Shown here piece by piece: positions 1-59,134 of a stretch of 59,134 nt of DNA. Each line of letters starts with the position of its first letter. Within the stretch, counting starts at the first letter, position 1. The notes under the pieces were generated by a model, which was not told the origin of the DNA, made no database searches, and was given only the letters and a program-made list of their open reading frames with translations. Source of the DNA: Armatimonadota bacterium (lineage in GTDB: Bacteria; Armatimonadota; UBA5829; JAUSEB01); the NCBI GenBank assembly GCA_030649165.1, contig JAUSGG010000103.1, positions 1 to 59,134 of the forward strand, written 5' to 3'. The position numbers and the translations under genes were made by a program.

Positions 1-885
1 GCAGGACTTACCGGCGCTGGCTTTATCATCAATGATTTCGAAAGGAATGCCGTAAACGTCTCGCCTGCCGGGCGTCAAATCATCGAAAGTTAGCGGATCG
101 TGGGGCTTGTCATCTCCGAAAGTATGGTTCTTATAACTTCGCGTACAGGCATTAGATATGTTGATCGGAGTGAAGTCGTAGGACTTCAGGTATGCATCTT
201 CCAGGGTCTTCCTGGTGCGTGCGATCCTTTCCTGAACCGTTGCAGTGTCGAGTTCAGCCTTCGTTTTGAAGCTGATTCCGTCCGCATACTTGCCGCAGAC
301 CGGAGAACTGTCGCTCAAAATCCGCACGGGAATTGTTTCGGAACCGGCAACGGAGAGTTTCTGCAGCCAGGCGGAATAGTCCGTGCCATAATAGAGCGCC
401 AGCCCCACTTCCGCGGATTCTTTACCCGTATTCTCAATCTCGGCATCGAAGATAGCGACCGGGTATGAGGAATGGCGGATGTCGTGGAGCACGAACGGCG
501 ACCAGCACCAGAGCGTGAGCTTCACCGGCAGATCGGGAAACGTGAGCTTTGCGAAGGGAAAGTTGCCCTCGAAGCGCACTTTGCCGGCGGACAACGGATA
601 GACGCTTGTCTTGCCGTCAGTTCGGTGGGTGAGGTACAGCCCGGAACCTGGAATGGACGGGACGCGGGCAGCCCAGTTGTTGATGTTGCCGAACTCCATG
701 AGCGTTCCCTGGCTCGATATCTCTATCGAGCCTGCGCCGATGCCGCCCATCGGCATGCCGACCGGTCGGCCCTGCTCCGTGTATTCGATACCCTGAAAGT
801 CGGCCATGACCTGAAGTCCACCGGCCGCCGCGGAACACGCTGAAAGCGCAAGTACGGTAATAGTCATCCAAGCAGTGAATCCCAT
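1..885 (-). CDS. GH116 (GBA2-type) glycosidase, N-terminal part, runs off left edge
   Basis: This open frame reads without a stop from an ATG at 885 to base 1, so only the first 295 residues are present. Residues 44-53 read MPMGGIGAGS, followed by IE, which matches the start of the N-terminal beta-domain of glycoside hydrolase family 116 (bile-acid beta-glucosidase type). The catalytic (alpha/alpha)6 domain would lie beyond the window. The first 20 residues form a hydrophobic signal, and LSAC at 14-17 resembles a lipobox, so it may be a lipoprotein. GAGAGG sits 6 nt before the chosen ATG; an in-frame ATG at 900 is less well placed. Family membership is inferred from this motif and from the general character of the beta-rich sequence. 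Confidence 0.72.
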   Translation of the reverse strand, partial: MGFTAWMTITVLALSACSAAAGGLQVMADFQGIEYTEQGRPVGMPMGGIGAGSIEISSQGTLMEFGNINNWAARVPSIPGSGLYLTHRTDGKTSVYPLSAGKVRFEGNFPFAKLTFPDLPVKLTLWCWSPFVLHDIRHSSYPVAIFDAEIENTGKESAEVGLALYYGTDYSAWLQKLSVAGSETIPVRILSDSSPVCGKYADGISFKTKAELDTATVQERIARTRKTLEDAYLKSYDFTPINISNACTRSYKNHTFGDDKPHDPLTFDDLTPGRRDVYGIPFEIIDDKASAGKSC

Positions 886-902
886 TTGTTTCCTCTCCAT
901 GT

Positions 903-1790
903 CTACTTGCTGGCTGCTCTGCCAAGGCCGGGACTCGGCAGCGACCGCTGGGGCAGGTCCTTGCCCGTGCGCCGTTCGAATTCGTCCTTTGCCCATTGGA
1001 AACGCTCCTCGTCAGCCATGCCTTGATAGCAATAAGCCAGGTTGGCATAGACTCCAGCGTACAGGTTCGGGTCGAGCGCTATGGCAGCCCGGCAGCGCTC
1101 GATTGCTTTCTCGAAGTTGCCCTCGTGAAACTCGACCGCTCCCAGGAAATAGTGCGACCACCACAGATCGGGCTCAAGCTCACGGGCCTTTTCGAGAATC
1201 GGCCTCCCGGACTTCGGACTGCCATGCTGCAGGGCGACCATCCCCCGGATCAACAATTCGTATGCCTCAACTGACTTCGCCGGAGCAATGTGCAACCGGT
1301 TCGGTTTGTCGGGAGCCTGGAGCCTGGGGTAAGTGCTTCTGAGGCCCGAACCCAGTTCGTCAATCAGGCGGTCGTGCAGGACGAACAACTCGCCCAATGT
1401 GCCCTTCACTCTTAGCTCGGTAGCAGACGCTGACGCGCCCGTCCAGATGCGCGCTCGCAGTTCCAGTTCGCCATTCAGACATGACCCCGTGAGCGTGACC
1501 ACTGAGTCCAACTCAAGTCGCTCAAAGAGCGCTCTGGCGACGGCCTGCTCGTCCGACCCGGCAGCGGCTTTCAACGCCCCTCGCACCTTCAGCCGATTGA
1601 TGCTCCGGAAGCCTGACCATCGCTCCAGCCTCTTCTCAATGTCAAACACCACTCCCGCGCCGAGCCACTCGGTCGTCCTGGGGTCCGCCGTGATCGTGCA
1701 TGGTGCGACGGCAAATCGCACGGCTTGCCCGGATGCCGGAACTGCGGACCCGGTCAGTATTGCCGCTAGGGCGAGCATGGCTATCTTCAC
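903..1790 (-). CDS. secreted TPR protein with TolB/FlgO-like N-terminal domain
   Basis: A signal peptide ending ASGQ covers about the first 22 residues. It is followed by a domain that starts VRFAVAPC and contains the pattern 'WLGAGVVFDIEKRL', similar to the nucleotide-free TolB/FlgO-type domains often fused to TPRs. About residues 174-270 form TPR-like helical pairs (for example ILEKARELEPD and CRAAIALDPN). I chose the GTG at 1790 because it places a basic n-region before the hydrophobic stretch and follows GGGGAAG; an ATG at 1847 would give an unlikely N-terminal extension. The gene lies directly upstream of the GH116-like gene on the same strand, so the two may be cotranscribed. Its function is probably protein-protein interaction in the periplasm; no partner is evident. 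Confidence 0.7.
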   Translation of the reverse strand: MKIAMLALAAILTGSAVPASGQAVRFAVAPCTITADPRTTEWLGAGVVFDIEKRLERWSGFRSINRLKVRGALKAAAGSDEQAVARALFERLELDSVVTLTGSCLNGELELRARIWTGASASATELRVKGTLGELFVLHDRLIDELGSGLRSTYPRLQAPDKPNRLHIAPAKSVEAYELLIRGMVALQHGSPKSGRPILEKARELEPDLWWSHYFLGAVEFHEGNFEKAIERCRAAIALDPNLYAGVYANLAYCYQGMADEERFQWAKDEFERRTGKDLPQRSLPSPGLGRAASK

Positions 1791-1848
1791 ATTTGCTTCC
1801 CCGTAGACAGGTATTGAGCCAGCGAAAGCGGACACTCCCCACCCCACT

Positions 1849-2676
1849 TCAGCCAGAGTTTCTTGCTATGAACTGAATCTCGGTTCCGCAACCAAGTAGA
1901 TGTGCATCTTTGCGCAACGCAGATTCTATTGTCACCCAACTATGCATCTGACTCTTGCTGATCACTCCATCCTTGGCGGAAAGTAGTTTATCTACGTCGT
2001 TTGCCTGCAATAAACGCGCAAGAAGATCGGTCGGTTCCATCGAGATAATCTCCCAGCCGGCTGCCTCAACAGTGTTACGCAATTCACCCGGTGAATACTG
2101 CCTGACAGGCATGTCGGAGCCAGGCCAATACGCAATTCCGTCCTTCAGTATTCGTCGTATATCAATCCAACTCCCTGCTCTGCGTGCATCCAACCCACCG
2201 TATTTATTCTCGACATCAGCTACCAGAACTCCATTCAGCTTGGTTACTCGGCGGAGTTCAGCCAGTGCGCGGTTTGTATCACTGCAATATGAAAGAGGAT
2301 CGCCAATCGCCAACACAAACTGAAACTCGTTGTCGCCCCATTGGCCGAGATCAACCATATCAGCTCTAACGAAGGTGATCCTGTCCGACAGACCATGTTC
2401 AGCAGCGTTCTCTCTAGCTCTTTCCAGGAACCCAGGAGAAATGTCAGCTAATACGACCTGATATCCTTCAAGCGCAAGGCGAACAGCCCAAACACCTGTA
2501 CCGCCACCTACATCCAGAATAGGTAATGAACGATTCCGGGGAAGACGCTTCCTTATTTGGCGCCACATTATCTCTCGCTTGATGGCAATCTGGTTGCGAA
2601 GCGGACCACAGTCCTTTCTTGAGTCATACATTCTAGCTTCGTCCAAGGTCATCAACTCCCAAGGATTACAGCCCAT
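1849..2676 (-). CDS. class I SAM-dependent methyltransferase
   Basis: Residues 54-62 (LDVGGGTGV) are the glycine-rich SAM-binding motif I, and VVLADIS near 74-80 supplies the acidic ribose-binding residue of motif II. GDPLSYC and LNGVLVADVENKYGG fit motifs IV-VI of the Methyltransf_25/11 type. The length (275 aa) is normal. The ATG at 2676 follows GGAGG by 6 nt; a TTG two codons earlier is the alternative. The substrate cannot be told. The gene looks more AT-rich than its neighbours, and it has no obvious functional link to the glycan genes around it, so it may have arrived separately. Confidence 0.85.
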   Translation of the reverse strand: MGCNPWELMTLDEARMYDSRKDCGPLRNQIAIKREIMWRQIRKRLPRNRSLPILDVGGGTGVWAVRLALEGYQVVLADISPGFLERARENAAEHGLSDRITFVRADMVDLGQWGDNEFQFVLAIGDPLSYCSDTNRALAELRRVTKLNGVLVADVENKYGGLDARRAGSWIDIRRILKDGIAYWPGSDMPVRQYSPGELRNTVEAAGWEIISMEPTDLLARLLQANDVDKLLSAKDGVISKSQMHSWVTIESALRKDAHLLGCGTEIQFIARNSG

Positions 2677-2821
2677 TGGCAACCTCCACAGCGTCGGGAC
2701 ACGCTTTTCGTCCCGATGCCAGCTAGCTGACTACCACGTCCTTCGGGAGGACAAACAGTCCCGAACGATAGCCTTCGTGTTCTTGATCATTTCGCGCTTT
2801 CGTGATTGAACCTGTCCTACT

Positions 2822-3859
2822 CTATCCTGCACCGGTAGACTTGTATATCCCATCCAGTATCGCCGTCACGGCGACCCCCTGCTCCGGAGTCACTATCGGC
2901 GTCTTGCCCTCAAGCACACAGTCCACAAAGTGCTCCATCGGCGAAGAGCCGGGCATGTCGATTCTTGGAACCGTCGTAACGTACTGCCCCGCCGCCTGGC
3001 CGAACAGCTTCACCGGCTGGCCGCTCTCCCGATGCGCCCCGCCCTTGTCGCCGTAGAATGCCTGGACGATCTTCTCCTGCTCGATGTACGAGCCGAAGCT
3101 GGCCTCGAACTGCATTGACATCCCGTTCTCGAACTTGGCGAACCCGACGGAGTGGTCGTCCGCGTCGCTGGGGACACCGTAGCTCTTCAACACCTCCGGC
3201 AGGAACTTGTTGTAGGCTACGCCAACGACCTGTTTCACCTTCGGGAAGCCCGTCAGGTACATTGCGAGGTCAACGATATGCGAGCCGAGGTCGGTCGCCA
3301 CGCCGCCGCCCATGGATTTCTCATTAAACCAGTTGCGGCTGTAATTGCCGGTGAGGCGAGGCGCGTCGGCCCGCGGGAAAGCGCCCATTGCTCTCCGCCA
3401 CGCAGTGCGGACGAAGTAGATGTCGCCAAGGTGTCCCTCGTCGATATACTTCTTCAGATACTGAATGTCCGAGCCGAAACGCTGATTGTAGCTTATCATC
3501 AGCGTCTTGCCGGTCGCCCTGGCGGCGTCCGCCATAGCCTGTGCCTTCTCGGCGTTTGCGGCCATCGGCTTCTCGCAGAGGACGTGCTTGCCCGCGTTCA
3601 GCGCGGCGATGGTAACAGCATCGTGGAAAACAGTCGGCAGGCATACCGCCACCGCGTCCAGTTCATCGCAAGCCACCAACTCCTCCCAGGAAGAGAATGC
3701 GTATCGGGTTCCCCAAGCCTGTTTGCAGTGGTCGAGCCAGGCATTATCCTTGTCGCAAATCGCGACCACTTCGGCCCGGGGCAGACTGTTGAAGGCAGTG
3801 ACATGCCCATGGCCGATACCGAGGCCGATAACGCCGACTCGAAGCTTTCCATTAGTCAA
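2822..3859 (-). CDS. Gfo/Idh/MocA family oxidoreductase
   Basis: This is an NAD(P)-dependent sugar or cyclitol dehydrogenase-like protein. The N-terminal Rossmann fold begins VGVIGLGIGHGH (residues 8-19). EKP at 96-98 is the family's catalytic/cofactor-binding motif, and GGG-x4-DLGSHIVDL around 184-198 supplies the conserved Asp and His of the C-terminal alpha/beta domain. The length (345 aa) is typical. The start is a TTG at 3859 with AGGAGG about 9 nt upstream. It lies upstream of a URO-D gene on the same strand, separated by an inverted repeat. Such enzymes usually oxidise a hydroxyl of a sugar or myo-inositol derivative in the cytoplasm; the substrate here is unknown. Confidence 0.92.
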   Translation of the reverse strand: MTNGKLRVGVIGLGIGHGHVTAFNSLPRAEVVAICDKDNAWLDHCKQAWGTRYAFSSWEELVACDELDAVAVCLPTVFHDAVTIAALNAGKHVLCEKPMAANAEKAQAMADAARATGKTLMISYNQRFGSDIQYLKKYIDEGHLGDIYFVRTAWRRAMGAFPRADAPRLTGNYSRNWFNEKSMGGGVATDLGSHIVDLAMYLTGFPKVKQVVGVAYNKFLPEVLKSYGVPSDADDHSVGFAKFENGMSMQFEASFGSYIEQEKIVQAFYGDKGGAHRESGQPVKLFGQAAGQYVTTVPRIDMPGSSPMEHFVDCVLEGKTPIVTPEQGVAVTAILDGIYKSTGAG

Positions 3860-3892
3860 ATCGTTGTCCTCCTATTGGTCTGGTTCAGGAGA

Positions 3893-4062
3893 GAACGCAG
3901 ATGAACGCTGATACCAAGGATAAACGCAGATTCAGATGTAGGGAGATATGGAATGCGGCAGGATTTCCGGCTCTTCGTAATGTCTCGACCCAGCAACCTG
4001 CCTTGGTCTTTATCCCTCTCTATCCGCGTTCATCCTCCTCATCCGCGTTAATCTGCGTCTTT
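3893..4062. repeat. inverted repeat pair of the 'AACGCGGAT/CGCAGAT' type
   Basis: The left arm (about 3893-3936) carries GCAGATGAACGCTGAT and GGATAAACGCAGATTC. The reverse complement of the right arm (4021-4062) reads GCAGATTAACGCGGATG and then GGATGAACGCGGATAG. The arms match over about 39 nt at roughly three quarters identity and could fold into a long hairpin around an 85-nt loop. The right arm supplies the last few codons and the stop of the URO-D gene ending at 4048. This wording of repeat is widespread in intergenic DNA of many bacteria; its function is unknown. Confidence 0.65.
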
Positions 4063-5127
4063 CCCTGAACCGAAGCTCCCGCACTCACGGGCAAGCTCAA
4101 GCATGTATTGGTACTTCTCAAGCGAGACGTTGTCCGGTATGCTGTGGTCGGAGGCGAAAATGTAGCCCCCGCCTTTGCTCGCCATCGTCACCTTCTCCCG
4201 GACCTCTTTTTCGAGCACGGCGGGGGCGTCGTGCGCGATGGCGCGAACGTCGATTCCGCCCCACAGGGCCAATACATCACCGTATTCCTTCTTCAGCTCG
4301 AATATGTCCATCCCCGCCTTGACCTCCAGCGGGTTGAGGACGTCGAACCCGGCTTCTATGAACAGCGGCACGAGTTCCATGTTCATCCCGCAGGTGTGCA
4401 GCATAACCTTGATCCCGCGCGCGCGGCAGAAGTCGCAGAACAGCTTCTGACAGGGCATAATCATCTCCCGATACGCTCCCGGTGAGAAGAACGCCCGGCC
4501 CTTGTAGCCCATGTCCTCCGTTATGAACGCCGCGTCGAACTCGAAGCCGTGGCCCAGCAGGTATTCCAGACCCTCGATGGCAAGCGTCGCGGTGGACATA
4601 AACATCTCCCCAGCCCAGGCGGGATCCGCCGCCATCGCAATCAACACGCCCTCCGTTCCCATCACGTACTTGAATTTCTCGAATCCGAGGCAGGCCGGCA
4701 TGTAGACGTGGAACTTGTCCCTGTTCGCTTCCCACGTGGACTTCGCGGCCCGCGCGTCGACCCGGCTTCCATTCCAGGCAAATCGCTGCTTATGCTCCTC
4801 CCAGCTATTGCGGTCCGTGACCGTGAAATCCCACCAGAACGGAGTGGAATCGTGGCCTTTGAAGCTCTTCTGCATCACGCCGTTGTTGGTGCGGCTGATG
4901 ATATACTCGTCGGTCTCCTCGATCGTCTCCGGCCGGAACTGAAGCGTCCAATCAACTCCGGTGACGCATTGAGGGTCGAGACCGAAGTAGCTCACCAGAT
5001 CGGCGTTCTCGGGCAGTCCCTCCGAACGCCACCTGGCAATAGTGGATCCCCAGAAGCTCTCCCACATCGGTACGCGGTCGGCTTCCTTATGGTTGATTGC
5101 GGCGAGTATTCGCTCTTTGCTGGTCAA
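4048..5127 (-). CDS. uroporphyrinogen-decarboxylase-like (URO-D superfamily) protein
   Basis: The protein (359 aa) opens MTSKERILAAINHKEADRVP, a typical start for catabolic URO-D superfamily members related to MtaA/CmuA methyl-corrinoid methyltransferases rather than haem-pathway HemE. Further on, VMLHTCGMNMELVPLFIEAG and DVLNPLEV then LALWGGIDV match the conserved beta-strands around the active site of the TIM barrel. The start is TTG at 5127 after AGGAG; the truncated paralogue at 6679 begins with ATG at the equivalent codon. Members in glycan loci may move or remove methyl groups, but this is an inference. The last codons come from the flanking repeat, so the C-terminus may have been altered. 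Confidence 0.88.
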   Translation of the reverse strand: MTSKERILAAINHKEADRVPMWESFWGSTIARWRSEGLPENADLVSYFGLDPQCVTGVDWTLQFRPETIEETDEYIISRTNNGVMQKSFKGHDSTPFWWDFTVTDRNSWEEHKQRFAWNGSRVDARAAKSTWEANRDKFHVYMPACLGFEKFKYVMGTEGVLIAMAADPAWAGEMFMSTATLAIEGLEYLLGHGFEFDAAFITEDMGYKGRAFFSPGAYREMIMPCQKLFCDFCRARGIKVMLHTCGMNMELVPLFIEAGFDVLNPLEVKAGMDIFELKKEYGDVLALWGGIDVRAIAHDAPAVLEKEVREKVTMASKGGGYIFASDHSIPDNVSLEKYQYMLELARECGSFGSGKDAD

Positions 5128-5403
5128 TGGCCTGCTCCTATTGCTTAGCTGCTCAGGAATGCTGAGAACGAATCACCCTCACTGACTGAACGGGCACATG
5201 GTTAACAGTTCCGCAGGTCCTGTCGGACCTCCTTTCGTAGTCTTCCGAGGAGAAGGTTAGGGTGAGGGGCTTCCGCTAAGCTTCCATAAATGATCCGGCG
5301 AAAAGGATGTATTGGTCAAGTTGGCGTATATACACAATAATCCGGTGCGGCAAGAGATAGCTGGCACTCCTACCGCTTGGCCGTTTTCCAGCGCGGCGGC
5401 TTA

Positions 5404-5488
5404 CGAGGCCGGGAGCGCCATCATCCCGATTGATCTTCTTGAGCCATAGGTGGTGGCCCTTCAGGTAAGGATACCTGGAGGGATAGAA
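5404..5488. repeat. 85-bp direct repeat, copy A (left border of MNT-HEPN cassette)
   Basis: These 85 bases match 6330-6414 at 81 positions, with no gaps. The right third is an imperfect form of the CCTCCAGGTA/TACCTGGAGG palindrome; the left part (including TTGATCTTCTTGAGCC) is shared flank. The two copies have the same orientation and enclose the MNT-HEPN gene pair. Confidence 0.9.
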
Positions 5489-5530
5489 TGTCCGGCACGC
5501 CGTGACCGTGACGCACACCCCTCACGGCTG

Positions 5531-5560
5531 TTGATTTTCCATCGCAGGGTGGAATATACT
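5531..5560 (+). promoter_or_regulatory. candidate sigma70-type promoter of the MNT-HEPN pair
   Basis: TTGATT at 5531-5536 and TATACT at 5555-5560 are separated by 18 bases, 35 bases before the MNT start codon. Boxes and spacing agree with a housekeeping promoter. It lies inside the direct-repeat-bounded cassette, so the cassette could carry its own expression signal. Confidence 0.45.
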
Positions 5561-5595
5561 AGTGTTCATTCAGTTGCAGAGGAGTTGGGAGCGCC

Positions 5596-5913
5596 ATGGC
5601 CAGCCCGAATGAGATAATTGAACAGATGGCCGGTCGCATCGTTGACTTGTTCCAGCCGCGGAAGATCATCCTGTTTGGCTCCAGAGCGAGACACGAGGAT
5701 GCGAGCGACTCCGACGTCGACCTCTTGGTGATCGTCGAGCGCGTAGACGACCGGCGCGCGTTGCGTGTTGCCATGCGCAGGGCCGTCAACGGAATGGGGC
5801 TGCCGAAAGACATCGTAGTCCTGACGTCTGATGAATTCGAAACGAAGCGCAAGATTCCGGGCACCATAGCCTTTCCGGCCGACCGCGAAGGGAAAGTCCT
5901 CTATGCCGTCTGA
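5596..5913 (+). CDS. mntA: MNT-type nucleotidyltransferase antitoxin
   Basis: This 105-aa protein has the minimal nucleotidyltransferase signature GSRAR...SDSDVDLLV: G28-S29, then ten residues, then D40-x-D42, the metal-binding pair of the Pol-beta superfamily. In characterised MNT-HEPN modules the nucleotidyltransferase adds AMP units to the HEPN partner and silences it. GGGAG lies about 7 nt before the ATG. The gene overlaps the HEPN gene by 11 bases, the usual arrangement for translationally coupled toxin-antitoxin pairs. The pair sits between two 85-bp direct repeats, which suggests it moved here as a unit. Confidence 0.9.
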   Translation: MASPNEIIEQMAGRIVDLFQPRKIILFGSRARHEDASDSDVDLLVIVERVDDRRALRVAMRRAVNGMGLPKDIVVLTSDEFETKRKIPGTIAFPADREGKVLYAV

Positions 5914-6322
5914 AGCGGTCTTGCGCGAGGTCGAAGCTTGGATTGCCAAAGCGGAAAGTGATTTTCGGAATATCGAACTGGTTCTGCCCGCTGAAGACGC
6001 CCCGCTCGATACCGTATGCTTCCACGCACAGCAGGCTGCTGAGAAGTACATTAAGGCCGCGCTCACGTTCGCAGGTATACCGTTCGGCAAGACACACGAC
6101 CTCTCCGAACTCGCGGCGTTGTTGGCCGATAGGTTTCCGTTGCTCTCATCCGTTGGTGACCTGAGCGATCTGACGGACGCAGCCGTTACGGCGCGATATC
6201 CGGACGACTTGGTCGTGTATGATCGTGATCTTGCGGAGGAATTGGTGGAAAGAGCGCGGGCTGTGAGGGTAGCAGCCCTCCATGACCTTGCATCCCAAGG
6301 TTACATTCGGGGGCAAAGGTAA
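5903..6322 (+). CDS. HEPN domain protein, toxin partner of MNT
   Basis: The 139-aa all-helical protein carries FHAQQAAEKYIKAAL (40-54), KTHDL (63-67) and ARYPDDL (97-103), which are hallmarks of the PF05168 HEPN family. An RX4-6H ribonuclease motif, as in HepT, is not evident, so nuclease activity is uncertain and the pair could work in another way. It overlaps the upstream MNT gene by 11 bases. It ends 7 bases before direct repeat copy B, so the cassette border is very tight. Confidence 0.88.
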   Translation: MPSEAVLREVEAWIAKAESDFRNIELVLPAEDAPLDTVCFHAQQAAEKYIKAALTFAGIPFGKTHDLSELAALLADRFPLLSSVGDLSDLTDAAVTARYPDDLVVYDRDLAEELVERARAVRVAALHDLASQGYIRGQR

Positions 6323-6329
6323 CAACCTG

Positions 6330-6414
6330 CGAGGCCGGGAGCGCAATCATTCCGGTTGATCTTCTTGAGCCATAGGTGGTGGCCCTCCAGGTAAGGATAC
6401 CTGGAGGGATAGAA
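6330..6414. repeat. 85-bp direct repeat, copy B (right border of MNT-HEPN cassette)
   Basis: This copy matches 5404-5488 with four substitutions. Its palindromic end (CCTCCAGGTA then AGGA then TACCTGGAGG) is nearly perfect. It abuts the truncated URO-D copy: homology to the intact URO-D gene starts at the very base where the repeat ends. Confidence 0.9.
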
Positions 6415-6679
6415 AGCTCTTCTGCATCACGCCGTTGTTGGTGCGGCTGATGATATACTCGTCGGTCTCCTCGATCGTCTCCGGCCGGAACTGAAGCGTC
6501 CAATCAACGCCGGTGACGCATTGAGGGTCGAGACCGAAGCAGCTCACCAGATCGGCGTTCTCGGGCAGTCCCTCCGAACGCCACCTGGTCATGGTGGACC
6601 CCCAGTAGTTCTCCCACATCGGGACTCTATCGGCTTCCCTATGGTTGATTGCGGCCAGTATTCGCTCTTTGCTGGTCAT
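6414..6679 (-). pseudogene. truncated duplicate of the URO-D gene (N-terminal 88 codons only)
   Basis: From ATG 6679 the frame encodes MTSKERILAAINHREADRVP and continues to NGVMQKSF, almost the same as the first 88 residues of the URO-D protein at 4048-5127, with few substitutions (ENYWGSTMTRW for ESFWGSTIARW). Homology stops abruptly at 6414, where the 85-bp repeat begins and reading continues into unrelated codons. The catalytic barrel is missing, so it cannot be a working enzyme. The fragment is enclosed by repeat copy B on one side and a palindrome (6691-6719) on the other. Confidence 0.9.
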
Positions 6680-6690
6680 CTCCACGCTCC

Positions 6691-6719
6691 CTATCCCTCC
6701 AGGTATCCTACCTGGAGGG
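6691..6719. repeat. CCTCCAGGTA/TACCTGGAGG palindrome
   Basis: CCCTCCAGGTA and TACCTGGAGGG are separated by three bases (TCC), preceded by CTAT. The element sits 12 bases upstream of the start of the truncated URO-D copy and 20 bases beyond the 3' end of the large toroid gene. It belongs to the same family as 5404-5488, 6330-6414, 51003-51028, 53154-53181 and 54922-54970. Confidence 0.9.
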
Positions 6720-6739
6720 TCAACTACCCAGCGAAAACC

Positions 6740-9700
6740 TCATCTCCCGGCGCAGGACAGCTCCAGTCGGTACGTAACTCCCCGCCGCGGGTTGGGAACG
6801 ACGACCGTATCCGCGGTGAAGCTATATAGCCGTTTGCCGTTCAATCGCGCTCTCGTCAACGGGCGTCCCTGTGCGGTTCGTGCCCCAATAACTATCCTGT
6901 CCAACGCGCGAGATGCCTGGTCGCCCTTCGGAGTTAGCTTGAAAGTGTACACAATCTTGCTGCCGGTTTGGTTCGGCTTCACCGACAGGTCCAGGTCCCC
7001 AAACTGCGTAGGGAGCTTCTTGAGGGCGATCCCCTTCCCTCCCTGCTGCCAGCGGCGCATGGTCGCCGGGGTCAACATGAGAGTCCCGCCATCCTCCAGC
7101 ACAAACAGATGCCGGTAGAGGCTCACCCACTGCGCGTCGGCCCAGAAGTGCGGCTGGTCGCCCATGCTGAAATTCCTGCCGGTTTCGTAAGCCTCACCCC
7201 AACTGTAGGTCAGACCGGCTGTATCGGTAAAGGCGCAGAAGTAGTCCAGGGTCTTCTCCGGCTCGCCGCGCAGGATGTAGCTGATGGCCCAATCGACTCC
7301 GATGTACGGCCAACAGCCGCCGGGACCCTCGCTGAATATCCCGCCGCCGTTTTCGTTTGATGTGCGCTCTATGTTGCGCCAAGTGGCGGTAAGCATTGGA
7401 TCGTGAGGATCGAGCGCCCTGGTCGGCCAAACCAGAGGGGTCTGGCCCCACATTCCGTACATTCCGTCGCCCTCTTCCTCCACGCCATACCACAGAATGC
7501 CCTGATACAGGCCGTTCCGCCTGAATGTCTTCTCGCAGGATTTGTGCAGGCAAGCCTTCAGATCGACCGCCTGGCTCGCGAAGAGCTGCTGGTCCTGCTT
7601 GAGACCAAGCGATTCCGCCACATCGGCTGCTTCCCGAAGCCCCAGGATAGCCCACGCGTTCATGTAGTACATGTGCATGCCCCTGGTAACAGCCGCTACC
7701 TCCATTGCCCCAGGCTGAATCAACCCGTAGCGCGGGTCTTTGGGATCTTTCACTTCCGCCATGTGCTTTCGGCGGGAGTTTACTATCCACATGGCCCCTC
7801 GCCTGATATATGGGTAAGCCGTCTTCCGCAGCCACGTCCTGTCACCGGACAGCTTGTAGTGCGTGGCGAGGCACCAGATGTTCTGACCCTGGGTGTCGAA
7901 CTGCCCCGGGCGGGTGTGCCACAGGCCGTCAGGCTCCATGCCCAATTGCAGCGGGACCTCGGCGAAGCTGATCGGCCCCTTTGGAACGTTCTTGACATCC
8001 ATGCAGTACACATTCAGCAGTCGTTCCGCCAGGTCGTGAAGCCCAGCCATGTCGTAAGCTCGGACGACGTAAGCCTGGTCCCTGTAGGCGAAGTCATAGT
8101 AGAACCACGGGCTGCAAGCGTTCCACCACACCTTATCCACGATCTTCACGTCCAGTATGTGCCGTGTGGAGAGCCGCGACAGGTAAACGTCCTTCAACAC
8201 GGGGTCAGGGGTGTCAATCCGGGCCATCCGGGCATAGAACTTGTCCCAGTAATTCACGACGCGGTCCCAGTCTTTCTTTGGGTCCGCCGCGCGCAGTCTC
8301 GCGATCTGGTCGGGGCCAAATGGAGGAACCGCATCGCCGGGCAACACTTGCAGGAACGCATGTGAATACGATCCCATACTCACGGGCTGCCGCCTGTAAA
8401 TCGGCGGGACCTTCAACCAGTAGGTCTTGCTCTCACCCGCGTTCAGCTTGCCGCCGTAGAAGGCGTTCAATCTGCACAGACCCACGTCCGACATGTCGTA
8501 TACCTGGTTACCCCAGCCGACTTCCGGGGTCACGCCGACATCCACGCGCTGAACGCACTGAGCGTTCATCGACCCGCTGTAGACCTGGGATACGTCGTTC
8601 ACCTTCACATCATCCGGGAAGACGTATATAACGCTCAGGCGCGTATGCTTGAATAGGGAATTGGGCGCTATCCCCGATGACACCTGGATATAGCCGTCCC
8701 CGTCAGTATCGTGCGCGCCAGTAAAACCGACGCACAGAGGCTGCGACTTCTTGCCTATATAGTCGATCCAGTCCAGAGTCTGAGGAGCGCAGCCCTCTAC
8801 TTCGTACTGAAACACGAGGTCTCCCGATTTCTTTGGATACTGCAACAGGCGGCTGATATGAGGCGACGCGACGATATAGACGGTGTAGCTCCGGCTTTTG
8901 TCCACCTTCACCCTGTAGACGACCGGCGGGCCGTCCATGCCGATACGCGTGGTAGCAACCGCCTCTTCAGTCTGCCCCGGTCCGCCGCCGGTATTGTAGG
9001 ACTTGGCGCGTTTGTCGCACAACCCCCAGTCCCTCGTGATCAGGTTCGTGTTCTCGGGCTTGTCGACCAGCGCAAACGGCGCTCCGTTCAGGCCGGTTAT
9101 GAGGTCACCATCAATCCGCATATCCGGCGGCCCGTCCAACCCGACGGCCAGCTTGCTCTCCCTGGCTTCGCCGGTCGGATTGCTCACATCGATCTTGTAC
9201 AGATCGTACGCTTCCCGGTCGCCGAATCCAACGGCCACGACGGAGATTCTGTAATGCAGTCCCTCGTATTCCCAGCCGGCCGTTATGTCGGGCAGGTTCC
9301 CCCGCACGAGTCCCAACCGGAAGCTGTCGAGAGAATCAGGGGCGATTTCTTTGTCGCCGTCGTAGAGCCGGAAGACCAGGTCATACGCGGGATAACGCAC
9401 TCTCAAGTCGCGGCCGATATTGTTGAACGCCTGATTGCCGGGCCATCCGAACGCGCTCCATTCGTTCGCCGCGCTGTTGCGCCCGGGAGCTGTCTCCTCG
9501 AAACTCGCGTCGTACTTGAGTTCCCGCTGTTCCCCGGTCTTCTTCAGCTTGGGCGGAGCATAGTTGCCCTTGCCGATCGACTCCAGGAACGCCAGATCGG
9601 CGTTTCCCCCTGCATCAGCGGGCAGCGCGTTGCTGATACCGGCCCGCGCGTACTGCGCCGGCTTGTCGTCCCACGGGCTGAAGTAGACCTCAGTGACCTT

Positions 9701-10183
9701 CGCCGATCCCCATCCCAGCACGCTCTTGATATCAGCCAACAAGTCACGTTTCACGTTCGTCCACTCCGTGGGGATTGCGTCCGAGACGAATATCTCAACG
9801 GTGGGATCAGGAGAAAGCGATTCGGAGATAGACCCAGCGCCGTACCCGAGGTACCTCATGGCGCCGGTCTGAGGGTTCTGCAGGGTCAATTGCAGCGCGC
9901 AGATTCTGCCTTCGGGCTTCCTCCACCACCACGAAACGGTCGTTTCCGAATCCACGAAAACCGGCTCAGTTATCCGCAGCCCATACTGTGCGCCAGTGAC
10001 GACAAAGCCGGGTTTTCCTCCAGGACCGTCCGTTATCAAGCCGGCGCTCCCCGAGATGACGGGACGTACGCTCGCCTTGTCGCCCAGCAGCTCGACGTCG
10101 AAAGGCTTGGGCGTGTCCGCGGCGTACGTTATCGTGAACGACAGACACACCGCACAGGCAACCAAGTATGCTACTCTACTCAT
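6740..10183 (-). CDS. large secreted six-hairpin glycosidase-like protein
   Basis: The 1147-aa protein has a clear signal peptide (cleavage near TYAA-DTP, residue 22). Residues about 25-620 are beta-rich, including a supersandwich-like part. Residues about 660-1040 form an alpha/alpha toroid with repeated aromatic-rich helices (for example YRDQAYVVRAYDMAGLHDLAERLL and WAILGLREAADVAESL). The layout resembles glycoside hydrolases of the six-hairpin superfamily (GH65/GH78/GH94-like), but no catalytic signature was recognised, so the exact family is left open. AAGGAT precedes the ATG. It probably acts on a glycan in the periplasm or outside the cell. It lies downstream of the epimerase-like gene, with a 75-bp repeat between them. 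Confidence 0.75.
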   Translation of the reverse strand: MSRVAYLVACAVCLSFTITYAADTPKPFDVELLGDKASVRPVISGSAGLITDGPGGKPGFVVTGAQYGLRITEPVFVDSETTVSWWWRKPEGRICALQLTLQNPQTGAMRYLGYGAGSISESLSPDPTVEIFVSDAIPTEWTNVKRDLLADIKSVLGWGSAKVTEVYFSPWDDKPAQYARAGISNALPADAGGNADLAFLESIGKGNYAPPKLKKTGEQRELKYDASFEETAPGRNSAANEWSAFGWPGNQAFNNIGRDLRVRYPAYDLVFRLYDGDKEIAPDSLDSFRLGLVRGNLPDITAGWEYEGLHYRISVVAVGFGDREAYDLYKIDVSNPTGEARESKLAVGLDGPPDMRIDGDLITGLNGAPFALVDKPENTNLITRDWGLCDKRAKSYNTGGGPGQTEEAVATTRIGMDGPPVVYRVKVDKSRSYTVYIVASPHISRLLQYPKKSGDLVFQYEVEGCAPQTLDWIDYIGKKSQPLCVGFTGAHDTDGDGYIQVSSGIAPNSLFKHTRLSVIYVFPDDVKVNDVSQVYSGSMNAQCVQRVDVGVTPEVGWGNQVYDMSDVGLCRLNAFYGGKLNAGESKTYWLKVPPIYRRQPVSMGSYSHAFLQVLPGDAVPPFGPDQIARLRAADPKKDWDRVVNYWDKFYARMARIDTPDPVLKDVYLSRLSTRHILDVKIVDKVWWNACSPWFYYDFAYRDQAYVVRAYDMAGLHDLAERLLNVYCMDVKNVPKGPISFAEVPLQLGMEPDGLWHTRPGQFDTQGQNIWCLATHYKLSGDRTWLRKTAYPYIRRGAMWIVNSRRKHMAEVKDPKDPRYGLIQPGAMEVAAVTRGMHMYYMNAWAILGLREAADVAESLGLKQDQQLFASQAVDLKACLHKSCEKTFRRNGLYQGILWYGVEEEGDGMYGMWGQTPLVWPTRALDPHDPMLTATWRNIERTSNENGGGIFSEGPGGCWPYIGVDWAISYILRGEPEKTLDYFCAFTDTAGLTYSWGEAYETGRNFSMGDQPHFWADAQWVSLYRHLFVLEDGGTLMLTPATMRRWQQGGKGIALKKLPTQFGDLDLSVKPNQTGSKIVYTFKLTPKGDQASRALDRIVIGARTAQGRPLTRARLNGKRLYSFTADTVVVPNPRRGVTYRLELSCAGR

Positions 10184-10218
10184 TGCGTATCCTTTACTTG
10201 ATACTCTATCTCACAAGT

Positions 10219-10293
10219 ATTGACCTCACCCCAGCCCTCTCCTGGAAGGAGAGGGAGTTCCCCCTCCTCTTAGGAGGGGGTTAGGGGGAGGTT
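10219..10293. repeat. 75-bp CCTCACCCC repeat, copy 1
   Basis: This element is identical over 75 bases to 18407-18481. It contains two hairpins, CCCTCTCC-TGGAA-GGAGAGGG and CCCCCTCCT-CTT-AGGAGGGGG. It lies between two minus-strand genes (10310-11164 and 6740-10183). Repeats beginning CCTCACCCC are seen in intergenic DNA of many bacteria. The hairpins could slow transcription or protect mRNA ends. Confidence 0.92.
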
Positions 10294-10309
10294 CGGCGTG
10301 GCGCTCCGA

Positions 10310-11164
10310 TCAAAACACAAACTGCGACAGGTACTGCTTTCCGATAATCAGCCCTTCCTGCGTCCGCTCGCCGTGGAACACCGGGTCTTCGTGCTCGATC
10401 ACAACATTTCCGTCGAACCCGCCTTCCCGCAGGACCTGGAACAGGGCGGGCCAATCCACCTCCCCATATCCGGGCAGCCGGAACCGCCAGTAGCCCTTGA
10501 GTGAGAGAATGCCGCCGCGGTCGAGTTCCTCGTCCAGAATCTCCGTGTCCTTACCGTGCAGGATGTAGATTCGCGACACGAACTCCCGCGCCGCCTCGAC
10601 CGGGTCGATGAACTGGAAAACCAAATGCGACGGGTCGAACTCCAGACCGAGCGTGGGTGAATCGACCTCGTTAAACACCTTCTCCCAGGTCTCGGGATTC
10701 ACGGCGATGTTCTGGCCCTTGGGGTAGCCGTGCAGGCAGTTCTCGAAAACTATCCGGACATTGTTGTCGTCCGCGACTTTGACCAGTTCACGGTAGACCT
10801 TGCCGAACAGCTTCACGTTGTCGTCGAGGCTGATCTCCGGGTTCTGGCCGGACGTACTGGAGAAATAAGGAATCCCCAGCTTGCCGGCGATGACGAGCAT
10901 CTGCTTGAAGTAGTCCAGATGCGCTTTCGCCGCGGCCGGGTCCGCCGACATCGGGTTGATAGCCGTAATGATCGAGCCGACCTCTATTCCCGATCTGTCG
11001 ATAGCGCCCCTGAAGTCGTCGATCTTCGCCTGCGAGTCCAGCTCTTTCGGCAAATCCATCCCGGCCCAGCCCGGAAGCGTCGTGAATTCCAGGCAGTCGA
11101 ACCCCGCTTTTTTCGCGAACTCAAAAGCTTTCAGATTGTCGTAAGTCGTGTATCCGAGTCGCAT
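10310..11164 (-). CDS. sugar phosphate isomerase/epimerase family protein (xylose isomerase-like TIM barrel)
   Basis: This 284-aa TIM barrel belongs to the AP-endonuclease-2 superfamily. The metal-binding residues sit in recognisable places: IVFENCLH (Glu), LGLEFDPSHL (Asp and His), YILHGKD (His) and VVIEHEDP (Glu). The start MRLGYTTYDN is preceded by GAGGAG. Family members interconvert keto and aldo sugars or sugar acids, or dehydrate inositol derivatives, in the cytoplasm. The gene follows the large toroid-symporter pair on the same strand, so it may process the imported sugar. The exact substrate is unknown. Confidence 0.88.
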   Translation of the reverse strand: MRLGYTTYDNLKAFEFAKKAGFDCLEFTTLPGWAGMDLPKELDSQAKIDDFRGAIDRSGIEVGSIITAINPMSADPAAAKAHLDYFKQMLVIAGKLGIPYFSSTSGQNPEISLDDNVKLFGKVYRELVKVADDNNVRIVFENCLHGYPKGQNIAVNPETWEKVFNEVDSPTLGLEFDPSHLVFQFIDPVEAAREFVSRIYILHGKDTEILDEELDRGGILSLKGYWRFRLPGYGEVDWPALFQVLREGGFDGNVVIEHEDPVFHGERTQEGLIIGKQYLSQFVF

Positions 11165-11216
11165 TCGTGTCTCCTCTCTTGAAGCTGTGCTTTGGGCGAA
11201 TCCGCTCCACAGCGCC

Positions 11217-14200
11217 TTACTTTATCCGATCCCATACCAAAACGGCGCTACCTTTGGCTGGGATATCCACGAAATACTGAACGCCCTTTTTTACAACAGA
11301 CGCCGGCTCGTAAGTCCTGCCACTGCCGATCAGAACCTTTGGGGCTTTTGTGTACACATCGAGATGCGCCTCGTGCGGACGCACGGCCACGGTCACCTTC
11401 TCCTTGTGGTTCATCAGTAGAAGCACATAGTTCGCATCATTCTGATAGCCGACCCAGTTGATGTCGTAGTGATCGATGCCGTTGACGTCGCACTTCTCCT
11501 CGGGCATCTTGACTCTGCCGGGCAGGCCGAGAACGGAGCCGCGATAGGTATTCGGATCGATCTTGACGTATTGAGGCGCGCGGATATTGCCCTCCCGCAC
11601 GAGCCACTCCAGCGCGAGCCACGCGAACTGGTTCGTGCACCACTCGTTCCACACCTGGCGGCCGTACTCGTCGCCTTTGCTGATGTTGGGGGTAACCCAG
11701 GGCCGCACGTTCTCATACGGCGGGCCGACCACACCGGTCAGCGGGTCGTCCCAACCGCCTGTTGCCACCATCCCGTAGGCCTGGTCTGGGTCGCAGGCGA
11801 AGTTCACCGACTTCATCGCGCCGGCGAAATCGCTCCATATCGGGTCGCCGGTAAGCTCCAATACGCGTTCCGCGCCGATGCCGACCATAGGGCTCTGAGC
11901 CTGTGACGGGCCGCACAGAGACTGCTCCGTCGTCTCGCCGTAGCCGGTTTCGTATTGCCTGGTGCTGATGACCCTTGTCCATGTCCACGTCGCGGCGTCT
12001 TTCGCGGCCTCGACTGCAAGCTGTTTATCGCCCATGTCGGCGAATACCAGCGCCGCTATGGCGGGCTCGTAACCCTCCCAACTGCGATGCACCTTTCCCG
12101 ACGCCCCGGACACGTCCTCCCAGTAGCCCATGTAGCGGTGGACATCCATAAACGTTTTCTTGAAGAAGTCCTTCGACCTGATCGCCGCGTCCCGATAACG
12201 CGCGTCGTTGGTATACTCCCACATCTTCCAAAGGCCCCAGGTGTTCCATATCTGGCCGGCGTCGGCGAGGTCGGTGACGGGCTTACCCTCCAAGTCGAAG
12301 GCATACGGCCAGCCGCCATCCGCACGCTGCGTGTTGACGAGCCAATCGACGCCCTGTTTCGCCGCCGCGAACGCCCGCGCGTCCTTCTTGCCGCTTGCTT
12401 CCCAATACCAGAGGAGGGTCTTAGCGGCGGTGGCGGTCGAGTGCGGCATGACCCAGCGGTTGTTTGCCTGGTCCCGCCCCACAAGCCGCGGAGGGTCGCC
12501 CTCAACGCCATACTGCGAGAACCAGGCGCCCGCGGTCGGGCCTTCCTTTACCTGGACTGAGAGCAGCCAGTCGAGGACCTTCGCAGCTTTCTCTCTGGCG
12601 ACCATGTCGTCGGTCACAAGGTACCACGAATACAGCGTCGGCAGCGTGTAAGTCGTTCCGTAGAAGTTGTAGAAGAAATCAAACCACGGGTGCGAGCGGA
12701 CGGTCTGCCACTTCTCACTCCAGACCTCGCTTCGTAGCGTGTAGCGCGCCGAGAGCATCTGCATCTGCGTGATCGGCATCGCCCACTGCCGCGCCTGCTC
12801 GAACTTGAACACGTCTTTCACGGCGTGGCGGTAAGCGTCCCACCAGTCGCCCTTTCGGACCGGCAGACGCAGAGTGAAGTCCATCGGCGCTTCCCAGATC
12901 GGCCTCCACCTGCCGGGCGGGTTCGGGGCAAGCGGCATCTGGAGTTGGACGACCATCTCGTTGTCTTTGTTGAAGCCCCAGGTCATATTGTCCGTGTTGG
13001 GGACCATTGAGAGGGTCGCGCCGTCGGTGGTTTCGACGCAAAGCATCCTCGTTGCGCTGTTGTGTCCGTTGGTGAGGTAGGGCGCGTTTGGACCCTTTGC
13101 CGCCTCATACCAGTCGATGTGAGGCCGGAACATGATCTTCGGCTTGTCGACCGCGAGGCGCAGTTCGAGGTCGAGCCACGGAGGCCGGATCGATTCCGGA
13201 TCGTCAGGGACCACTGCGCACTTGAGAGCCTGATCTCCTCCGATCGAAACGATCCGGATCGCCAGGACTCCTCCCGGCACGGCGGCCACCACCTTGTCCG
13301 CGGATACGGGCGTGAGATCGACAGACTTGCCGGCCGCAATGAGCGCCAGCTTGCCGGTCAGCGGATTGCCGCCAGCGGCATCGGAACTCAGGAGTAGACC
13401 ATTCTCCGCCGAGCGCAGCATAAGGCTGCCGTTTGGCGCGCCAATCTTCGTTTTCGTGGGACAGATCACGGCGCGGCGAAGCATACTGCGCGCGCATCTA
13501 GCGTCGGTTGCCGTCAGCAGGCCCGCCGAATAACCTGGCCTTGCCTTTGCCTTGATCTCGAACGTTGCGCTTCCATCCCGCGCGATGCCGCCGAGCCGCA
13601 CGGACTGCCCCATCCAGGACACTTTCACGTCCTCGGCGGCAATCCCACCCGCGTTGGTCAGCGTCCCCTTCAACGTGACAACGTCACCGGGTTTCGCGGT
13701 GACAGCGCCCGCGGGAGAGATGTCCTTGAACGCAAGCTTAGGTTCAACGACGATGGTGTGCGGGCGGCGGTCAATCAGAATCCCTTTGCAGTAGAGCTCG
13801 AAGACGACCGGAATACGCCCCGACTTCAATGGCAGCACGTCAAACGAGGAGGCCCCGCCAAGCGGCCCACTCCGGACCTGTGCAGACTTCATCCCTACGA
13901 GTGTGCCTTCCGGGGCCGTCATCTTCATCGTCATGCCTTTGGCGATCTCTTCGCTGAAGACGTTGGCGCAAACCGTAACGTCAGAGCCCCAACCCTCCGA
14001 CTGTCTCAGATGCGGGTTGATCGTATCGACGCTCCCGATGGCGTCTCCGTAGTACGTCTCGATCTCGTGGGTTTCGATACGCGGCGCGCCGTCCGCGAGC
14101 GACCTGATCACGATCCTGTAGAACCGGGCCGGAGAGGGAACCTCGATGCCCAGGACCTGTGGCGCGTCCGGCGGCAAAGTGAGGTAGCTGCGTTCTGGCG

Positions 14201-15410
14201 CCGGACTCGAGTAGCTCTGCAGGAGCGCCCATTTCTCCTTGTCGTTGCTGGAATAGATATCAACGCCCTTCCACGCGCAGGGTGTGCGGAAAGTGTTGAA
14301 GTAATGCACGAATCGCGAAACGGCCACGGGCCGACGGTAGTCGATCACCAACTCGACGGGTTTGTCGGGAGTAGGAGCGTCGGCGCGCCAATAGTTGCGC
14401 ACGTAAGGCTGAGACAGGCTCGTCGGGTAGCCGTCGAACGCCCATCGCGGTCCGTAGGGCCATCCGGGAGGCCAGGGCTGGCCCGAAACTGTGTTGGTCG
14501 CGGTGACGCGGACCGAATTGTTGTAGTAGTCCCACTTTGCGCAGGACGCGGCCGGCGCCCGACCGAGACCGGGCAGGTTCGCAGCGGCCGGCGGTTCGAT
14601 TGGCCGCGGCGCCGATGCCCCCGCGCTCACGCCGATCCGCTCACGGTCGGAGTCGAAGTTGGCTCTGATCTCCTCGCCTGACAGAGCCCGGTTATAGACC
14701 CGGACAATCGCAAGCGAGCCGATCAAACCGTCCGCCTCGACAAAGTCGTTCTCCGGGTGGCGGGCCGCGCCCAACTGCCACTCCGCTCGGTGGTCCTTCT
14801 GCGGGGAACGCGGCGAGGAAAGAGAGGTCTGTTGTGCTCCGTTCACGTAGATGCGGGCAAGCCCATCCTTCAGCGCAATCGCTACCTGCTGCCATTCGCG
14901 CACGGCGAACTCCGCGTCCGACACGGTGAAAGTCGCCCCGTTCAGCAGCATCGGCGATTCGCTGACAGGCTGGACCATCAACGATACTCCGCCCTGTCCG
15001 AAGTCGTTGCCGATCAGGGTCGCGCCCCGAAGAGTATGGCCCTCTACCAATGCCCATGCCTCCAACGTCGTCTCAGCAAGCTCGATGTTGCCCGGCCCGA
15101 GCACGTAGCTCGTCTTGCCGTCGAAGCGCAGCGCGTACGGATCGCCCGGCGCGCCACTTCCGACCCACCCGGAGGAGCCGTCGAAGCGGAAGCCATGAAG
15201 CGTCCCCGGACCCGCAACCGAGTCGGGGGAGCCGGCGAGGTTCCTCCACGTGTCATTTGCCGGCCCCGTTCCGCCGGATTTGACCTGTGACGATGCGTCC
15301 AGATACAGAATCAGACCATTCCTGGTCACGTCGCCCGACGCAGCTACGATCGCCACCAACGTTAACGCCGTCGCGATTACGACCAGCTTGCCCACGGCAT
15401 TCCCTCTCAC
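11217..15410 (-). CDS. very large secreted LamG/discoidin/alpha-toroid protein
   Basis: The protein has about 1397 residues. After an N-terminal signal or anchor (KLVVIATALTLVAIVAA) there is a LamG/concanavalin-like domain at about 30-255 (GLILYLDASS, LEAWALVEG, GLIGSLAIVRVYNRALSGEEI). A discoidin-like domain follows at about 300-460 (RWAFDGYPTS, VSRFVHYFNTF, ARFYRIVIR), then CARDB/Ig-like domains at about 475-650. An alpha/alpha-toroid region at about 880-1240 has repeated WLLSVQ and GWPYAF-type motifs. This suggests glycan binding coupled to a lyase- or hydrolase-like barrel. I chose GTG 15410, whose GTGA overlaps the symporter stop; TTG 15422 is possible. No family number can be assigned. 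Confidence 0.78.
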   Translation of the reverse strand: MRGNAVGKLVVIATALTLVAIVAASGDVTRNGLILYLDASSQVKSGGTGPANDTWRNLAGSPDSVAGPGTLHGFRFDGSSGWVGSGAPGDPYALRFDGKTSYVLGPGNIELAETTLEAWALVEGHTLRGATLIGNDFGQGGVSLMVQPVSESPMLLNGATFTVSDAEFAVREWQQVAIALKDGLARIYVNGAQQTSLSSPRSPQKDHRAEWQLGAARHPENDFVEADGLIGSLAIVRVYNRALSGEEIRANFDSDRERIGVSAGASAPRPIEPPAAANLPGLGRAPAASCAKWDYYNNSVRVTATNTVSGQPWPPGWPYGPRWAFDGYPTSLSQPYVRNYWRADAPTPDKPVELVIDYRRPVAVSRFVHYFNTFRTPCAWKGVDIYSSNDKEKWALLQSYSSPAPERSYLTLPPDAPQVLGIEVPSPARFYRIVIRSLADGAPRIETHEIETYYGDAIGSVDTINPHLRQSEGWGSDVTVCANVFSEEIAKGMTMKMTAPEGTLVGMKSAQVRSGPLGGASSFDVLPLKSGRIPVVFELYCKGILIDRRPHTIVVEPKLAFKDISPAGAVTAKPGDVVTLKGTLTNAGGIAAEDVKVSWMGQSVRLGGIARDGSATFEIKAKARPGYSAGLLTATDARCARSMLRRAVICPTKTKIGAPNGSLMLRSAENGLLLSSDAAGGNPLTGKLALIAAGKSVDLTPVSADKVVAAVPGGVLAIRIVSIGGDQALKCAVVPDDPESIRPPWLDLELRLAVDKPKIMFRPHIDWYEAAKGPNAPYLTNGHNSATRMLCVETTDGATLSMVPNTDNMTWGFNKDNEMVVQLQMPLAPNPPGRWRPIWEAPMDFTLRLPVRKGDWWDAYRHAVKDVFKFEQARQWAMPITQMQMLSARYTLRSEVWSEKWQTVRSHPWFDFFYNFYGTTYTLPTLYSWYLVTDDMVAREKAAKVLDWLLSVQVKEGPTAGAWFSQYGVEGDPPRLVGRDQANNRWVMPHSTATAAKTLLWYWEASGKKDARAFAAAKQGVDWLVNTQRADGGWPYAFDLEGKPVTDLADAGQIWNTWGLWKMWEYTNDARYRDAAIRSKDFFKKTFMDVHRYMGYWEDVSGASGKVHRSWEGYEPAIAALVFADMGDKQLAVEAAKDAATWTWTRVISTRQYETGYGETTEQSLCGPSQAQSPMVGIGAERVLELTGDPIWSDFAGAMKSVNFACDPDQAYGMVATGGWDDPLTGVVGPPYENVRPWVTPNISKGDEYGRQVWNEWCTNQFAWLALEWLVREGNIRAPQYVKIDPNTYRGSVLGLPGRVKMPEEKCDVNGIDHYDINWVGYQNDANYVLLLMNHKEKVTVAVRPHEAHLDVYTKAPKVLIGSGRTYEPASVVKKGVQYFVDIPAKGSAVLVWDRIK

Positions 15411-17023
15411 CACATCCACCAATAAGCAACAACTGTAACAACGCTCAAACCGGCAAGCTGCAGCCGCCAGTCCTTGAGGCCCTGAAACGCCTCGATTTTC
15501 CCGCCCCAGTCCATGGTCGTCTTCTCCAGTTGCTTGGGAGAAGTCTTCTCAGTGAAAGCGGACACGAGGAACAGAGTCGCAATCACGCATAGGGTCCCCC
15601 ATAGCCCTCGGTAAGTGTAGTTCAGCGTTAGATCGGTGTGCAGCCACGGGAACAAGCGAGACCCCGTGGCGGGGCCGACCAGTTGATCGGTAACGAATAC
15701 CGCCGCCAACACGACACCGACCATTACTGAGGCCGCGGCGCCTTTCAAAGTCACCCGTTTGCTCATGATCCCGAAGGCAATCGCCGGAGTAATCGGCATA
15801 ACCAGGTAGATTGAGATCGTTTGGAGATACTTATAAAGACCGTCCTGGGTAATAGAAACCATATAGGCGGCCGCTACTCCGAGCGTCGATGCCGCCAATA
15901 TGGCAATTCTGCCCAGATTGACCTGCGCCCGCTCGCTCGTATCCGGCCTGTGCCGCATCAGGAAGTCGCGCACCGTCAGCGTGGAGATCGAGTTCATTAT
16001 CGCGAGCAGCGAGGATATCATCGCCGCGAGCAGCGACGCCAGCAGCAGCCCGCGCAGCCCCGGCGGAAGAAGATGGTTCAGGAGCCACACGAAAGTCCAC
16101 TTTGTGCCCACGCCGGTGAGGGGGGCGTCCTTGGACAACACGTAGGCGATGACCCCGGGCAGGGCGAATATGAACACCGGCGTGAGTTTGAGCAATATGG
16201 CGAACATCGCCCCCCACCGGCTCTGCTGCAGATCTCGCGCTCCCAGCAGGCGCTGAACGTTCACCTGGTCCATTCCCCAATAGAAGATGCCACCGTAGAT
16301 CGCGCCCATTATCACGCCCCAGAACGGGAAATTCGGGTCATCGTAAGGCTTGTGCATGTGCATGGCCGCGCCGGCTTGCGCGCATAGCGAATCCCATCCG
16401 CCGACCTTGTCGAGTCCGATAATCAACATCGTCCCGCTGCCGACGAGCATGATCGCGGTCTGAATGGCATCGGTATACGCGACCGTCGTGAACCCGCCGA
16501 TCATGGTCACCACGGCCACGACGCCTGCGAGGACCGCCACGGTCGGCATGATCTCCCAGCCCGTCAACCCGTTGATCACAAGGGCGCCGGCGAATAGCGT
16601 GAATGCGGTTTTCGTCATGATGCATATCACGAGCATCAGGCCGGAGAAGAACGTGCGCGCGCCGGCGCTGTAACGCATTTCCAGAAACTCGGGAATGGTG
16701 AAGACCTTGTTCTTGATGTAGTGCGGAAGCAGGATCGCCGCCGTAAAGCCGAGGCACATCGCCGTCGTAAACTCCACCGTGCCTGCGCAAATCCCATAAC
16801 GATAGGAATCCCCCGACAGCCCGACCAGATGCTCCGCGCCGATGTTGGTCGCAAAGAGCGAGGCTCCGACCACAGGCCACTTAAGCGAACGCCCAGCCAG
16901 GAAGAAGCCGGCGCTGCTCGCCCCTGAGTGGGCGCGCACCGACATCCACAGTCCGATGAAAATGCTCGCCAGTAAGGCGGTGAGACAGACTATCCAATCT
17001 AGCGCCGTAAGCGAGAGACTCAT
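15407..17023 (-). CDS. sodium:solute symporter (SSS/SGLT family)
   Basis: This 538-aa membrane protein has about 13 hydrophobic helices, with SSS-family signatures such as GFFLAGRSLKWPVVGASLFATNIGAEHLVGLSG at its start (about residues 39-71), then FTIPEFLEMRY and GGFTTVAYTDAIQ. Family members carry sugars, amino acids or organic anions across the inner membrane with sodium. GGGAGG lies about 7 nt before the ATG. Its stop overlaps the start of the giant LamG-toroid gene, so the two are translated together, which suggests that extracellular breakdown and uptake act on the same substrate. The glucuronate-isomerase-like gene lies just upstream on the same strand. Confidence 0.94.
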   Translation of the reverse strand: MSLSLTALDWIVCLTALLASIFIGLWMSVRAHSGASSAGFFLAGRSLKWPVVGASLFATNIGAEHLVGLSGDSYRYGICAGTVEFTTAMCLGFTAAILLPHYIKNKVFTIPEFLEMRYSAGARTFFSGLMLVICIMTKTAFTLFAGALVINGLTGWEIMPTVAVLAGVVAVVTMIGGFTTVAYTDAIQTAIMLVGSGTMLIIGLDKVGGWDSLCAQAGAAMHMHKPYDDPNFPFWGVIMGAIYGGIFYWGMDQVNVQRLLGARDLQQSRWGAMFAILLKLTPVFIFALPGVIAYVLSKDAPLTGVGTKWTFVWLLNHLLPPGLRGLLLASLLAAMISSLLAIMNSISTLTVRDFLMRHRPDTSERAQVNLGRIAILAASTLGVAAAYMVSITQDGLYKYLQTISIYLVMPITPAIAFGIMSKRVTLKGAAASVMVGVVLAAVFVTDQLVGPATGSRLFPWLHTDLTLNYTYRGLWGTLCVIATLFLVSAFTEKTSPKQLEKTTMDWGGKIEAFQGLKDWRLQLAGLSVVTVVAYWWMW

Positions 17024-17042
17024 ATATCACCCTCCCAAGACC

Positions 17043-18371
17043 CTACAAACCTAACAACCGCGGTGTATCGAACAATATCTCCTTCGCAATCCCAACCGCC
17101 GTCTCCACGTCGTATTGCCCGTCTTCCACCTTCCCGGCGAGTACTTTCGCCAGTTCCCACTTCACGATAAGCGCTTTCGCATAGGCCCACTCGACGCAAT
17201 AAGCGTCAGAGAAGAAACCAATCTGCTTATTCACGGGGAGCATGTCCAGCCGTTCCTCCATCACGCGCCGTATTATCGACGGGAAGAAGTTGTGCCACCA
17301 GTATCCCGCCACGGACAGATTGGGAAGCTCGCGGCACAGAGTGCAGATAGCCTGGTTTGCATGTTGGCTGGAAAGGAAACACTGGAACCGCAGCTTTGGA
17401 TGCCGCCCGATCATCTCCGCAAGTTGGCCAACCGTCTTCTGCGACAGCCGGCTCGCCGTCTCGAACGGCAGCGGCTCCGCGCCAAAGCTGAATTGGAAGA
17501 CGATCTTATCCGCGTACTTTTGCTCCAACTCGGTCAGAAACAGCTCGTTGATGTAAGAAGCGTAAACGTCGCGCTCGGCCGGTCCCGCGTTTTCTCGCCG
17601 CGCTAACGCTGCTTCCATTTCCGCATCGCTCACCTGACGCAGGTCAATATCGGTGGAGATGTGCGTCGCCATCGAGATAACTTGATCTGTCGGGATATGA
17701 TCGACGTACCACTCAACCGCCTCGCGCGCATCGTCCAGCGAACGGACAACTCTTTCCGTAGCCGGTCGCTTCCCGCCGCCTATTGGAGTTGGGCTTTCAG
17801 GAGTCTTTCCCCAGCGCCGCTCAAGCTCATACAAAGCTGTGTCGAACTCGCCCCATTGGCAGCGGGTAAAGAAGGCCCACTCCAGCGAGTAATCGAGAAT
17901 ATCGTCATCTTGCCCGCTCTCCCGGCGGGCAATCTCCGTTCCGAACCGTTTGATTCCCGCGCGGCGGATTATCTCTCGATGCCAGTTGCGGTCATCAGCG
18001 CGCTCCCGGATAAGACCGTCGAGGTTCCGCCAGTTTTCCGGCGTGATCTTATCCGCCCAGCCATAGAGGTCCCTCAATATGACGCGGATGCCCCAGGAGA
18101 TGCTCGTGTTTCGCACATAATCGAGGTAAGGTAACGCCTCGCTGATGCGGGCGTGCGCCTCTTCGTCCGTGGGCCACTCAGGATATTGTGTAAGCCGGTT
18201 TCCGCTCGGACACCCCGCGGCATAAAGATCGCTCACCGCCATGTGATAAAGCAGGATGTCGTGCAGACCTCGCGCGGATAACTTCCCGCCGACCAGATGC
18301 GTGTGAACATCTATAGTGGGCAGTTCCCGGATATGTTCACGAAGCGCTTTTGCGATTTCGACTTGATTCAC
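17043..18371 (-). CDS. glucuronate isomerase-like (UxaC-type amidohydrolase fold) protein
   Basis: The 442-aa protein begins with a helix and then PTIDVHTHL (HxH metal site), as in the amidohydrolase superfamily. ENWRNLDGLIRERADDRNWH and the C-terminal stretch with WWHNFFPSIIRRVMEERLDMLP and GFFSDAYCVEW resemble the uronate isomerase branch, where the barrel ends with a conserved F-x-D region. Similarity to true UxaC is partial, so it may act on a different uronate or be a related hydrolase. The start is GTG 18371. It is transcribed towards the symporter (20-bp gap), which fits uptake followed by isomerisation of a uronic acid. Confidence 0.68.
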   Translation of the reverse strand: MNQVEIAKALREHIRELPTIDVHTHLVGGKLSARGLHDILLYHMAVSDLYAAGCPSGNRLTQYPEWPTDEEAHARISEALPYLDYVRNTSISWGIRVILRDLYGWADKITPENWRNLDGLIRERADDRNWHREIIRRAGIKRFGTEIARRESGQDDDILDYSLEWAFFTRCQWGEFDTALYELERRWGKTPESPTPIGGGKRPATERVVRSLDDAREAVEWYVDHIPTDQVISMATHISTDIDLRQVSDAEMEAALARRENAGPAERDVYASYINELFLTELEQKYADKIVFQFSFGAEPLPFETASRLSQKTVGQLAEMIGRHPKLRFQCFLSSQHANQAICTLCRELPNLSVAGYWWHNFFPSIIRRVMEERLDMLPVNKQIGFFSDAYCVEWAYAKALIVKWELAKVLAGKVEDGQYDVETAVGIAKEILFDTPRLLGL

Positions 18372-18406
18372 TGCGCTCTTAGTACCTTTTCATAAGTATG
18401 GTAATG

Positions 18407-18481
18407 ATTGACCTCACCCCAGCCCTCTCCTGGAAGGAGAGGGAGTTCCCCCTCCTCTTAGGAGGGGGTTAGGGGGAGGTT
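18407..18481. repeat. 75-bp CCTCACCCC repeat, copy 2
   Basis: This element is identical to 10219-10293 over all 75 bases. The last codons and stop of the DeoR gene (ending LTNLPLTPS) lie inside it, so the element landed on, or donated, the gene's 3' end. The two hairpins could end or slow transcription of the DeoR gene. Confidence 0.92.
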
Positions 18482-19267
18482 TGTCAAATCCTCGGACCGC
18501 GACGCCACCACGACCTTCACCCCTGCTTGCCGAATCTCCTCAAGCGCTGCCTCATCAGCCCTGTCATCCGTGACGAGCGTTCCAATAGCGTCAAGCGGCG
18601 CTGCTCTATACAGCGCGGACTTGCCCAGCTTACTTGCGTCGGCGACAACGATGATTTCGGAGCAGCTCCGTATCATGGCTTTTTTCACCTCGGCTACGAG
18701 CTGCATATCGGCGAAAAGCCCGTCCTCCGGCGAAAAGGCGTTCGCCCCAAGTATCGCCTTGTCCGCGGCAAGTTCCGCGATTTGGCTTTCGGTTGTCGGG
18801 CCGGACGTAGCGCCGCTCTCGACTAACAACAACCCGCCGAGCACGACGAGGGACACATCCTTCCTGGTAGCGATAGCCTGTGCGACATCCAGCGAGTTCG
18901 TGACCACCGTAAGATCGCCTACAGGCAGATGTCGCGCGACTTGATAGGTGGTGAAGCCGCCGTCAAGCATCACACAGTCCCCCGGTCTGACAAGCCCGGC
19001 CGCCACGCGTCCTATAAGCTCTTTCTCCACGGGGTTTACGCGCCTGCTGTCAGCCAGCGTAATGGCGGGGCGCGCGACTTCGGACCGCTCGGCTCCTCCG
19101 CGCAGCCTTCTTATCAGGCCTCGCCGCTGTATGGAAGTGAGGTCTCTGCGCACTGTCGGCCGCGAGACTCCGAGGGTCTGCGCGATCTCCTCTACGGAGG
19201 CGCGTCCCTGATTCTCCACCAGCTCGATAATCCTTTCCCAGCGTTCGGGCAGTATGGTTCCTTGCAA
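18458..19267 (-). CDS. DeoR family transcriptional regulator
   Basis: The 269-aa protein has an N-terminal winged helix (residues about 5-57: RWERIIELVENQGRASVEEI, then LGVSRPTVRRDL and RGLIRRLRGGA). A DeoR-type sugar-phosphate sensor domain follows at about 75-235 with GDCVMLDGGFTTYQVA and ADKAILGANAFSPEDG. The start TTG 19267 is preceded by GGAGG at 6 nt. It is divergent from the PfkB-RuBisCO-like operon and is probably its repressor, responding to a phosphorylated intermediate. The C-terminus is encoded by the CCTCACCCC repeat, so its last nine residues may not be ancestral. Confidence 0.92.
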   Translation of the reverse strand: MQGTILPERWERIIELVENQGRASVEEIAQTLGVSRPTVRRDLTSIQRRGLIRRLRGGAERSEVARPAITLADSRRVNPVEKELIGRVAAGLVRPGDCVMLDGGFTTYQVARHLPVGDLTVVTNSLDVAQAIATRKDVSLVVLGGLLLVESGATSGPTTESQIAELAADKAILGANAFSPEDGLFADMQLVAEVKKAMIRSCSEIIVVADASKLGKSALYRAAPLDAIGTLVTDDRADEAALEEIRQAGVKVVVASRSEDLTNLPLTPS

Positions 19268-19320
19268 ACTTGACCTCCGAGGGCGATGCTGGAATCAGCA
19301 TAACAGGTATCAGCGCCGGC

Positions 19321-19410
19321 AGTCAATAGTAACGATCAATTTCTGATCTATTTGAGAGCGCTATTTGACTGCAATCCTTGACAAGCGCGCGCCAAATAGA
19401 CTACAATTCA
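19321..19410 (+). promoter_or_regulatory. sigma70 promoter with repeated operator-like sequences for the RLP operon
   Basis: TTGACA (19378-19383) and TACAAT (19402-19407) are separated by 18 bases, a near-consensus promoter. Around it, AGTCAATAG (19321), TCTATTTGAG, GCTATTTGACT and CAAATAGACT form direct and inverted copies of a CTATTTGA half-site. These are good candidates for the binding sites of the divergent DeoR regulator; the inner copy lies between the -35 and -10 boxes, where binding would block transcription. Confidence 0.65.
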
Positions 19411-19444
19411 ATCGCCGTTAGCGCAAAGCTCGAAGGAGCATCGA

Positions 19445-20356
19445 TTGAGCAAACCGCCCGTGGTGGCAGCCGCCGGTATATGCTGTCTTGATTACATAGT
19501 CACCTCGCCCCGCGTTCAGTGGGGAGATACGGCGTGGGTGACCGACTTCCGCGCGCAGGGAGGAGGACTGGCCGCTACGGCCATGGTCGCATGCGCGAGG
19601 CTGGGGGCAGACTGTTCTCTGCTCAGCCTGTTGGGTGACGATCAGGTCGGCGACGTTATCCTGTCTGAGCTTGCAGCGGAAGGGGTGCGGACCGACGGTG
19701 TCGTCCGTGTCTCCGGAGGACAAAGCCCCTTGAGCTTCATCCACGTTGACGAAGCCACCGGAGAGCGGACCATTTTCCACAAGAAGGGCGCGTCTCTCGG
19801 CGGAGCGCCGCCGGCCGAAGCAACCCTGTTGTCGGACGTCCAGGCTCTGCTGATCGATGACATCTATCCGGCTCTCGCAATGGACGCCGCGAGACTCGCC
19901 CACGAGCTTGGGGTACCCGTGGTGGCGGACCTCGCATTCAGCTCGGGCAGTTCGGACATTCTCCGCCAGGTCGATGTGTTTATCGCCTCCCGCCACTATG
20001 CTCGCGAGATCGGATTTGGCGATGCACCGGAGTCGGCGCTGGACGAAATCCACCGGCTTGGTCCGAAGACGGCGGTCATCACACTCGGCGCGGACGGATA
20101 CGTCTGGTCGGACGATGCCGGACGCGGCGTGGGTGAGGCGTTCAGAGTTGACGTGGTGGACACGACCAGCGCCGGCGATGCTTTCCACGGCGCATTCTGT
20201 TACGGCCTGGCATGCGGTTGGGAAACCGCCAGATGCTGCGAGTTCGCCGCGGCTGTTGCGGCGATCAAATGCACTCGTCCCGGAGGGAGAACCGGATTGC
20301 CGTCTCTCGACCAGACGATCGCTTTCCTGCAAGGTAGAAGCAAGCTGGATTGGTGA
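19445..20356 (+). CDS. PfkB-family carbohydrate kinase
   Basis: This 303-aa ribokinase-fold enzyme has the N-terminal GGG-LAAT substrate-binding region (residues 39-45) and the C-terminal signature DTTSAGDAFHGAF (239-251), with D245 the expected catalytic base. It phosphorylates a sugar or sugar derivative with ATP in the cytoplasm. The TTG at 19445 is preceded by AAGGAG at about 8 nt. It is the first gene of the operon and lies 3 bases before the RuBisCO-like gene. The substrate is unknown, but neighbours suggest a phosphorylated ketose or sugar acid that feeds the RuBisCO-like enzyme. Confidence 0.93.
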   Translation: MSKPPVVAAAGICCLDYIVTSPRVQWGDTAWVTDFRAQGGGLAATAMVACARLGADCSLLSLLGDDQVGDVILSELAAEGVRTDGVVRVSGGQSPLSFIHVDEATGERTIFHKKGASLGGAPPAEATLLSDVQALLIDDIYPALAMDAARLAHELGVPVVADLAFSSGSSDILRQVDVFIASRHYAREIGFGDAPESALDEIHRLGPKTAVITLGADGYVWSDDAGRGVGEAFRVDVVDTTSAGDAFHGAFCYGLACGWETARCCEFAAAVAAIKCTRPGGRTGLPSLDQTIAFLQGRSKLDW

Positions 20357-20359
20357 AAC

Positions 20360-21775
20360 ATGAAACTGCTTGACTCGGATATCCTGAACACAATGAAGCT
20401 GAACCTGGACGCGCGCGAACAGGTAATTCGCAAGGCGATCCGCGAGGCCCTATCCGAACTGAGCCCCCCGGACCTTTCGGACCAGATCGTTGTCACGTAT
20501 TGGGCGCATGCCGCGCATCTCTCGCCGGCTCAGGTCGGCAGAGAGATAAGCTACCACATGACCAGCGGCGCGCGCAACCCTCCGGAGGGGTCCCTGCTCG
20601 ATCAGTGCACCGGGCGAATCCTCGATTCGGTGGACTTCGACGACACCGGCCGAATAGGCATAGTGCGAGTGGGTTTCCCGCTCAAGATGCTTCGCCGTGA
20701 GGACGGCGGACTCTACTCGACGGACATCCTCCACATAACCGCGGGAGAGGGGGTGTTCGGACTCGTCGAGAATATCGATATCAAGCTATGCCACATTGCG
20801 ATGTCCGACGATACGTTGCGGCTGTTCCCCGGTCCGGCGTACGGAGCCCCAGGCGTCCGCGCGCTTACCGGTTTTGGAGACCGCGTAGCGTTCGGCACGA
20901 TACTCAAGCCCTGCACGGGGATTACCCCCGACGAGGAGGCCGACATAGTGGCCGAGGCAGCGGCCAATCCGCTGTTCATGTTTGTCAAGGAAGATGAGAA
21001 CCATCTGCCCTCAGCGGCGTTCGCCCCGCTGCGCGAGCGACTGAGACTGTCCCTGGAGGCCGTCAGGCGCGTATCCGATCAGCGCGGCGGCCTCGGACTG
21101 ATCTTCGCTCCGCACATCACGTCCCCGCCTCAGCATATCGCGGACTGCGTCAGGATTTGCGTCGACGCCGGCGCAAACGGCGTGATGTTCAGCGAGCTGT
21201 TCGCCGGCGGGATCACTCGGATGGTGCGAGACATGACCAGGGACCTCCCCTGCCCTCCGGCGATCTACGCCCACAATGGGGGCATCTCAGCCCGGACACG
21301 GCACATCTGGCGCGAGGTCCTCGATCTGTTATGCCGGCTCGACGGCGCCGACTTCCGCCAAACCGCGCCTGTCACGAGTTCGGAGCCACTCCTGCGCCCG
21401 TTCGGGCTGGAGTGGAAGAATTGTGAAGACGCCCTGAGTATGCCGCTTGCGGGCCACCCTCCCACAATGATGGCGCGCGCCGGCGGGCTCGACCAGGGCA
21501 ATATTATCGCCAACCTTCTCGACGTCGAGCGAGGAGCCGGCGCCGCGAATTACCTGTTTCTTGCCGGCTCGGCAATCAACGGCATCAAGGACTCAAATGG
21601 TCATTACGACCCCGCTCTGGGCGCGGAAGCCATGCTCCAGGCGCTCCGGGTTTATCGGGACGGCGTCTTCGCGGAGGCTACCGAGGACCACGTCAACCAA
21701 CTCAAAGCATACGCGGACGCCAATGGCCTTACTGCTCTAAGCGCCGCCCTCCGCCAGCGCTACGCCTTGCCATAA
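20360..21775 (+). CDS. RuBisCO-like protein (form IV type)
   Basis: The 471-aa protein has the RuBisCO large-subunit fold. FGTILKPCTGIT keeps the lysine equivalent to K175 (here K183), and FVKEDENH keeps the carbamylated lysine and metal ligands (K210, D212, E213). IYAHNGGIS carries the following histidine (H305). The flexible loop-6 lysine of true RuBisCO (K334) is not evident: the region reads RQTAPVTSSEPLLR. The phosphate site GG motif is ARAGGLDQGN. It is therefore a RuBisCO-like enzyme that probably enolises, isomerises or decarboxylates a phosphorylated substrate, not a CO2-fixing enzyme. The kinase upstream likely makes that substrate. Confidence 0.9.
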   Translation: MKLLDSDILNTMKLNLDAREQVIRKAIREALSELSPPDLSDQIVVTYWAHAAHLSPAQVGREISYHMTSGARNPPEGSLLDQCTGRILDSVDFDDTGRIGIVRVGFPLKMLRREDGGLYSTDILHITAGEGVFGLVENIDIKLCHIAMSDDTLRLFPGPAYGAPGVRALTGFGDRVAFGTILKPCTGITPDEEADIVAEAAANPLFMFVKEDENHLPSAAFAPLRERLRLSLEAVRRVSDQRGGLGLIFAPHITSPPQHIADCVRICVDAGANGVMFSELFAGGITRMVRDMTRDLPCPPAIYAHNGGISARTRHIWREVLDLLCRLDGADFRQTAPVTSSEPLLRPFGLEWKNCEDALSMPLAGHPPTMMARAGGLDQGNIIANLLDVERGAGAANYLFLAGSAINGIKDSNGHYDPALGAEAMLQALRVYRDGVFAEATEDHVNQLKAYADANGLTALSAALRQRYALP

Positions 21776-21904
21776 GCGCTGTCTTAGCGGAAAGCGCGAA
21801 ATACACGAAACCGGGAAAGGAGCGGACAGCGATTTTGTGGTTCAACACTATCGTTAGGTGCTAGCTACCAGCGACTAACCACTAAGCGCCAACCACTGAC
21901 CACT
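21776..21904. repeat. gap with short CTAACCACT-type repeats
   Basis: No gene is seen. About 21855-21903 holds degenerate, roughly 10-base repeats (GCTACCAGC, CTAACCACTA, CCAACCACTG, ACCACTATG) running into the cupin start codon. A similar run, TTAGTGGTTAGTGGCTAGTG, lies at about 41919-41938, in the opposite sense, after the beta-propeller gene. Confidence 0.55.
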
Positions 21905-22291
21905 ATGAACGACCGCAACACACGAAGACCAGTCCGAGGCCCCATCTCCACGGTGACCAAACCCTGGGGGGGCGAAGAGCTTCTTGCCCACACCGACCTC
22001 TACGCCCTGAAGAGGATACATGTGAAGGTCGGCTCTCGTCCAAGCCTCCAGTACCACGAGCGCAAGAGCGAGTCGCTATACCTGCTCTCCGGACGCATGA
22101 AGATCGAGATTGGCGACACCAGGGACTCGCTCGTGGAGGACCATCTCCGGCCCGGCGACAGTGTTGACATAGCCGCGGGCACGGTCCACCGCATTACGGC
22201 CCTCGAAGACTCGATTCTGATCGAGGTCTCGACTCCCGAGTTGGACGACGTTGTGCGAATTGAGGATGACTATGACCGGGCAACCAAGTAA
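21905..22291 (+). CDS. cupin, mannose-6-phosphate isomerase-like
   Basis: The 128-aa single-domain cupin contains SLQYHERKSESLYLLSGR, LRPGDSVDIAAGTVHRI and LIEVSTPELDDVVRIEDDY. These match the C-terminal domain of type II mannose-6-phosphate isomerases, with two His, one Glu and a later His available to bind a metal. It may be a sugar-phosphate isomerase by itself. It overlaps the next gene by 20 bases. It lies in the RuBisCO-like operon, so it probably interconverts an intermediate of that pathway in the cytoplasm. Confidence 0.88.
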   Translation: MNDRNTRRPVRGPISTVTKPWGGEELLAHTDLYALKRIHVKVGSRPSLQYHERKSESLYLLSGRMKIEIGDTRDSLVEDHLRPGDSVDIAAGTVHRITALEDSILIEVSTPELDDVVRIEDDYDRATK

Positions 22292-23450
22292 ACCGCGAAT
22301 AGTCATCATCGGCGCGGGAGCTAGCGGCAGGGGACACATCGGCCAACTCGCGCACGACGCCGGCTTTTCGATCACGTTCATCGAACGCAGAAAAAACCTG
22401 GTTGACATCCTGAAAGAGGCAAGGCGGTATACGGTCGGCCTTGCGGGCGCACGGATACGCGAGCTTGCGATCAGCGGCTTCGACACACTCCATACGGATG
22501 AAGTAGAAGCGTGCGCCGCTGCTATCGCGGATGCGGATATCGTCGCAACTGCCGTCCTTCCTACTAACCTTCAATCCACAGTCCCGACGCTCGCGGCAGG
22601 GCTGGCTCTTCGCCGATCGCTCGGCGTCGATAGGCCATTGAACGTCATAGCCTGTGAAAACATGGAGCGCAGTTCCACCACGCTGCTATCCTACCTTATG
22701 GAGGGTTCGCCTGAGCTCGACTGGAAATGGCTGGACGCCCACGTGGGCTTTCCCGACTCGATGATAGCTCGCGCGGTTCCGGCCCCGAAGGATGCCCCGT
22801 TGGCGCTCCTGGCCGAGTCCACTCAGGAATGGTCTGTCGATCTGAACGGGCTGGCAGAGCCTATGCCCCGGCTTGCCGGCATGACGCTCAGCGCCGGCCA
22901 GGACGCGGCTCTCGAACGGAAGCTATACATAAAGAACACGGGGCACATGTCGATCGGTGTCCTCGGCTTCCTGAAAGGTTACAGGCTTATGGACGAGGCC
23001 GCAAGGGACCCCGAGATATTCCGTCAAGTGGACGCGGCAACAAAGGAGTCCGCGGCGGCTGTCGTCGCTAAGCACGGGTTCCGCCCCACTGCAACCGAGG
23101 AATACCGAACGTTGTTTCTCGAAGGCATGAGATCGCCATTCCTGCCCGATGACGTTTCGCGAGTCATCCGAGAGCCGATCCGAAAGCTTACGAGAGAGGA
23201 AAGGCTGGTCGGCCCGGCTATGCTCGCTTGCGAGTACGGTGTCATTCCCACAGCGTTGGCCGGGATAATAGCGGCCGTTTTTGCCATCGATAACCGTGAT
23301 GACCCTCAGTCGGTCGAGCTTCTCGGCCGCATCGCGGGCGACGGCATCGACTCCGTGATCGAGAACGTCTGCGGAATTCCTAAGGGCCACGCGTTGGCCG
23401 GATTAGTGCGCCGGGAATACGAGCGGACCGGCCGATCGCCGTCCCGGTGA
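22272..23450 (+). CDS. mannitol dehydrogenase-type NAD-dependent oxidoreductase
   Basis: The 392-aa protein begins with a Rossmann fold (RIVIIGAGASGRGHIGQL, about residues 9-26). The C-terminal helical domain has LYIKNTGHMSIGVLGFLKGY and ends in the style of mannitol-1-phosphate 5-dehydrogenases. NVIACENMERSS and VGFPDSMIARAVP correspond to the conserved catalytic-domain entry (N-x-D-x4-R region). I chose ATG 22272 because GAGG sits 6 nt upstream; an ATG at 22266 and TTG at 22251 are alternatives. It likely oxidises a polyol phosphate to a ketose phosphate, which could then pass to the kinase, cupin and RuBisCO-like enzyme. Confidence 0.88.
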   Translation: MTGQPSKPRIVIIGAGASGRGHIGQLAHDAGFSITFIERRKNLVDILKEARRYTVGLAGARIRELAISGFDTLHTDEVEACAAAIADADIVATAVLPTNLQSTVPTLAAGLALRRSLGVDRPLNVIACENMERSSTTLLSYLMEGSPELDWKWLDAHVGFPDSMIARAVPAPKDAPLALLAESTQEWSVDLNGLAEPMPRLAGMTLSAGQDAALERKLYIKNTGHMSIGVLGFLKGYRLMDEAARDPEIFRQVDAATKESAAAVVAKHGFRPTATEEYRTLFLEGMRSPFLPDDVSRVIREPIRKLTREERLVGPAMLACEYGVIPTALAGIIAAVFAIDNRDDPQSVELLGRIAGDGIDSVIENVCGIPKGHALAGLVRREYERTGRSPSR

Positions 23451-23530
23451 TTCCGCTAGCCCGGACACTGCCCTTCCAGGGATTTCCCGGGCCGGTGGCA
23501 TTTGTTCGGCACACGATCTCACAAGCCGTT

Positions 23531-24463
23531 TCATCTCCGTGTCAGCGTGCCGCAGTCGGTGAGTTCGCCTCGGATTGATTCCAGGACGTGTGGGATTATG
23601 GCTCTGAGCAGGTCAAGGCTTTCCGATACCGCTCGCTTGCTGCCGGGAAGATTCACCACCAAAGTGCGTCCTCGCAGGCCGCTTACTCCCCGCGACAGGC
23701 ACGCATAAGGCGTGTGTCGCATACCTTCTGTCCGCAGCGCTTCGGATATTCCCGGGGCCTGGGAGTGGAGGATGGCGAGTGTGGCCTCCGGCATCCTATC
23801 CCTTGCGGTAAAGCCGGTTCCGCCTGTGGTCAGAACGATGTCAACCGCGCATCTGTCCGCAAGATGCGCGAGTTTTGAGCTTAATCCGGTCTCGTCATCG
23901 GGGAGAACGGAGTAGTCCGCTAGCGCAACACCAATCTCAGCCATGAGGTCGACCAGAAGTCGTCCGCTTTCGTCTTCTCTCTCGCCCGCGGCGCAGCGAT
24001 CGCTTGAGGTCAGGACTGCCCCAACCTTGACGGTCGTGCGTTCCACCCGGTCGCCAACACTGATCCGGCCCCCCCGCATGACCTTGGCAAACACGCCTTC
24101 GCGCGGCATTATGCAGTCGCCCAGCCTCTGTCCGATGCTGCACGGTGTGTTACAGACCTTGCCGATATCCGATATCTGCACGATCGCGTCTGACCCCACA
24201 AGCAGGCGATCAGCCAGCCTTATTGAACCGAGGTCCAGCCCCCGCGTGGTAATGTTCTCGCCGAAATCGCCGGGGGCCAGTTCCACACCCCGATTCAGCC
24301 CCTTGGCGATAGACTCGGACGCAAGCAAGCTGACTTGGCGGGCTTCTCCGGCGTGAGCATCACCTTCGATACCCAATCCGGCGACCAGCACGGCCTCGGG
24401 AACCGCGGATTTCCTCGTTCCCTTTTCCAATGAGGTGTTCAGCGATTGGATTATGCCGGTCAC
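23531..24463 (-). CDS. MOSC domain - MogA fusion (molybdopterin adenylyltransferase)
   Basis: The 310-aa protein joins two domains. Residues about 1-145 are a MOSC domain (GIEGDAHAG, LAPGDFGENITT, GKVCNTPCSIG with a likely Mo/S-binding Cys). Residues about 146-300 are MogA/MoaB-like (AVLTSSDR, VDIVLTTGGTGFTARD, VVNLPGSKRAV), which activates molybdopterin by adenylation before molybdenum insertion. GTG start overlaps the MoaC stop by four bases (GTGA), with GGGAGG upstream. It is the last gene of the minus-strand arm of the molybdenum island. MogA works with MoeA, which is encoded at the other end of the island. Confidence 0.93.
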   Translation of the reverse strand: MTGIIQSLNTSLEKGTRKSAVPEAVLVAGLGIEGDAHAGEARQVSLLASESIAKGLNRGVELAPGDFGENITTRGLDLGSIRLADRLLVGSDAIVQISDIGKVCNTPCSIGQRLGDCIMPREGVFAKVMRGGRISVGDRVERTTVKVGAVLTSSDRCAAGEREDESGRLLVDLMAEIGVALADYSVLPDDETGLSSKLAHLADRCAVDIVLTTGGTGFTARDRMPEATLAILHSQAPGISEALRTEGMRHTPYACLSRGVSGLRGRTLVVNLPGSKRAVSESLDLLRAIIPHVLESIRGELTDCGTLTRR

Positions 24464-24942
24464 GGTTTTTCCTCCCGAACGTAATGCCCGGTCTTGCCTC
24501 CGGACTTCTCGACCAGACGGATGTCGCTGATGGTCGCCGCGCGGTCGATTGCCTTGATCATGTCATACAGAGTGAGTGCGGCAACGGACACAGCCACCAG
24601 CGCCTCCATCTCGGCCCCCGTTTTCGCCCGACAAGAGACTTCGGACTTTATTTCAACTCGCGGCGGGTTCGGGCGCGGCAGCATATCTATCTCTACGTTG
24701 TCCAATGGGATGCTGTGACAGAGCGGGATGAGTTCGTCGCATCGTTTGGCGGCCATAATCCCCGCCAGCCGGGCGGCGGCGAAAACGTCCCCCTTTGGCG
24801 TCCTGCCCTCGGCAATAGCGGCGAGCGTAGACTCCGCGAGGTATACCGTACCCATTGCCCTGGCGCGGCGGGCCGTTACGTTCTTCTCCGACACGTCAAC
24901 CATTCGCGCCTTGCCTTCCTCATCCAGATGGGAGAGACTCAT
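24460..24942 (-). CDS. moaC: cyclic pyranopterin monophosphate synthase MoaC
   Basis: The 160-aa protein has the typical MoaC sequence: ARMVDVSEKNVTARRARA, GDVFAAARLAGIMAAKRCDELIPLCHSIPLDNV and YDMIKAIDRAATISDIRLVEKSGGKTG, all near their usual positions. It converts the MoaA product into cyclic pyranopterin monophosphate, the first molybdenum-cofactor intermediate. It is translationally coupled to the MOSC-MogA gene. Together with moaA, moeA and mobB at 29.6-40.6 kb it makes up most of the pathway; MoaD, MoaE and MoeB/ThiF were not seen in the window. Confidence 0.96.
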   Translation of the reverse strand: MSLSHLDEEGKARMVDVSEKNVTARRARAMGTVYLAESTLAAIAEGRTPKGDVFAAARLAGIMAAKRCDELIPLCHSIPLDNVEIDMLPRPNPPRVEIKSEVSCRAKTGAEMEALVAVSVAALTLYDMIKAIDRAATISDIRLVEKSGGKTGHYVREEKP

Positions 24943-25010
24943 AGCAGTTAAGCTCCAAATGATGGACCAACAGTAAAGTTATGACAAGCATCAATACGGT
25001 TCACTCAAGG

Positions 25011-25670
25011 TTAGTGTTGAGTCTCACCAAACTCGCCAATCCGAATCGCATAGCGGACTAATTCCGCTCGTGTCCTGACGTGCAGCTTGGCGAACAGGTT
25101 GGCTCTATGGGTTTCCACGGTCTTACCGCTCAACATTAGCCGCTCTGCGATCTCCTTATTCGTGTAGCCGTGCACAAGCAAATCCGCGACTTGCTTTTCC
25201 CTGTCGGTCAGTTTATCGAACTCTTCACGCTCGCCTGACAGCGAAGCATTTTCTTCTTCGGGAACGAGATATTGCAGCATCGATTCGCTTACCGCCACTT
25301 GCCCGTGCGCGACCGCGCGGATTGCTGTTGCGAACTCAGAGAACTCGTCTCGTTTCAGGAAATAGCCGCTAGCTCCGGCGCGCAACAACTGGTGAAGATA
25401 TCGCCTTTCTTCGTGCATTGTCAGCGCCAGTATGCGCGAGTCGGGCAGCTTGGCCCTTATCTGGCGAGTGGCTTCCAGGCCGTCTATGCCGGGCATACTC
25501 AAGTCCATGACAATAACATCGGGGTTCATTCCGATAGCTCTCCTGATCGCTTCAAAGCCGTTGGGAGCCTCGCCCACGACTTCCATGTCCGGCTCAGCGC
25601 TTAACAGACGCGCCAGGCCGGCCCTCATCACGGTGTGATCATCGACCAGCAATATACTTATCGTTTGCAT
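25011..25670 (-). CDS. NarL/LuxR-type response regulator
   Basis: The 219-aa protein has a receiver domain (residues 4-120, phosphoacceptor D56 in VIVMDLSMPG, with D10/D11 and K105 also present) and a LuxR-type helix-turn-helix at about 150-210 (LTDREKQVADLLVHGYTNKE, then KTVETHRANLFAKL). It begins one base after the sensor kinase stop, so the two form a two-component pair. It probably controls the molybdoenzyme operon on the other strand and perhaps its own operon. A palindrome at 28219-28238 in the divergent region is a candidate target. Confidence 0.95.
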   Translation of the reverse strand: MQTISILLVDDHTVMRAGLARLLSAEPDMEVVGEAPNGFEAIRRAIGMNPDVIVMDLSMPGIDGLEATRQIRAKLPDSRILALTMHEERRYLHQLLRAGASGYFLKRDEFSEFATAIRAVAHGQVAVSESMLQYLVPEEENASLSGEREEFDKLTDREKQVADLLVHGYTNKEIAERLMLSGKTVETHRANLFAKLHVRTRAELVRYAIRIGEFGETQH

Positions 25671-25671
25671 T

Positions 25672-27075
25672 TCAGGTATCCAACGGCACGTCCAGAGCGA
25701 TAGTAACCCCTTGTCCGGGAGTCGAGTCGATCTTCAGGCTTCCGCCGATCAGTTCGGCCCGTTCGCGCATGCCAAAAAGTCCCAGCGAATGTCCGGCTCC
25801 GGCGTTTTCGATGTCGAAGCCGCGCCCGTCATCCTCTACTATGACTCGAAGTGTTTTGTGGTTCAACTTCGTTGTGACGCTCAAGCGGGTTGCCCGCGCG
25901 TGCTTTGCGGAATTGACGAGGGCCTCCTGCACTATGCGATATGCAGTCGTCTCGACCTCAGGTCTCAAGCGCAAGCCGTCGATCGCGGCGCTGTGAAAAT
26001 CGACCGGCAACCCGTAGCGTTTCTCGAAATCCTGTACGTATCGATCGATGGCCGGAGCCAGACCAAGATCGTCCAGGAGACCGGGCCTTAGCTCGAAGGC
26101 CAGATTACGAATTCGCTCCAGCGCCTCGGATATGGTGGATCGGAGGTCTTTGGTTAAACCTTCCGTCTGCTGTCCATCCAGAATGACTCCCAGAGCCACG
26201 TTAACGGAGGCCAAAGATTGGCTGGTTTCGTCGTGTAACTCCCTCGCTATCCGCATGCGCTCCTCTTCCTGCGCAGAGATTATCTTGCGGAGAAGTCTGG
26301 TTTTTGCAGCTTCCTTTTGCCGGATGTCCGCATAGAGGCGCTGCAGATTGGCGGCCATATCGTTGAAGGTTGCCGCCAGATATCCTATCTCGTCATTCCA
26401 CCAGATACGCGCTCGAGATCCGAAATTGCCTTCACCGAGCGATTGCGCCGCCATGCGGAGATTAAGAATCGGCCGCAGGAAAAGCGAAATGGTGAAGTAT
26501 GACAGAATGAGAGCAACCACGGAAGTCGCCACTGCGCTTGCCAACAGTATTCGGGAGCTGTATGCAACGCTTCTGTCCAGTAATCTCTGGTTCATGCCGA
26601 CCACCACGAAGGTTCCGCCACTGAGCGCTATGGGCGCCATCGCGTCACGTATGACGCCTTCTTCGGTTTGGATCTTCATTACACTCGCGTGCTGAGAAAC
26701 AGGGCGATTCAGTTTGAGCAGATCGCCAGGTACGCCTGACTCAAAGCTATGGGCCAGCGCTCCACGTCGTCGATCGAGCACGAAAGCATAGCGGATGTGC
26801 CGGTCCGCGGACACTGCACCCCGGAGGAGTTCGTAAAGGGCGTAGGTATCGTTGGTCAAGACGGCGTCCTGGCAGCGCGTCGCCAGTTCCGCGGCGGTGT
26901 GGACTACGCGTTCGTCGAGTTGGGCTCCTACCACTCGCGCGACAATCAGGCGTGTATGAACGATGGCGGCTGCTCCGGAGATGACCACTACCGCCAAGGC
27001 GACGGCCAGGAGTTTCGGACGCATTCCGATGTCAAGCGCGCGAGCGATCACCGTGCGCCGGGCCGGTTTCTCCAA
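25672..27075 (-). CDS. NarX-like sensor histidine kinase (HisKA_3)
   Basis: The 467-aa kinase has a transmembrane helix at about 19-38, an extracytoplasmic sensor region at about 40-170, a second helix at about 177-200 and a HAMP domain at about 200-255. A HisKA_3 dimerisation domain follows with the phospho-His in RIARELHDETSQ, then a C-terminal HATPase with EDDGRGFDIEN and GHSLGLFGMRERAELIGG. It starts (TTG 27075) inside the 3' end of the PhnD-like gene, overlapping by 28 bases. This suggests that the binding protein presents its ligand to the kinase. A later ATG (27024) would shorten the N-terminus. Confidence 0.94.
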   Translation of the reverse strand: MEKPARRTVIARALDIGMRPKLLAVALAVVVISGAAAIVHTRLIVARVVGAQLDERVVHTAAELATRCQDAVLTNDTYALYELLRGAVSADRHIRYAFVLDRRRGALAHSFESGVPGDLLKLNRPVSQHASVMKIQTEEGVIRDAMAPIALSGGTFVVVGMNQRLLDRSVAYSSRILLASAVATSVVALILSYFTISLFLRPILNLRMAAQSLGEGNFGSRARIWWNDEIGYLAATFNDMAANLQRLYADIRQKEAAKTRLLRKIISAQEEERMRIARELHDETSQSLASVNVALGVILDGQQTEGLTKDLRSTISEALERIRNLAFELRPGLLDDLGLAPAIDRYVQDFEKRYGLPVDFHSAAIDGLRLRPEVETTAYRIVQEALVNSAKHARATRLSVTTKLNHKTLRVIVEDDGRGFDIENAGAGHSLGLFGMRERAELIGGSLKIDSTPGQGVTIALDVPLDT

Positions 27076-28001
27076 GCCTCGATCTCCTTTCTCATCACGC
27101 GAATACTGTCGTAGGCCGAATCCGCTCCCGGGACGAAGCGATCGGTCATCATATCGCGAAGAATCTTTCGCCCTTCAGGATCTCTGTGCATGTTCAGGAG
27201 GATACGCTTGAGTGAAGTCTTGAATTCATCGTCCGCGTTGGGATTGACCACTACGGGAGGCGCCGCGCAGGGACCGTAACGAGCGACTATCTTCGTTTGA
27301 ACCTTCAAAAGGGGATCTCGACGGATTGCCAACTCATAGAGAATATTGTCTACGGCGGCGCCATCTACTACCCCGGTCCGCACGGCCGCGATCGATTTAT
27401 CGTGGTTTCGCGTATATATCACTTCCTGGAAATAGGATTCCGGACTGAGTCCCATCTTGAGAATCTGATAGGTAGGAATGCCGCAGCCGGTATTTGAGTC
27501 CCTGTCCGTGAAGGCAAACCGTTTGCCGCGAAAATCGGCCAATCCCTTCGCCGCGCTCCGGGCCGACGATATGATGTAGCAATAGTACGTCGGGCGGCCG
27601 TTGTACTGAGGGACAGCCACTAGTTCCATGCCAAATCTGCTGTGCCCCTCCACGTATCCTCCACTGCATACGAACGCCGCAAGAGCTTCCCGCAATCGTA
27701 CCTTCTCATTCAGCTCGGCGTACGAGTGCGCCAACACGAGCTGTGTTGGTCGCTTTAGCTTCTTTGTCAGGTATGAAACGATCGGGCCGTAGGTCTCCAC
27801 AGCGTTACCCGGACTGCTCATACTGGCGACGGCTATCCGATAAGGCGACTTGGCTGGACGCGGGGCCGAAACCTGGGATTTGGTCACAGCGCTCCGGAGA
27901 CTCGCGGTAGGGAGCCGTTCGCTCCGACGGGTTCCTATGGAACATCCGAGCGCGATGATGGGAACGAGCACAGAAATAGCAACCAGCTTCGGTATTTGCA
28001 T
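27048..28001 (-). CDS. PhnD/AioX-like periplasmic oxyanion-binding lipoprotein
   Basis: The 317-aa protein starts with a lipoprotein signal (LVPIIALGCS, lipobox ALGC). The rest fits the PhnD-type (phosphate/phosphonate-binding-like) solute-binding fold, for example YRIAVASMSSPGNAVETYGP, ALAAFVCSGGYVEG, FTDRDSNTGCGIPTYQ and GVVDGAAVDNILY. No ABC permease or ATPase is adjacent; instead the gene overlaps a sensor kinase. Such three-part arrangements are known from arsenite sensing (AioX-AioS-AioR), so this protein is probably a sensor that binds an anion for the kinase. ATG 28001 gives a clean signal peptide; a TTG at 28037 is the alternative. The ligand is unknown. Confidence 0.82.
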   Translation of the reverse strand: MQIPKLVAISVLVPIIALGCSIGTRRSERLPTASLRSAVTKSQVSAPRPAKSPYRIAVASMSSPGNAVETYGPIVSYLTKKLKRPTQLVLAHSYAELNEKVRLREALAAFVCSGGYVEGHSRFGMELVAVPQYNGRPTYYCYIISSARSAAKGLADFRGKRFAFTDRDSNTGCGIPTYQILKMGLSPESYFQEVIYTRNHDKSIAAVRTGVVDGAAVDNILYELAIRRDPLLKVQTKIVARYGPCAAPPVVVNPNADDEFKTSLKRILLNMHRDPEGRKILRDMMTDRFVPGADSAYDSIRVMRKEIEAWRNRPGAR

Positions 28002-28218
28002 GTTCAGTGGCAGAAGCTCAACAATCCGAGTGAGCAATGACTACAGATGGAGTTTGCTCAGTTTCAATATTACACCCAAAACCGGTTCAGATCAACTGCT
28101 ATTCCGGCGCATGTAGTGTCGCGTGTCAAGCGAATATCCTTGCCGGTAGAAATAGATCTGCGTTGTTATGGCTGCCGAGCTTTACACGAGTATTGTCCTT
28201 TTGCGCGGCTGCTGAGGC

Positions 28219-28238
28219 AATCAGGGAAATCCCTGATT
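28219..28238. promoter_or_regulatory. palindromic candidate operator AATCAGGG-N4-CCCTGATT
   Basis: Eight-base arms are perfectly complementary around a four-base spacer (AAAT). No T-run follows on either strand, so a terminator is unlikely. Its place between two divergent transcription units, one encoding a NarL-type regulator, makes it a good candidate regulator binding site. Confidence 0.45.
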
Positions 28239-28437
28239 CTTAGCCGGCATAAAAGAGGGAATTGCCTGAGTGACATCTCAGCCCCTTAAGGCGGATGATA
28301 ATAGAGGGCCACATCTCCGCAAACAGATCTCCGCAAACAGACCTTGTGCGGGTGGGGGTTTACGCAAGTTTGTGAAATGTGGAGCGATGTATGAATTGGT
28401 GCGGGATGCTCGTGCAGCGCATCCTCGATCGGGTCTG

Positions 28438-28530
28438 AAAAGGAGCCAGGCTGGCAAGGGGGAGGGCTTGGCGATTGCGCGAGGAATGACAGCTCAACAC
28501 GGTGGCGAACTTACACTGTCGGCAAGCTGA
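28438..28530 (+). pseudogene. remnant of a histidine kinase C-terminal ATPase domain
   Basis: The plus-strand frame reads GKGEGLAIARGMTAQHGGEL followed by TLSAS and a stop. This matches the G2 box and C-terminal end of the HATPase domain (usual pattern GTGLGLAIARxIVExHGG). The upstream N and F boxes, dimerisation domain and sensor are not found, so only the tail survives. It lies 46 bases before a single-domain receiver gene, as a kinase would in a two-component operon. I infer that a kinase was lost here and its receiver kept. Confidence 0.62.
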
Positions 28531-28576
28531 ATGAATGAATGTGTAACGGCTCGGATTTGTACTCCCAAGCAAACTA

Positions 28577-28981
28577 ATGGCTAACTCGCCTGAGCATGAT
28601 CTGAATATCCTTATCATTGATGATGACCGAGATTTGCTGGACACGTTGTCAATTGTGTTGTCTTCGATGGACTACCAAGTGACTTGCGTGGACTCCGCGG
28701 TGCAAGGTGTGACTCTGATGAGCGCTCGGAGATTCGATCTGGCGCTTGTGGATCTTCGGATGCGTCGTATGGACGGTAATCAGTTCTTGAAGACAGCCAA
28801 GCTCATAAACCCCGATTGCAGGGTGGTTCTGATGTCGGCTTACGCTACGGCGGAAGCAATGGTGACGGCCATTCGGGAGAACGTGTATGATTACCTGCTC
28901 AAACCGTTCAAGGTTGCCGAGTTAGAGAAGATCTTCCAAAGGGCCGGCGGCGAGATAGCGAGAGAAAAGAAACAGGAGTAG
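28577..28981 (+). CDS. single-domain response regulator (receiver only)
   Basis: The 134-aa protein is a CheY-like receiver with the acidic pair D15-D16, phosphoacceptor D59 (LALVDLRMRRMDG), the conserved Thr/Ser region VLMSAYA and K109 in YLLKPF. It has no output domain. It follows a kinase remnant and precedes the repeat protein by 3 bases. It may serve as a phosphate relay, or act through the adjacent repeat protein. Its own kinase is probably absent from the locus. Confidence 0.92.
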   Translation: MANSPEHDLNILIIDDDRDLLDTLSIVLSSMDYQVTCVDSAVQGVTLMSARRFDLALVDLRMRRMDGNQFLKTAKLINPDCRVVLMSAYATAEAMVTAIRENVYDYLLKPFKVAELEKIFQRAGGEIAREKKQE

Positions 28982-28984
28982 TCA

Positions 28985-29611
28985 ATGGGCAAGCGATTGT
29001 GGACGGGAGAAGAAGTGCTGAGCCGCATTCGGAGCCTCAGCGAGGCTGGTGGAGACCTTGCGCCGGGGACCGTAGCTAAGATAGCCCCCCGTCTGCTCAG
29101 CGCCGCTTGCAGGTACTTTGGGAGCTGGGGTCAGGCCGTGGAGGCCATCGGAATTGATTATTCCGCCCTGCTTGAAACGGCGCACCGGCGAGCGGGGGAA
29201 AACAGATCGAAGTGGAGCAGGGAACGCATCCTGGAACGCATCCGGGCTTTAGCGGAGAAGAACGAAACGCTGGCCACGACGATCGTATCCCTCAAGTACG
29301 GAGATCTCTACAGCGCCGCTTGCTCGCCGCGTTACTTTAACGGATGGGCTAAGGCTGTCGAGGCGGCTGGAATTCGGGTCGAGCAGAAGAAGCCGGGGAA
29401 GCCCAGCAAACACCTCGCCGATCTCGCCAGGTGGAAGGCGAACATGCTTCTCGAAAGAGTTTACCAGATTGCAGGAGACGGCTCAACAATTGATGAGCGT
29501 CTGATCCGGATGCTTGCTCCGGCGCTGCATGAGGCAACGGTCAAGCGTTTTGGTTCTTGGGCGAGGGCTCTTGAGTTTCGAAGCAGCCAGATCGGGGATG
29601 GAAATGGGTGA
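28985..29611 (+). CDS. triple-repeat protein (homing-endonuclease-associated repeat type)
   Basis: The 208-aa protein has three repeats of about 50 residues, at about 6-57, 77-130 and 150-197. Each has a leading Trp-x-x-E/K, an I-x-x-L helix and an end of the type AACRYFGSWGQAVEAIGI. The pattern matches the HNH/homing-endonuclease-associated repeat family (PF18780-like), thought to bind DNA. There is no endonuclease domain. AGGAG precedes the ATG, and the gene overlaps moaA by 8 bases. Placed between a receiver and moaA, it could be a DNA-binding output partner of the receiver; this is inference. Confidence 0.72.
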   Translation: MGKRLWTGEEVLSRIRSLSEAGGDLAPGTVAKIAPRLLSAACRYFGSWGQAVEAIGIDYSALLETAHRRAGENRSKWSRERILERIRALAEKNETLATTIVSLKYGDLYSAACSPRYFNGWAKAVEAAGIRVEQKKPGKPSKHLADLARWKANMLLERVYQIAGDGSTIDERLIRMLAPALHEATVKRFGSWARALEFRSSQIGDGNG

Positions 29612-30602
29612 CACTGCATTTGTTGGGAATGTGAGGACTGAGCCGTCTCGTGAACTTTCGTTCAAAGAAGATTATGAACTGATTGACAGCTTCGGCAGAC
29701 GCGTTACGTATCTACGGGTATCCATCACGGATCGCTGCAACCTCCGGTGTTGGTACTGTATGCCGAGTCACTGCAAATGGCTGCCGCGGGAAGAAGTTCT
29801 GGCATACGAAGAGCTTCTTCGGGTGGTTGCGGTTGGAGCGTCGCTTGGAATTTCCAAGGTCCGACTCACTGGTGGAGAACCTCTCGTGAGGAAAGGGTTG
29901 CCCTGGCTCATCAGCAAGATTGTGGAAACTCCGGGTGTTGAAGAGGTCGCGCTGACTACCAACGGAACACTGCTGGCGCGGCAGGTCACAGACCTGAAGT
30001 CATCTGGTTTGAACCGCGTGAACATCAGCATAGACACGTTGGATAGCGAGCGTTATGAGAGTATCACACGCGGTGGTCGCCTGTCAGATGTAATCGTCGG
30101 CATTGACGCCGCGGTTGCCGCCGGTTTTCGTTGTGTGAAACTGAACTCAGTCCTGCAGCGGGATGCGGACATCGCCGACGTTTATTCCCTCGTGGAGTTC
30201 GCACGGGCAAGGCGCGTGAGGCTGCGCTTCATAGAGTTAATGCCACTAGCCAACGAAGTACGTGGCGGCGCGCGTTATGATAGCTCCTTTATCTCTGCGA
30301 GAGAGGTCAAGGCTCGACTCGAAGGCGTGGATACGGGACACGTGGAGTTCATCTCGCCTGTTTCACAGCCTTTTTGTGACACATGCAATCGTTTGAGGCT
30401 CACTCCGGACGGCAAATTGCTCGCCTGCCTCTGTCGGGGCGGGGCAGTCGACATAAAGGCCATAGTGCGCGACAACAGGTGCGGCGGGCATCACCGTCGG
30501 TTGGCGCAAGCCTTCCACAGGTGTTTGGGCCTGAAGCCCGAGCCGTGGCGCGCCTGGGGTGGAACAGCCCGTCTGGAGCGCGTATCCGCGATCGGCGGAT
30601 AA
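29604..30602 (+). CDS. moaA: GTP 3',8-cyclase MoaA (radical SAM)
   Basis: The radical-SAM motif CNLRCWYC (C45, C49, C52) follows YLRVSITDR, as in MoaA. LTGGEPLVRKG, ALTTNGTLL and VNISIDTLD are further family blocks, and the second [4Fe-4S] site is seen in CDTCNRLRLTPDGKLLACL. The C-terminal IGG is the essential double-glycine tail. At 332 aa the length is normal. ATG 29604 has GGGG 6 nt upstream; ATG 29598 is an alternative. It catalyses the first step of molybdenum-cofactor synthesis together with MoaC (24460-24942). Confidence 0.96.
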   Translation: MGDTAFVGNVRTEPSRELSFKEDYELIDSFGRRVTYLRVSITDRCNLRCWYCMPSHCKWLPREEVLAYEELLRVVAVGASLGISKVRLTGGEPLVRKGLPWLISKIVETPGVEEVALTTNGTLLARQVTDLKSSGLNRVNISIDTLDSERYESITRGGRLSDVIVGIDAAVAAGFRCVKLNSVLQRDADIADVYSLVEFARARRVRLRFIELMPLANEVRGGARYDSSFISAREVKARLEGVDTGHVEFISPVSQPFCDTCNRLRLTPDGKLLACLCRGGAVDIKAIVRDNRCGGHHRRLAQAFHRCLGLKPEPWRAWGGTARLERVSAIGG

Positions 30603-30731
30603 CTGGGATTCCATTGGCGAAAGCCGCGGACGAATTGAAACACAAAGCTGGAGAGGTCGGAGGCGCCAAGCTGTGGGATATATGCGGGGAAGCGGACTTA
30701 CATCGGCAATCGGCAGGAAGGGCGTTTAACG

Positions 30732-31466
30732 ATGGATGGGTTACCTATATGGGCGCCCCTTCTGATATTCGTCGTCGCCGTGCTTTACTCTTCGGTGGGG
30801 CACGGTGGAGCGTCGGGCTATCTCGCGGTCTTGTCTCTCCTTGCGATACCGCGCGCCGAAATGGCTACGACGGCGCTGGCATTGAATATCCTTGTAGCCG
30901 GTACTGCGTGCCTCAACTTCCATCGCTCAAACCACTTGCGTTTGCGTCTTACGTGGCCGTTAATTGTGCTATCGATACCGGGGGCTCTCATCGGCGGCGC
31001 AATCTACGTGCCGGAGCGTGTCTATTCGTTGCTTCTTGCAGTTGCGTTACTGGCGGCAGCGGTTCGCTTGTCCGGATTACTAAATCCCTTGTCACGCGAG
31101 GAAAAGCTGCGGCCACTTCGATTACCGGCAGCCGTGCCACTCGGCGGCGCCATCGGCCTTCTCTCCGGAATCGTGGGAATTGGAGGCGGGGTCTTTTTGA
31201 GTCCGGTAATGATACTCGCCAGGTGGGCAGGCGCAAAGCAGGTTGCGGCTACATCCGCCTGCTTCATTGTGGTAAACTCAATCGCGGGTTTGAGCAGCCG
31301 GATGATCAGCCATAACGCCGATTTTGGAATCGTTCCAGCGCTGCCATTGGCTGCGTTCGCGGGTGGACTGATCGGGTCGAGCCTCGGAGCCAGAAGGTTT
31401 TCGAGTTTGGCTCTGCGAAGGGTACTCGCTACGGTCCTCGTGACTGCCGCGGTCAAACTACTGTGA
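30732..31466 (+). CDS. TauE/SafE family (sulfite/anion) exporter
   Basis: The 244-aa membrane protein has about eight hydrophobic helices and the two family repeats: SVGHGGASGYLAVLSLLAIP near the N-terminus and SGIVGIGGGVFLSPVMIL near the middle. Members export sulfite, sulfoacetate or related anions, or are of unknown substrate. Its presence between moaA and the outer-membrane and cytochrome genes suggests it moves a substrate or product (perhaps a sulfur oxyanion) of the molybdoenzyme across the inner membrane. That link is an inference from position only. Confidence 0.9.
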   Translation: MDGLPIWAPLLIFVVAVLYSSVGHGGASGYLAVLSLLAIPRAEMATTALALNILVAGTACLNFHRSNHLRLRLTWPLIVLSIPGALIGGAIYVPERVYSLLLAVALLAAAVRLSGLLNPLSREEKLRPLRLPAAVPLGGAIGLLSGIVGIGGGVFLSPVMILARWAGAKQVAATSACFIVVNSIAGLSSRMISHNADFGIVPALPLAAFAGGLIGSSLGARRFSSLALRRVLATVLVTAAVKLL

Positions 31467-31672
31467 CCGGGGCGCGTAGGTGATTGTCGGTCAAGAAGAA
31501 ACAGGGAGGAAGACTCTCTCAGCCCTGGATGGGTCAAGGAGGTGGTTTCTATGCGGTCGCCCCTGTCGGCGGACGGCGCATTTTTGGGACGTGTGGTCGG
31601 CAGGAAGTACGGACGACGGAGGTTCAGTATCTCCGTCCGGCAGTGAAGTTTGAAATGATTGAGGAAGGATAG

Positions 31673-32380
31673 GTGATCAAAATCAAACGAGATGTAATGC
31701 TCTTGCCGATTCTGCTGGCGACTATGCTGTTGCTGTTCAGTCACGTGGCAAGCGCGACTCCAAGCGGTCTGAACAACATTCCCACCGCTGACGTGGCTTC
31801 GACCAATGTGCTGGTCTTGCAGCAGTTCACCAATTTCGGCGCCGACCAGGAGAGCCTGTATCACTTTGGCTTCAAGTACGGCCTGGCGGACAATGTGGAA
31901 ATCGGCTTCGACAAACGTATCCACGACTCGGGCAGCGGGGCCGGCGTATCTGGAGCAGGCGGTATGCCCGCCGGACCGTGGGTGTTTCAGGCAAAATATC
32001 GGTACGAACTGCCGAATAAGGATACCAGCCTGGGGCTCGGCTTGGCTAACGTCGGCGATTCGGACGAAGCAGGGAATTCGTATCCTTACTTCGTTCTCAG
32101 CCACAATCTCCAGTCTTTCCGCGGCCACATTGGCTACGGTGGCAAGGACGCGGCTCGAGGGCTTTTTCTCGGCGTCGATAAAACCCTGCGCGGCGGCACG
32201 GTTCTGCGGGCCGACTGGTTGCAGACGGATGACAGAGACGAATCACTTGCCAGCGTTGGCTTTCTCAAGCCGCTCAGCGGCCCGTGGATCATAGAAGGTT
32301 GGGCGTCATTCCCCACAGCTCCCGGGGTTGAGAATACTTTCACGCTCAAGTTCGATTACGTGCTCGATTTCCGCCGCTAA
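31673..32380 (+). CDS. outer-membrane beta-barrel protein
   Basis: After a hydrophobic signal (LLPILLATMLLLFSHVASA), the 235-aa protein shows alternating polar/hydrophobic strands typical of barrels (for example YHFGFKYGLADNVEIGFDKR and GPWIIEGWASFP), and SYPYFVLSHNLQSFRGHIGY. GTG 31673 lies 6 nt after GAGGAAGGA. No enzymatic motif is seen. It is the first of three barrel genes in the molybdenum operon; the group probably provides an outer-membrane pore or structural support for the periplasmic respiratory enzyme. Confidence 0.75.
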   Translation: MIKIKRDVMLLPILLATMLLLFSHVASATPSGLNNIPTADVASTNVLVLQQFTNFGADQESLYHFGFKYGLADNVEIGFDKRIHDSGSGAGVSGAGGMPAGPWVFQAKYRYELPNKDTSLGLGLANVGDSDEAGNSYPYFVLSHNLQSFRGHIGYGGKDAARGLFLGVDKTLRGGTVLRADWLQTDDRDESLASVGFLKPLSGPWIIEGWASFPTAPGVENTFTLKFDYVLDFRR

Positions 32381-32443
32381 AGGGTGGAAAGTCGCGGCCC
32401 CAAGAGGTCGCATATACTAGAGGCAAATGAAGGAGGCAATTCA

Positions 32444-33667
32444 GTGTTAAAGAGATTGTTCATTGGGACTTGTTGCGCCGCATTGATCATCGGGCTTGTG
32501 CCCGGCTTTGTGTCGGCAGATCCTGATGAAGCGGGCTTACAAAAACAGATCACGGAACTGCGCGGTAAGCTGGAGGAACTCGAAAAGAAACTCAATGACT
32601 CAAAGAAAGCGCAGGAAACGGCTCCGGCAGTGACTCCAGCCGCCAAAGGTTCCAAGATCAAGATCGACGGACGAATCTTCGCGGGCGTTTTCGACACCGG
32701 GGCCGAGGGCGCTTACGCCAATTCGAGCGTGGACATCAGTGATGCGAAGATCAGATTCACGTTCAACCCGACGAAGAATATCACCGTCGTGAACAGGTTC
32801 AGCACAACCGGCGCCAAGACGGACGGTTTCGACTACTTCTACGCGGATTTCGCGGGCGTGTTGAGCCCTACCAGCATTATTCGCGTGGGCCAGAGGAAGA
32901 TAGACACGGGTCAGGAAACGTGGGTGGATAACCCCATCGAGAATATGTTGGTGACCAATTCCGTTAGCCACGTTTCCGGCTACGGTACGGGAATCGCGCT
33001 TCTAGGTCGGTTTCAGGACGTGAAGACATCGCCCCTTTACGAGATCGGTTTCGTCAACGGTCCGAAGGGACTAATGGTAAGACCCACCAACGCATTGCCC
33101 ATCAACATCAAGCTGGGCGCGCCGCTGCCGGGGAATATCTTCGCATCGGCCAGCTATTTCAGATCGGGCGATATTGGAGCGGCTGACAAGTCGGCCATCA
33201 GCGTTGCGGAGATTGCTGACTATCCCGCCGCAACAGAGTGGAATAGATCGCTCTGGGAAGTGGACCTCCGTTACAACTACGGCGCCTCCGGCATCCGTTC
33301 CCTCGTTCCGACCGGAGACTTGCCACCAGTAATGCTCGGAGCCACATACGGCGGCTTCAACGATGACGCGGTTGGAGCAGCGGACAGGGACGGCCAGTTC
33401 TGGTTTGTCGAGGGTCTCTTCAGACTGAACAGCAGAACTTACGCCGCGGCCAGGTACAGCTCAGTCGATCTTGACGACGGTGTGCTTGCCAAGCTCGGGA
33501 AAAGCCCTGTGTCGGTTAACTCGTACAGGCGAACGTCCATTGGTTTGGGCTACGCCCTGACTGACCTCACCCATGTGAAGGCCGAATACGCCTTCAATCG
33601 TACCAGCGGCGGCGCTTCCGATCCCGACCTCAACCAGTTGGCCATCGGCGTCGCATCGAAGTTCTAA
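32444..33667 (+). CDS. porin with N-terminal coiled coil
   Basis: The 407-aa protein has a signal peptide (ending VSADP), then a charged coiled coil (LQKQITELRGKLEELEKKLN, about residues 31-50), a linker, and a large beta-barrel whose last residues are VASKF with C-terminal Phe, the mark of outer-membrane assembly. It resembles phosphate-selective or maltoporin-like porins. GTG 32444 follows AAGGAGG at about 8 nt. It may let a charged substrate into the periplasm for the molybdoenzyme. The start lies well downstream of the first possible in-frame codon (32384), which would disrupt the signal peptide. Confidence 0.82.
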   Translation: MLKRLFIGTCCAALIIGLVPGFVSADPDEAGLQKQITELRGKLEELEKKLNDSKKAQETAPAVTPAAKGSKIKIDGRIFAGVFDTGAEGAYANSSVDISDAKIRFTFNPTKNITVVNRFSTTGAKTDGFDYFYADFAGVLSPTSIIRVGQRKIDTGQETWVDNPIENMLVTNSVSHVSGYGTGIALLGRFQDVKTSPLYEIGFVNGPKGLMVRPTNALPINIKLGAPLPGNIFASASYFRSGDIGAADKSAISVAEIADYPAATEWNRSLWEVDLRYNYGASGIRSLVPTGDLPPVMLGATYGGFNDDAVGAADRDGQFWFVEGLFRLNSRTYAAARYSSVDLDDGVLAKLGKSPVSVNSYRRTSIGLGYALTDLTHVKAEYAFNRTSGGASDPDLNQLAIGVASKF

Positions 33668-33706
33668 GGAGTCTTTATCGATAGGCAAACAAGCGCCTGT
33701 CGATTA

Positions 33707-33741
33707 CCAAGGCTGGGGGCAATCGATAGCCCCCAGCTTGG
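33707..33741 (+). other. stem-loop between porin and cytochrome genes
   Basis: GCTGGGGGC and GCCCCCAGC pair over nine bases around an eight-base loop, with CCAA/TTGG outside. No T-run follows, so it is more likely to protect or pause the mRNA, or to adjust the relative amount of porin and cytochrome, than to end transcription. Confidence 0.5.
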
Positions 33742-33764
33742 ACACGTCAAGGAGGGCATGCGAA

Positions 33765-34259
33765 GTGAAAATATTGGTCGTAGTTTTGGCCGCGACATAC
33801 GCGGCTGCGCTCGGCGCAGGTCCGTCCGGTAATCTTGTGGACATCCACAAGAACGCCAAAGCGAACGCGACGAAATGCGTAGGCTGTCATGGTAATGTGA
33901 CGAAGCAGAAGTCTTCTAATCCGAAGATCAAGGCTTTTCACCCGCTCCACCTCGGGTCGCCATTGCTAAAGCTGGTATGCGTCGACTGTCACAAGTCAGT
34001 TGATCTTAGAGACGAGTCTGCCGCCAAGCTTCGGAAGCAAGTGGAACCCGGTATGTGCAAGCAGTGCCACGGTCCGTGGTCGAGCAAGATGAGCGTTGCC
34101 ATGCAGAAGATGGACTGCGTGAAGTGCCACGCCGACTGGAAAAAGAAAATGGCAAAGGCCACATTTGTCAACCTGGCAAAAGTGACCGGCAAGGACTGTC
34201 TTGGCTGTCACGGAGGACGAACTCTGTACTCCGGAAAGCCTGTGGGGAATGGAGGTTAG
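33765..34259 (+). CDS. periplasmic pentahaem cytochrome c
   Basis: The 164-aa protein has a Sec signal (KILVVVLAATYAAALG) and five CxxCH haem sites: CVGCH (38-42), CVDCH (72-76), CKQCH (98-102), CVKCH (118-122) and CLGCH (145-149). Additional His residues may serve as distal ligands. GTG 33765 is preceded by AAGGAGG. It ends 5 bases before the molybdoenzyme start. The island has no NrfD/PsrC membrane anchor, so this cytochrome is the likely electron carrier to or from the molybdoenzyme-ferredoxin pair. Confidence 0.95.
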   Translation: MKILVVVLAATYAAALGAGPSGNLVDIHKNAKANATKCVGCHGNVTKQKSSNPKIKAFHPLHLGSPLLKLVCVDCHKSVDLRDESAAKLRKQVEPGMCKQCHGPWSSKMSVAMQKMDCVKCHADWKKKMAKATFVNLAKVTGKDCLGCHGGRTLYSGKPVGNGG

Positions 34260-34263
34260 CAAA

Positions 34264-36648
34264 TTGTCGAAGAATAAGCCGACTGAATCGATTCTCAGCG
34301 AAATCGTATGCGCCAAGTGCTCGCGGAGGAAGTTTCTGCAGGTCGCGGGCCTGGCTACCGCGGCCACCGCGCTCGGCGGGATGCCGATCGTTGGCCAGAA
34401 GCTGCGGACCATTTCGGCGGCCCACGCCGAAGAACTCGCGTCCGGCGCGCCAAAGTGGATATACACGTGCTGCAACATGTGTGGAGGCCAGAGCGGCATT
34501 AAGGTGCTGGTCGAGAATGGGATCGTTAAGAAGATAGAACCGAACGACTTCAACCCAATCGGGGTTGCGAATATATCCACGGACTTCGCCAAAGAGAAGT
34601 CACGAGGCGCTCGCATGTGCCCTAAGGGAAACTCGGCGGTCAAGTCTCTCTATGATCCCGATCGGTTGAAGACGCCGGTCAGGCGCGTTGGCGAGCGCGG
34701 ATCCGGCAAATGGGAGCCTATCACCTGGGACGAGGCGATCTCCGAGGTCGCGACTAGGCTGGGGGAGATAAAGCAGAAGTACGGACCGCAGGCATTGGTC
34801 TGGTTCAGCGAGGACCACTCATTCACGCACGTCCAGGTCGATTTCTGCACGGCGTATGGAACGCCCAACTATCACAACCACTCCAATCTGTGCGACGTCG
34901 CAAGGAAACTCGGGTTCAAGTTGGTCATGGGAGATGATCGTCCCCTGGCCGATTTCCAGAACAGCAAGTACACGCTTCTGTTCGGATGGAACCCCCTGGG
35001 GGCTACGAAATGGGCGCTCCTGCCCGCCATCATTAACCGCGGCAGGGAAAACGGGATGAAGCTCGTGGTGGTCGATCCCGTGTTCTCGGCGACCGCCGCC
35101 AAAGCCGACGAATGGGTTCCGATCAGACCCGGCGCTGACGGCGCCATGGCCCTCGGTATGGGGCACGTGATTGTCACCGAGAAGCTCTACGACAAAGCCT
35201 TCATAGACGAATGGGTCGTCGGCTTCGACGAGTACGCCGAATACGTCAAAGACAAGACTCCGGAGTGGGCCGAGAAGATCACCAGCGTTCCTGCCGACAC
35301 CATTCGCCGGATAGCCAGAGAGCTGGCGGCCACGAAGCCGGCCGTGGTCGACGCATGGTCCGGACCGGGACACCACACGAACGCCACGCAAGGCACTCGC
35401 GCGATCGCTAGCCTGCCTGCCCTGCTCGGCCAGTATGACAAACCCGGAACCATGGTGATCCCCGACAAGAAAGGCGGCAAGCACCGTTCCGACGTTGCGG
35501 GTTGGGACACCACAAATGCAAAGGGAGCGCGGGTGGACGGCCTCGGAACGAAGTACCCGTTCGGCCACAAGTCTGGAATCTATGTGGAGGCGCGGGATGC
35601 AATGATCTCCGGCAAGCCCTACCAACCCAAGGCCGCGGTGTTCGTGTTCCAGAACTTCGTTATGTCCGTGCCCAACGGAGCGAAGAACCGAGAAGCCGTC
35701 AAGAACATGGACTTCGTGCTCTGCGTGGACACCCATATGAGCGAAACCGCGCAAATGGCGGATATTGTAGTTCCGGGAAGCCACGCTCTTGAAAGGTATG
35801 ACCTGAACAGCAACTGGGTGACCTTCCCTGCTCTCGCCCTGCGGCAGCCCGCCGTGAAATCGTGGGTTGGCGGCATGCCGGAATACGAGTTCGTGATGGC
35901 CGTCGCCCGGAAGATGGGGTTCCCTGGGTTTGACATAAGCTACGAAGAACTCCTCGACGCGGAACTCAAGGGAGGAATCAAGATCGGACTTGCCGATCTG
36001 AAGGCGCTTCCCGGGGCGACGTGGATCGGAGGAGAAACCAAGTATGAGAAGTACGCCGCGGAGATAAAGTTGCCTGACGGCGCCGTTACGAGCGACAAGG
36101 GGGTCATCAAAGACGCCTCCGGGAAGCAAGTCGGTATGAAGAAAGGCGACAAGTCCGTGCGGGGCTTCTTCACCCCATCCGGGAAGATCGAGCTGTACGC
36201 CAAGAAGTTCGCGGAGAAAGGGTTCGACGCGAACCCGGCTTATACCGATCCTGAGGTGATGCCCGGTGAGGGCTATGATCTCTACTTGGTCGCCTGGAAG
36301 CAGGCCGAGCATACGCACACTCGCACGTTCAACAACGCGTGGCTGATGGAGATGAAGCCGGACAACCCACTTCTGATGAACTCTGTGACCGGCAAGAAAC
36401 TGGGGATCAAAGACGGCGACGAGGTTTGGATCGAGTCCGCCTACGCCAAGGCCAAGTCAAGAGTCCAATTCACCGAAGGGATTCACCCGGAGGTCGTCGG
36501 ACTACAGCACGGCTACGGCCACTCCGCTCTCGGCAAAATCGCCAAAGGCAAGGGGACCGACGACGGACAGTTCTGCGCCGGCAAGGCTGAACTCGCGTCC
36601 GGCCAGGCGATCACCAAAGAGATCGCTGTTAAGGTGTACAAGGCCTAG
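34264..36648 (+). CDS. Tat-exported molybdopterin oxidoreductase, catalytic subunit
   Basis: The 794-aa DMSO-reductase-family enzyme has a twin-arginine signal (SRRKFLQVAGLATAATALG, from residue 20). The N-terminal iron-sulfur site reads C70-x2-C73-x3-S77-x41-C119, with Ser in place of the usual third Cys (C69 is an additional neighbour). PNYHNHSNLCDVARKLG places a likely Mo ligand at C210, as in the polysulfide/thiosulfate/arsenate reductase branch. GARMCPKGNS and the C-terminal domain (LMNSVTGKKLGIKDGDEVWI) are canonical. TTG 34264 follows GGAGG by 8 nt; ATG 34249 is the alternative. It reduces or oxidises an unknown substrate in the periplasm. Confidence 0.93.
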   Translation: MSKNKPTESILSEIVCAKCSRRKFLQVAGLATAATALGGMPIVGQKLRTISAAHAEELASGAPKWIYTCCNMCGGQSGIKVLVENGIVKKIEPNDFNPIGVANISTDFAKEKSRGARMCPKGNSAVKSLYDPDRLKTPVRRVGERGSGKWEPITWDEAISEVATRLGEIKQKYGPQALVWFSEDHSFTHVQVDFCTAYGTPNYHNHSNLCDVARKLGFKLVMGDDRPLADFQNSKYTLLFGWNPLGATKWALLPAIINRGRENGMKLVVVDPVFSATAAKADEWVPIRPGADGAMALGMGHVIVTEKLYDKAFIDEWVVGFDEYAEYVKDKTPEWAEKITSVPADTIRRIARELAATKPAVVDAWSGPGHHTNATQGTRAIASLPALLGQYDKPGTMVIPDKKGGKHRSDVAGWDTTNAKGARVDGLGTKYPFGHKSGIYVEARDAMISGKPYQPKAAVFVFQNFVMSVPNGAKNREAVKNMDFVLCVDTHMSETAQMADIVVPGSHALERYDLNSNWVTFPALALRQPAVKSWVGGMPEYEFVMAVARKMGFPGFDISYEELLDAELKGGIKIGLADLKALPGATWIGGETKYEKYAAEIKLPDGAVTSDKGVIKDASGKQVGMKKGDKSVRGFFTPSGKIELYAKKFAEKGFDANPAYTDPEVMPGEGYDLYLVAWKQAEHTHTRTFNNAWLMEMKPDNPLLMNSVTGKKLGIKDGDEVWIESAYAKAKSRVQFTEGIHPEVVGLQHGYGHSALGKIAKGKGTDDGQFCAGKAELASGQAITKEIAVKVYKA

Positions 36649-36662
36649 CATAGGAGAGACAA

Positions 36663-37199
36663 ATGGCAAAACAACACGCTTGGTATTTCAATCAGTTCAA
36701 TTGCATTGGCTGCCGCGCTTGCGAGGCAGGGTGCAAACAGGAGTTCGACGTGCCTGTCGGGGTCAGGCGCCGACGAGTGGTCGCCGTTGACACGGGAACA
36801 TACCCGAACGTAAAGCGGGATTACGTGTCGATGGCCTGCAATCATTGCGCGGAGCCGGCATGTGTAAAAGCCTGCCCGACAGGGGCTTTGTACAAGCGCG
36901 CCGAGGATGGCCTCGTGCTGTTCCACGTAGAAAAGTGCGTGGGCTGCCAGCGGTGCCGCGCCTGCCCTTATGGAGCGCCGCAGTACCATCCGGAAACAGG
37001 CAAGATCGACAAGTGCACGCTATGCGCGCACAGGCTGGAGAAGGGGCTCGCGCCCGCGTGCGCTCTTACCTGTATGGGTCTGGCTCTGGAAAGCGGAACT
37101 CTGGAAGAGGTGAAGGCAAAAGCACGGGCCAGAGCGGTGCCTGGATTTGCCGACCCGTCGCTGACTAACCCATCGATTCGGTTCAAACCGGGACGGTAA
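36663..37199 (+). CDS. four-cluster ferredoxin subunit (PsrB/DmsB type)
   Basis: The 178-aa protein has four Cys clusters: C14-C17-C20-C24, C59-C62-C67-C71, C92-C95-C98-C101 and C118-C121-C133-C137. It therefore holds up to four [4Fe-4S] centres and passes electrons to the molybdoenzyme. The third cluster is shorter than usual, with two rather than three residues between the third and fourth Cys (CQRCRACP). It has no signal, so it is probably co-exported with the catalytic subunit through Tat. It lies 14 bases after that gene. Confidence 0.95.
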   Translation: MAKQHAWYFNQFNCIGCRACEAGCKQEFDVPVGVRRRRVVAVDTGTYPNVKRDYVSMACNHCAEPACVKACPTGALYKRAEDGLVLFHVEKCVGCQRCRACPYGAPQYHPETGKIDKCTLCAHRLEKGLAPACALTCMGLALESGTLEEVKAKARARAVPGFADPSLTNPSIRFKPGR

Positions 37200-37206
37200 T
37201 ACTCCT

Positions 37207-37857
37207 ATGATTGTCAGAAACGATCAGGAGAGGATGGCCCGCGCCCACCACGGTTTGGCGCGGGCCTATACCGCCCTGGGACGGCTGATATTGGATGTCC
37301 CGACAGACGAGTTGTTCAGCTCGGCAAAATCCGAGCTGTTCGCAATACGGGAGGACATCAGCAGTGTTCTCCCTGAGGCAGCGACAGAGATTCAGGCGCT
37401 GTGCGAGTCTATGTCGCATCCGCTGGTGGACATCAGGGCGGACTACGCCGGGTTGTTCTCCGGCGTCAAGAAGTTGCCCGCCCCACCTTGGGAGTCGTGT
37501 TATCTGTCCGGAAAGCGTCAGGTATGCACAGAGATTACGGAGAGCGTGCGGTTGGCGTACCTGGAAGCCTGCCTGTGTCAGGATTCATCCGACACTCAGC
37601 CTGATGACCACATCGGGCTAGAGCTGCAATTCCTCGGCGCTATGTCTAAACACATCGCCGACCTGCTTGGCGCCGGCGACTTCACGCTGGCCGGTGTGAC
37701 GTCCGCGCAGAGGAACGATTTCGTCACTCAGCATCTTTCGAAATGGGGGACCGCGTTTTGTAGCGACCTGGAAAAAGCGGCCGCTACTGAATTCTACCGC
37801 GTGCTCGCGCGAGTTGTGGCCGCTCTTATTCGCTACGAACTTGATGAGAATGTGTGA
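37207..37857 (+). CDS. TorD-family molybdoenzyme chaperone
   Basis: The 216-aa helical protein has the family landmarks ADYAGLFSG (78-86) and PPWESCY (93-99), and HIGLELQFLGAM further on. TorD/NarJ/DmsD-type chaperones bind the Tat signal peptide of a molybdoenzyme and hold it until the cofactor is inserted. It lies 7 bases after the ferredoxin subunit. With tatA in the same operon it indicates dedicated assembly and export of the enzyme at 34264-36648. Confidence 0.9.
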   Translation: MIVRNDQERMARAHHGLARAYTALGRLILDVPTDELFSSAKSELFAIREDISSVLPEAATEIQALCESMSHPLVDIRADYAGLFSGVKKLPAPPWESCYLSGKRQVCTEITESVRLAYLEACLCQDSSDTQPDDHIGLELQFLGAMSKHIADLLGAGDFTLAGVTSAQRNDFVTQHLSKWGTAFCSDLEKAAATEFYRVLARVVAALIRYELDENV

Positions 37858-37873
37858 GGGAGGGCCACTCGTA

Positions 37874-38644
37874 ATGATAGCCTCAAGAGTTTCAGTATTG
37901 GCGGCGCTTATACTTACGCCGATGTTGCTCGCGGCCAACCCGTCTCTTGCGGTTCCTCCGCTGGTCGCGGGCGATGTGGAACCTGCTGGTCTCGGACATT
38001 ACGAGGTGTACTTCGGTCGTCAGACCAAGCAAAAGGCCAATGGAGATGAGAAGGTTGTGGACCTCGTGGAGATAGTGTATGGCAATCGGCCTCACCAGGA
38101 GATTACGGTAGAGTTGCCGTACGTGACAAGGTCCGGGCTATCTCGCGCATCGGGACTGGGTGACGTAGTGATAGGTACCAAGTATCAGTTTGCAAACGAG
38201 ACCCGGACCCGCCCCGCGGGCGCTGTTTCCTTTGAAATGAAACTGGCTAACGCGCCCAATGAAAACGGATTGGGATCGGGCTCCGTGGATTTGGATATTC
38301 GCTGGAGAGCAGAGAAATGGCTTGGCAAGCTCGACACGATCTTCAATCTGGGGTACATTCGTGTAGGCGATCCGGAAGTTGCCGGGGCCAGGCTGGACCT
38401 GCCGGATGTCGTTTATTGGGCGCTGGCGGGGCGCAAGCCGGTGAGCAAGAAAACAAAGCTGCTTGCCGAGGTCTACGGAAGCTCGCCTGAGGAGCATGGC
38501 GGACGCTGCAAGACAGGTTTTGATATCGGCTTTGACTATAAGCACGGCACGATCTGGCATGTCGCGTGGGGTCACGGGTTGGGCCGGTCGTCGAGAGAAG
38601 ATCTGAAGACGCGGCTGTACGTCGGCTTGAAGCGGGAATTCTAA
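37874..38644 (+). CDS. outer-membrane beta-barrel protein
   Basis: The 256-aa protein has a signal peptide ([19 protein letters not shown]) and many amphipathic strands ([42 protein letters not shown]), and it ends [10 protein letters not shown] with C-terminal Phe. It looks like a family of putative outer-membrane transporters or lipid-type barrels. ATG 37874 follows GGGAGGG at about 10 nt. It is the third barrel of the operon and lies next to the chaperone and tatA genes. No specific substrate can be suggested. Confidence 0.75.
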
Positions 38645-38663
38645 GAATGGAGGGTACTATCGA

Positions 38664-38831
38664 ATGCTTGGATTGGGAACTCATGAACTGCTAATCATCT
38701 TCGCGGTTGTGCTTCTTCTTTTCGGCGCCAGGAAACTGCCCGAACTCGCGCGTGGAATGGGAAGCGGCCTGAAGGAGTTCAAGAAGGGTCTGGCCGATGG
38801 GGATCGGGAGGATTCGAATCGGAGGGTATGA
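38664..38831 (+). CDS. tatA: Tat translocase subunit TatA
   Basis: This 55-aa protein reads [20 protein letters not shown], then [20 protein letters not shown] and a short charged tail. The single transmembrane helix, the Phe-Gly hinge and the amphipathic helix with KLPEL are diagnostic of TatA/TatE. GGAGGG sits 9 nt before the ATG. It lies 19 bases after the barrel gene and 34 bases before moeA. It fits export of the folded molybdoenzyme and its ferredoxin partner. TatC was not seen in the window. Confidence 0.93.
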
Positions 38832-38865
38832 ACCTCGTGGTGTTGAGCTGAAAGGACCGAGACAC

Positions 38866-40074
38866 ATGCTGACATTCCAGGATGCTCTAAACACGATCTT
38901 GAACAACCTCACTCCAACGGCGCCAAGACGCCTGCAGCTCGAAGAATGCCTTGGACTGACGCTGGCGGAAGACATATTCGCGGCGGAGGACATTCCTTGT
39001 TTCGACAACTCGGCGATGGATGGCTACGCCGTCAGATCGGCCGATGTGACGACCGCGACCGCGGAGTCTCCAGTCAGCCTTCGCGCGCTTGAGCGAGTTC
39101 CCGCGGGGCGAAGCCCGTCGCATGAGGTGTCGCAAGGCACGGCAATAAAGGTGATGACTGGGGGAATGATCCCGGTCGGCGCGGACGCCGTAGTTCCGGT
39201 GGAGATGGTCGAGGAGTCGGGGTCCGCGATACTTGTCAAACGCTCCGCGAGGTTCGGGGAGAACATCAGGCCGGCAGGCGAGGACCTGAAGAAGGGGGAG
39301 CCGGCGTTATCCGCTGGGACCGTGTTGAACTCTTATAAGCTCGCGTTGCTGGCGGCGGTCGGAGCGGCGAATCCGCTGGTCTATCCCGCGCCACGGGTTG
39401 GACTGCTCGCTACGGGCTCAGAATTGATACCGATTGCGTCCGCCCTGGAGCCGGGCAAGGTCCGTGACAGCGCATCAGTCGCCATAGCGGCTCGCCTGAG
39501 GGAAATCGGAGCCGTTCCAGTTCGCGGCGAAGCGGTGGCCGACGTTCAGTCTGAGGTGGAATCAAGGCTCGCTTCTCTGGCTGAGACGGTGGACGTTATC
39601 GTCACCATAGGCGCGGTCTCCATGGGCGACTACGACTACGTCCGGCCCGCCGTGGATAAACTCGGGCAGATCATCTTTTGGAAGGTGGCGATCCGCCCAG
39701 GCAGCCCGTTCCTCTTCGGGCGAATCCGTGGAAAGCCGCTCTTCGGCCTGCCTGGCAACCCGGCTTCCGCCATGATTACGTTCGAGACACTCGCGCGGCC
39801 GGCTCTAATGAAGATGATGGGGAAGGCGTCGACACCAGGACGCTTGGTCCGGGCAATCAGCGAAGCCGCGATTAAAGACAGGGAGGGCAGAACAAGTTTC
39901 GTCCGGGGGATATATGTTTCGGACAGCGGCGCGGCAAGAGTCAAGCCCGTCGGCCCTCAGGGCTCCGGCCTGCATAAGCCGATGGCCGAAGCCAACTGCC
40001 TGATAGTTATTCCCGAGAACACGGCGGAGATCGCCGAGGGCGACGAAGTGGAGGCCCTTTGTTTTGAGTCATGA
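38866..40074 (+). CDS. moeA: molybdopterin molybdenumtransferase MoeA
   Basis: The 402-aa protein has the MoeA blocks DIPCFDNSAMDGYAVRSAD, KVMTGGMIPVGADAVV, RPAGEDLKKGE, GLLATGSEL and FGLPGNPASAMITFE in order, plus the C-terminal beta-barrel domain. It inserts molybdate into adenylated molybdopterin, the step after MogA. ATG 38866 follows AAAGGA at about 8 nt. It overlaps mobB by 11 bases. VTIGAVSMGDYDYV replaces the usual TGG/SGGVSVG wording at the active loop, a small deviation from the family consensus. Confidence 0.95.
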   Translation: MLTFQDALNTILNNLTPTAPRRLQLEECLGLTLAEDIFAAEDIPCFDNSAMDGYAVRSADVTTATAESPVSLRALERVPAGRSPSHEVSQGTAIKVMTGGMIPVGADAVVPVEMVEESGSAILVKRSARFGENIRPAGEDLKKGEPALSAGTVLNSYKLALLAAVGAANPLVYPAPRVGLLATGSELIPIASALEPGKVRDSASVAIAARLREIGAVPVRGEAVADVQSEVESRLASLAETVDVIVTIGAVSMGDYDYVRPAVDKLGQIIFWKVAIRPGSPFLFGRIRGKPLFGLPGNPASAMITFETLARPALMKMMGKASTPGRLVRAISEAAIKDREGRTSFVRGIYVSDSGAARVKPVGPQGSGLHKPMAEANCLIVIPENTAEIAEGDEVEALCFES

Positions 40075-40609
40075 CAGGAAGACAAGGCCATTTGCCCTGG
40101 CAATAGTAGGCGCTTCAGGAACCGGAAAGACCACCCTGATCGAGCGGCTGGTTCCTGAAATGACTGGCCACGGTCTCAAAGTGGGCACGGTCAAGCACGA
40201 CGCTCATGAGTTCGAGATCGACCGTCCAGGGAAGGATAGTTATCGGCACAAGGCCGCGGGCGCGTCAACAGCCGTGATCACCTGCGACAAAAAGCTGGCC
40301 CTGGTGACGGACCTCGATGCCCCCGCGCCGATTGAGCGGGTCATCGGCTGGTTCTTTACCGATTGCGATATAGTAGTGGTCGAAGGTTACCATTTGTCCA
40401 GCCTGCCAAAGATCTGGGTTCGTCGAAAAGGCATACCCGATGACCATATTCAAGCCACATCCATCCTCGCCACACTGACCTACGACATTGACGGCGCAGA
40501 GTCCGGAGTCGCTTCTCGTGTAGTCGAGGAACTCGCGGACCTCATCTTGCAAGCAATGGTCTCAGGTTCGGAATCGCAAGTGGCGCCCGGAAGAGTATTC
40601 CGCGGTTGA
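40064..40609 (+). CDS. mobB: molybdopterin-guanine dinucleotide biosynthesis protein MobB
   Basis: The 181-aa GTP-binding adaptor has the P-loop IVGASGTGKTTLIERL (residues about 14-29), GTVKHDAHEFEIDRPGKDSYRHKAAGA and DIVVVEGYH, all typical of MobB. It helps MobA attach GMP to molybdopterin, which is needed by DMSO-reductase-family enzymes like the one in this operon. MobA itself is not seen in the window. TTG 40064 overlaps moeA by 11 bases. It is the last gene of the molybdenum island on this strand. Confidence 0.95.
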   Translation: MSHDRKTRPFALAIVGASGTGKTTLIERLVPEMTGHGLKVGTVKHDAHEFEIDRPGKDSYRHKAAGASTAVITCDKKLALVTDLDAPAPIERVIGWFFTDCDIVVVEGYHLSSLPKIWVRRKGIPDDHIQATSILATLTYDIDGAESGVASRVVEELADLILQAMVSGSESQVAPGRVFRG

Positions 40610-40801
40610 CGCGACCCGGTTCCGCCTCCGGCAATGATGGTCTGTGGCTTCCCCCGTCTCGACCCACACGTCTTGCCCATCCTATTCGCAATCAGTTCCG
40701 GGTTTCCCAGACAAATGCAGGGTAAAGAGATACGATTTGTCGAAGTCTGTATCTGTACAAATAGCTCCGGGCATACCTGGCCCCGGTGAAGGGACAATCC
40801 G

Positions 40802-41920
40802 ATGGGAAAATGCAGGGTGAAGGCGCACGTGCTGAAGAACATCTCCAAGCCGATCGCAAACTGGTATAAGGATATGGCCGGAAAGGCGTTCAGCGAGCTT
40901 GAGCAAGTTGACCACGACTATTACCACAATCTGATTGCGTTCACGACTGTAGAGTACAATCCGGCTGACGGCCTGGTGTATTGCGGCATCACCGCCGCCG
41001 ACAACGACATCCTCTTCACGTTCGATCCCGCGTCGAAGAAGTTCGAATCGCTGCACTATGAGAGGGTGGGCGAGAAATACGACGTCAAGATTCACAGATC
41101 GCTCATCCTCGATGACGACGGCATGATGTACGGCGCGACTGCCGGCCTGATTGAGCCGTTTCAGTATCTTGAGGCCCCGGGCGGGAAGATATTTTCGCTG
41201 AATCCAAAGACGAAGGAGATCCGCATTCTGGCGATCCCCGCGCCGCACGAGTATATCCAGACAATCGCCATGGACAAGAAGCGGAAGATCATCTACGGGT
41301 TCACCTGGCCGCTCAACAAGTTCTTCCGATTCGACCTGAAAACGGGCAAGACGACGAACTTCGAGGCGATTGGCGCGGGCCCTCACATTCCCGCGGTTGA
41401 CGATGACGGCAACCTTTGGGGGACCTGGGCGATGTTCGGAAGCAGCGACAAGCGTCTCCTGAAATACCTCCCGGATGAGGACAGGATAGATTTCATCAGG
41501 ACGCTGCTGCCCAAGATGCACGGGAACGACGGAGGAGACATCGACGGCATGCTCAACGGCGGCGACGGCTATATCTACGTCGGCACGGTGTCGGGCGGGT
41601 TGGTGCGTTTGGACCCTAAGAACGCTGAGTTTGAGTATCTTGGCAAGCCGTATCCGGGAACCCGCCTCGCCGGTCTCTGCATCGGCAAAGACGGTCTTCT
41701 CTACGGCGGCGGCGGGGAGAACTACAATACGTTCGTGTTTGCATACGACCGTGAGAAGAAGCAATTCCGCGACAACGTCAGGCTGTACGATGCGGACATG
41801 AACGCATCATGCGTGATCGTGCACCATATTACGATTACTGACGATGGGACGGTGTACGCCGCGGAGACGGATAATTTGGAGAGGTCGGGGTTTCTGTGGG
41901 AGGTCGGGCGAAGTCGTTAG
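40802..41920 (+). CDS. cytoplasmic beta-propeller protein
   Basis: The 372-aa protein is made of repeated four-stranded blades, each with a pattern such as GLVYCGITAADNDILFTFDP, then GMMYGATAG, GNLWGTWAMFG, GYIYVGTVSGGLVRLDP and GLLYGGGGENYNTFVFAYD. I count about six or seven blades. There is no signal peptide, so it probably acts in the cytoplasm; SMP-30-like or PQQ-like hydrolases and lactonases share this fold, but no catalytic metal site is clear. GAAGGGA precedes the ATG. It opens the glycan-related region that follows the molybdenum island. Confidence 0.75.
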   Translation: MGKCRVKAHVLKNISKPIANWYKDMAGKAFSELEQVDHDYYHNLIAFTTVEYNPADGLVYCGITAADNDILFTFDPASKKFESLHYERVGEKYDVKIHRSLILDDDGMMYGATAGLIEPFQYLEAPGGKIFSLNPKTKEIRILAIPAPHEYIQTIAMDKKRKIIYGFTWPLNKFFRFDLKTGKTTNFEAIGAGPHIPAVDDDGNLWGTWAMFGSSDKRLLKYLPDEDRIDFIRTLLPKMHGNDGGDIDGMLNGGDGYIYVGTVSGGLVRLDPKNAEFEYLGKPYPGTRLAGLCIGKDGLLYGGGGENYNTFVFAYDREKKQFRDNVRLYDADMNASCVIVHHITITDDGTVYAAETDNLERSGFLWEVGRSR

Positions 41921-41952
41921 TGGTTAGTGGCTAGTGCGGAGGGATTGCCTGC

Positions 41953-41976
41953 GTTTCGGGAACAAGTTCCCGAAAC
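41953..41976. repeat. GTTTCGGGAAC palindrome
   Basis: GTTTCGGGAAC and GTTCCCGAAAC form an 11-bp perfect stem with a two-base gap. The half-site GTTTCGGGA is shared with the longer hairpin at 50846-50923. It sits between the beta-propeller gene and the protease-like gene, next to TTAGTGGTTAGTGG repeats. No T-run follows it. Confidence 0.8.
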
Positions 41977-42070
41977 ACCTCAGACACGAGCGACCAGATT
42001 GAAGGGTCCGCGACGTCGCCGGGTCTAAGCACGTGGAACCTACTACAACTCGATGAGCGAGGTGCAGAAG

Positions 42071-42805
42071 ATGGCTTGGAGAAACAAGGTCACAGGTTTG
42101 ATTATGGCAGCATGTCTCGCGGCATTGGGACCGGTAATGGCTCAAGAGCAATATCCGGCGAATGCTGTTCGCGCAAATCTGCCGTCGGTGGTTCTGGTTG
42201 ACGCAGCGAGGAAAGCCCCAGCGCCTCACGGGTCGTCGCCTACGCTGGTGGTAGGCACGGGATCAGGATTCGTAGTGGATCGAAACGGCCACATTCTGAC
42301 TTCATACCACGTTGTTGAGAAAGCACAGAAGATTACGGTCACGTTCAGCAATGGCTCCAAGATGAAAGCCGATGTGGTGAAGGTCGATAAAGGACTCGAT
42401 GCCGCATTGCTGAAGGTCAAGAATCCTAAGGCGAGACAGGTTAGCCTGGGCGACTCCTCGACCGTGAGGCCCGGAATGGACGCTGCATGGATATATTGGC
42501 AAACGCGCAAGGAGACTCCTGTTTTGGACGGGAAAGTCTCTATCTTGAATGTGACTGTCCACCCATTGCGGGTCGGTCTACTGGGGCTGTCCGGAACCTT
42601 GGGCGTTGGTGGAGCCGGCGCGCCGGTCCTTGACTCCTCCGGTAAGGTTGTCGCGATGATTACCGCCATGATCTCCCCTGAACAACTCGAAAAGAGTAAG
42701 GACGCAGGCCGACTCACGCCCGCCGTCGCTGCCGGCGCGAGGGTGTTCGCTATTCCGATAAACAGTCTGAAGCCGCTCATCCGAGCCGCGGGGGTCGCAC
42801 GATGA
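42071..42805 (+). CDS. trypsin/HtrA-like protein lacking the catalytic serine
   Basis: The 244-aa protein has a signal peptide (about 1-24) and a chymotrypsin-like domain resembling HtrA. TSYHVV (H80) and DAALLKV (D110) match the catalytic His and Asp, but the serine motif GxSGGP reads GGAGAP (A182). There is no PDZ domain after it. It therefore looks like an inactive, perhaps binding or chaperone, form. ATG 42071 follows GAGGTG; ATG 42053 is possible. It precedes the GH42-like gene on the same strand. A sequencing error at the Ser codon cannot be excluded, but the adjacent G/A change (GAP for GGP) makes it less likely. Confidence 0.78.
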   Translation: MAWRNKVTGLIMAACLAALGPVMAQEQYPANAVRANLPSVVLVDAARKAPAPHGSSPTLVVGTGSGFVVDRNGHILTSYHVVEKAQKITVTFSNGSKMKADVVKVDKGLDAALLKVKNPKARQVSLGDSSTVRPGMDAAWIYWQTRKETPVLDGKVSILNVTVHPLRVGLLGLSGTLGVGGAGAPVLDSSGKVVAMITAMISPEQLEKSKDAGRLTPAVAAGARVFAIPINSLKPLIRAAGVAR

Positions 42806-42860
42806 CCTTCGACTCCGCCAACTCTTCCGACTCAATGCCGAAAACTGGAGTTTCTATAAT

Positions 42861-45800
42861 ATGGACATCAAGTTTCCCGTGGTAATCGTCTTCTGCCTCC
42901 TGATGCTGAACGGCGCGCCGACCTACGCCCAGGAGCCGTTCACGCTGGCTCCCGCCGTCGCTTTCGAGGCGGAGGATTTCACGATCGAACGCGGCTGGAA
43001 GCCGATCAGGATGGGCGAAGGCAACTATTGTGTGGATATGATCGGTTTTTCCCACACATCGGGCGAACGGTTCCTTCACGCGGACGCGAAGGACGTAGTC
43101 GCCTCGGCGTCTATCGGCGCTGGAAATGCTCCGCAGGCCGGTCCATATCGCCTCTGGGTCCGCTACGAGTATATGCCGTTCACCGAGTCCCGCTTCAAGG
43201 TCTCCGTGGAGCAGAACGGCAAAGTGGTTGCCGAGAAGATCATGGGGACACGTGAGAGCCTGCGCACTACTCCGTGGTCCGACGGAACGCAGCTTGTGAA
43301 GCAATATGACCCTCCCTGGGGGAACGAGGGGCTGACCGAAGAGCCTCTGGACATCGCCTGGCTCGAACATGCGCCCGTGCGCATCCGGCTGCAGACGGTC
43401 GAGCAGCCCTGGATTCCGGGACTGACCGCCAACCGGAATATCGATATGTTCTACCTGACCTCGGATACGATGGACGAGTGGCGGCATCACGCGCCGTACA
43501 ACGGCTGGTATGGTATCCTCAACGCGGCAAGGGACACGCTCGGCGCGCGCTACGTGGTGCGTTACATGAACCGCGGCGACAAGCCCATGAGCTTTGACGT
43601 CCGGCACACTTACAACCGCCTGCCGTGGTGGGTGAGCGAATCCTCCGCGGGGGTGAAGGACCTGGCTCCGGGCGCGACTTCGGACTGGATGCCGATACTG
43701 GGACAGGACACCAGCCATTTCGGCATGGCTCGATTCATACCGAGCGTCGCGCAGCCGTTCACTGTCGCTGTTCGGCCTTACAGCATGATAATCAACCGCC
43801 CGATGCGACCGGGCGTGCCCTACGACGATTGGATCGCCGAGGAGCTTGTGGAATCAAATGGCGATTGGGTCGGCATTTTCCTGCCGACCTATCCCAACAA
43901 GGGCGAAAAGGCCGTCACCGCAATTGAGGAACTGGACAAGATCCTCGCGTCTCTCAAGGCGTCGCCGGCGCCCGGCAAGGTCCCGACGAAACCTCTCTGC
44001 TACGGGGGCGCCGTACCCTATGGTGATACGGCTCACGATTACGGGACGAAGTATGCTCAGTTCTACGCCGCGCTGGGCATGCGCTCGTTCCCTCGTATTC
44101 CTGACGCACTGGAGAGGGCTCGCCTGAAAGGGGTTGGAATCGATCTGAACAAGAGCGTGGCCTACGGCGAATACAGGTTCCCGCCTACGGCCGCGAACAT
44201 CGCCAAAGCCAAAAAGGCTGTCGACGAAGCCAAGATGGGGCCGTACATGCGCTGGTTCGACTATGGCGATGAGATCGGGTTCTCCGAGTGGGTCACCTAC
44301 ATGATGGCTGAGAAAAAAGCCGAGCTCAAGAATCCCGACTTGAAGACCGAGGATGTGATTCACCCCTTGTGGCAGAAGTGGCTGGAAAAGAACCGCCTGG
44401 CCTTCAAACCGGCCGATTACTGGCGGACATCCTGGGGCAAAATCGATCCGGCGCAAATGCGGCCCGATTCCAGCGCGGAAGCGTCAGCGGAGAAGCCAAA
44501 GTTGTTCGTGGATTCGACGATCTTCTACGAAGACATGACCATCGCCTGGGTAGCGAAGGGCGCGAGAGCGATCAAACAGGCGCTCGGCCCGGACGTCCTT
44601 TGCGGCGCCAACTACTCGTGCTACCCTTACTATTATCCGCACTCCACCATGTACGTTAAGTGGTTCAGACAGGGCGCGGCGGACTTCGGGCGGCACAGCG
44701 AATACTTCTGGCAGATGGGCCAGGTAACGCCGATCGTCAACGGCTACATCTCCGAGCATTTCCGCGCGGGGATGCGCTTCAACCCGAAGGCGATCGTAAA
44801 GCAATACACCATGCCGCACTCGCCCGGCAACACCGATGGCGACTTCCTTCGCACTGCCTTCTCGCACCTGGCGCACGGCGTGAAGAACCTGGATTTCTTC
44901 GGGATGGGCATGAATGAAACCTTTACAGAGAATCACATCGATCATCGCGACACGAGCCGATTCGTCGCACTCCGCGACATCACCCACTCGATGGGCCTGG
45001 TGGAGGATGTCCTTGAGCAGTCGCATGTGGTGCCATCGCAGGTAGCGCTTCTGCTCAGCCAAAGCACGGAGCGCTGGGATCATTCCCGCATCGCGCAGGA
45101 TTTCGTGACTTCCGGACCAGACTTTCGCAAGGACCGCCTGACCTATCACCAGGATCGCGTCGGCATCTACACCGCGCTGACCTTCGCGGGTTCCTCGCCG
45201 GACATCCTGGTGGAAGACGATGTGCTCAACCCGAAAATACTCGATGGCTATAAGGTCATCTTCCTGGTCGGCGATTGCATCCCCGGCAGTCTGGCGCCCG
45301 CGCTGGACAAATGGGTAAAGGCGGGGGGCGTGGTCTTTGCCACCGCGGGAGTTGGCCGCTACGGCGCATACAAGGAGGCAAATCCGGCGTTGCAGCGGTT
45401 CGTCGGAGTCGCCTCGCGCAAGATCGAAGAGCGCGACACTTTCTTGCGCACCAGCCAGGAGTTGCCGTTCCTGAAACCGATCACGAACGTCGTCGGCAAG
45501 GGTTGGCAGTTCCCCGCGCTGGCGACAAGAGAGCGCATCACGCCGGTGAAGGGAGCGCAGGTGCTTGCCACCTTCAAGGATGACAAATCGCCGGCGATGA
45601 TCGTCCGCGCGCTGGGCAAAGGCAAAGTCTACTACCTGGCCGCGCTGCCGGGGATGGCGTACGTGTGGACCGGCCTGACGACGCCGGAGATATGCGTGCC
45701 GGACCGCGGCCCCAACACGCACCGCGTTGTGAACACTTACGACAAGAACGCCGCTCGCGTCATCGGCCTGCCTCTGGTTACTGCCGGCGTCAAACCGCGC

Positions 45801-46058
45801 ATCGGCAACGTCGATTACATCGACACCCGCCTGATCGCCGCGCCGGGCGGCGTCTTCATGCTGCCGCTGGCGAACTACCGCGAGCCTACTGATGATCAAG
45901 TGACCATCACTATCCGCCCGCCGGCAGGAGCAAAACCGCTCAAGTCGGTTGTCTCAGCTTTTTGTGGTCCGGTAAAGGCGAAAACGGAGCGCGGTATGTG
46001 GACCATCACGCTGCCGAAGCTGGGGTACGGCGATATGGTAAGGATCAACGTAAAATAA
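42861..46058 (+). CDS. secreted GH42-like glycosidase with N-terminal binding domain
   Basis: The 1065-aa protein has a signal peptide (cleavage near TYAQ), an N-terminal carbohydrate-binding-like domain at about 30-200 (AVAFEAEDFTIERG, GPYRLWVRYEYM), and a central (beta/alpha)8-like region at about 370-740 (MRWFDYGDEIGFSEWVTYMM, HLAHGVKNLDFFGMG). Then comes a beta-galactosidase trimerisation-like domain at about 755-930 (ILDGYKVIFLVGD, LDKWVKAGGVVFATAG). Glu in DEIGF and ETFTENH are candidate catalytic residues, but the family is uncertain. It probably hydrolyses a glycan in the periplasm or outside. A URO-D gene follows it by 15 bases. Confidence 0.72.
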   Translation: MDIKFPVVIVFCLLMLNGAPTYAQEPFTLAPAVAFEAEDFTIERGWKPIRMGEGNYCVDMIGFSHTSGERFLHADAKDVVASASIGAGNAPQAGPYRLWVRYEYMPFTESRFKVSVEQNGKVVAEKIMGTRESLRTTPWSDGTQLVKQYDPPWGNEGLTEEPLDIAWLEHAPVRIRLQTVEQPWIPGLTANRNIDMFYLTSDTMDEWRHHAPYNGWYGILNAARDTLGARYVVRYMNRGDKPMSFDVRHTYNRLPWWVSESSAGVKDLAPGATSDWMPILGQDTSHFGMARFIPSVAQPFTVAVRPYSMIINRPMRPGVPYDDWIAEELVESNGDWVGIFLPTYPNKGEKAVTAIEELDKILASLKASPAPGKVPTKPLCYGGAVPYGDTAHDYGTKYAQFYAALGMRSFPRIPDALERARLKGVGIDLNKSVAYGEYRFPPTAANIAKAKKAVDEAKMGPYMRWFDYGDEIGFSEWVTYMMAEKKAELKNPDLKTEDVIHPLWQKWLEKNRLAFKPADYWRTSWGKIDPAQMRPDSSAEASAEKPKLFVDSTIFYEDMTIAWVAKGARAIKQALGPDVLCGANYSCYPYYYPHSTMYVKWFRQGAADFGRHSEYFWQMGQVTPIVNGYISEHFRAGMRFNPKAIVKQYTMPHSPGNTDGDFLRTAFSHLAHGVKNLDFFGMGMNETFTENHIDHRDTSRFVALRDITHSMGLVEDVLEQSHVVPSQVALLLSQSTERWDHSRIAQDFVTSGPDFRKDRLTYHQDRVGIYTALTFAGSSPDILVEDDVLNPKILDGYKVIFLVGDCIPGSLAPALDKWVKAGGVVFATAGVGRYGAYKEANPALQRFVGVASRKIEERDTFLRTSQELPFLKPITNVVGKGWQFPALATRERITPVKGAQVLATFKDDKSPAMIVRALGKGKVYYLAALPGMAYVWTGLTTPEICVPDRGPNTHRVVNTYDKNAARVIGLPLVTAGVKPRIGNVDYIDTRLIAAPGGVFMLPLANYREPTDDQVTITIRPPAGAKPLKSVVSAFCGPVKAKTERGMWTITLPKLGYGDMVRINVK

Positions 46059-46073
46059 GCCTGGGGAAGCGCA

Positions 46074-47033
46074 ATGAACTCTCGGGAACGGGTGCTGACC
46101 ACGCTGAGTTTCAAGGAACCGGATCGTGTTCCATACGACCTGCTGGCCTGCGACTCGTTGCGCCGGTCTCTCGGCGGCGCCCTTGGGATTGCGGATATCG
46201 ACCTATGCGATCACTTTGGCTACGATATTCGCTGGGTTTCCATGGCCCAGCCCCTATGCCCTGTGGGGGCCGATCCAACTGAGTGGACCCCGGCGCCGAC
46301 CAGCGAGGACGTGGAAGACTGCCGGGAACGAATCAGGAAAACGCACGAGCAAGGCAAGGCTGCCTCTACCGGATACCATATGGGGATATTCGAGCAGGCA
46401 AAGTGTTGGCTCGGAGACGACGCCACCCTTGTCATTCCGTACGACAATCCATCCGCTTTTCGCGGTATGCTCGAACGGATTACCGAGTGGAAGAAGGTTG
46501 TGAACGGCGCGTACATCGAGGCCGGAGTGGACATTATCCTTACCGGCGATGACCTGGGCGCTCAGCGCAGCCTGGTTATGAGCCCCGAGTACTACCGAGA
46601 GTGGTATCGGCCTCACCACGTTGAGCTGATATCGCATCTTCACAGCCTCAGCAGCGAAGTCAAAGTGGCGTTTCACTGCTGCGGGCACGTCGTCCCGCTC
46701 ATACGCGACCTTATTGAGATCGGCGTCGATGTGCTTCAGTCAGTTCAGGCGGAGACGATGGATTTGGCGTATCTGAAGCGCGAGTACGGCCGTGATATCG
46801 CGTTCTGGGGAGGAGTCGGCGCGCAGAGCGTACTGGCGCGGTCAAATCCCGAACAGGTTATTGAAGGCGTCCGCCGGACGCTGGAGACTATGGCTCCGAG
46901 TGGCGGCTACATCGCCGCTCCGTGCCACGTCCTGACCGAGGAAGTGGACTGGAAGAGCATCCCGGCGTTCAGTGAAGCAATGCGGCGCTATGGCGAATAT
47001 GCTCCCTCTCCTCTTAGGAGAGGGTTGGGGTGA
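46074..47033 (+). CDS. uroporphyrinogen-decarboxylase-like (URO-D superfamily) protein
   Basis: The 319-aa protein begins MNSRERVLTTLSFKEPDRVP, and continues with YIEAGVDIILTGDDLGAQ, KVAFHCCGHVVPLIRDLIEIGVDVLQ and IAFWGGVGAQ, which are URO-D barrel elements of the catabolic branch. It differs from the family members at 4048 and 55033, so it is a separate paralogue. The last residues (PSPLRRGLG) and stop come from a CCTCACCCC-type repeat (47002-47040). It lies between a glycosidase and a TIM-barrel gene; a role in processing a methylated or unusual sugar is possible but unproven. Confidence 0.88.
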   Translation: MNSRERVLTTLSFKEPDRVPYDLLACDSLRRSLGGALGIADIDLCDHFGYDIRWVSMAQPLCPVGADPTEWTPAPTSEDVEDCRERIRKTHEQGKAASTGYHMGIFEQAKCWLGDDATLVIPYDNPSAFRGMLERITEWKKVVNGAYIEAGVDIILTGDDLGAQRSLVMSPEYYREWYRPHHVELISHLHSLSSEVKVAFHCCGHVVPLIRDLIEIGVDVLQSVQAETMDLAYLKREYGRDIAFWGGVGAQSVLARSNPEQVIEGVRRTLETMAPSGGYIAAPCHVLTEEVDWKSIPAFSEAMRRYGEYAPSPLRRGLG

Positions 47034-47040
47034 GGTCAAT
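47002..47040. repeat. CCTCACCCC-type repeat, copy 3 (reverse sense)
   Basis: The reverse complement (ATTGACCTCACCCCAACCC, then TCTCCTAAGAGGAGAGGGAG) is a variant of the first half of 10219-10293. It forms a hairpin CCCTCTCCT-CTT-AGGAGAGGG. The URO-D stop codon (47031-47033) lies inside it, and the downstream gene starts 28 bases after it. Confidence 0.85.
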
Positions 47041-47067
47041 ATGTCAGAAACAACAAGGAGACACGCA

Positions 47068-47868
47068 ATGCAGCATGTCGCCATCAAAGGAATCGAGATC
47101 AGCCGCTTCATCGTGGGCAGCAACCCGTTCAGCGGGTTTTCGCACCAGTTGCCGGAAACAGACCTGGCGATGAAGCGGTACTTCACGACCGACAGAATCA
47201 AGGAGACGCTGCGCGAAGCGGAATCCCTGGGAGTGAACACTCTTATCGCTCGTATGGATTACCACATAATGAGGCTGCTTCTGGAGTACTGGGACGAGGG
47301 CGGCAAACTCCAGTGGTTCGCTCAGACTTGTCCCGAGGTCGGCAGCCACGAGGCCTGCGTCGCGAGAGCAACCTCCGGCGGAGCAAAGGCCTGCCACATC
47401 CACGGCGGCGTGATGGACCACCTGTTGGCGCAAGGCCGCACGAGCGAGATACCTCCGGTGGTAGACATGATTCGGCAAAACGGCATGCTGGCGGGTATCG
47501 CGGGGCATAACCCCAAGGTGTTCGAGTGGGCGGAAGAAAACCTGGACGTAGACTACTACATGTGCTCTTACTACAACTCCGCGCATCGCGATGAGGAAGC
47601 AGGGCACGTGTCCGGTATGACCGAATGGTTCCTCGAAGATGACCGCCGCATAATGACCGGCCTTATCAGGACACTGTCCAGACCCGTGATACACTACAAG
47701 ATTCTTGCCGCGGGCCGCAACGATCCCAAAGAAGCCTTCGAATATGCCGCCGGGGCAATGCGCCCCACGGATGCCGTCTGCGTAGGTATTTGCCAGAAGG
47801 ACAAGCCGGACATGTTCAAAGAGGACGTGGGGTTGCTTGAGGAATCTCTGAGCGGGTGTGGTCGGTAG
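47068..47868 (+). CDS. aldo/keto reductase-like TIM-barrel protein
   Basis: The 266-aa protein begins MQHVAIKGIEISRFIVGSNP, then FSGFSH, and shows a barrel-like alternation (LGVNTLIARMDYHI, KACHIHGGVMDHLL, GMLAGIAGHNPKV, DYYMCSYYN, PVIHYKILAAGRNDP). The opening GxNPFSGFSH and the C-terminal KILAAGR recall aldo/keto reductase-like proteins of glycan loci, but the usual Asp-Tyr-Lys-His tetrad is not obvious. ATG 47068 has AAGGAG 8 nt upstream; ATG 47041 lies in the preceding repeat and is less likely. It overlaps neither neighbour. The function is unknown. Confidence 0.65.
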   Translation: MQHVAIKGIEISRFIVGSNPFSGFSHQLPETDLAMKRYFTTDRIKETLREAESLGVNTLIARMDYHIMRLLLEYWDEGGKLQWFAQTCPEVGSHEACVARATSGGAKACHIHGGVMDHLLAQGRTSEIPPVVDMIRQNGMLAGIAGHNPKVFEWAEENLDVDYYMCSYYNSAHRDEEAGHVSGMTEWFLEDDRRIMTGLIRTLSRPVIHYKILAAGRNDPKEAFEYAAGAMRPTDAVCVGICQKDKPDMFKEDVGLLEESLSGCGR

Positions 47869-47875
47869 AACGCGA

Positions 47876-48472
47876 CTATGGGTCCAGGCACTCGCCCATC
47901 CAGAGCCTGAACTCGACATCCAGTGGAAGCAGCTCAAAATGCTGACGGACCCATTTCTGGTGCTCCAAGTAGAGGTCGTAATCGTCCAGGCGGCTCCAAC
48001 TGCACGGTAGACCAGGAAAACCGTGCTCCATCAAGGCGTTAAGGATAATGTTATCAATCGGAACATGACAATAGCCGTATAAGCCAGCAAATCCTTGGAC
48101 CCGCTCTTCGCCCATTGTGAAGATGTACTTGAGCGTCATGTTGATCCACTTCTGCGCTTGCCCCACGAAGAAGTGTTCGTAGCCGTATTTCCTGAACACT
48201 GTTGCCAGCGTCTGACAGATGTTCTTGTGCCAATCGTCGAATGCTTCCTGGCTATCCACCGTTGATTTGCCGTTTCTGAGGCTTTCTATGGCGGATCTCA
48301 ATGCGGTTCTTGCTTCTTCTTGTGCTTTCCCATCGCCAGAGCCAATTCCGTGCAGTGTCCTACTAAAGTCTAGGTAAGCCCTATCAATACACGTGGCCAG
48401 GTAGTCGTCGTTTGACCCAAAATACAATAGAACCAAGTAGTCCTCATAGTTGGAACGGGTTAGAAGTGTCAA
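47876..48472 (-). CDS. hypothetical protein, possibly transferred
   Basis: The 198-aa protein is not one I recognise. It has EAFDDWHKNICQTLATVFRK, FFVGQAQKWINMTLKYIFTM and YCHVPIDNIILNALMEHG, suggesting an alpha-helical cytoplasmic protein rich in aromatic residues. I chose TTG 48472 because AAGGAGG lies 6 nt before it; TTG 48577 would give a 233-aa protein with no such site. The gene is the only minus-strand gene between 28 and 53 kb and looks more AT-rich than its neighbours, so it may be an insertion. No signal peptide is seen. Confidence 0.6.
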   Translation of the reverse strand: MTLLTRSNYEDYLVLLYFGSNDDYLATCIDRAYLDFSRTLHGIGSGDGKAQEEARTALRSAIESLRNGKSTVDSQEAFDDWHKNICQTLATVFRKYGYEHFFVGQAQKWINMTLKYIFTMGEERVQGFAGLYGYCHVPIDNIILNALMEHGFPGLPCSWSRLDDYDLYLEHQKWVRQHFELLPLDVEFRLWMGECLDP

Positions 48473-48654
48473 AACGATCCTCCTTTCCTCGTGGACACAG
48501 TATGCGTGGCCGTCCAACGGCCTCGACAGCCTATAGCGACTCTGGTCTACCTTACAAACCAGAGTCGGGTTTGTCAACAGCCCATAGCCGGGGCGACGAA
48601 GGAACTTGTCTCTCTTGGGCGAATTACGAAGAAGGAAAGTGGGTCAAATTACAC

Positions 48655-50826
48655 ATGAAGATACAAGTCCCCGGACGCTACCCCGACCGGGAATACGGCC
48701 ATTGTCTGCTGGGCAACGGCGTGGATTTGCTTTACCTCGACTGGTCCGGCGCGATGGCTTTCAAGGACCAGATGAACGGCATCTTTGGGTACTGGTACAA
48801 ACTCGACCGGAAGGCCGAGCCGCACGGCGATCCGCTGCCGCTTCTGCGGGTGAAGTACTGTCTCGTGTCCGAAGCCGGCCCGATTGAGATCGCGTCGTCA
48901 CGGCAATCGTTCGATCCTGAAACCGCGTCTCTCGTCTCCGAGATCGAGGCCGGGCCATTCGAGTTCACGGTCACCTCTTTTCTCACCAATGAACACATCT
49001 TCGTGCTGAACTTCAGGTTCGACAGATTTCCGCGAAACGGTTCGATCTACTTTGCGCTTGACGACAACCGGACCACCTACACCGGCAAACCGGTTCACGC
49101 TTTGTCCGAGCCCGTGCGCTATTCCGTGGGAAATGGCCGGATATATGCGCGATTTGCCGACAAGCGGGAGTGCCCGTTTGAAGGCGTCGGAGTCATGCAT
49201 CTCACCGGTCCCGGAAATGGCGAGATGATCGAGGCCATTGGCAACGTCAGGCAACCGCTTTTTGGCTCCCAGCTCGACAAGAGCGATTCCGCCGCGCTGC
49301 AATCCCCGACCTTTCCCTACCTTACCAGCGGAACGCTCATCCGAGTAGCCGGAGTAAAGCCGGGGAATGAACTCACCTGCTGCACGTGCCTGACCGACGA
49401 TACGGACTCCCCGGATTACGAGGCAAGAGCCGAGGATATCCTCCGGCAGGCAGTCCAGTCGGGATACGAGGAAACGAGCGAAAGACACTCGAAGTACTGG
49501 CGCGATTACATGGGAAAGGCGAAGATCTCGGTCAGCCCCGATATCGACTATCAGTACAAACTGAGCCGGTATGTTCTCAAGGCGGTCCAACACCCAACCG
49601 GCGCAATGGTTCCTTCCCCGGTCTTTCCGAACAACCACGGCTGTCTCGTGTACTGGGACGCGATGTTCGACCAGATGGCGTTTCTGCGCAACAACCGCTT
49701 CGAAGAGTCGGAGAAGATCACGGCCCTATGGATACAGGGGCTCGGCCAAGCACGGGAAAACGCCCGAGCGCTTGGGAAAAACGAGGCGTATTACGGGTGG
49801 ACACTCGACTTCGAGGGCCGCGACCACGCCGCGCTCAAGGTAAACCAGGTGCATTTCAACGGCGACATCGCGCTTTCCTGCTGGCGGCATTATCTCTACA
49901 CCCGCGACGCCTCGTATCTCCACAAGGCTTTCCCCGTTACAAAAGAGACGATCGATTTCCTCATCAGCGCGTACGTGGAGGAAGGCGTCGGCCAAATGCG
50001 CGTCAAGCCGTGCGAGACCCTCGACGAATCCGCTCACGAGCGCGCCGGGGATACGTGGACGACGGCGCTCATCCTTGTCGGGATCGCGCACGTCCTTCAG
50101 GCAGCCGATATCCTCTCCGAACCGCTCGACCGCGAGAAGTACGAAGGTGTGAGGAGAGGCCTGTTGGCGTCCCTGGAAAAGAACTGCGAAAACGGCATCC
50201 TCTATTCTCATGATGGAAAGGGCGATCTGAACGTCGGCTCGATCCTCTCTCTAATCATCCTCGAAGACCTGAAACCGGCCGGCGCTGACGATATGAAGAC
50301 CTACGGCAAATACCTCGACAGCGTAATGGAGAGTTCCGGCGTGGGCTGGGGACATTCCTCCCGGATGCGCTGCGAGATTTTTCCCTGGGCGGAGTTGATC
50401 GCGGCGGCGTTTCTCGCACAGAGAGGCGATGCCCGCGCAGCCGAACACCTTGAGCGGGCGATGTCCGCGACGAATTCATTCGGCGGATTTGCCGAATACC
50501 TCTGGCTGCACGGATCGATCTCCCGGCAGTGGTACGTGTCCGCGCACGGCACATTCCTGTGGGCGCTCTCTGAAATGCTCGTGACGGCGCGGGCAGATGA
50601 TATCGTCATCTTCCCCGCCGTACCGCCGGACTGGGAATCGGTGTCCTTCAGCGATCTCGCGCTGCCGGGAAACATCCGGGTCTCCGCGGATATGAAACAG
50701 GGGAAGGTTTCAAGGGTCGCCCTGACGAACGCGGACAAGGAAGACGCAGTCAAGAGAGTCTGTCACAAGGATTGGCAAAAGACAATACGCCTGCCCGCCG
50801 GAGGGACAATTGCTGTTGAGGAGTAG
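48655..50826 (+). CDS. cytoplasmic six-hairpin glycosidase-like protein
   Basis: The 723-aa protein has an N-terminal beta-supersandwich (about 1-270: EYGHCLLGNGVDLLYLDWSG, FEFTVTSFLTNEHIFVLNFR) and an (alpha/alpha)6 barrel at about 300-650 (VFPNNHGCLVYWDAMFDQMAFL, VNQVHFNGDIALSCWRHYLY, EIFPWAELIAAAFLA). A small C-terminal beta-domain (VIFPAVPPDWESVSFSDLAL) is typical of GH65/GH95-type enzymes. Candidate acids include the Glu/Asp in CETLDESAHERAGD. There is no signal peptide, so it works on imported oligosaccharides. ATG 48655 is chosen because the sequence before it is unlike the family; its ribosome site (GAAGGAAA) is distant. Confidence 0.78.
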   Translation: MKIQVPGRYPDREYGHCLLGNGVDLLYLDWSGAMAFKDQMNGIFGYWYKLDRKAEPHGDPLPLLRVKYCLVSEAGPIEIASSRQSFDPETASLVSEIEAGPFEFTVTSFLTNEHIFVLNFRFDRFPRNGSIYFALDDNRTTYTGKPVHALSEPVRYSVGNGRIYARFADKRECPFEGVGVMHLTGPGNGEMIEAIGNVRQPLFGSQLDKSDSAALQSPTFPYLTSGTLIRVAGVKPGNELTCCTCLTDDTDSPDYEARAEDILRQAVQSGYEETSERHSKYWRDYMGKAKISVSPDIDYQYKLSRYVLKAVQHPTGAMVPSPVFPNNHGCLVYWDAMFDQMAFLRNNRFEESEKITALWIQGLGQARENARALGKNEAYYGWTLDFEGRDHAALKVNQVHFNGDIALSCWRHYLYTRDASYLHKAFPVTKETIDFLISAYVEEGVGQMRVKPCETLDESAHERAGDTWTTALILVGIAHVLQAADILSEPLDREKYEGVRRGLLASLEKNCENGILYSHDGKGDLNVGSILSLIILEDLKPAGADDMKTYGKYLDSVMESSGVGWGHSSRMRCEIFPWAELIAAAFLAQRGDARAAEHLERAMSATNSFGGFAEYLWLHGSISRQWYVSAHGTFLWALSEMLVTARADDIVIFPAVPPDWESVSFSDLALPGNIRVSADMKQGKVSRVALTNADKEDAVKRVCHKDWQKTIRLPAGGTIAVEE

Positions 50827-50845
50827 TGGGAGAACTCCGGAGCCT

Positions 50846-50923
50846 GTTTCGGGATTTCCGGGTTGGGACAAGAAGGTTCTGAGTAAACCACTGAGTTTAC
50901 GCCCAACCCTCAAATCCCGAAAC
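50846..50923. repeat. 78-bp nested inverted repeat (GTTTCGGGATTT arms)
   Basis: GTTTCGGGATTT pairs perfectly with AAATCCCGAAAC; inside it GGGTTGGG pairs with CCCAACCC, and inside that GTAAAC pairs with GTTTAC. This forms a long three-part stem. It lies 20 bases after the glycosidase stop. It may act as a transcription or mRNA barrier, but a repeat origin is suggested by the shared GTTTCGGGA half-site at 41953. Confidence 0.8.
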
Positions 50924-50936
50924 AACGGGCAAGCGT

Positions 50937-50953
50937 GGGGATTTCAAATCCCC
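50937..50953. repeat. GGGGATTT-C-AAATCCCC palindrome
   Basis: Eight-base perfect arms surround a single base. It follows the 78-bp inverted repeat by 13 bases and precedes a GC-rich palindrome. Confidence 0.8.
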
Positions 50954-50962
50954 CGTTCTGTT

Positions 50963-50989
50963 TCGCGCGCGATGTCATATCGCGCGCGA
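50963..50989. repeat. TCGCGCGCGAT / ATCGCGCGCGA palindrome
   Basis: Eleven-base perfect arms surround GTCAT. The alternating CG could adopt an unusual DNA form. This element, the one before it and the one after it form a chain of hairpins ahead of the DUF4838 gene. Confidence 0.8.
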
Positions 50990-51002
50990 TCAATCAATAT
51001 CC

Positions 51003-51028
51003 CTATCCCTCCAGGTATCCTACCTGGA
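51003..51028. repeat. CCTCCAGGTA/TACCTGGAG palindrome
   Basis: This is the same element as 6691-6719 (CTATCCCTCCAGGTATCCTA, then CCTGGAG), losing its last G pairs. The following bases (CTGTGGCGCAAGAGGAC) are a diverged form of the flank next to the copies at 5404 and 6330. It lies 44 bases upstream of the DUF4838 gene. Confidence 0.88.
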
Positions 51029-51072
51029 GAACCGTAATCTGTGGCGCAAGAGGACTAAGGAGACAAAGACAC

Positions 51073-53094
51073 GTGAAGATTTGCGAAAACGGAATTGCCA
51101 GGCTCTCGGTATACGTCCCGGCAAAGCCGACGCCGGCCGAGATGCATGCCGCGAAGGAACTGGCGAAGTATCTGAAGAAGATGAGCGGCGCGAGTTTCCG
51201 GATCGTCCGAGGAATTCCAAATGCCGGCCCGGCTTTGATCGTCGCTGACATAGATCATACGCCGCTCGCCAGAGCGCGGACAATGGCCGCCGAATCCGTC
51301 CTGCGGGTGATGGACGGAGATCGCCTTTTTCTCCTGGGCGGGGACCCGCGCGGGACGCTTACGGGCGTCTACGCGTTCCTCAGGGACGAACTCCGCTGCG
51401 TTTTTCCACAGCCCAACTCATCCGACGAGTATGTCCCGAAGAAAGCCACAATCGAGATCGCTCCAAAGGATTACTATCACGAACCGTTTCTGCCGTGGCG
51501 TTACATCATCGGCGGAGGAGGTATGAACACTATCGATTGGGCGGCAAAGGCCGGCATGAGCTGCGGCGGAGTCCCATGCGACGGCAGCGTGGAACTCGAT
51601 TGGCAGGGTGAAAAACCCCTCCTGCCTGAAGACCAGGCTGAATGGTGGGCACACGAAACTGTGACGCTTCGGGGCGAGCCCGGCATCTGGATCGTCGGTC
51701 ACGCGGCTGCGATGATTATGCCGCCTTCCAAATACTTTGACACCCATCCCGAGTACTTCGCCTACAACCCGAACCAATCGTCCAACGCCATACGGACGGT
51801 CGTGAACGGCCGGGATTCTTTCGGAATTTGCTGGACGCATCCCGAGGTCAACCGCATCTACAAAGATTACTTCCTCGATTTCTTCGCCCGCCACCCGTAC
51901 GTTACCCGGTTCACCTTCTTCCCGAACGACGGCCAACCGCACTGTTGGTGCGATAACTGTCGCAAGGTCGAGGAGCCGTGGAAGGGCAAGACCACGAACG
52001 ATTTGCAGTACACGAGGAATTACCTGCTTTTCACGTCCAGAATTGCAGAGGCCGTGGCGGAGAAGTTCCCGCACGTCCGAATCGAGGTTGGCAGTTACTC
52101 CAGTCACACCGAGCTCCCGGACAACTATGATCAAGATTTGCCGGAAAACCTGGACGTACTCTTCTGCATTTTCGAGCGGAAATGGGACCGCGCCTTGGAT
52201 GACCCGCCATCGGACAAGGAGCTTCGCGAGACCCTGCCAATGGCGCTTATCTCTTCTTATGAGAAAGATGCGCTCAAGTATACGAAGTACCACGAGTTGT
52301 TCGCCAAGTGGCGGAAACGCATGAAGGGGGAGTTGCACTACTACGACTATCTTACCAGCACGTTTGCTTCGTGCGGTATGCTTTTCCCGGTCAGCAGGTC
52401 CTCATGCCGGACGATCCGCTATCTGAAGGAGCAGGGCTTCACGGGATACGGCACTCAATGGTTCAACGTGCCGCTTATGTGGGCGTCCTACGGCCTGTCG
52501 ATGTACGTGACGGCCAGGACCATGTGGGATGGAGACGCGCAGTGGGAACACCTGGCGCGTGAATACTGCCGCGGGTTCTTTGAGGACGCCGCGGGGCCGA
52601 TGTTCCGGTTCTTCAAGACCCTGGAGGACTCCGCCCACCACGTCAGGTTCGGAATGGGAATCCCGGAGATCCTCCAGATATTCGATCAGCAGACCTACGA
52701 CACCTGCCGGCAACTCCTTCGTGACGCGATTTCGGCGAAAGTCCCAGCGAAAGTGAAGAGACGTATTCGAGACCAGCAGACCCTGCTGGAATTCGGCCAC
52801 CTGTTCTGGCTGACCCGGCAGGTCGAGATGAAGATCGAGGAAGCGCTTGAGAACGGCAGATTGGACGATACGTTCTCCCTGCTGGGCGAACACCTGAAGA
52901 TCGATGACCGCATACAGAGACTCTTCAACCATCCTCTCTTGCGTTGGGGCAAGGGTGGGAACGGGGTGATCTACCGCCACATCATGGGCCATCTAGCCGA
53001 CAACCGCGGCATACTGCACGTCGTGAAACTGATGAAAGAGGCGACCAACAAGAAGAACCGGGATATGTGGTACGACCCAAACGCGAAGCTCTGA
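51073..53094 (+). CDS. DUF4838 domain protein (alpha-glucuronidase-like N-domain), paralogue 1
   Basis: The 673-aa protein opens with an N-terminal beta/alpha domain (VYVPAKPTPAEMHAAKELAK, then YLKKMSGASFRIV) of the type preceding GH67/GH20 catalytic domains. A DUF4838 barrel follows, with GICWTHPEVNRIY, FFPNDGQPHCWCDNCRKVEE and a long C-terminal helical domain ending NKKNRDMWYDPN. There is no signal peptide. The start is GTG 51073 after AAGGAG. It shares most of its sequence with the protein at 56007-58007. It is bracketed by palindromes at 51003 and 53154. A glycosidase role is probable; the substrate is unknown. Confidence 0.85.
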   Translation: MKICENGIARLSVYVPAKPTPAEMHAAKELAKYLKKMSGASFRIVRGIPNAGPALIVADIDHTPLARARTMAAESVLRVMDGDRLFLLGGDPRGTLTGVYAFLRDELRCVFPQPNSSDEYVPKKATIEIAPKDYYHEPFLPWRYIIGGGGMNTIDWAAKAGMSCGGVPCDGSVELDWQGEKPLLPEDQAEWWAHETVTLRGEPGIWIVGHAAAMIMPPSKYFDTHPEYFAYNPNQSSNAIRTVVNGRDSFGICWTHPEVNRIYKDYFLDFFARHPYVTRFTFFPNDGQPHCWCDNCRKVEEPWKGKTTNDLQYTRNYLLFTSRIAEAVAEKFPHVRIEVGSYSSHTELPDNYDQDLPENLDVLFCIFERKWDRALDDPPSDKELRETLPMALISSYEKDALKYTKYHELFAKWRKRMKGELHYYDYLTSTFASCGMLFPVSRSSCRTIRYLKEQGFTGYGTQWFNVPLMWASYGLSMYVTARTMWDGDAQWEHLAREYCRGFFEDAAGPMFRFFKTLEDSAHHVRFGMGIPEILQIFDQQTYDTCRQLLRDAISAKVPAKVKRRIRDQQTLLEFGHLFWLTRQVEMKIEEALENGRLDDTFSLLGEHLKIDDRIQRLFNHPLLRWGKGGNGVIYRHIMGHLADNRGILHVVKLMKEATNKKNRDMWYDPNAKL

Positions 53095-53153
53095 TGCTGG
53101 GTTTTCTTAACATGAAAGCTCGAAAGTAGGAAAGGGCGAAAAGAATGCCTAAC

Positions 53154-53181
53154 CTATCCCTCCAGGTACCTGGAGGGATAG
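53154..53181. repeat. perfect 28-bp palindrome of the CCTCCAGGTACCTGGAGG family
   Basis: The element is a perfect palindrome with CTATCC at each outer edge and CCTCCAGGTACCTGGAGG in the centre. It lies between the DUF4838 gene (plus) and the end of the repeat protein (minus), where a transcription terminator for both could sit. Confidence 0.92.
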
Positions 53182-53194
53182 AACACTGAACCCT

Positions 53195-54661
53195 CTATCG
53201 CAGCTTCACGACATTGGACGGTTGAGCGTGCAACACCAGACTCAAGCCTGCGCCGGAGAACGTGCCCGAAGCGACGGCGTAATCCCCGTCTTGAATCCCG
53301 CTCAATCCGGGAGCTACTACCATCACCGGCATACCGGAGCCATCATCAACAGTGAAAGAGTAACCACTAATCAGAACCGTCACCTTGCCCGATACTTTGA
53401 AGGTGAACTTGGCGGAGGCGGCGGACATAATCGGATCATATACCGCCTTATTGCTGATGCCGCACACAGGGAGGGGCGGGGGTGGCGGCAGGGGCGGCAG
53501 GGGCGGCGGGATGTTTGTACCATGCCACAGTATCGCCTGCTGCTGGTTCAACGACGTGTTGTGAGCCCATCCGACCACCCAAACCTCGCCTGGCGACGCC
53601 GGCGACGTCTCAATGCCGTACGCATACGATTCGGAGTATCCACTGGGCAGAAACGTGTGCAGGTCCACCCAGCTTGCGGCGGTCCCGCTCCACATACCGG
53701 CGTGAGGTACCCACTCGTCCGGCGCTTGTTCGAACTCTTGTGCGCCTGCTTGGTACCCGCCGGAGACGCCATAGGCCCCGGAATTCCACGCATAGGGGTA
53801 CGGACTCAAACGGTTTATATAATTGGGCGGGGGCCCGCCCTGGTCGAGGTCCACGAAGCTTGCGGCAGACCCGCTCCATAAGCTGGCGTGGCTTACGTTG
53901 TTTCCATCTTCACGGTGATTACCTAGTCCGACTCCGCCAACTTGCTGGCCCCCTCCGACGCCACAGGCACTCGATCCATACGACCAGGCCGGATTGAGAT
54001 CAATCCAGCTTGCCGCCGTCCCGCTCCACAGAGCAGCGTGCAAGTACCAAAAGGGCGGACCATCGAAGTAGCCCACTTGCTGGCCGCCGGAGACGCCCCA
54101 AGCACCCGAACTCCCAAACCCAGGACTTGGGTGAAGATCCACCCAGCTTGCGGCAGTTCCGCTCCACAAGCTGGCGTGAGGGCTACTGACGGGAAAGCCA
54201 TCTACATAGGCGCATCCCACTTGCTGGCCACCGCCGACGCCATAGACCCTCGAACTCCAGGTATCCGACATTCCCGAAGGGTACGCGAACGGGTCGAGGT
54301 CCACCCAGCTTGCGGCAGACCCGTTCCACAAGACAGCGTGCTCCTGCAAACCAGGGAGACCGTGGGCGTCCACCGTAGCGTAGCCCGCCTGCTGGCCGCC
54401 GGAGACGCCACGGCCAGACGAACCCGACCCGATCGGGTCGAGGTCCACCCAGCTTGCGGCGGTCCCGTTCCACAAACCGGCGTGATACTGGCCGCCAAAA
54501 CCTGCTTCTCCCACTTGCTGGCCACTGGAGACGCCAAAGGCCCGCGAAAACACCGCACCATCGGGGTTGAGGTTTACGACCGTCCATCCGGCGGACGCCG
54601 GGGTGTGAGAACCCGCCACGGAGAGCAAACAGGCGGCGAAGAACAAGAAGACACTTTTCAT
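53195..54661 (-). CDS. secreted tandem-repeat protein (HAF/propeller-like) with Pro-rich linker
   Basis: The 488-aa protein has a signal peptide (MKSVFLFFAACLLSVAG, then SHTPASAG) and about eight or nine repeats of roughly 40 residues, each with ASLWSGTAASWVDL and then GVSGGQQVG. These resemble HAF-type extracellular repeats that form a beta-propeller. A linker with many prolines (PPPLPPLPPP) leads to a C-terminal OB-like domain (VSGKVTVLISGYSFTVDDGS, GDYAVASGTFSGAG). GGGAGGAG precedes the ATG. Repeat-to-repeat similarity at the DNA level is high. It is probably surface-attached or exported; binding partners are unknown. It lies between two palindromes. Confidence 0.78.
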   Translation of the reverse strand: MKSVFLFFAACLLSVAGSHTPASAGWTVVNLNPDGAVFSRAFGVSSGQQVGEAGFGGQYHAGLWNGTAASWVDLDPIGSGSSGRGVSGGQQAGYATVDAHGLPGLQEHAVLWNGSAASWVDLDPFAYPSGMSDTWSSRVYGVGGGQQVGCAYVDGFPVSSPHASLWSGTAASWVDLHPSPGFGSSGAWGVSGGQQVGYFDGPPFWYLHAALWSGTAASWIDLNPAWSYGSSACGVGGGQQVGGVGLGNHREDGNNVSHASLWSGSAASFVDLDQGGPPPNYINRLSPYPYAWNSGAYGVSGGYQAGAQEFEQAPDEWVPHAGMWSGTAASWVDLHTFLPSGYSESYAYGIETSPASPGEVWVVGWAHNTSLNQQQAILWHGTNIPPPLPPLPPPPPLPVCGISNKAVYDPIMSAASAKFTFKVSGKVTVLISGYSFTVDDGSGMPVMVVAPGLSGIQDGDYAVASGTFSGAGLSLVLHAQPSNVVKLR

Positions 54662-54921
54662 TTCCTTCTTCTCCTCCCTTTACTGTCTCAGGAGCCAGAT
54701 TACATACAAAGAAAGCCCTGGCGTTGCTGGTACTACTGGAGCAGTCCGTAAACTACCGGGCCTTATGTACATACATCATGGGGCTTATCCGCCGTTTGTC
54801 AAGTGGTTTCGGAGAATCGGGTAATTGTACGAGGGACGCCCTGTCCCTTCCCTATGGTTCGCGATTGGACAAGGTATCTCGAATCAACTGGAAGAAGATG
54901 TAACTGTCCCCATGGAATAGA

Positions 54922-54970
54922 GACCGAGCCAAAGGTTGCAGCCCTCCAGGTAGGGTACCTGGAGGGATAG
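54922..54970. repeat. CCTCCAGGTA-family palindrome with flank
   Basis: GCCCTCCAGGTA, GGG and TACCTGGAGGGATAG form the palindrome; the preceding bases (GACCGAGCC) are a diverged form of the flank of the copies at 5404 and 6330 (CTTGAGCCATAGGTGG). It stands directly before the relic of a DUF4838 gene. Confidence 0.85.
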
Positions 54971-54977
54971 GATTAGG

Positions 54978-55016
54978 ACGCAACCAACGTGAAGAACAGG
55001 GATATGTGGTACGAGG
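54978..55016 (+). pseudogene. relic of a DUF4838 gene 3' end
   Basis: The bases match codons near the end of the DUF4838 gene (57953-57990); the frame reads NVKNRDMWYE, compared with NKKNRDMWYE in the intact protein. Upstream, homology stops at the palindrome at 54970. The URO-D start lies 17 bases after it. This shows that an earlier DUF4838 copy ended here, so the URO-D-DUF4838 unit was duplicated. Confidence 0.78.
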
Positions 55017-55032
55017 GGTCATAAATCTCACC

Positions 55033-56010
55033 ATGACACCAAAAGAAGTAGTAATTCGCGCCATTCGTTTCCAATCCCCCGGTCGCCTGCCGCGCAACCT
55101 TGCCCCGGAATACGGGTCGGATTTCGCCTTCGCCGGTATGAGCCGATCTCCCGACCTCCGACCCGGGGCGGGTATTGACGAGTGGGGGTGCGTCTGGGAG
55201 AACATCGGCGTGTCCAAGCACGGAGAGGTGAAGGATTTCCCCCTCAAGGACTGGTCGGGTTGGGACAAGCTGCAAATACCTGACATACGTGATCCAGCCA
55301 GGTGGGAAGACCTCGATGGAGCGAGAGACGGGGCGACCGACAAGTTCCTCCTGGCCTACGGCGTCTCGCTTTATGAGAGAGTCCATTTCGTCCGCGGGCT
55401 GGAGAATACCTGGGCGGATACTCTCAACAACCCGGATGAGCTCGGCAAGCTGATAGATATCCTGGTCGAGATGAACCTCTACGCTATAGAGCGTTTCGCC
55501 CAAGCGGGGGCCGACGGTTATTACTTCTGTGACGACTGGGGTCTTCAGAAGGGCCTTATGATCTCCCCGCGGTCCTGGCGCGCGATTTGGAAACCGCGAT
55601 ACGCCCGAGTGTACGCGGCGGCGCATGAGGCCGGACTCCTCACCTTTCTTCATAGTTGCGGGGACATCACCGCCATTCTTAACGACCTGATCGAGGTCGG
55701 GCTGGACGTGATCCAGATGGACCAGCAGGAGAATATGGGACTGGAGCTGCTCGGCGAGCGATTCGGCGGCCGCATAACGTTCTGGTGTCCCGTGGACATT
55801 CAACAGACGATGGCCCACGGCTCAATTGAAGACATCCGCACCTACTGCCGCCGAATGGTCAAGAATCTGGGCCGGCCCGAAGGAGGTTTCATAGCGCAGT
55901 GGTACTCCGACCCTGCGGGGGCCGGGCACCGCCCGGAGGCTATCGAAGCCATGTGCGAGGAATTTCTGAGCATCAGCGACGAACGAAGCAAAGGAGATAT
56001 AAACCCTTGA
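55033..56010 (+). CDS. uroporphyrinogen-decarboxylase-like (URO-D superfamily) protein
   Basis: The 325-aa protein begins MTPKEVVIRAIRFQSPGRLP, then NLAPEYGSDF, with GADGYYFCDDWGLQKGLMIS, LLTFLHSCGDITAILNDLIE and GLDVIQMDQQENMG. These are the URO-D barrel elements of the catabolic branch. It is distinct from the paralogues at 4048 and 46074. The start is ATG 55033, 17 bases beyond the relic of a DUF4838 gene. Its stop (TGA 56008-56010) overlaps the TTG of the next gene, so it is translationally coupled to a DUF4838 protein. The pair probably works in one pathway. Confidence 0.86.
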   Translation: MTPKEVVIRAIRFQSPGRLPRNLAPEYGSDFAFAGMSRSPDLRPGAGIDEWGCVWENIGVSKHGEVKDFPLKDWSGWDKLQIPDIRDPARWEDLDGARDGATDKFLLAYGVSLYERVHFVRGLENTWADTLNNPDELGKLIDILVEMNLYAIERFAQAGADGYYFCDDWGLQKGLMISPRSWRAIWKPRYARVYAAAHEAGLLTFLHSCGDITAILNDLIEVGLDVIQMDQQENMGLELLGERFGGRITFWCPVDIQQTMAHGSIEDIRTYCRRMVKNLGRPEGGFIAQWYSDPAGAGHRPEAIEAMCEEFLSISDERSKGDINP

Positions 56011-58007
56011 GGATTTGTGAGGGCGGCGTCGCCAAGTGCTCCGTCTGCGTCCCATCAGACGCGACGCCGGCCGAATTGCACGCCGCGAAACAACTGACGA
56101 AGTACCTCAGGAAAATGAGCGGGGCGAGCTTTCGGGTCGTGCGGGGAATCCCCGACAGCGGGCCCGCGCTTATTGTCGCGGACATCGCCCACACGCCCCT
56201 TGCCGGAGCGCGCGCCATGGCCGGCCAATCCATCATGAGGATCATGGATGGTGATCGTCTGTTTCTCGTGGGCGCCGATCCGAGGGGAACACTGATCGGT
56301 GTCTATGACTTCCTCAGGGCCGAGCTCGGATGCGTTTTCCCGCAGTTCAAGCCGGCGGATGAGTACCTGCCTGAGAAAGCCACTATCGATGTTTCGGCAA
56401 AGGAGTACTACCACGAGCCATTTCTGGCTTCTCGGTACTGTGTTTGCAGTCCGGATTTGCGAATGCCCGATTGGTCGGCGAAAGTCGGCATGAGTTACGC
56501 TGAACCGCCGGTGGCTCTCAACTGGAAGGGCGAAGGACCGTTGCTGCATGAGGAAGCGGCGGCCAAATGGGTTCGTGAGTGCATAACACTGCGAGGAGAG
56601 ACGAACGTTTCCATCTTCGGCCACGCGAGCAGGACGATCATGCCGCCGTCGAAATACTTCGACCAACACCCGGAGTATTTCGCGTATAATCCGGGCCAGC
56701 CTTCCAATGCCATACGTACCGTCAAGGACGGCCGCGATTCGTTCGGAATATGCTGGACGCATCCCGAGGTGAACCGCATTTTCCAGGAATTCTTCCTCGA
56801 TCTATTCGCGCAACATCCTTACCTGACGAGGTTCACGTTCTTCCCCAATGACGGCCAGCCGCCCTGCTGGTGCGATGCGTGCCGGACAGTTGAAGAACCT
56901 TGGAAGGGCAAGACCGCGGACAATTTGCAGTACACGAAGAACTATCTTCTCTTCACGGCAAGGATAGCCAGGGCGTTGGCGGAGACGTTTCCGCACGTTC
57001 GCCTGGAGGTGGGCAGCTACTCAAGCCATACCGAGATTCCCGACGATTTTGACGATGATTTGCCGGAGAACATCGATGTGATCTTCTGCATCTTCGAACG
57101 CAAATGGGACCGCGCGCTCGATGACCCGCCGACGGATGAGGAACTGCGGGAGACCATTCCAAAGGCGCTGGTCTCCACCTGGGAGAAGGACGCGCCGAAA
57201 TATACGAAGTACCACGAGCTGTTTGCCAAATGGCGGAAACACATCGAGGGTGAGTTCCACTATTACGACTATCTCACCAGCACGGCCGCTTCGTGCGGAA
57301 TGCTCTTCCCTGTCAGCAGGTCCTCCTGCCGGACCGTCCGTTGCCTGAGATCGCAAGGCTTCTCAGGATATGGCACTCAGTGGTTTCACGTGCCGGTAAT
57401 GTGGGCGTCGTACGGCTTGTCGTTTTACGTGACGGCGAGAACTATGTGGGATGGAGACGCGCAATGGGAGGACCTGGCGCGTGAATACTGCCGCGGGTTC
57501 TTCGAGGAAGCCTCAGAGCCCATGTTCCAGTTCTTCAAGACCCTGGAGGACTCCGCACACCACGTCAGGTTCGGAATGGGAATTCCGGAGATACTCCAAG
57601 TCTTCGATCGAGAGACCTATGAGACTTGCAGCCAGCTTCTTCGCGAAGCCATTTCAGCGAAGGTCCCTGGGAAGGTGAAAAGACGCATTCGCGACCAGCA
57701 GACCTTGCTCGAATTCGGCCACCTTTTCTGGCAGACCCGACAGGTCGAGATGAAGATCGAGGAAGCGCTGGCGAACGACCGGCTAGACGACACGTTTGCG
57801 CTCCTCCGAGAACACGTGAAGATCGATGATCGAATTCAGAAACTCTTCGACCGGCCGCTCCTGCGGGACCGCAAGAACTTCATCTTCCGGCATATAATGG
57901 GCCATCTCGCCGACAAACGCGGCATCCTGCACGCCGTGAAACTGATGAAAGACGCGACGAACAAGAAGAACAGGGATATGTGGTACGAGGTGGACGAGAA
58001 GGTCTGA
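56007..58007 (+). CDS. DUF4838 domain protein (alpha-glucuronidase-like N-domain), paralogue 2
   Basis: The 666-aa protein is a close paralogue of 51073-53094, sharing long stretches such as VADIAHTPLAGAR, HPEVNRIF, FFPNDGQPPCWCDACRTVEE and GDAQWEDLAREYCRGFFEEA. TTG 56007 overlaps the URO-D stop, with AAGGAG 10 nt upstream. There is no signal peptide. The C-terminal end NKKNRDMWYEVDEKV gave rise to the relic at 54978. Differences from paralogue 1 are concentrated in the N-terminal 150 residues and around PEYFAYNPGQ, which may reflect different substrates. A glycosidase role is likely but not shown. Confidence 0.86.
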   Translation: MRICEGGVAKCSVCVPSDATPAELHAAKQLTKYLRKMSGASFRVVRGIPDSGPALIVADIAHTPLAGARAMAGQSIMRIMDGDRLFLVGADPRGTLIGVYDFLRAELGCVFPQFKPADEYLPEKATIDVSAKEYYHEPFLASRYCVCSPDLRMPDWSAKVGMSYAEPPVALNWKGEGPLLHEEAAAKWVRECITLRGETNVSIFGHASRTIMPPSKYFDQHPEYFAYNPGQPSNAIRTVKDGRDSFGICWTHPEVNRIFQEFFLDLFAQHPYLTRFTFFPNDGQPPCWCDACRTVEEPWKGKTADNLQYTKNYLLFTARIARALAETFPHVRLEVGSYSSHTEIPDDFDDDLPENIDVIFCIFERKWDRALDDPPTDEELRETIPKALVSTWEKDAPKYTKYHELFAKWRKHIEGEFHYYDYLTSTAASCGMLFPVSRSSCRTVRCLRSQGFSGYGTQWFHVPVMWASYGLSFYVTARTMWDGDAQWEDLAREYCRGFFEEASEPMFQFFKTLEDSAHHVRFGMGIPEILQVFDRETYETCSQLLREAISAKVPGKVKRRIRDQQTLLEFGHLFWQTRQVEMKIEEALANDRLDDTFALLREHVKIDDRIQKLFDRPLLRDRKNFIFRHIMGHLADKRGILHAVKLMKDATNKKNRDMWYEVDEKV

Positions 58008-58111
58008 GGGCGCCATCGGTCCCATACGTCTCATTAGTCCCGTGCGGAAGCTACAGAAAGGTATCGCCCCTCCCCCTTTTCTGCTAATATAGCAGAGGTG
58101 GTTACAAACAT

Positions 58112-58142
58112 ATTCCTCGTCGTTCCTCCCCTCGGAATGACA
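58112..58142. repeat. 'ATTCCTCGTCGTTCC...GGAATGAC' intergenic repeat
   Basis: ATTCC and GGAAT arms surround CTCGTCG...CCTC. This is a version of a short repeat common in intergenic DNA of many bacteria (reverse complement TCATTCCGAG...GACGAGGAAT). It lies in the 183-base gap before the third DUF4838 gene. Upstream, TCTGCT-AATAT-AGCAGA (58080-58096) is another small hairpin. Confidence 0.6.
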
Positions 58143-58190
58143 ACGCTTATTGATGACCATATCCTGAGGCTTTGTAGGAGGTTCTTCCGA

Positions 58191-59134
58191 ATGAAAAGAC
58201 TGCTCTGTATATTCCTGGTTGCATTGGCGCCGATTGCCGTGTGCGCCGGGCCGTTTACGCTGGTAAAAGACGGCAAACCGGCGTGCTGTATCGTCATCGC
58301 CGAGAAGGCAAGCGCAAATGCGACGTTTGCCGCTAAGGAACTCCAGACTTACGTAGAGAAGATCAGCGGCGCGAAGCTGGAGATACGTACCGACGCCGAG
58401 CGTGTCACCGGCGCCAAGGTCCTGGTTGGCCGCAGTAAGCTGACGGACGCCATCTCCGGCCTGCAGATTCCGAGCGGCATCACTCTGTCTCTGCGCGAGG
58501 AAGGCTTCGTCATCCACTGCGTCGGCGACACCCTGGTCTTGGCCGGCAATGACTCGACAGTTGAAGACTGCAAAGAGGCGTCTGACGAGGTCCGCACCAA
58601 GAAATTCCACAAGGGTCCCCTGTATCTGGGCACCCGCTACGCCGTGTATGAGCTACTCGACCGTCTTGGGGTGCGCTGGTTCGTGCCGGGCGAATACGGA
58701 GAAGTGGTTCCCAAGGCGGCCACCGTGCAGTTCCCGGAAATGTCCCTGACTGAGCTTCCCGATTTCCCCGTGCGCGGAGCTTGGACCTTTGGACCGGAGT
58801 GGGAGCTCTGGGCGGTCCGTCACAAGCAGAATCCCTGGGCCGTCGATTGGTTCGGCGTGCCCGGAGACAGCTCGCTGAACGGTTACGTGCCGGCCGACAA
58901 GATGAAAGAGCATCCCGAGTGGTTTGCTCTTCAGCCGGATGGAAGTCGTAACCTGATGCCGTGCATGAGCGATGAGCTGCGCCGTGCCGATCCCAAGTAC
59001 GCGGGTCAGCCGCGCCTGCTGGACGCGATGACCGACCGGATCGGCCACGACGTTTCCGTGGGAAGTCAGTGCTCCCCATTCTCTCCTGATGACGGCACTC
59101 CGTATTGCCTGTGTGAGCTTTGCCGAAAAACGTC
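58191..59134 (+). CDS. secreted DUF4838 protein, N-terminal part, runs off right edge
   Basis: The frame has no stop from ATG 58191 to the end of the window (about 314 codons). A signal peptide (RLLCIFLVALAPIAVCAG) is followed by an N-terminal domain (AAKELQTYVEKISGAKLEIR, then VLVGRSKLTD and GFVIHCVGDTLVLAGND) of the alpha-glucuronidase-like type, and by the start of a DUF4838 domain (YAVYELLDRLGVRWFVPGE, PEWFALQPDG, PYCLCELC). AGGAGG lies about 9 nt before the ATG. It resembles the intracellular DUF4838 paralogues but is exported, which suggests a first, extracellular step on the same kind of substrate. Confidence 0.88.
   Translation, partial: MKRLLCIFLVALAPIAVCAGPFTLVKDGKPACCIVIAEKASANATFAAKELQTYVEKISGAKLEIRTDAERVTGAKVLVGRSKLTDAISGLQIPSGITLSLREEGFVIHCVGDTLVLAGNDSTVEDCKEASDEVRTKKFHKGPLYLGTRYAVYELLDRLGVRWFVPGEYGEVVPKAATVQFPEMSLTELPDFPVRGAWTFGPEWELWAVRHKQNPWAVDWFGVPGDSSLNGYVPADKMKEHPEWFALQPDGSRNLMPCMSDELRRADPKYAGQPRLLDAMTDRIGHDVSVGSQCSPFSPDDGTPYCLCELCRKT

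Follow-up and report, generated by a model that had tools for sequence, protein, structure and literature searches.

A RuBisCO-like protein clade in a conserved sugar gene set, probably acting in acidic-sugar breakdown

Gene layout around the RuBisCO-like protein

The window, which is the whole stretch of DNA analysed (59,134 nucleotides from an Armatimonadota bacterium), belongs to a genome of 5.48 Mb and 99% completeness, and holds a gene for a RuBisCO-like protein (RLP) of 471 residues (20360..21775, + strand), assigned below to a clade termed T1, which matches the Pfam RuBisCO_large family with only 43 bits. This gene starts three bases past the stop codon of a PfkB-family, ribokinase-like sugar kinase (19445..20356, +; Pfam PfkB, 155 bits), and is followed by a cupin of the mannose-6-phosphate-isomerase type (21905..22291, +; Pfam MannoseP_isomer, 44 bits) and by an oxidoreductase of the mannitol-1-phosphate-5-dehydrogenase type (MDH; 22251..23450, +; NCBIfam, 266 bits; 3h2z, E=1e-61). 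The TTG start listed for the latter overlaps the cupin, and its true start may lie a few codons further downstream. Divergent from the kinase lies a DeoR-family regulator (18458..19267, −; DeoRC and HTH_DeoR). These five genes had been named by an earlier sequence-only reading, and open reading frames with homologues are indeed found where it placed them.

The 177 bases between the regulator and the kinase (19268..19444) form a divergent control region, known by consensus matches only. They contain a near-consensus, promoter-like TTGACA-18-TACAAT at 19378-19407, as well as copies of CTATTTGA at 19348 and 19361 and an inverted CAAATAG near 19393, all of them pattern matches. Two exact copies of CTATTTGA in the window are not significant alone; together with the inverted copy, these repeats constitute a candidate DeoR operator.

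The sequence-only reading had grouped the genes between 19445 and 23450 into one pathway. The grouping holds, while the span proved too narrow, as three genes on the opposite strand (10310-18371, −) belong to the same set. These encode a protein with the uronate-isomerase (amidohydrolase) fold, hereafter UI-like (17043..18371, −; 4i6v, E=2e-21; BH0493, E=2e-6), a sodium:solute symporter that is likely an importer (15407..17023, −; Pfam SSF, 206 bits; homologues in loci L092, L097, and L154), and a xylose-isomerase-like TIM barrel protein resembling IolE and epimerases (10310..11164, −; AP_endonuc_2, 125 bits). A large LamG protein (11217-15422, −) sits between the symporter and the TIM barrel protein, and the window also holds a Gfo/Idh/MocA dehydrogenase (2822..3859, −; Pfam) and a URO-D family protein (4048..5127, −; Pfam URO-D, 68 bits).

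The sugar cluster is flanked by molybdenum cofactor genes and a molybdopterin oxidoreductase (23531-24942, 29514-30602, 34201-36648, and 38797-40074), the former comprising a MOSC-MoaB fusion, MoeA, and, by inspection of the sequence, MoaC-like and MoaA-like proteins. Two DUF4838 proteins (50935-53094 and 55899-58007) and a GH42-like protein (42861-46058) are also encoded in the window and, together with the LamG protein, suggest polysaccharide use near the sugar cluster.

Clade and active site of the RuBisCO-like protein

Relatives were searched for in 291 Armatimonadota species and in one genome each for 84,980 GTDB species. The latter search returned 49 RLP loci, 48-74% identical, which make up clade T1, and whose records name the phyla Armatimonadota, Planctomycetota, Verrucomicrobiota, Chloroflexota, Acidobacteriota, Hydrogenedentota, Poribacteria, Latescibacterota, and Omnitrophota. 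Four records titled Akkermansia muciniphila (L071, L080, L088, and L095) carry the RLP cluster, and such names of metagenome bins may be wrong. In a tree with 34 other RLPs and RuBisCOs, the 44 T1 members included are monophyletic (SH-aLRT 100), and the OiaX/3nwr group, the MtnW pair, and a deep clade that includes a second RLP of the same genome each form one clade. T1 falls outside the OiaX + 3nwr clade in both the FastTree and the LG+C20 trees, although a joint clade of T1 and OiaX is not rejected (p-AU 0.32). The nearest group in both trees consists of the shorter RLPs T2 and T2b (support of at least 97), with T1 on a long stem. Among the sequences used, none of the characterised proteins belongs to T1, which stands as a clade of its own. 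The sequence-only reading had assigned the RLP to a new-looking pathway and named, as evidence against this, placement in a clade of proven reaction with the same neighbours; no such placement was obtained.

The T2 proteins are a second RLP type, approximately 30% identical, and adjoin the same cupin, mannitol-type dehydrogenase, or UI-like genes (L043 and L044; also L042). A UI-like protein is also found in two of the three genomes with T2, and, with the shared partner genes, this suggests that the two types are interchangeable and serve one function. The second RLP of the genome itself is apparently one gene split over two contig ends (L048, G000:C2, 9284-10231; L049, G000:C102, 17400-18152). 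Its neighbours are E1a, E1b, and URO-D genes on C2 and, on C102, an LsrF/DhnA-like aldolase or thiolase (recognised by inspection of the sequence), an RPE-like gene, and an SDR-like gene.

The AlphaFold2 model of the window RLP, built from 33 relatives, has a mean pLDDT of 90 and a RuBisCO fold. Its best Foldseek match is 2d69 (TM 0.84 over the target), and it is 17-23% identical to the top 50 solved structures matched. Among the curated NCBIfam models, it scores 76 bits with rubisco_III, 62 with OiaX, and 33 with MtnW, all far under the cut-offs (700 bits for OiaX, NF042437; 514 bits for MtnW, TIGR03332). The protein is a form IV member of the RuBisCO superfamily: it has the fold and it retains the K201 carbamate site with D203 and E204, a site not required of every RLP.

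As the sequence-only reading had noted, the carbamate lysine and the metal ligands are kept and the loop-6 lysine is absent. Residues K175, K201, D203, E204, and H294 are conserved in all 44 T1 sequences, none of which has a lysine aligned with K334. Across the same 44 sequences, R295 is replaced by Asn, H327 by Gln, S379 almost always by Ala, G403-G404 by Ser-Ala (with one Thr at 403), W66 by a basic residue, and E60 by His or Leu, and N123 is lost. A carboxylating RuBisCO of forms I-III is ruled out by the absence of K334, the changes of H327 to Q, R295 to N, and E60 to H/L, and the loss of N123, and the RLP is probably a distant relative of RuBisCO that does not fix carbon. By the residues conserved, the metal centre and the enolising base of T1 are intact and both phosphate sites are remodelled, which fits enolase-type chemistry in which no CO2 is added, and gives no clue to the substrate.

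Methionine salvage through MtnW is likewise ruled out by score, residues, and neighbours, in agreement with the sequence-only reading: the RLP is far under the MtnW cut-off and in a separate clade, and no methionine-salvage genes were found among the annotated neighbours or the recurring neighbour families. The same reading had set the locus apart from apionate-type pathways, and this distinction stands as well, as the OiaX-like loci examined all carry a four-carbon-acid-sugar kinase and none has PfkB. Membership in OiaX is ruled out by the score (62 versus 700 bits), the residues, and the presence of PfkB instead of that kinase.

The uronate-isomerase-like protein, the kinase, and a proposed pathway

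The main partner of the RLP, missed by the sequence-only reading, is the UI-like protein. Close homologues (at least 61% identical) occur in 17 of the 291 Armatimonadota species, including all 8 carriers of T1, which come from 8 families (hypergeometric 2e-11, with kinship ignored). Outside this phylum, UI-like homologues of at least 57% identity are present in 26 of the 35 T1 genomes. Both counts favour the pathway proposed below. Against it, no close UI-like homologue was found in the other 9 of these 35 genomes, five of which are Planctomycetota (L063, L081, L083, L087, and L091), where the RLP may consequently have another context. The genome of Tautonia sociabilis, a cultured carrier of the RLP, likewise has no close UI-like gene. 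The closest matches of the UI-like protein are 4i6v and the uronate isomerase BH0493, and it keeps the HxH metal motif (HTH near the N-terminus) and the C-terminal metal Asp (SDA, aligned with SDAR of BH0493). However, it reads SDAY where BH0493 has SDAR and 1j5s has TDSR, and the missing Arg after this Asp, which presumably has a functional role in uronate isomerases, counts against the proposed pathway.

The nearest solved relative of the kinase is sulfofructose kinase (7ag6, E=7e-39), an enzyme that makes the 1-phosphate of an anionic ketose. The residues that we take to bind the sulfonate in that enzyme, Asn109 and Arg138, are aligned with His and Ile in the window kinase, and a role in sulfoquinovose breakdown is not favoured because both are absent. 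Orthologues of the kinase adjoin the UI-like gene in other loci, and both genes are present in 11 of the 50 RLP loci where neighbours were counted by direct tblastn, many of which end at contig ends; this also supports the proposed pathway.

The association of these genes is beyond chance and recurs across phyla, and the gene set very probably represents one shared pathway, which probably serves the breakdown of acidic sugars. The sequence-only reading had instead proposed a polyol phosphate that is oxidised, isomerised, and then cleaved or decarboxylated by the RLP, a model that is not supported in this form: it rests on the less constant partners, with MDH in only 10 and the cupin in only 9 of the 50 loci, and a Gfo/Idh/MocA dehydrogenase elsewhere. 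As the UI-like protein and a kinase akin to an enzyme of anionic ketoses are the steadiest partners, an acidic sugar that enters through isomerisation and phosphorylation fits better than a polyol phosphate.

Sulfoglycolysis follows a logic of isomerase, kinase, aldolase, and DeoR-type regulator, and the breakdown of rhamnose or fucose one of isomerase, kinase, and aldolase. By this logic, the likely intermediate is a ketose 1-phosphate with an acidic end. In the best explanation of the gene set (isomerase, kinase, and then RLP or aldolase), to which a rough probability of 0.35 is given, the UI-like protein would isomerise an aldose acid to the ketose acid, which the PfkB kinase would phosphorylate to a ketose 1-phosphate with the acid group at the distal end; for a hexuronate, this would be 5-keto-hexonate 6-phosphate. 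The RLP, acting with a carbamylated K201 and a metal, would enolise this product and move the carbonyl two carbons toward the carboxylate, and the resulting 3-keto acid would lose CO2 to give pentulose 5-phosphate, which ribulose-phosphate 3-epimerase, where present, would hand to central metabolism. In loci without an RLP, an aldolase would split the same ketose 1-phosphate, and the dehydrogenase (mannitol type with the cupin, or Gfo/Idh/MocA with the TIM barrel protein) would feed in reduced or epimeric relatives of the substrate.

A precedent for such a branch point exists in Rhodopseudomonas palustris, where one ketose 1-phosphate can go either to an RLP with 1,3-isomerase activity or to a class II aldolase, the two enzymes competing for it (PMC5893883). 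Applied to 5-keto-hexonate 6-phosphate, we infer that a 1,3-shift would give a 3-keto acid, which is easily decarboxylated. Both isomerisations and decarboxylations are known among RLPs (PMC10176493), and the T1 protein may be an RLP that decarboxylates or rearranges its substrate. The specific reaction proposed here, with a carbonyl shift and CO2 loss, is a tentative and rather doubtful part of the proposal. Against the proposal, several phosphate-site residues of RuBisCO are changed in T1 (K334, W66, R295, H327, S379, and G403-G404), so that phosphate binding is only presumed. It is conceivable, though unlikely, that the RLP both shifts the carbonyl of a keto-hexonate phosphate and decarboxylates it, forming a pentulose phosphate in a reaction new to the RuBisCO superfamily. 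Hexuronates would then reach the pentose phosphate pool by a non-oxidative route in Armatimonadota, Planctomycetota, Verrucomicrobiota, and others.

Three RLP-less loci bearing the UI-like and kinase genes contain an aldolase, which is of class II in L154 and of the DhnA class I type in both L156 and L159, in favour of the proposed pathway. On the other hand, L058, L064, and L082 contain both an RLP and an aldolase, which counts against it and weakens the notion of the aldolase as a strict substitute for the RLP.

Variable neighbours, alternative reactions, and known systems

Among the 50 RLP loci, the Gfo/Idh/MocA dehydrogenase is found in 26, the TIM barrel protein of its type in 22, the UI-like protein in 18, an alpha/beta-hydrolase in 17, ribulose-phosphate 3-epimerase in 15, and the kinase in 12. 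Loci without the cupin and MDH have in their place the Gfo/Idh/MocA dehydrogenase, TIM barrel protein, hydrolase, and ribulose-phosphate 3-epimerase, in an order such as that of L071 (RLP, dehydrogenase, TIM barrel, hydrolase, epimerase, kinase, and UI-like). Both dehydrogenases overlap in one locus only, and the epimerase never shares a locus with MDH. A near relative on a 10-kb contig (L034) repeats most of the window set at 63-79% identity, without a kinase between DeoR and the RLP: its DeoR orthologue (63%) lies beside the RLP and its TIM barrel orthologue (78%) beside the MDH gene, and Gfo/Idh/MocA dehydrogenase (67%) and URO-D (65-79%) orthologues complete the cluster.

This distribution bears on a rival route that begins with oxidation: the dehydrogenase would produce a 3-keto acid, which the kinase would phosphorylate, and the RLP would be a plain decarboxylase of a beta-keto-acid phosphate like OiaX, a characterised sugar-acid RLP of apionate breakdown, with no carbonyl shift. 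A dehydrogenase of either type adjoins the RLP in most loci, the two types being almost never together, the epimerase lies downstream, the RLP matches the OiaX model (62 bits), and a grouping of T1 with OiaX is not rejected (p-AU 0.32). However, the score is far under the cut-off of 700, the kinase is of another family, K334 and the GGG phosphate loop kept in OiaX are absent in T1, and the UI-like isomerase is given no role. A route of this kind is considered improbable.

The identity of the partners has also raised the question of inositol. A likeness to iol genes is seen in the Gfo/Idh/MocA dehydrogenase, TIM barrel protein, kinase, aldolase, and DeoR protein, and on this reading the RLP might be an accessory of an inositol or keto-glycoside pathway, acting on a ring-opened inositol product. 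The best NCBIfam matches of several partners include the IolG, IolE, and IolC models, and the nearest solved relative of the window TIM barrel protein is a 2-hydroxy-3-keto-glucal hydratase (E=5e-10). All of these scores are, however, far under the equivalog cut-offs, no iolD, iolB, or iolA equivalog was found among the proteins scanned, and the UI-like protein is not explained, which makes this possibility very unlikely.

Other recurring neighbours would agree with an RLP that makes or tautomerises a diketone phosphate, like MtnW, leaving the cleavage of the diketone to a separate C-C cleaving enzyme, for which an alpha/beta-hydrolase, an acetolactate-synthase-like protein, an E1-type thiamine enzyme, or an LsrF-like thiolase would be candidates. 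In addition to the hydrolase in 17 of the 50 loci and an acetolactate-synthase-like protein in L061, E1 alpha/beta genes of the PDH or acetoin type lie near RLPs of four lineages (L051, L082, L042, L197, L198, L201, L048, and L106), namely T1 (L051 and L082), T2 (L042), the deep clade (L197, L198, L201, and L048), and a Vibrio RLP. However, T1 loci have no constant neighbour of these kinds, the search of the cluster in the window turned up none of them, and the E1 genes could serve pyruvate oxidation; this role of the RLP is judged unlikely. A plasmid of Vibrio nigripulchritudo carries an RLP with E1 genes and an FGGY kinase. For its part, the proposed pathway of isomerase, kinase, and RLP or aldolase leaves unexplained the E1-type thiamine enzymes, the alpha/beta-hydrolase, and the URO-D proteins, which also recur. 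An RLP that forms a diketone would explain part of this.

The RLP of clade T1 thus sits in a conserved sugar gene set of many little-studied soil and water bacteria, where it probably carries out a step in acidic-sugar breakdown. The reaction is known for just a few RLPs (PMC10176493). T1 is widespread in poorly cultured phyla, with an unusual active site and a steady gene partner, and these traits allow a direct search for its substrate. Should the proposed pathway be true, the RuBisCO superfamily would gain a reaction, and acidic sugars a new entry into central metabolism. The open-access literature contained nothing on RLPs with uronate isomerase in a full-text search, which is weak evidence of novelty given that coverage and a possible prior name of the clade. 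Full-text search for RLPs with apionate gave only one unrelated genome paper, and one for RLPs with Planctomycetes and decarboxylase gave no paper that, judged from its title or abstract, deals with the pathway. T1 is not categorically new, but represents a widespread, testable gap in the superfamily.

Several known systems resemble this gene set. OiaX, the 3-oxo-isoapionate-4-phosphate decarboxylase of the apionate pathway, is also an RLP beside a sugar-acid kinase with the carbamate lysine and metal ligands kept, but differs in the four-carbon-acid-sugar kinase, its own K334 and GGG loop, and its separate supported clade. MtnW, the 2,3-diketo-5-methylthiopentyl-1-phosphate enolase, shares the RuBisCO fold and the enolising residues, whereas the window RLP reaches 33 bits versus 514 and 18-21% identity in structural alignment, and lacks mtn genes nearby. 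RLP1 from R. rubrum and R. palustris, the 5-methylthioribulose-1-phosphate 1,3-isomerase, also works at a ketose-1-phosphate node open to an aldolase and has a cupin neighbour (PMC5893883). That cupin is a methylsulfurylase, unlike the mannose-6-phosphate-isomerase type of the window, near whose RLP no methionine-salvage genes were seen. RLP1 is outside the sequence set of the tree, where T1 is apart from the deep clade of the genome's second RLP, likened to DeepYkr by resemblance. The RLP oxygenase of the D-hamamelose pathway, likened here by its description, is another RLP in a sugar-acid pathway (PMC8914248). Finally, the sulfoglycolytic EMP pathway, with its isomerase, the SF kinase YihV, the aldolase YihT, and a DeoR-type regulator, has in common with the present set an isomerase, a PfkB kinase, a DeoR protein, and, in some loci, an aldolase, and differs from it in that here the isomerase has the uronate-isomerase fold, an RLP is present, and the presumed sulfonate-binding residues Asn109 and Arg138 are His and Ile.
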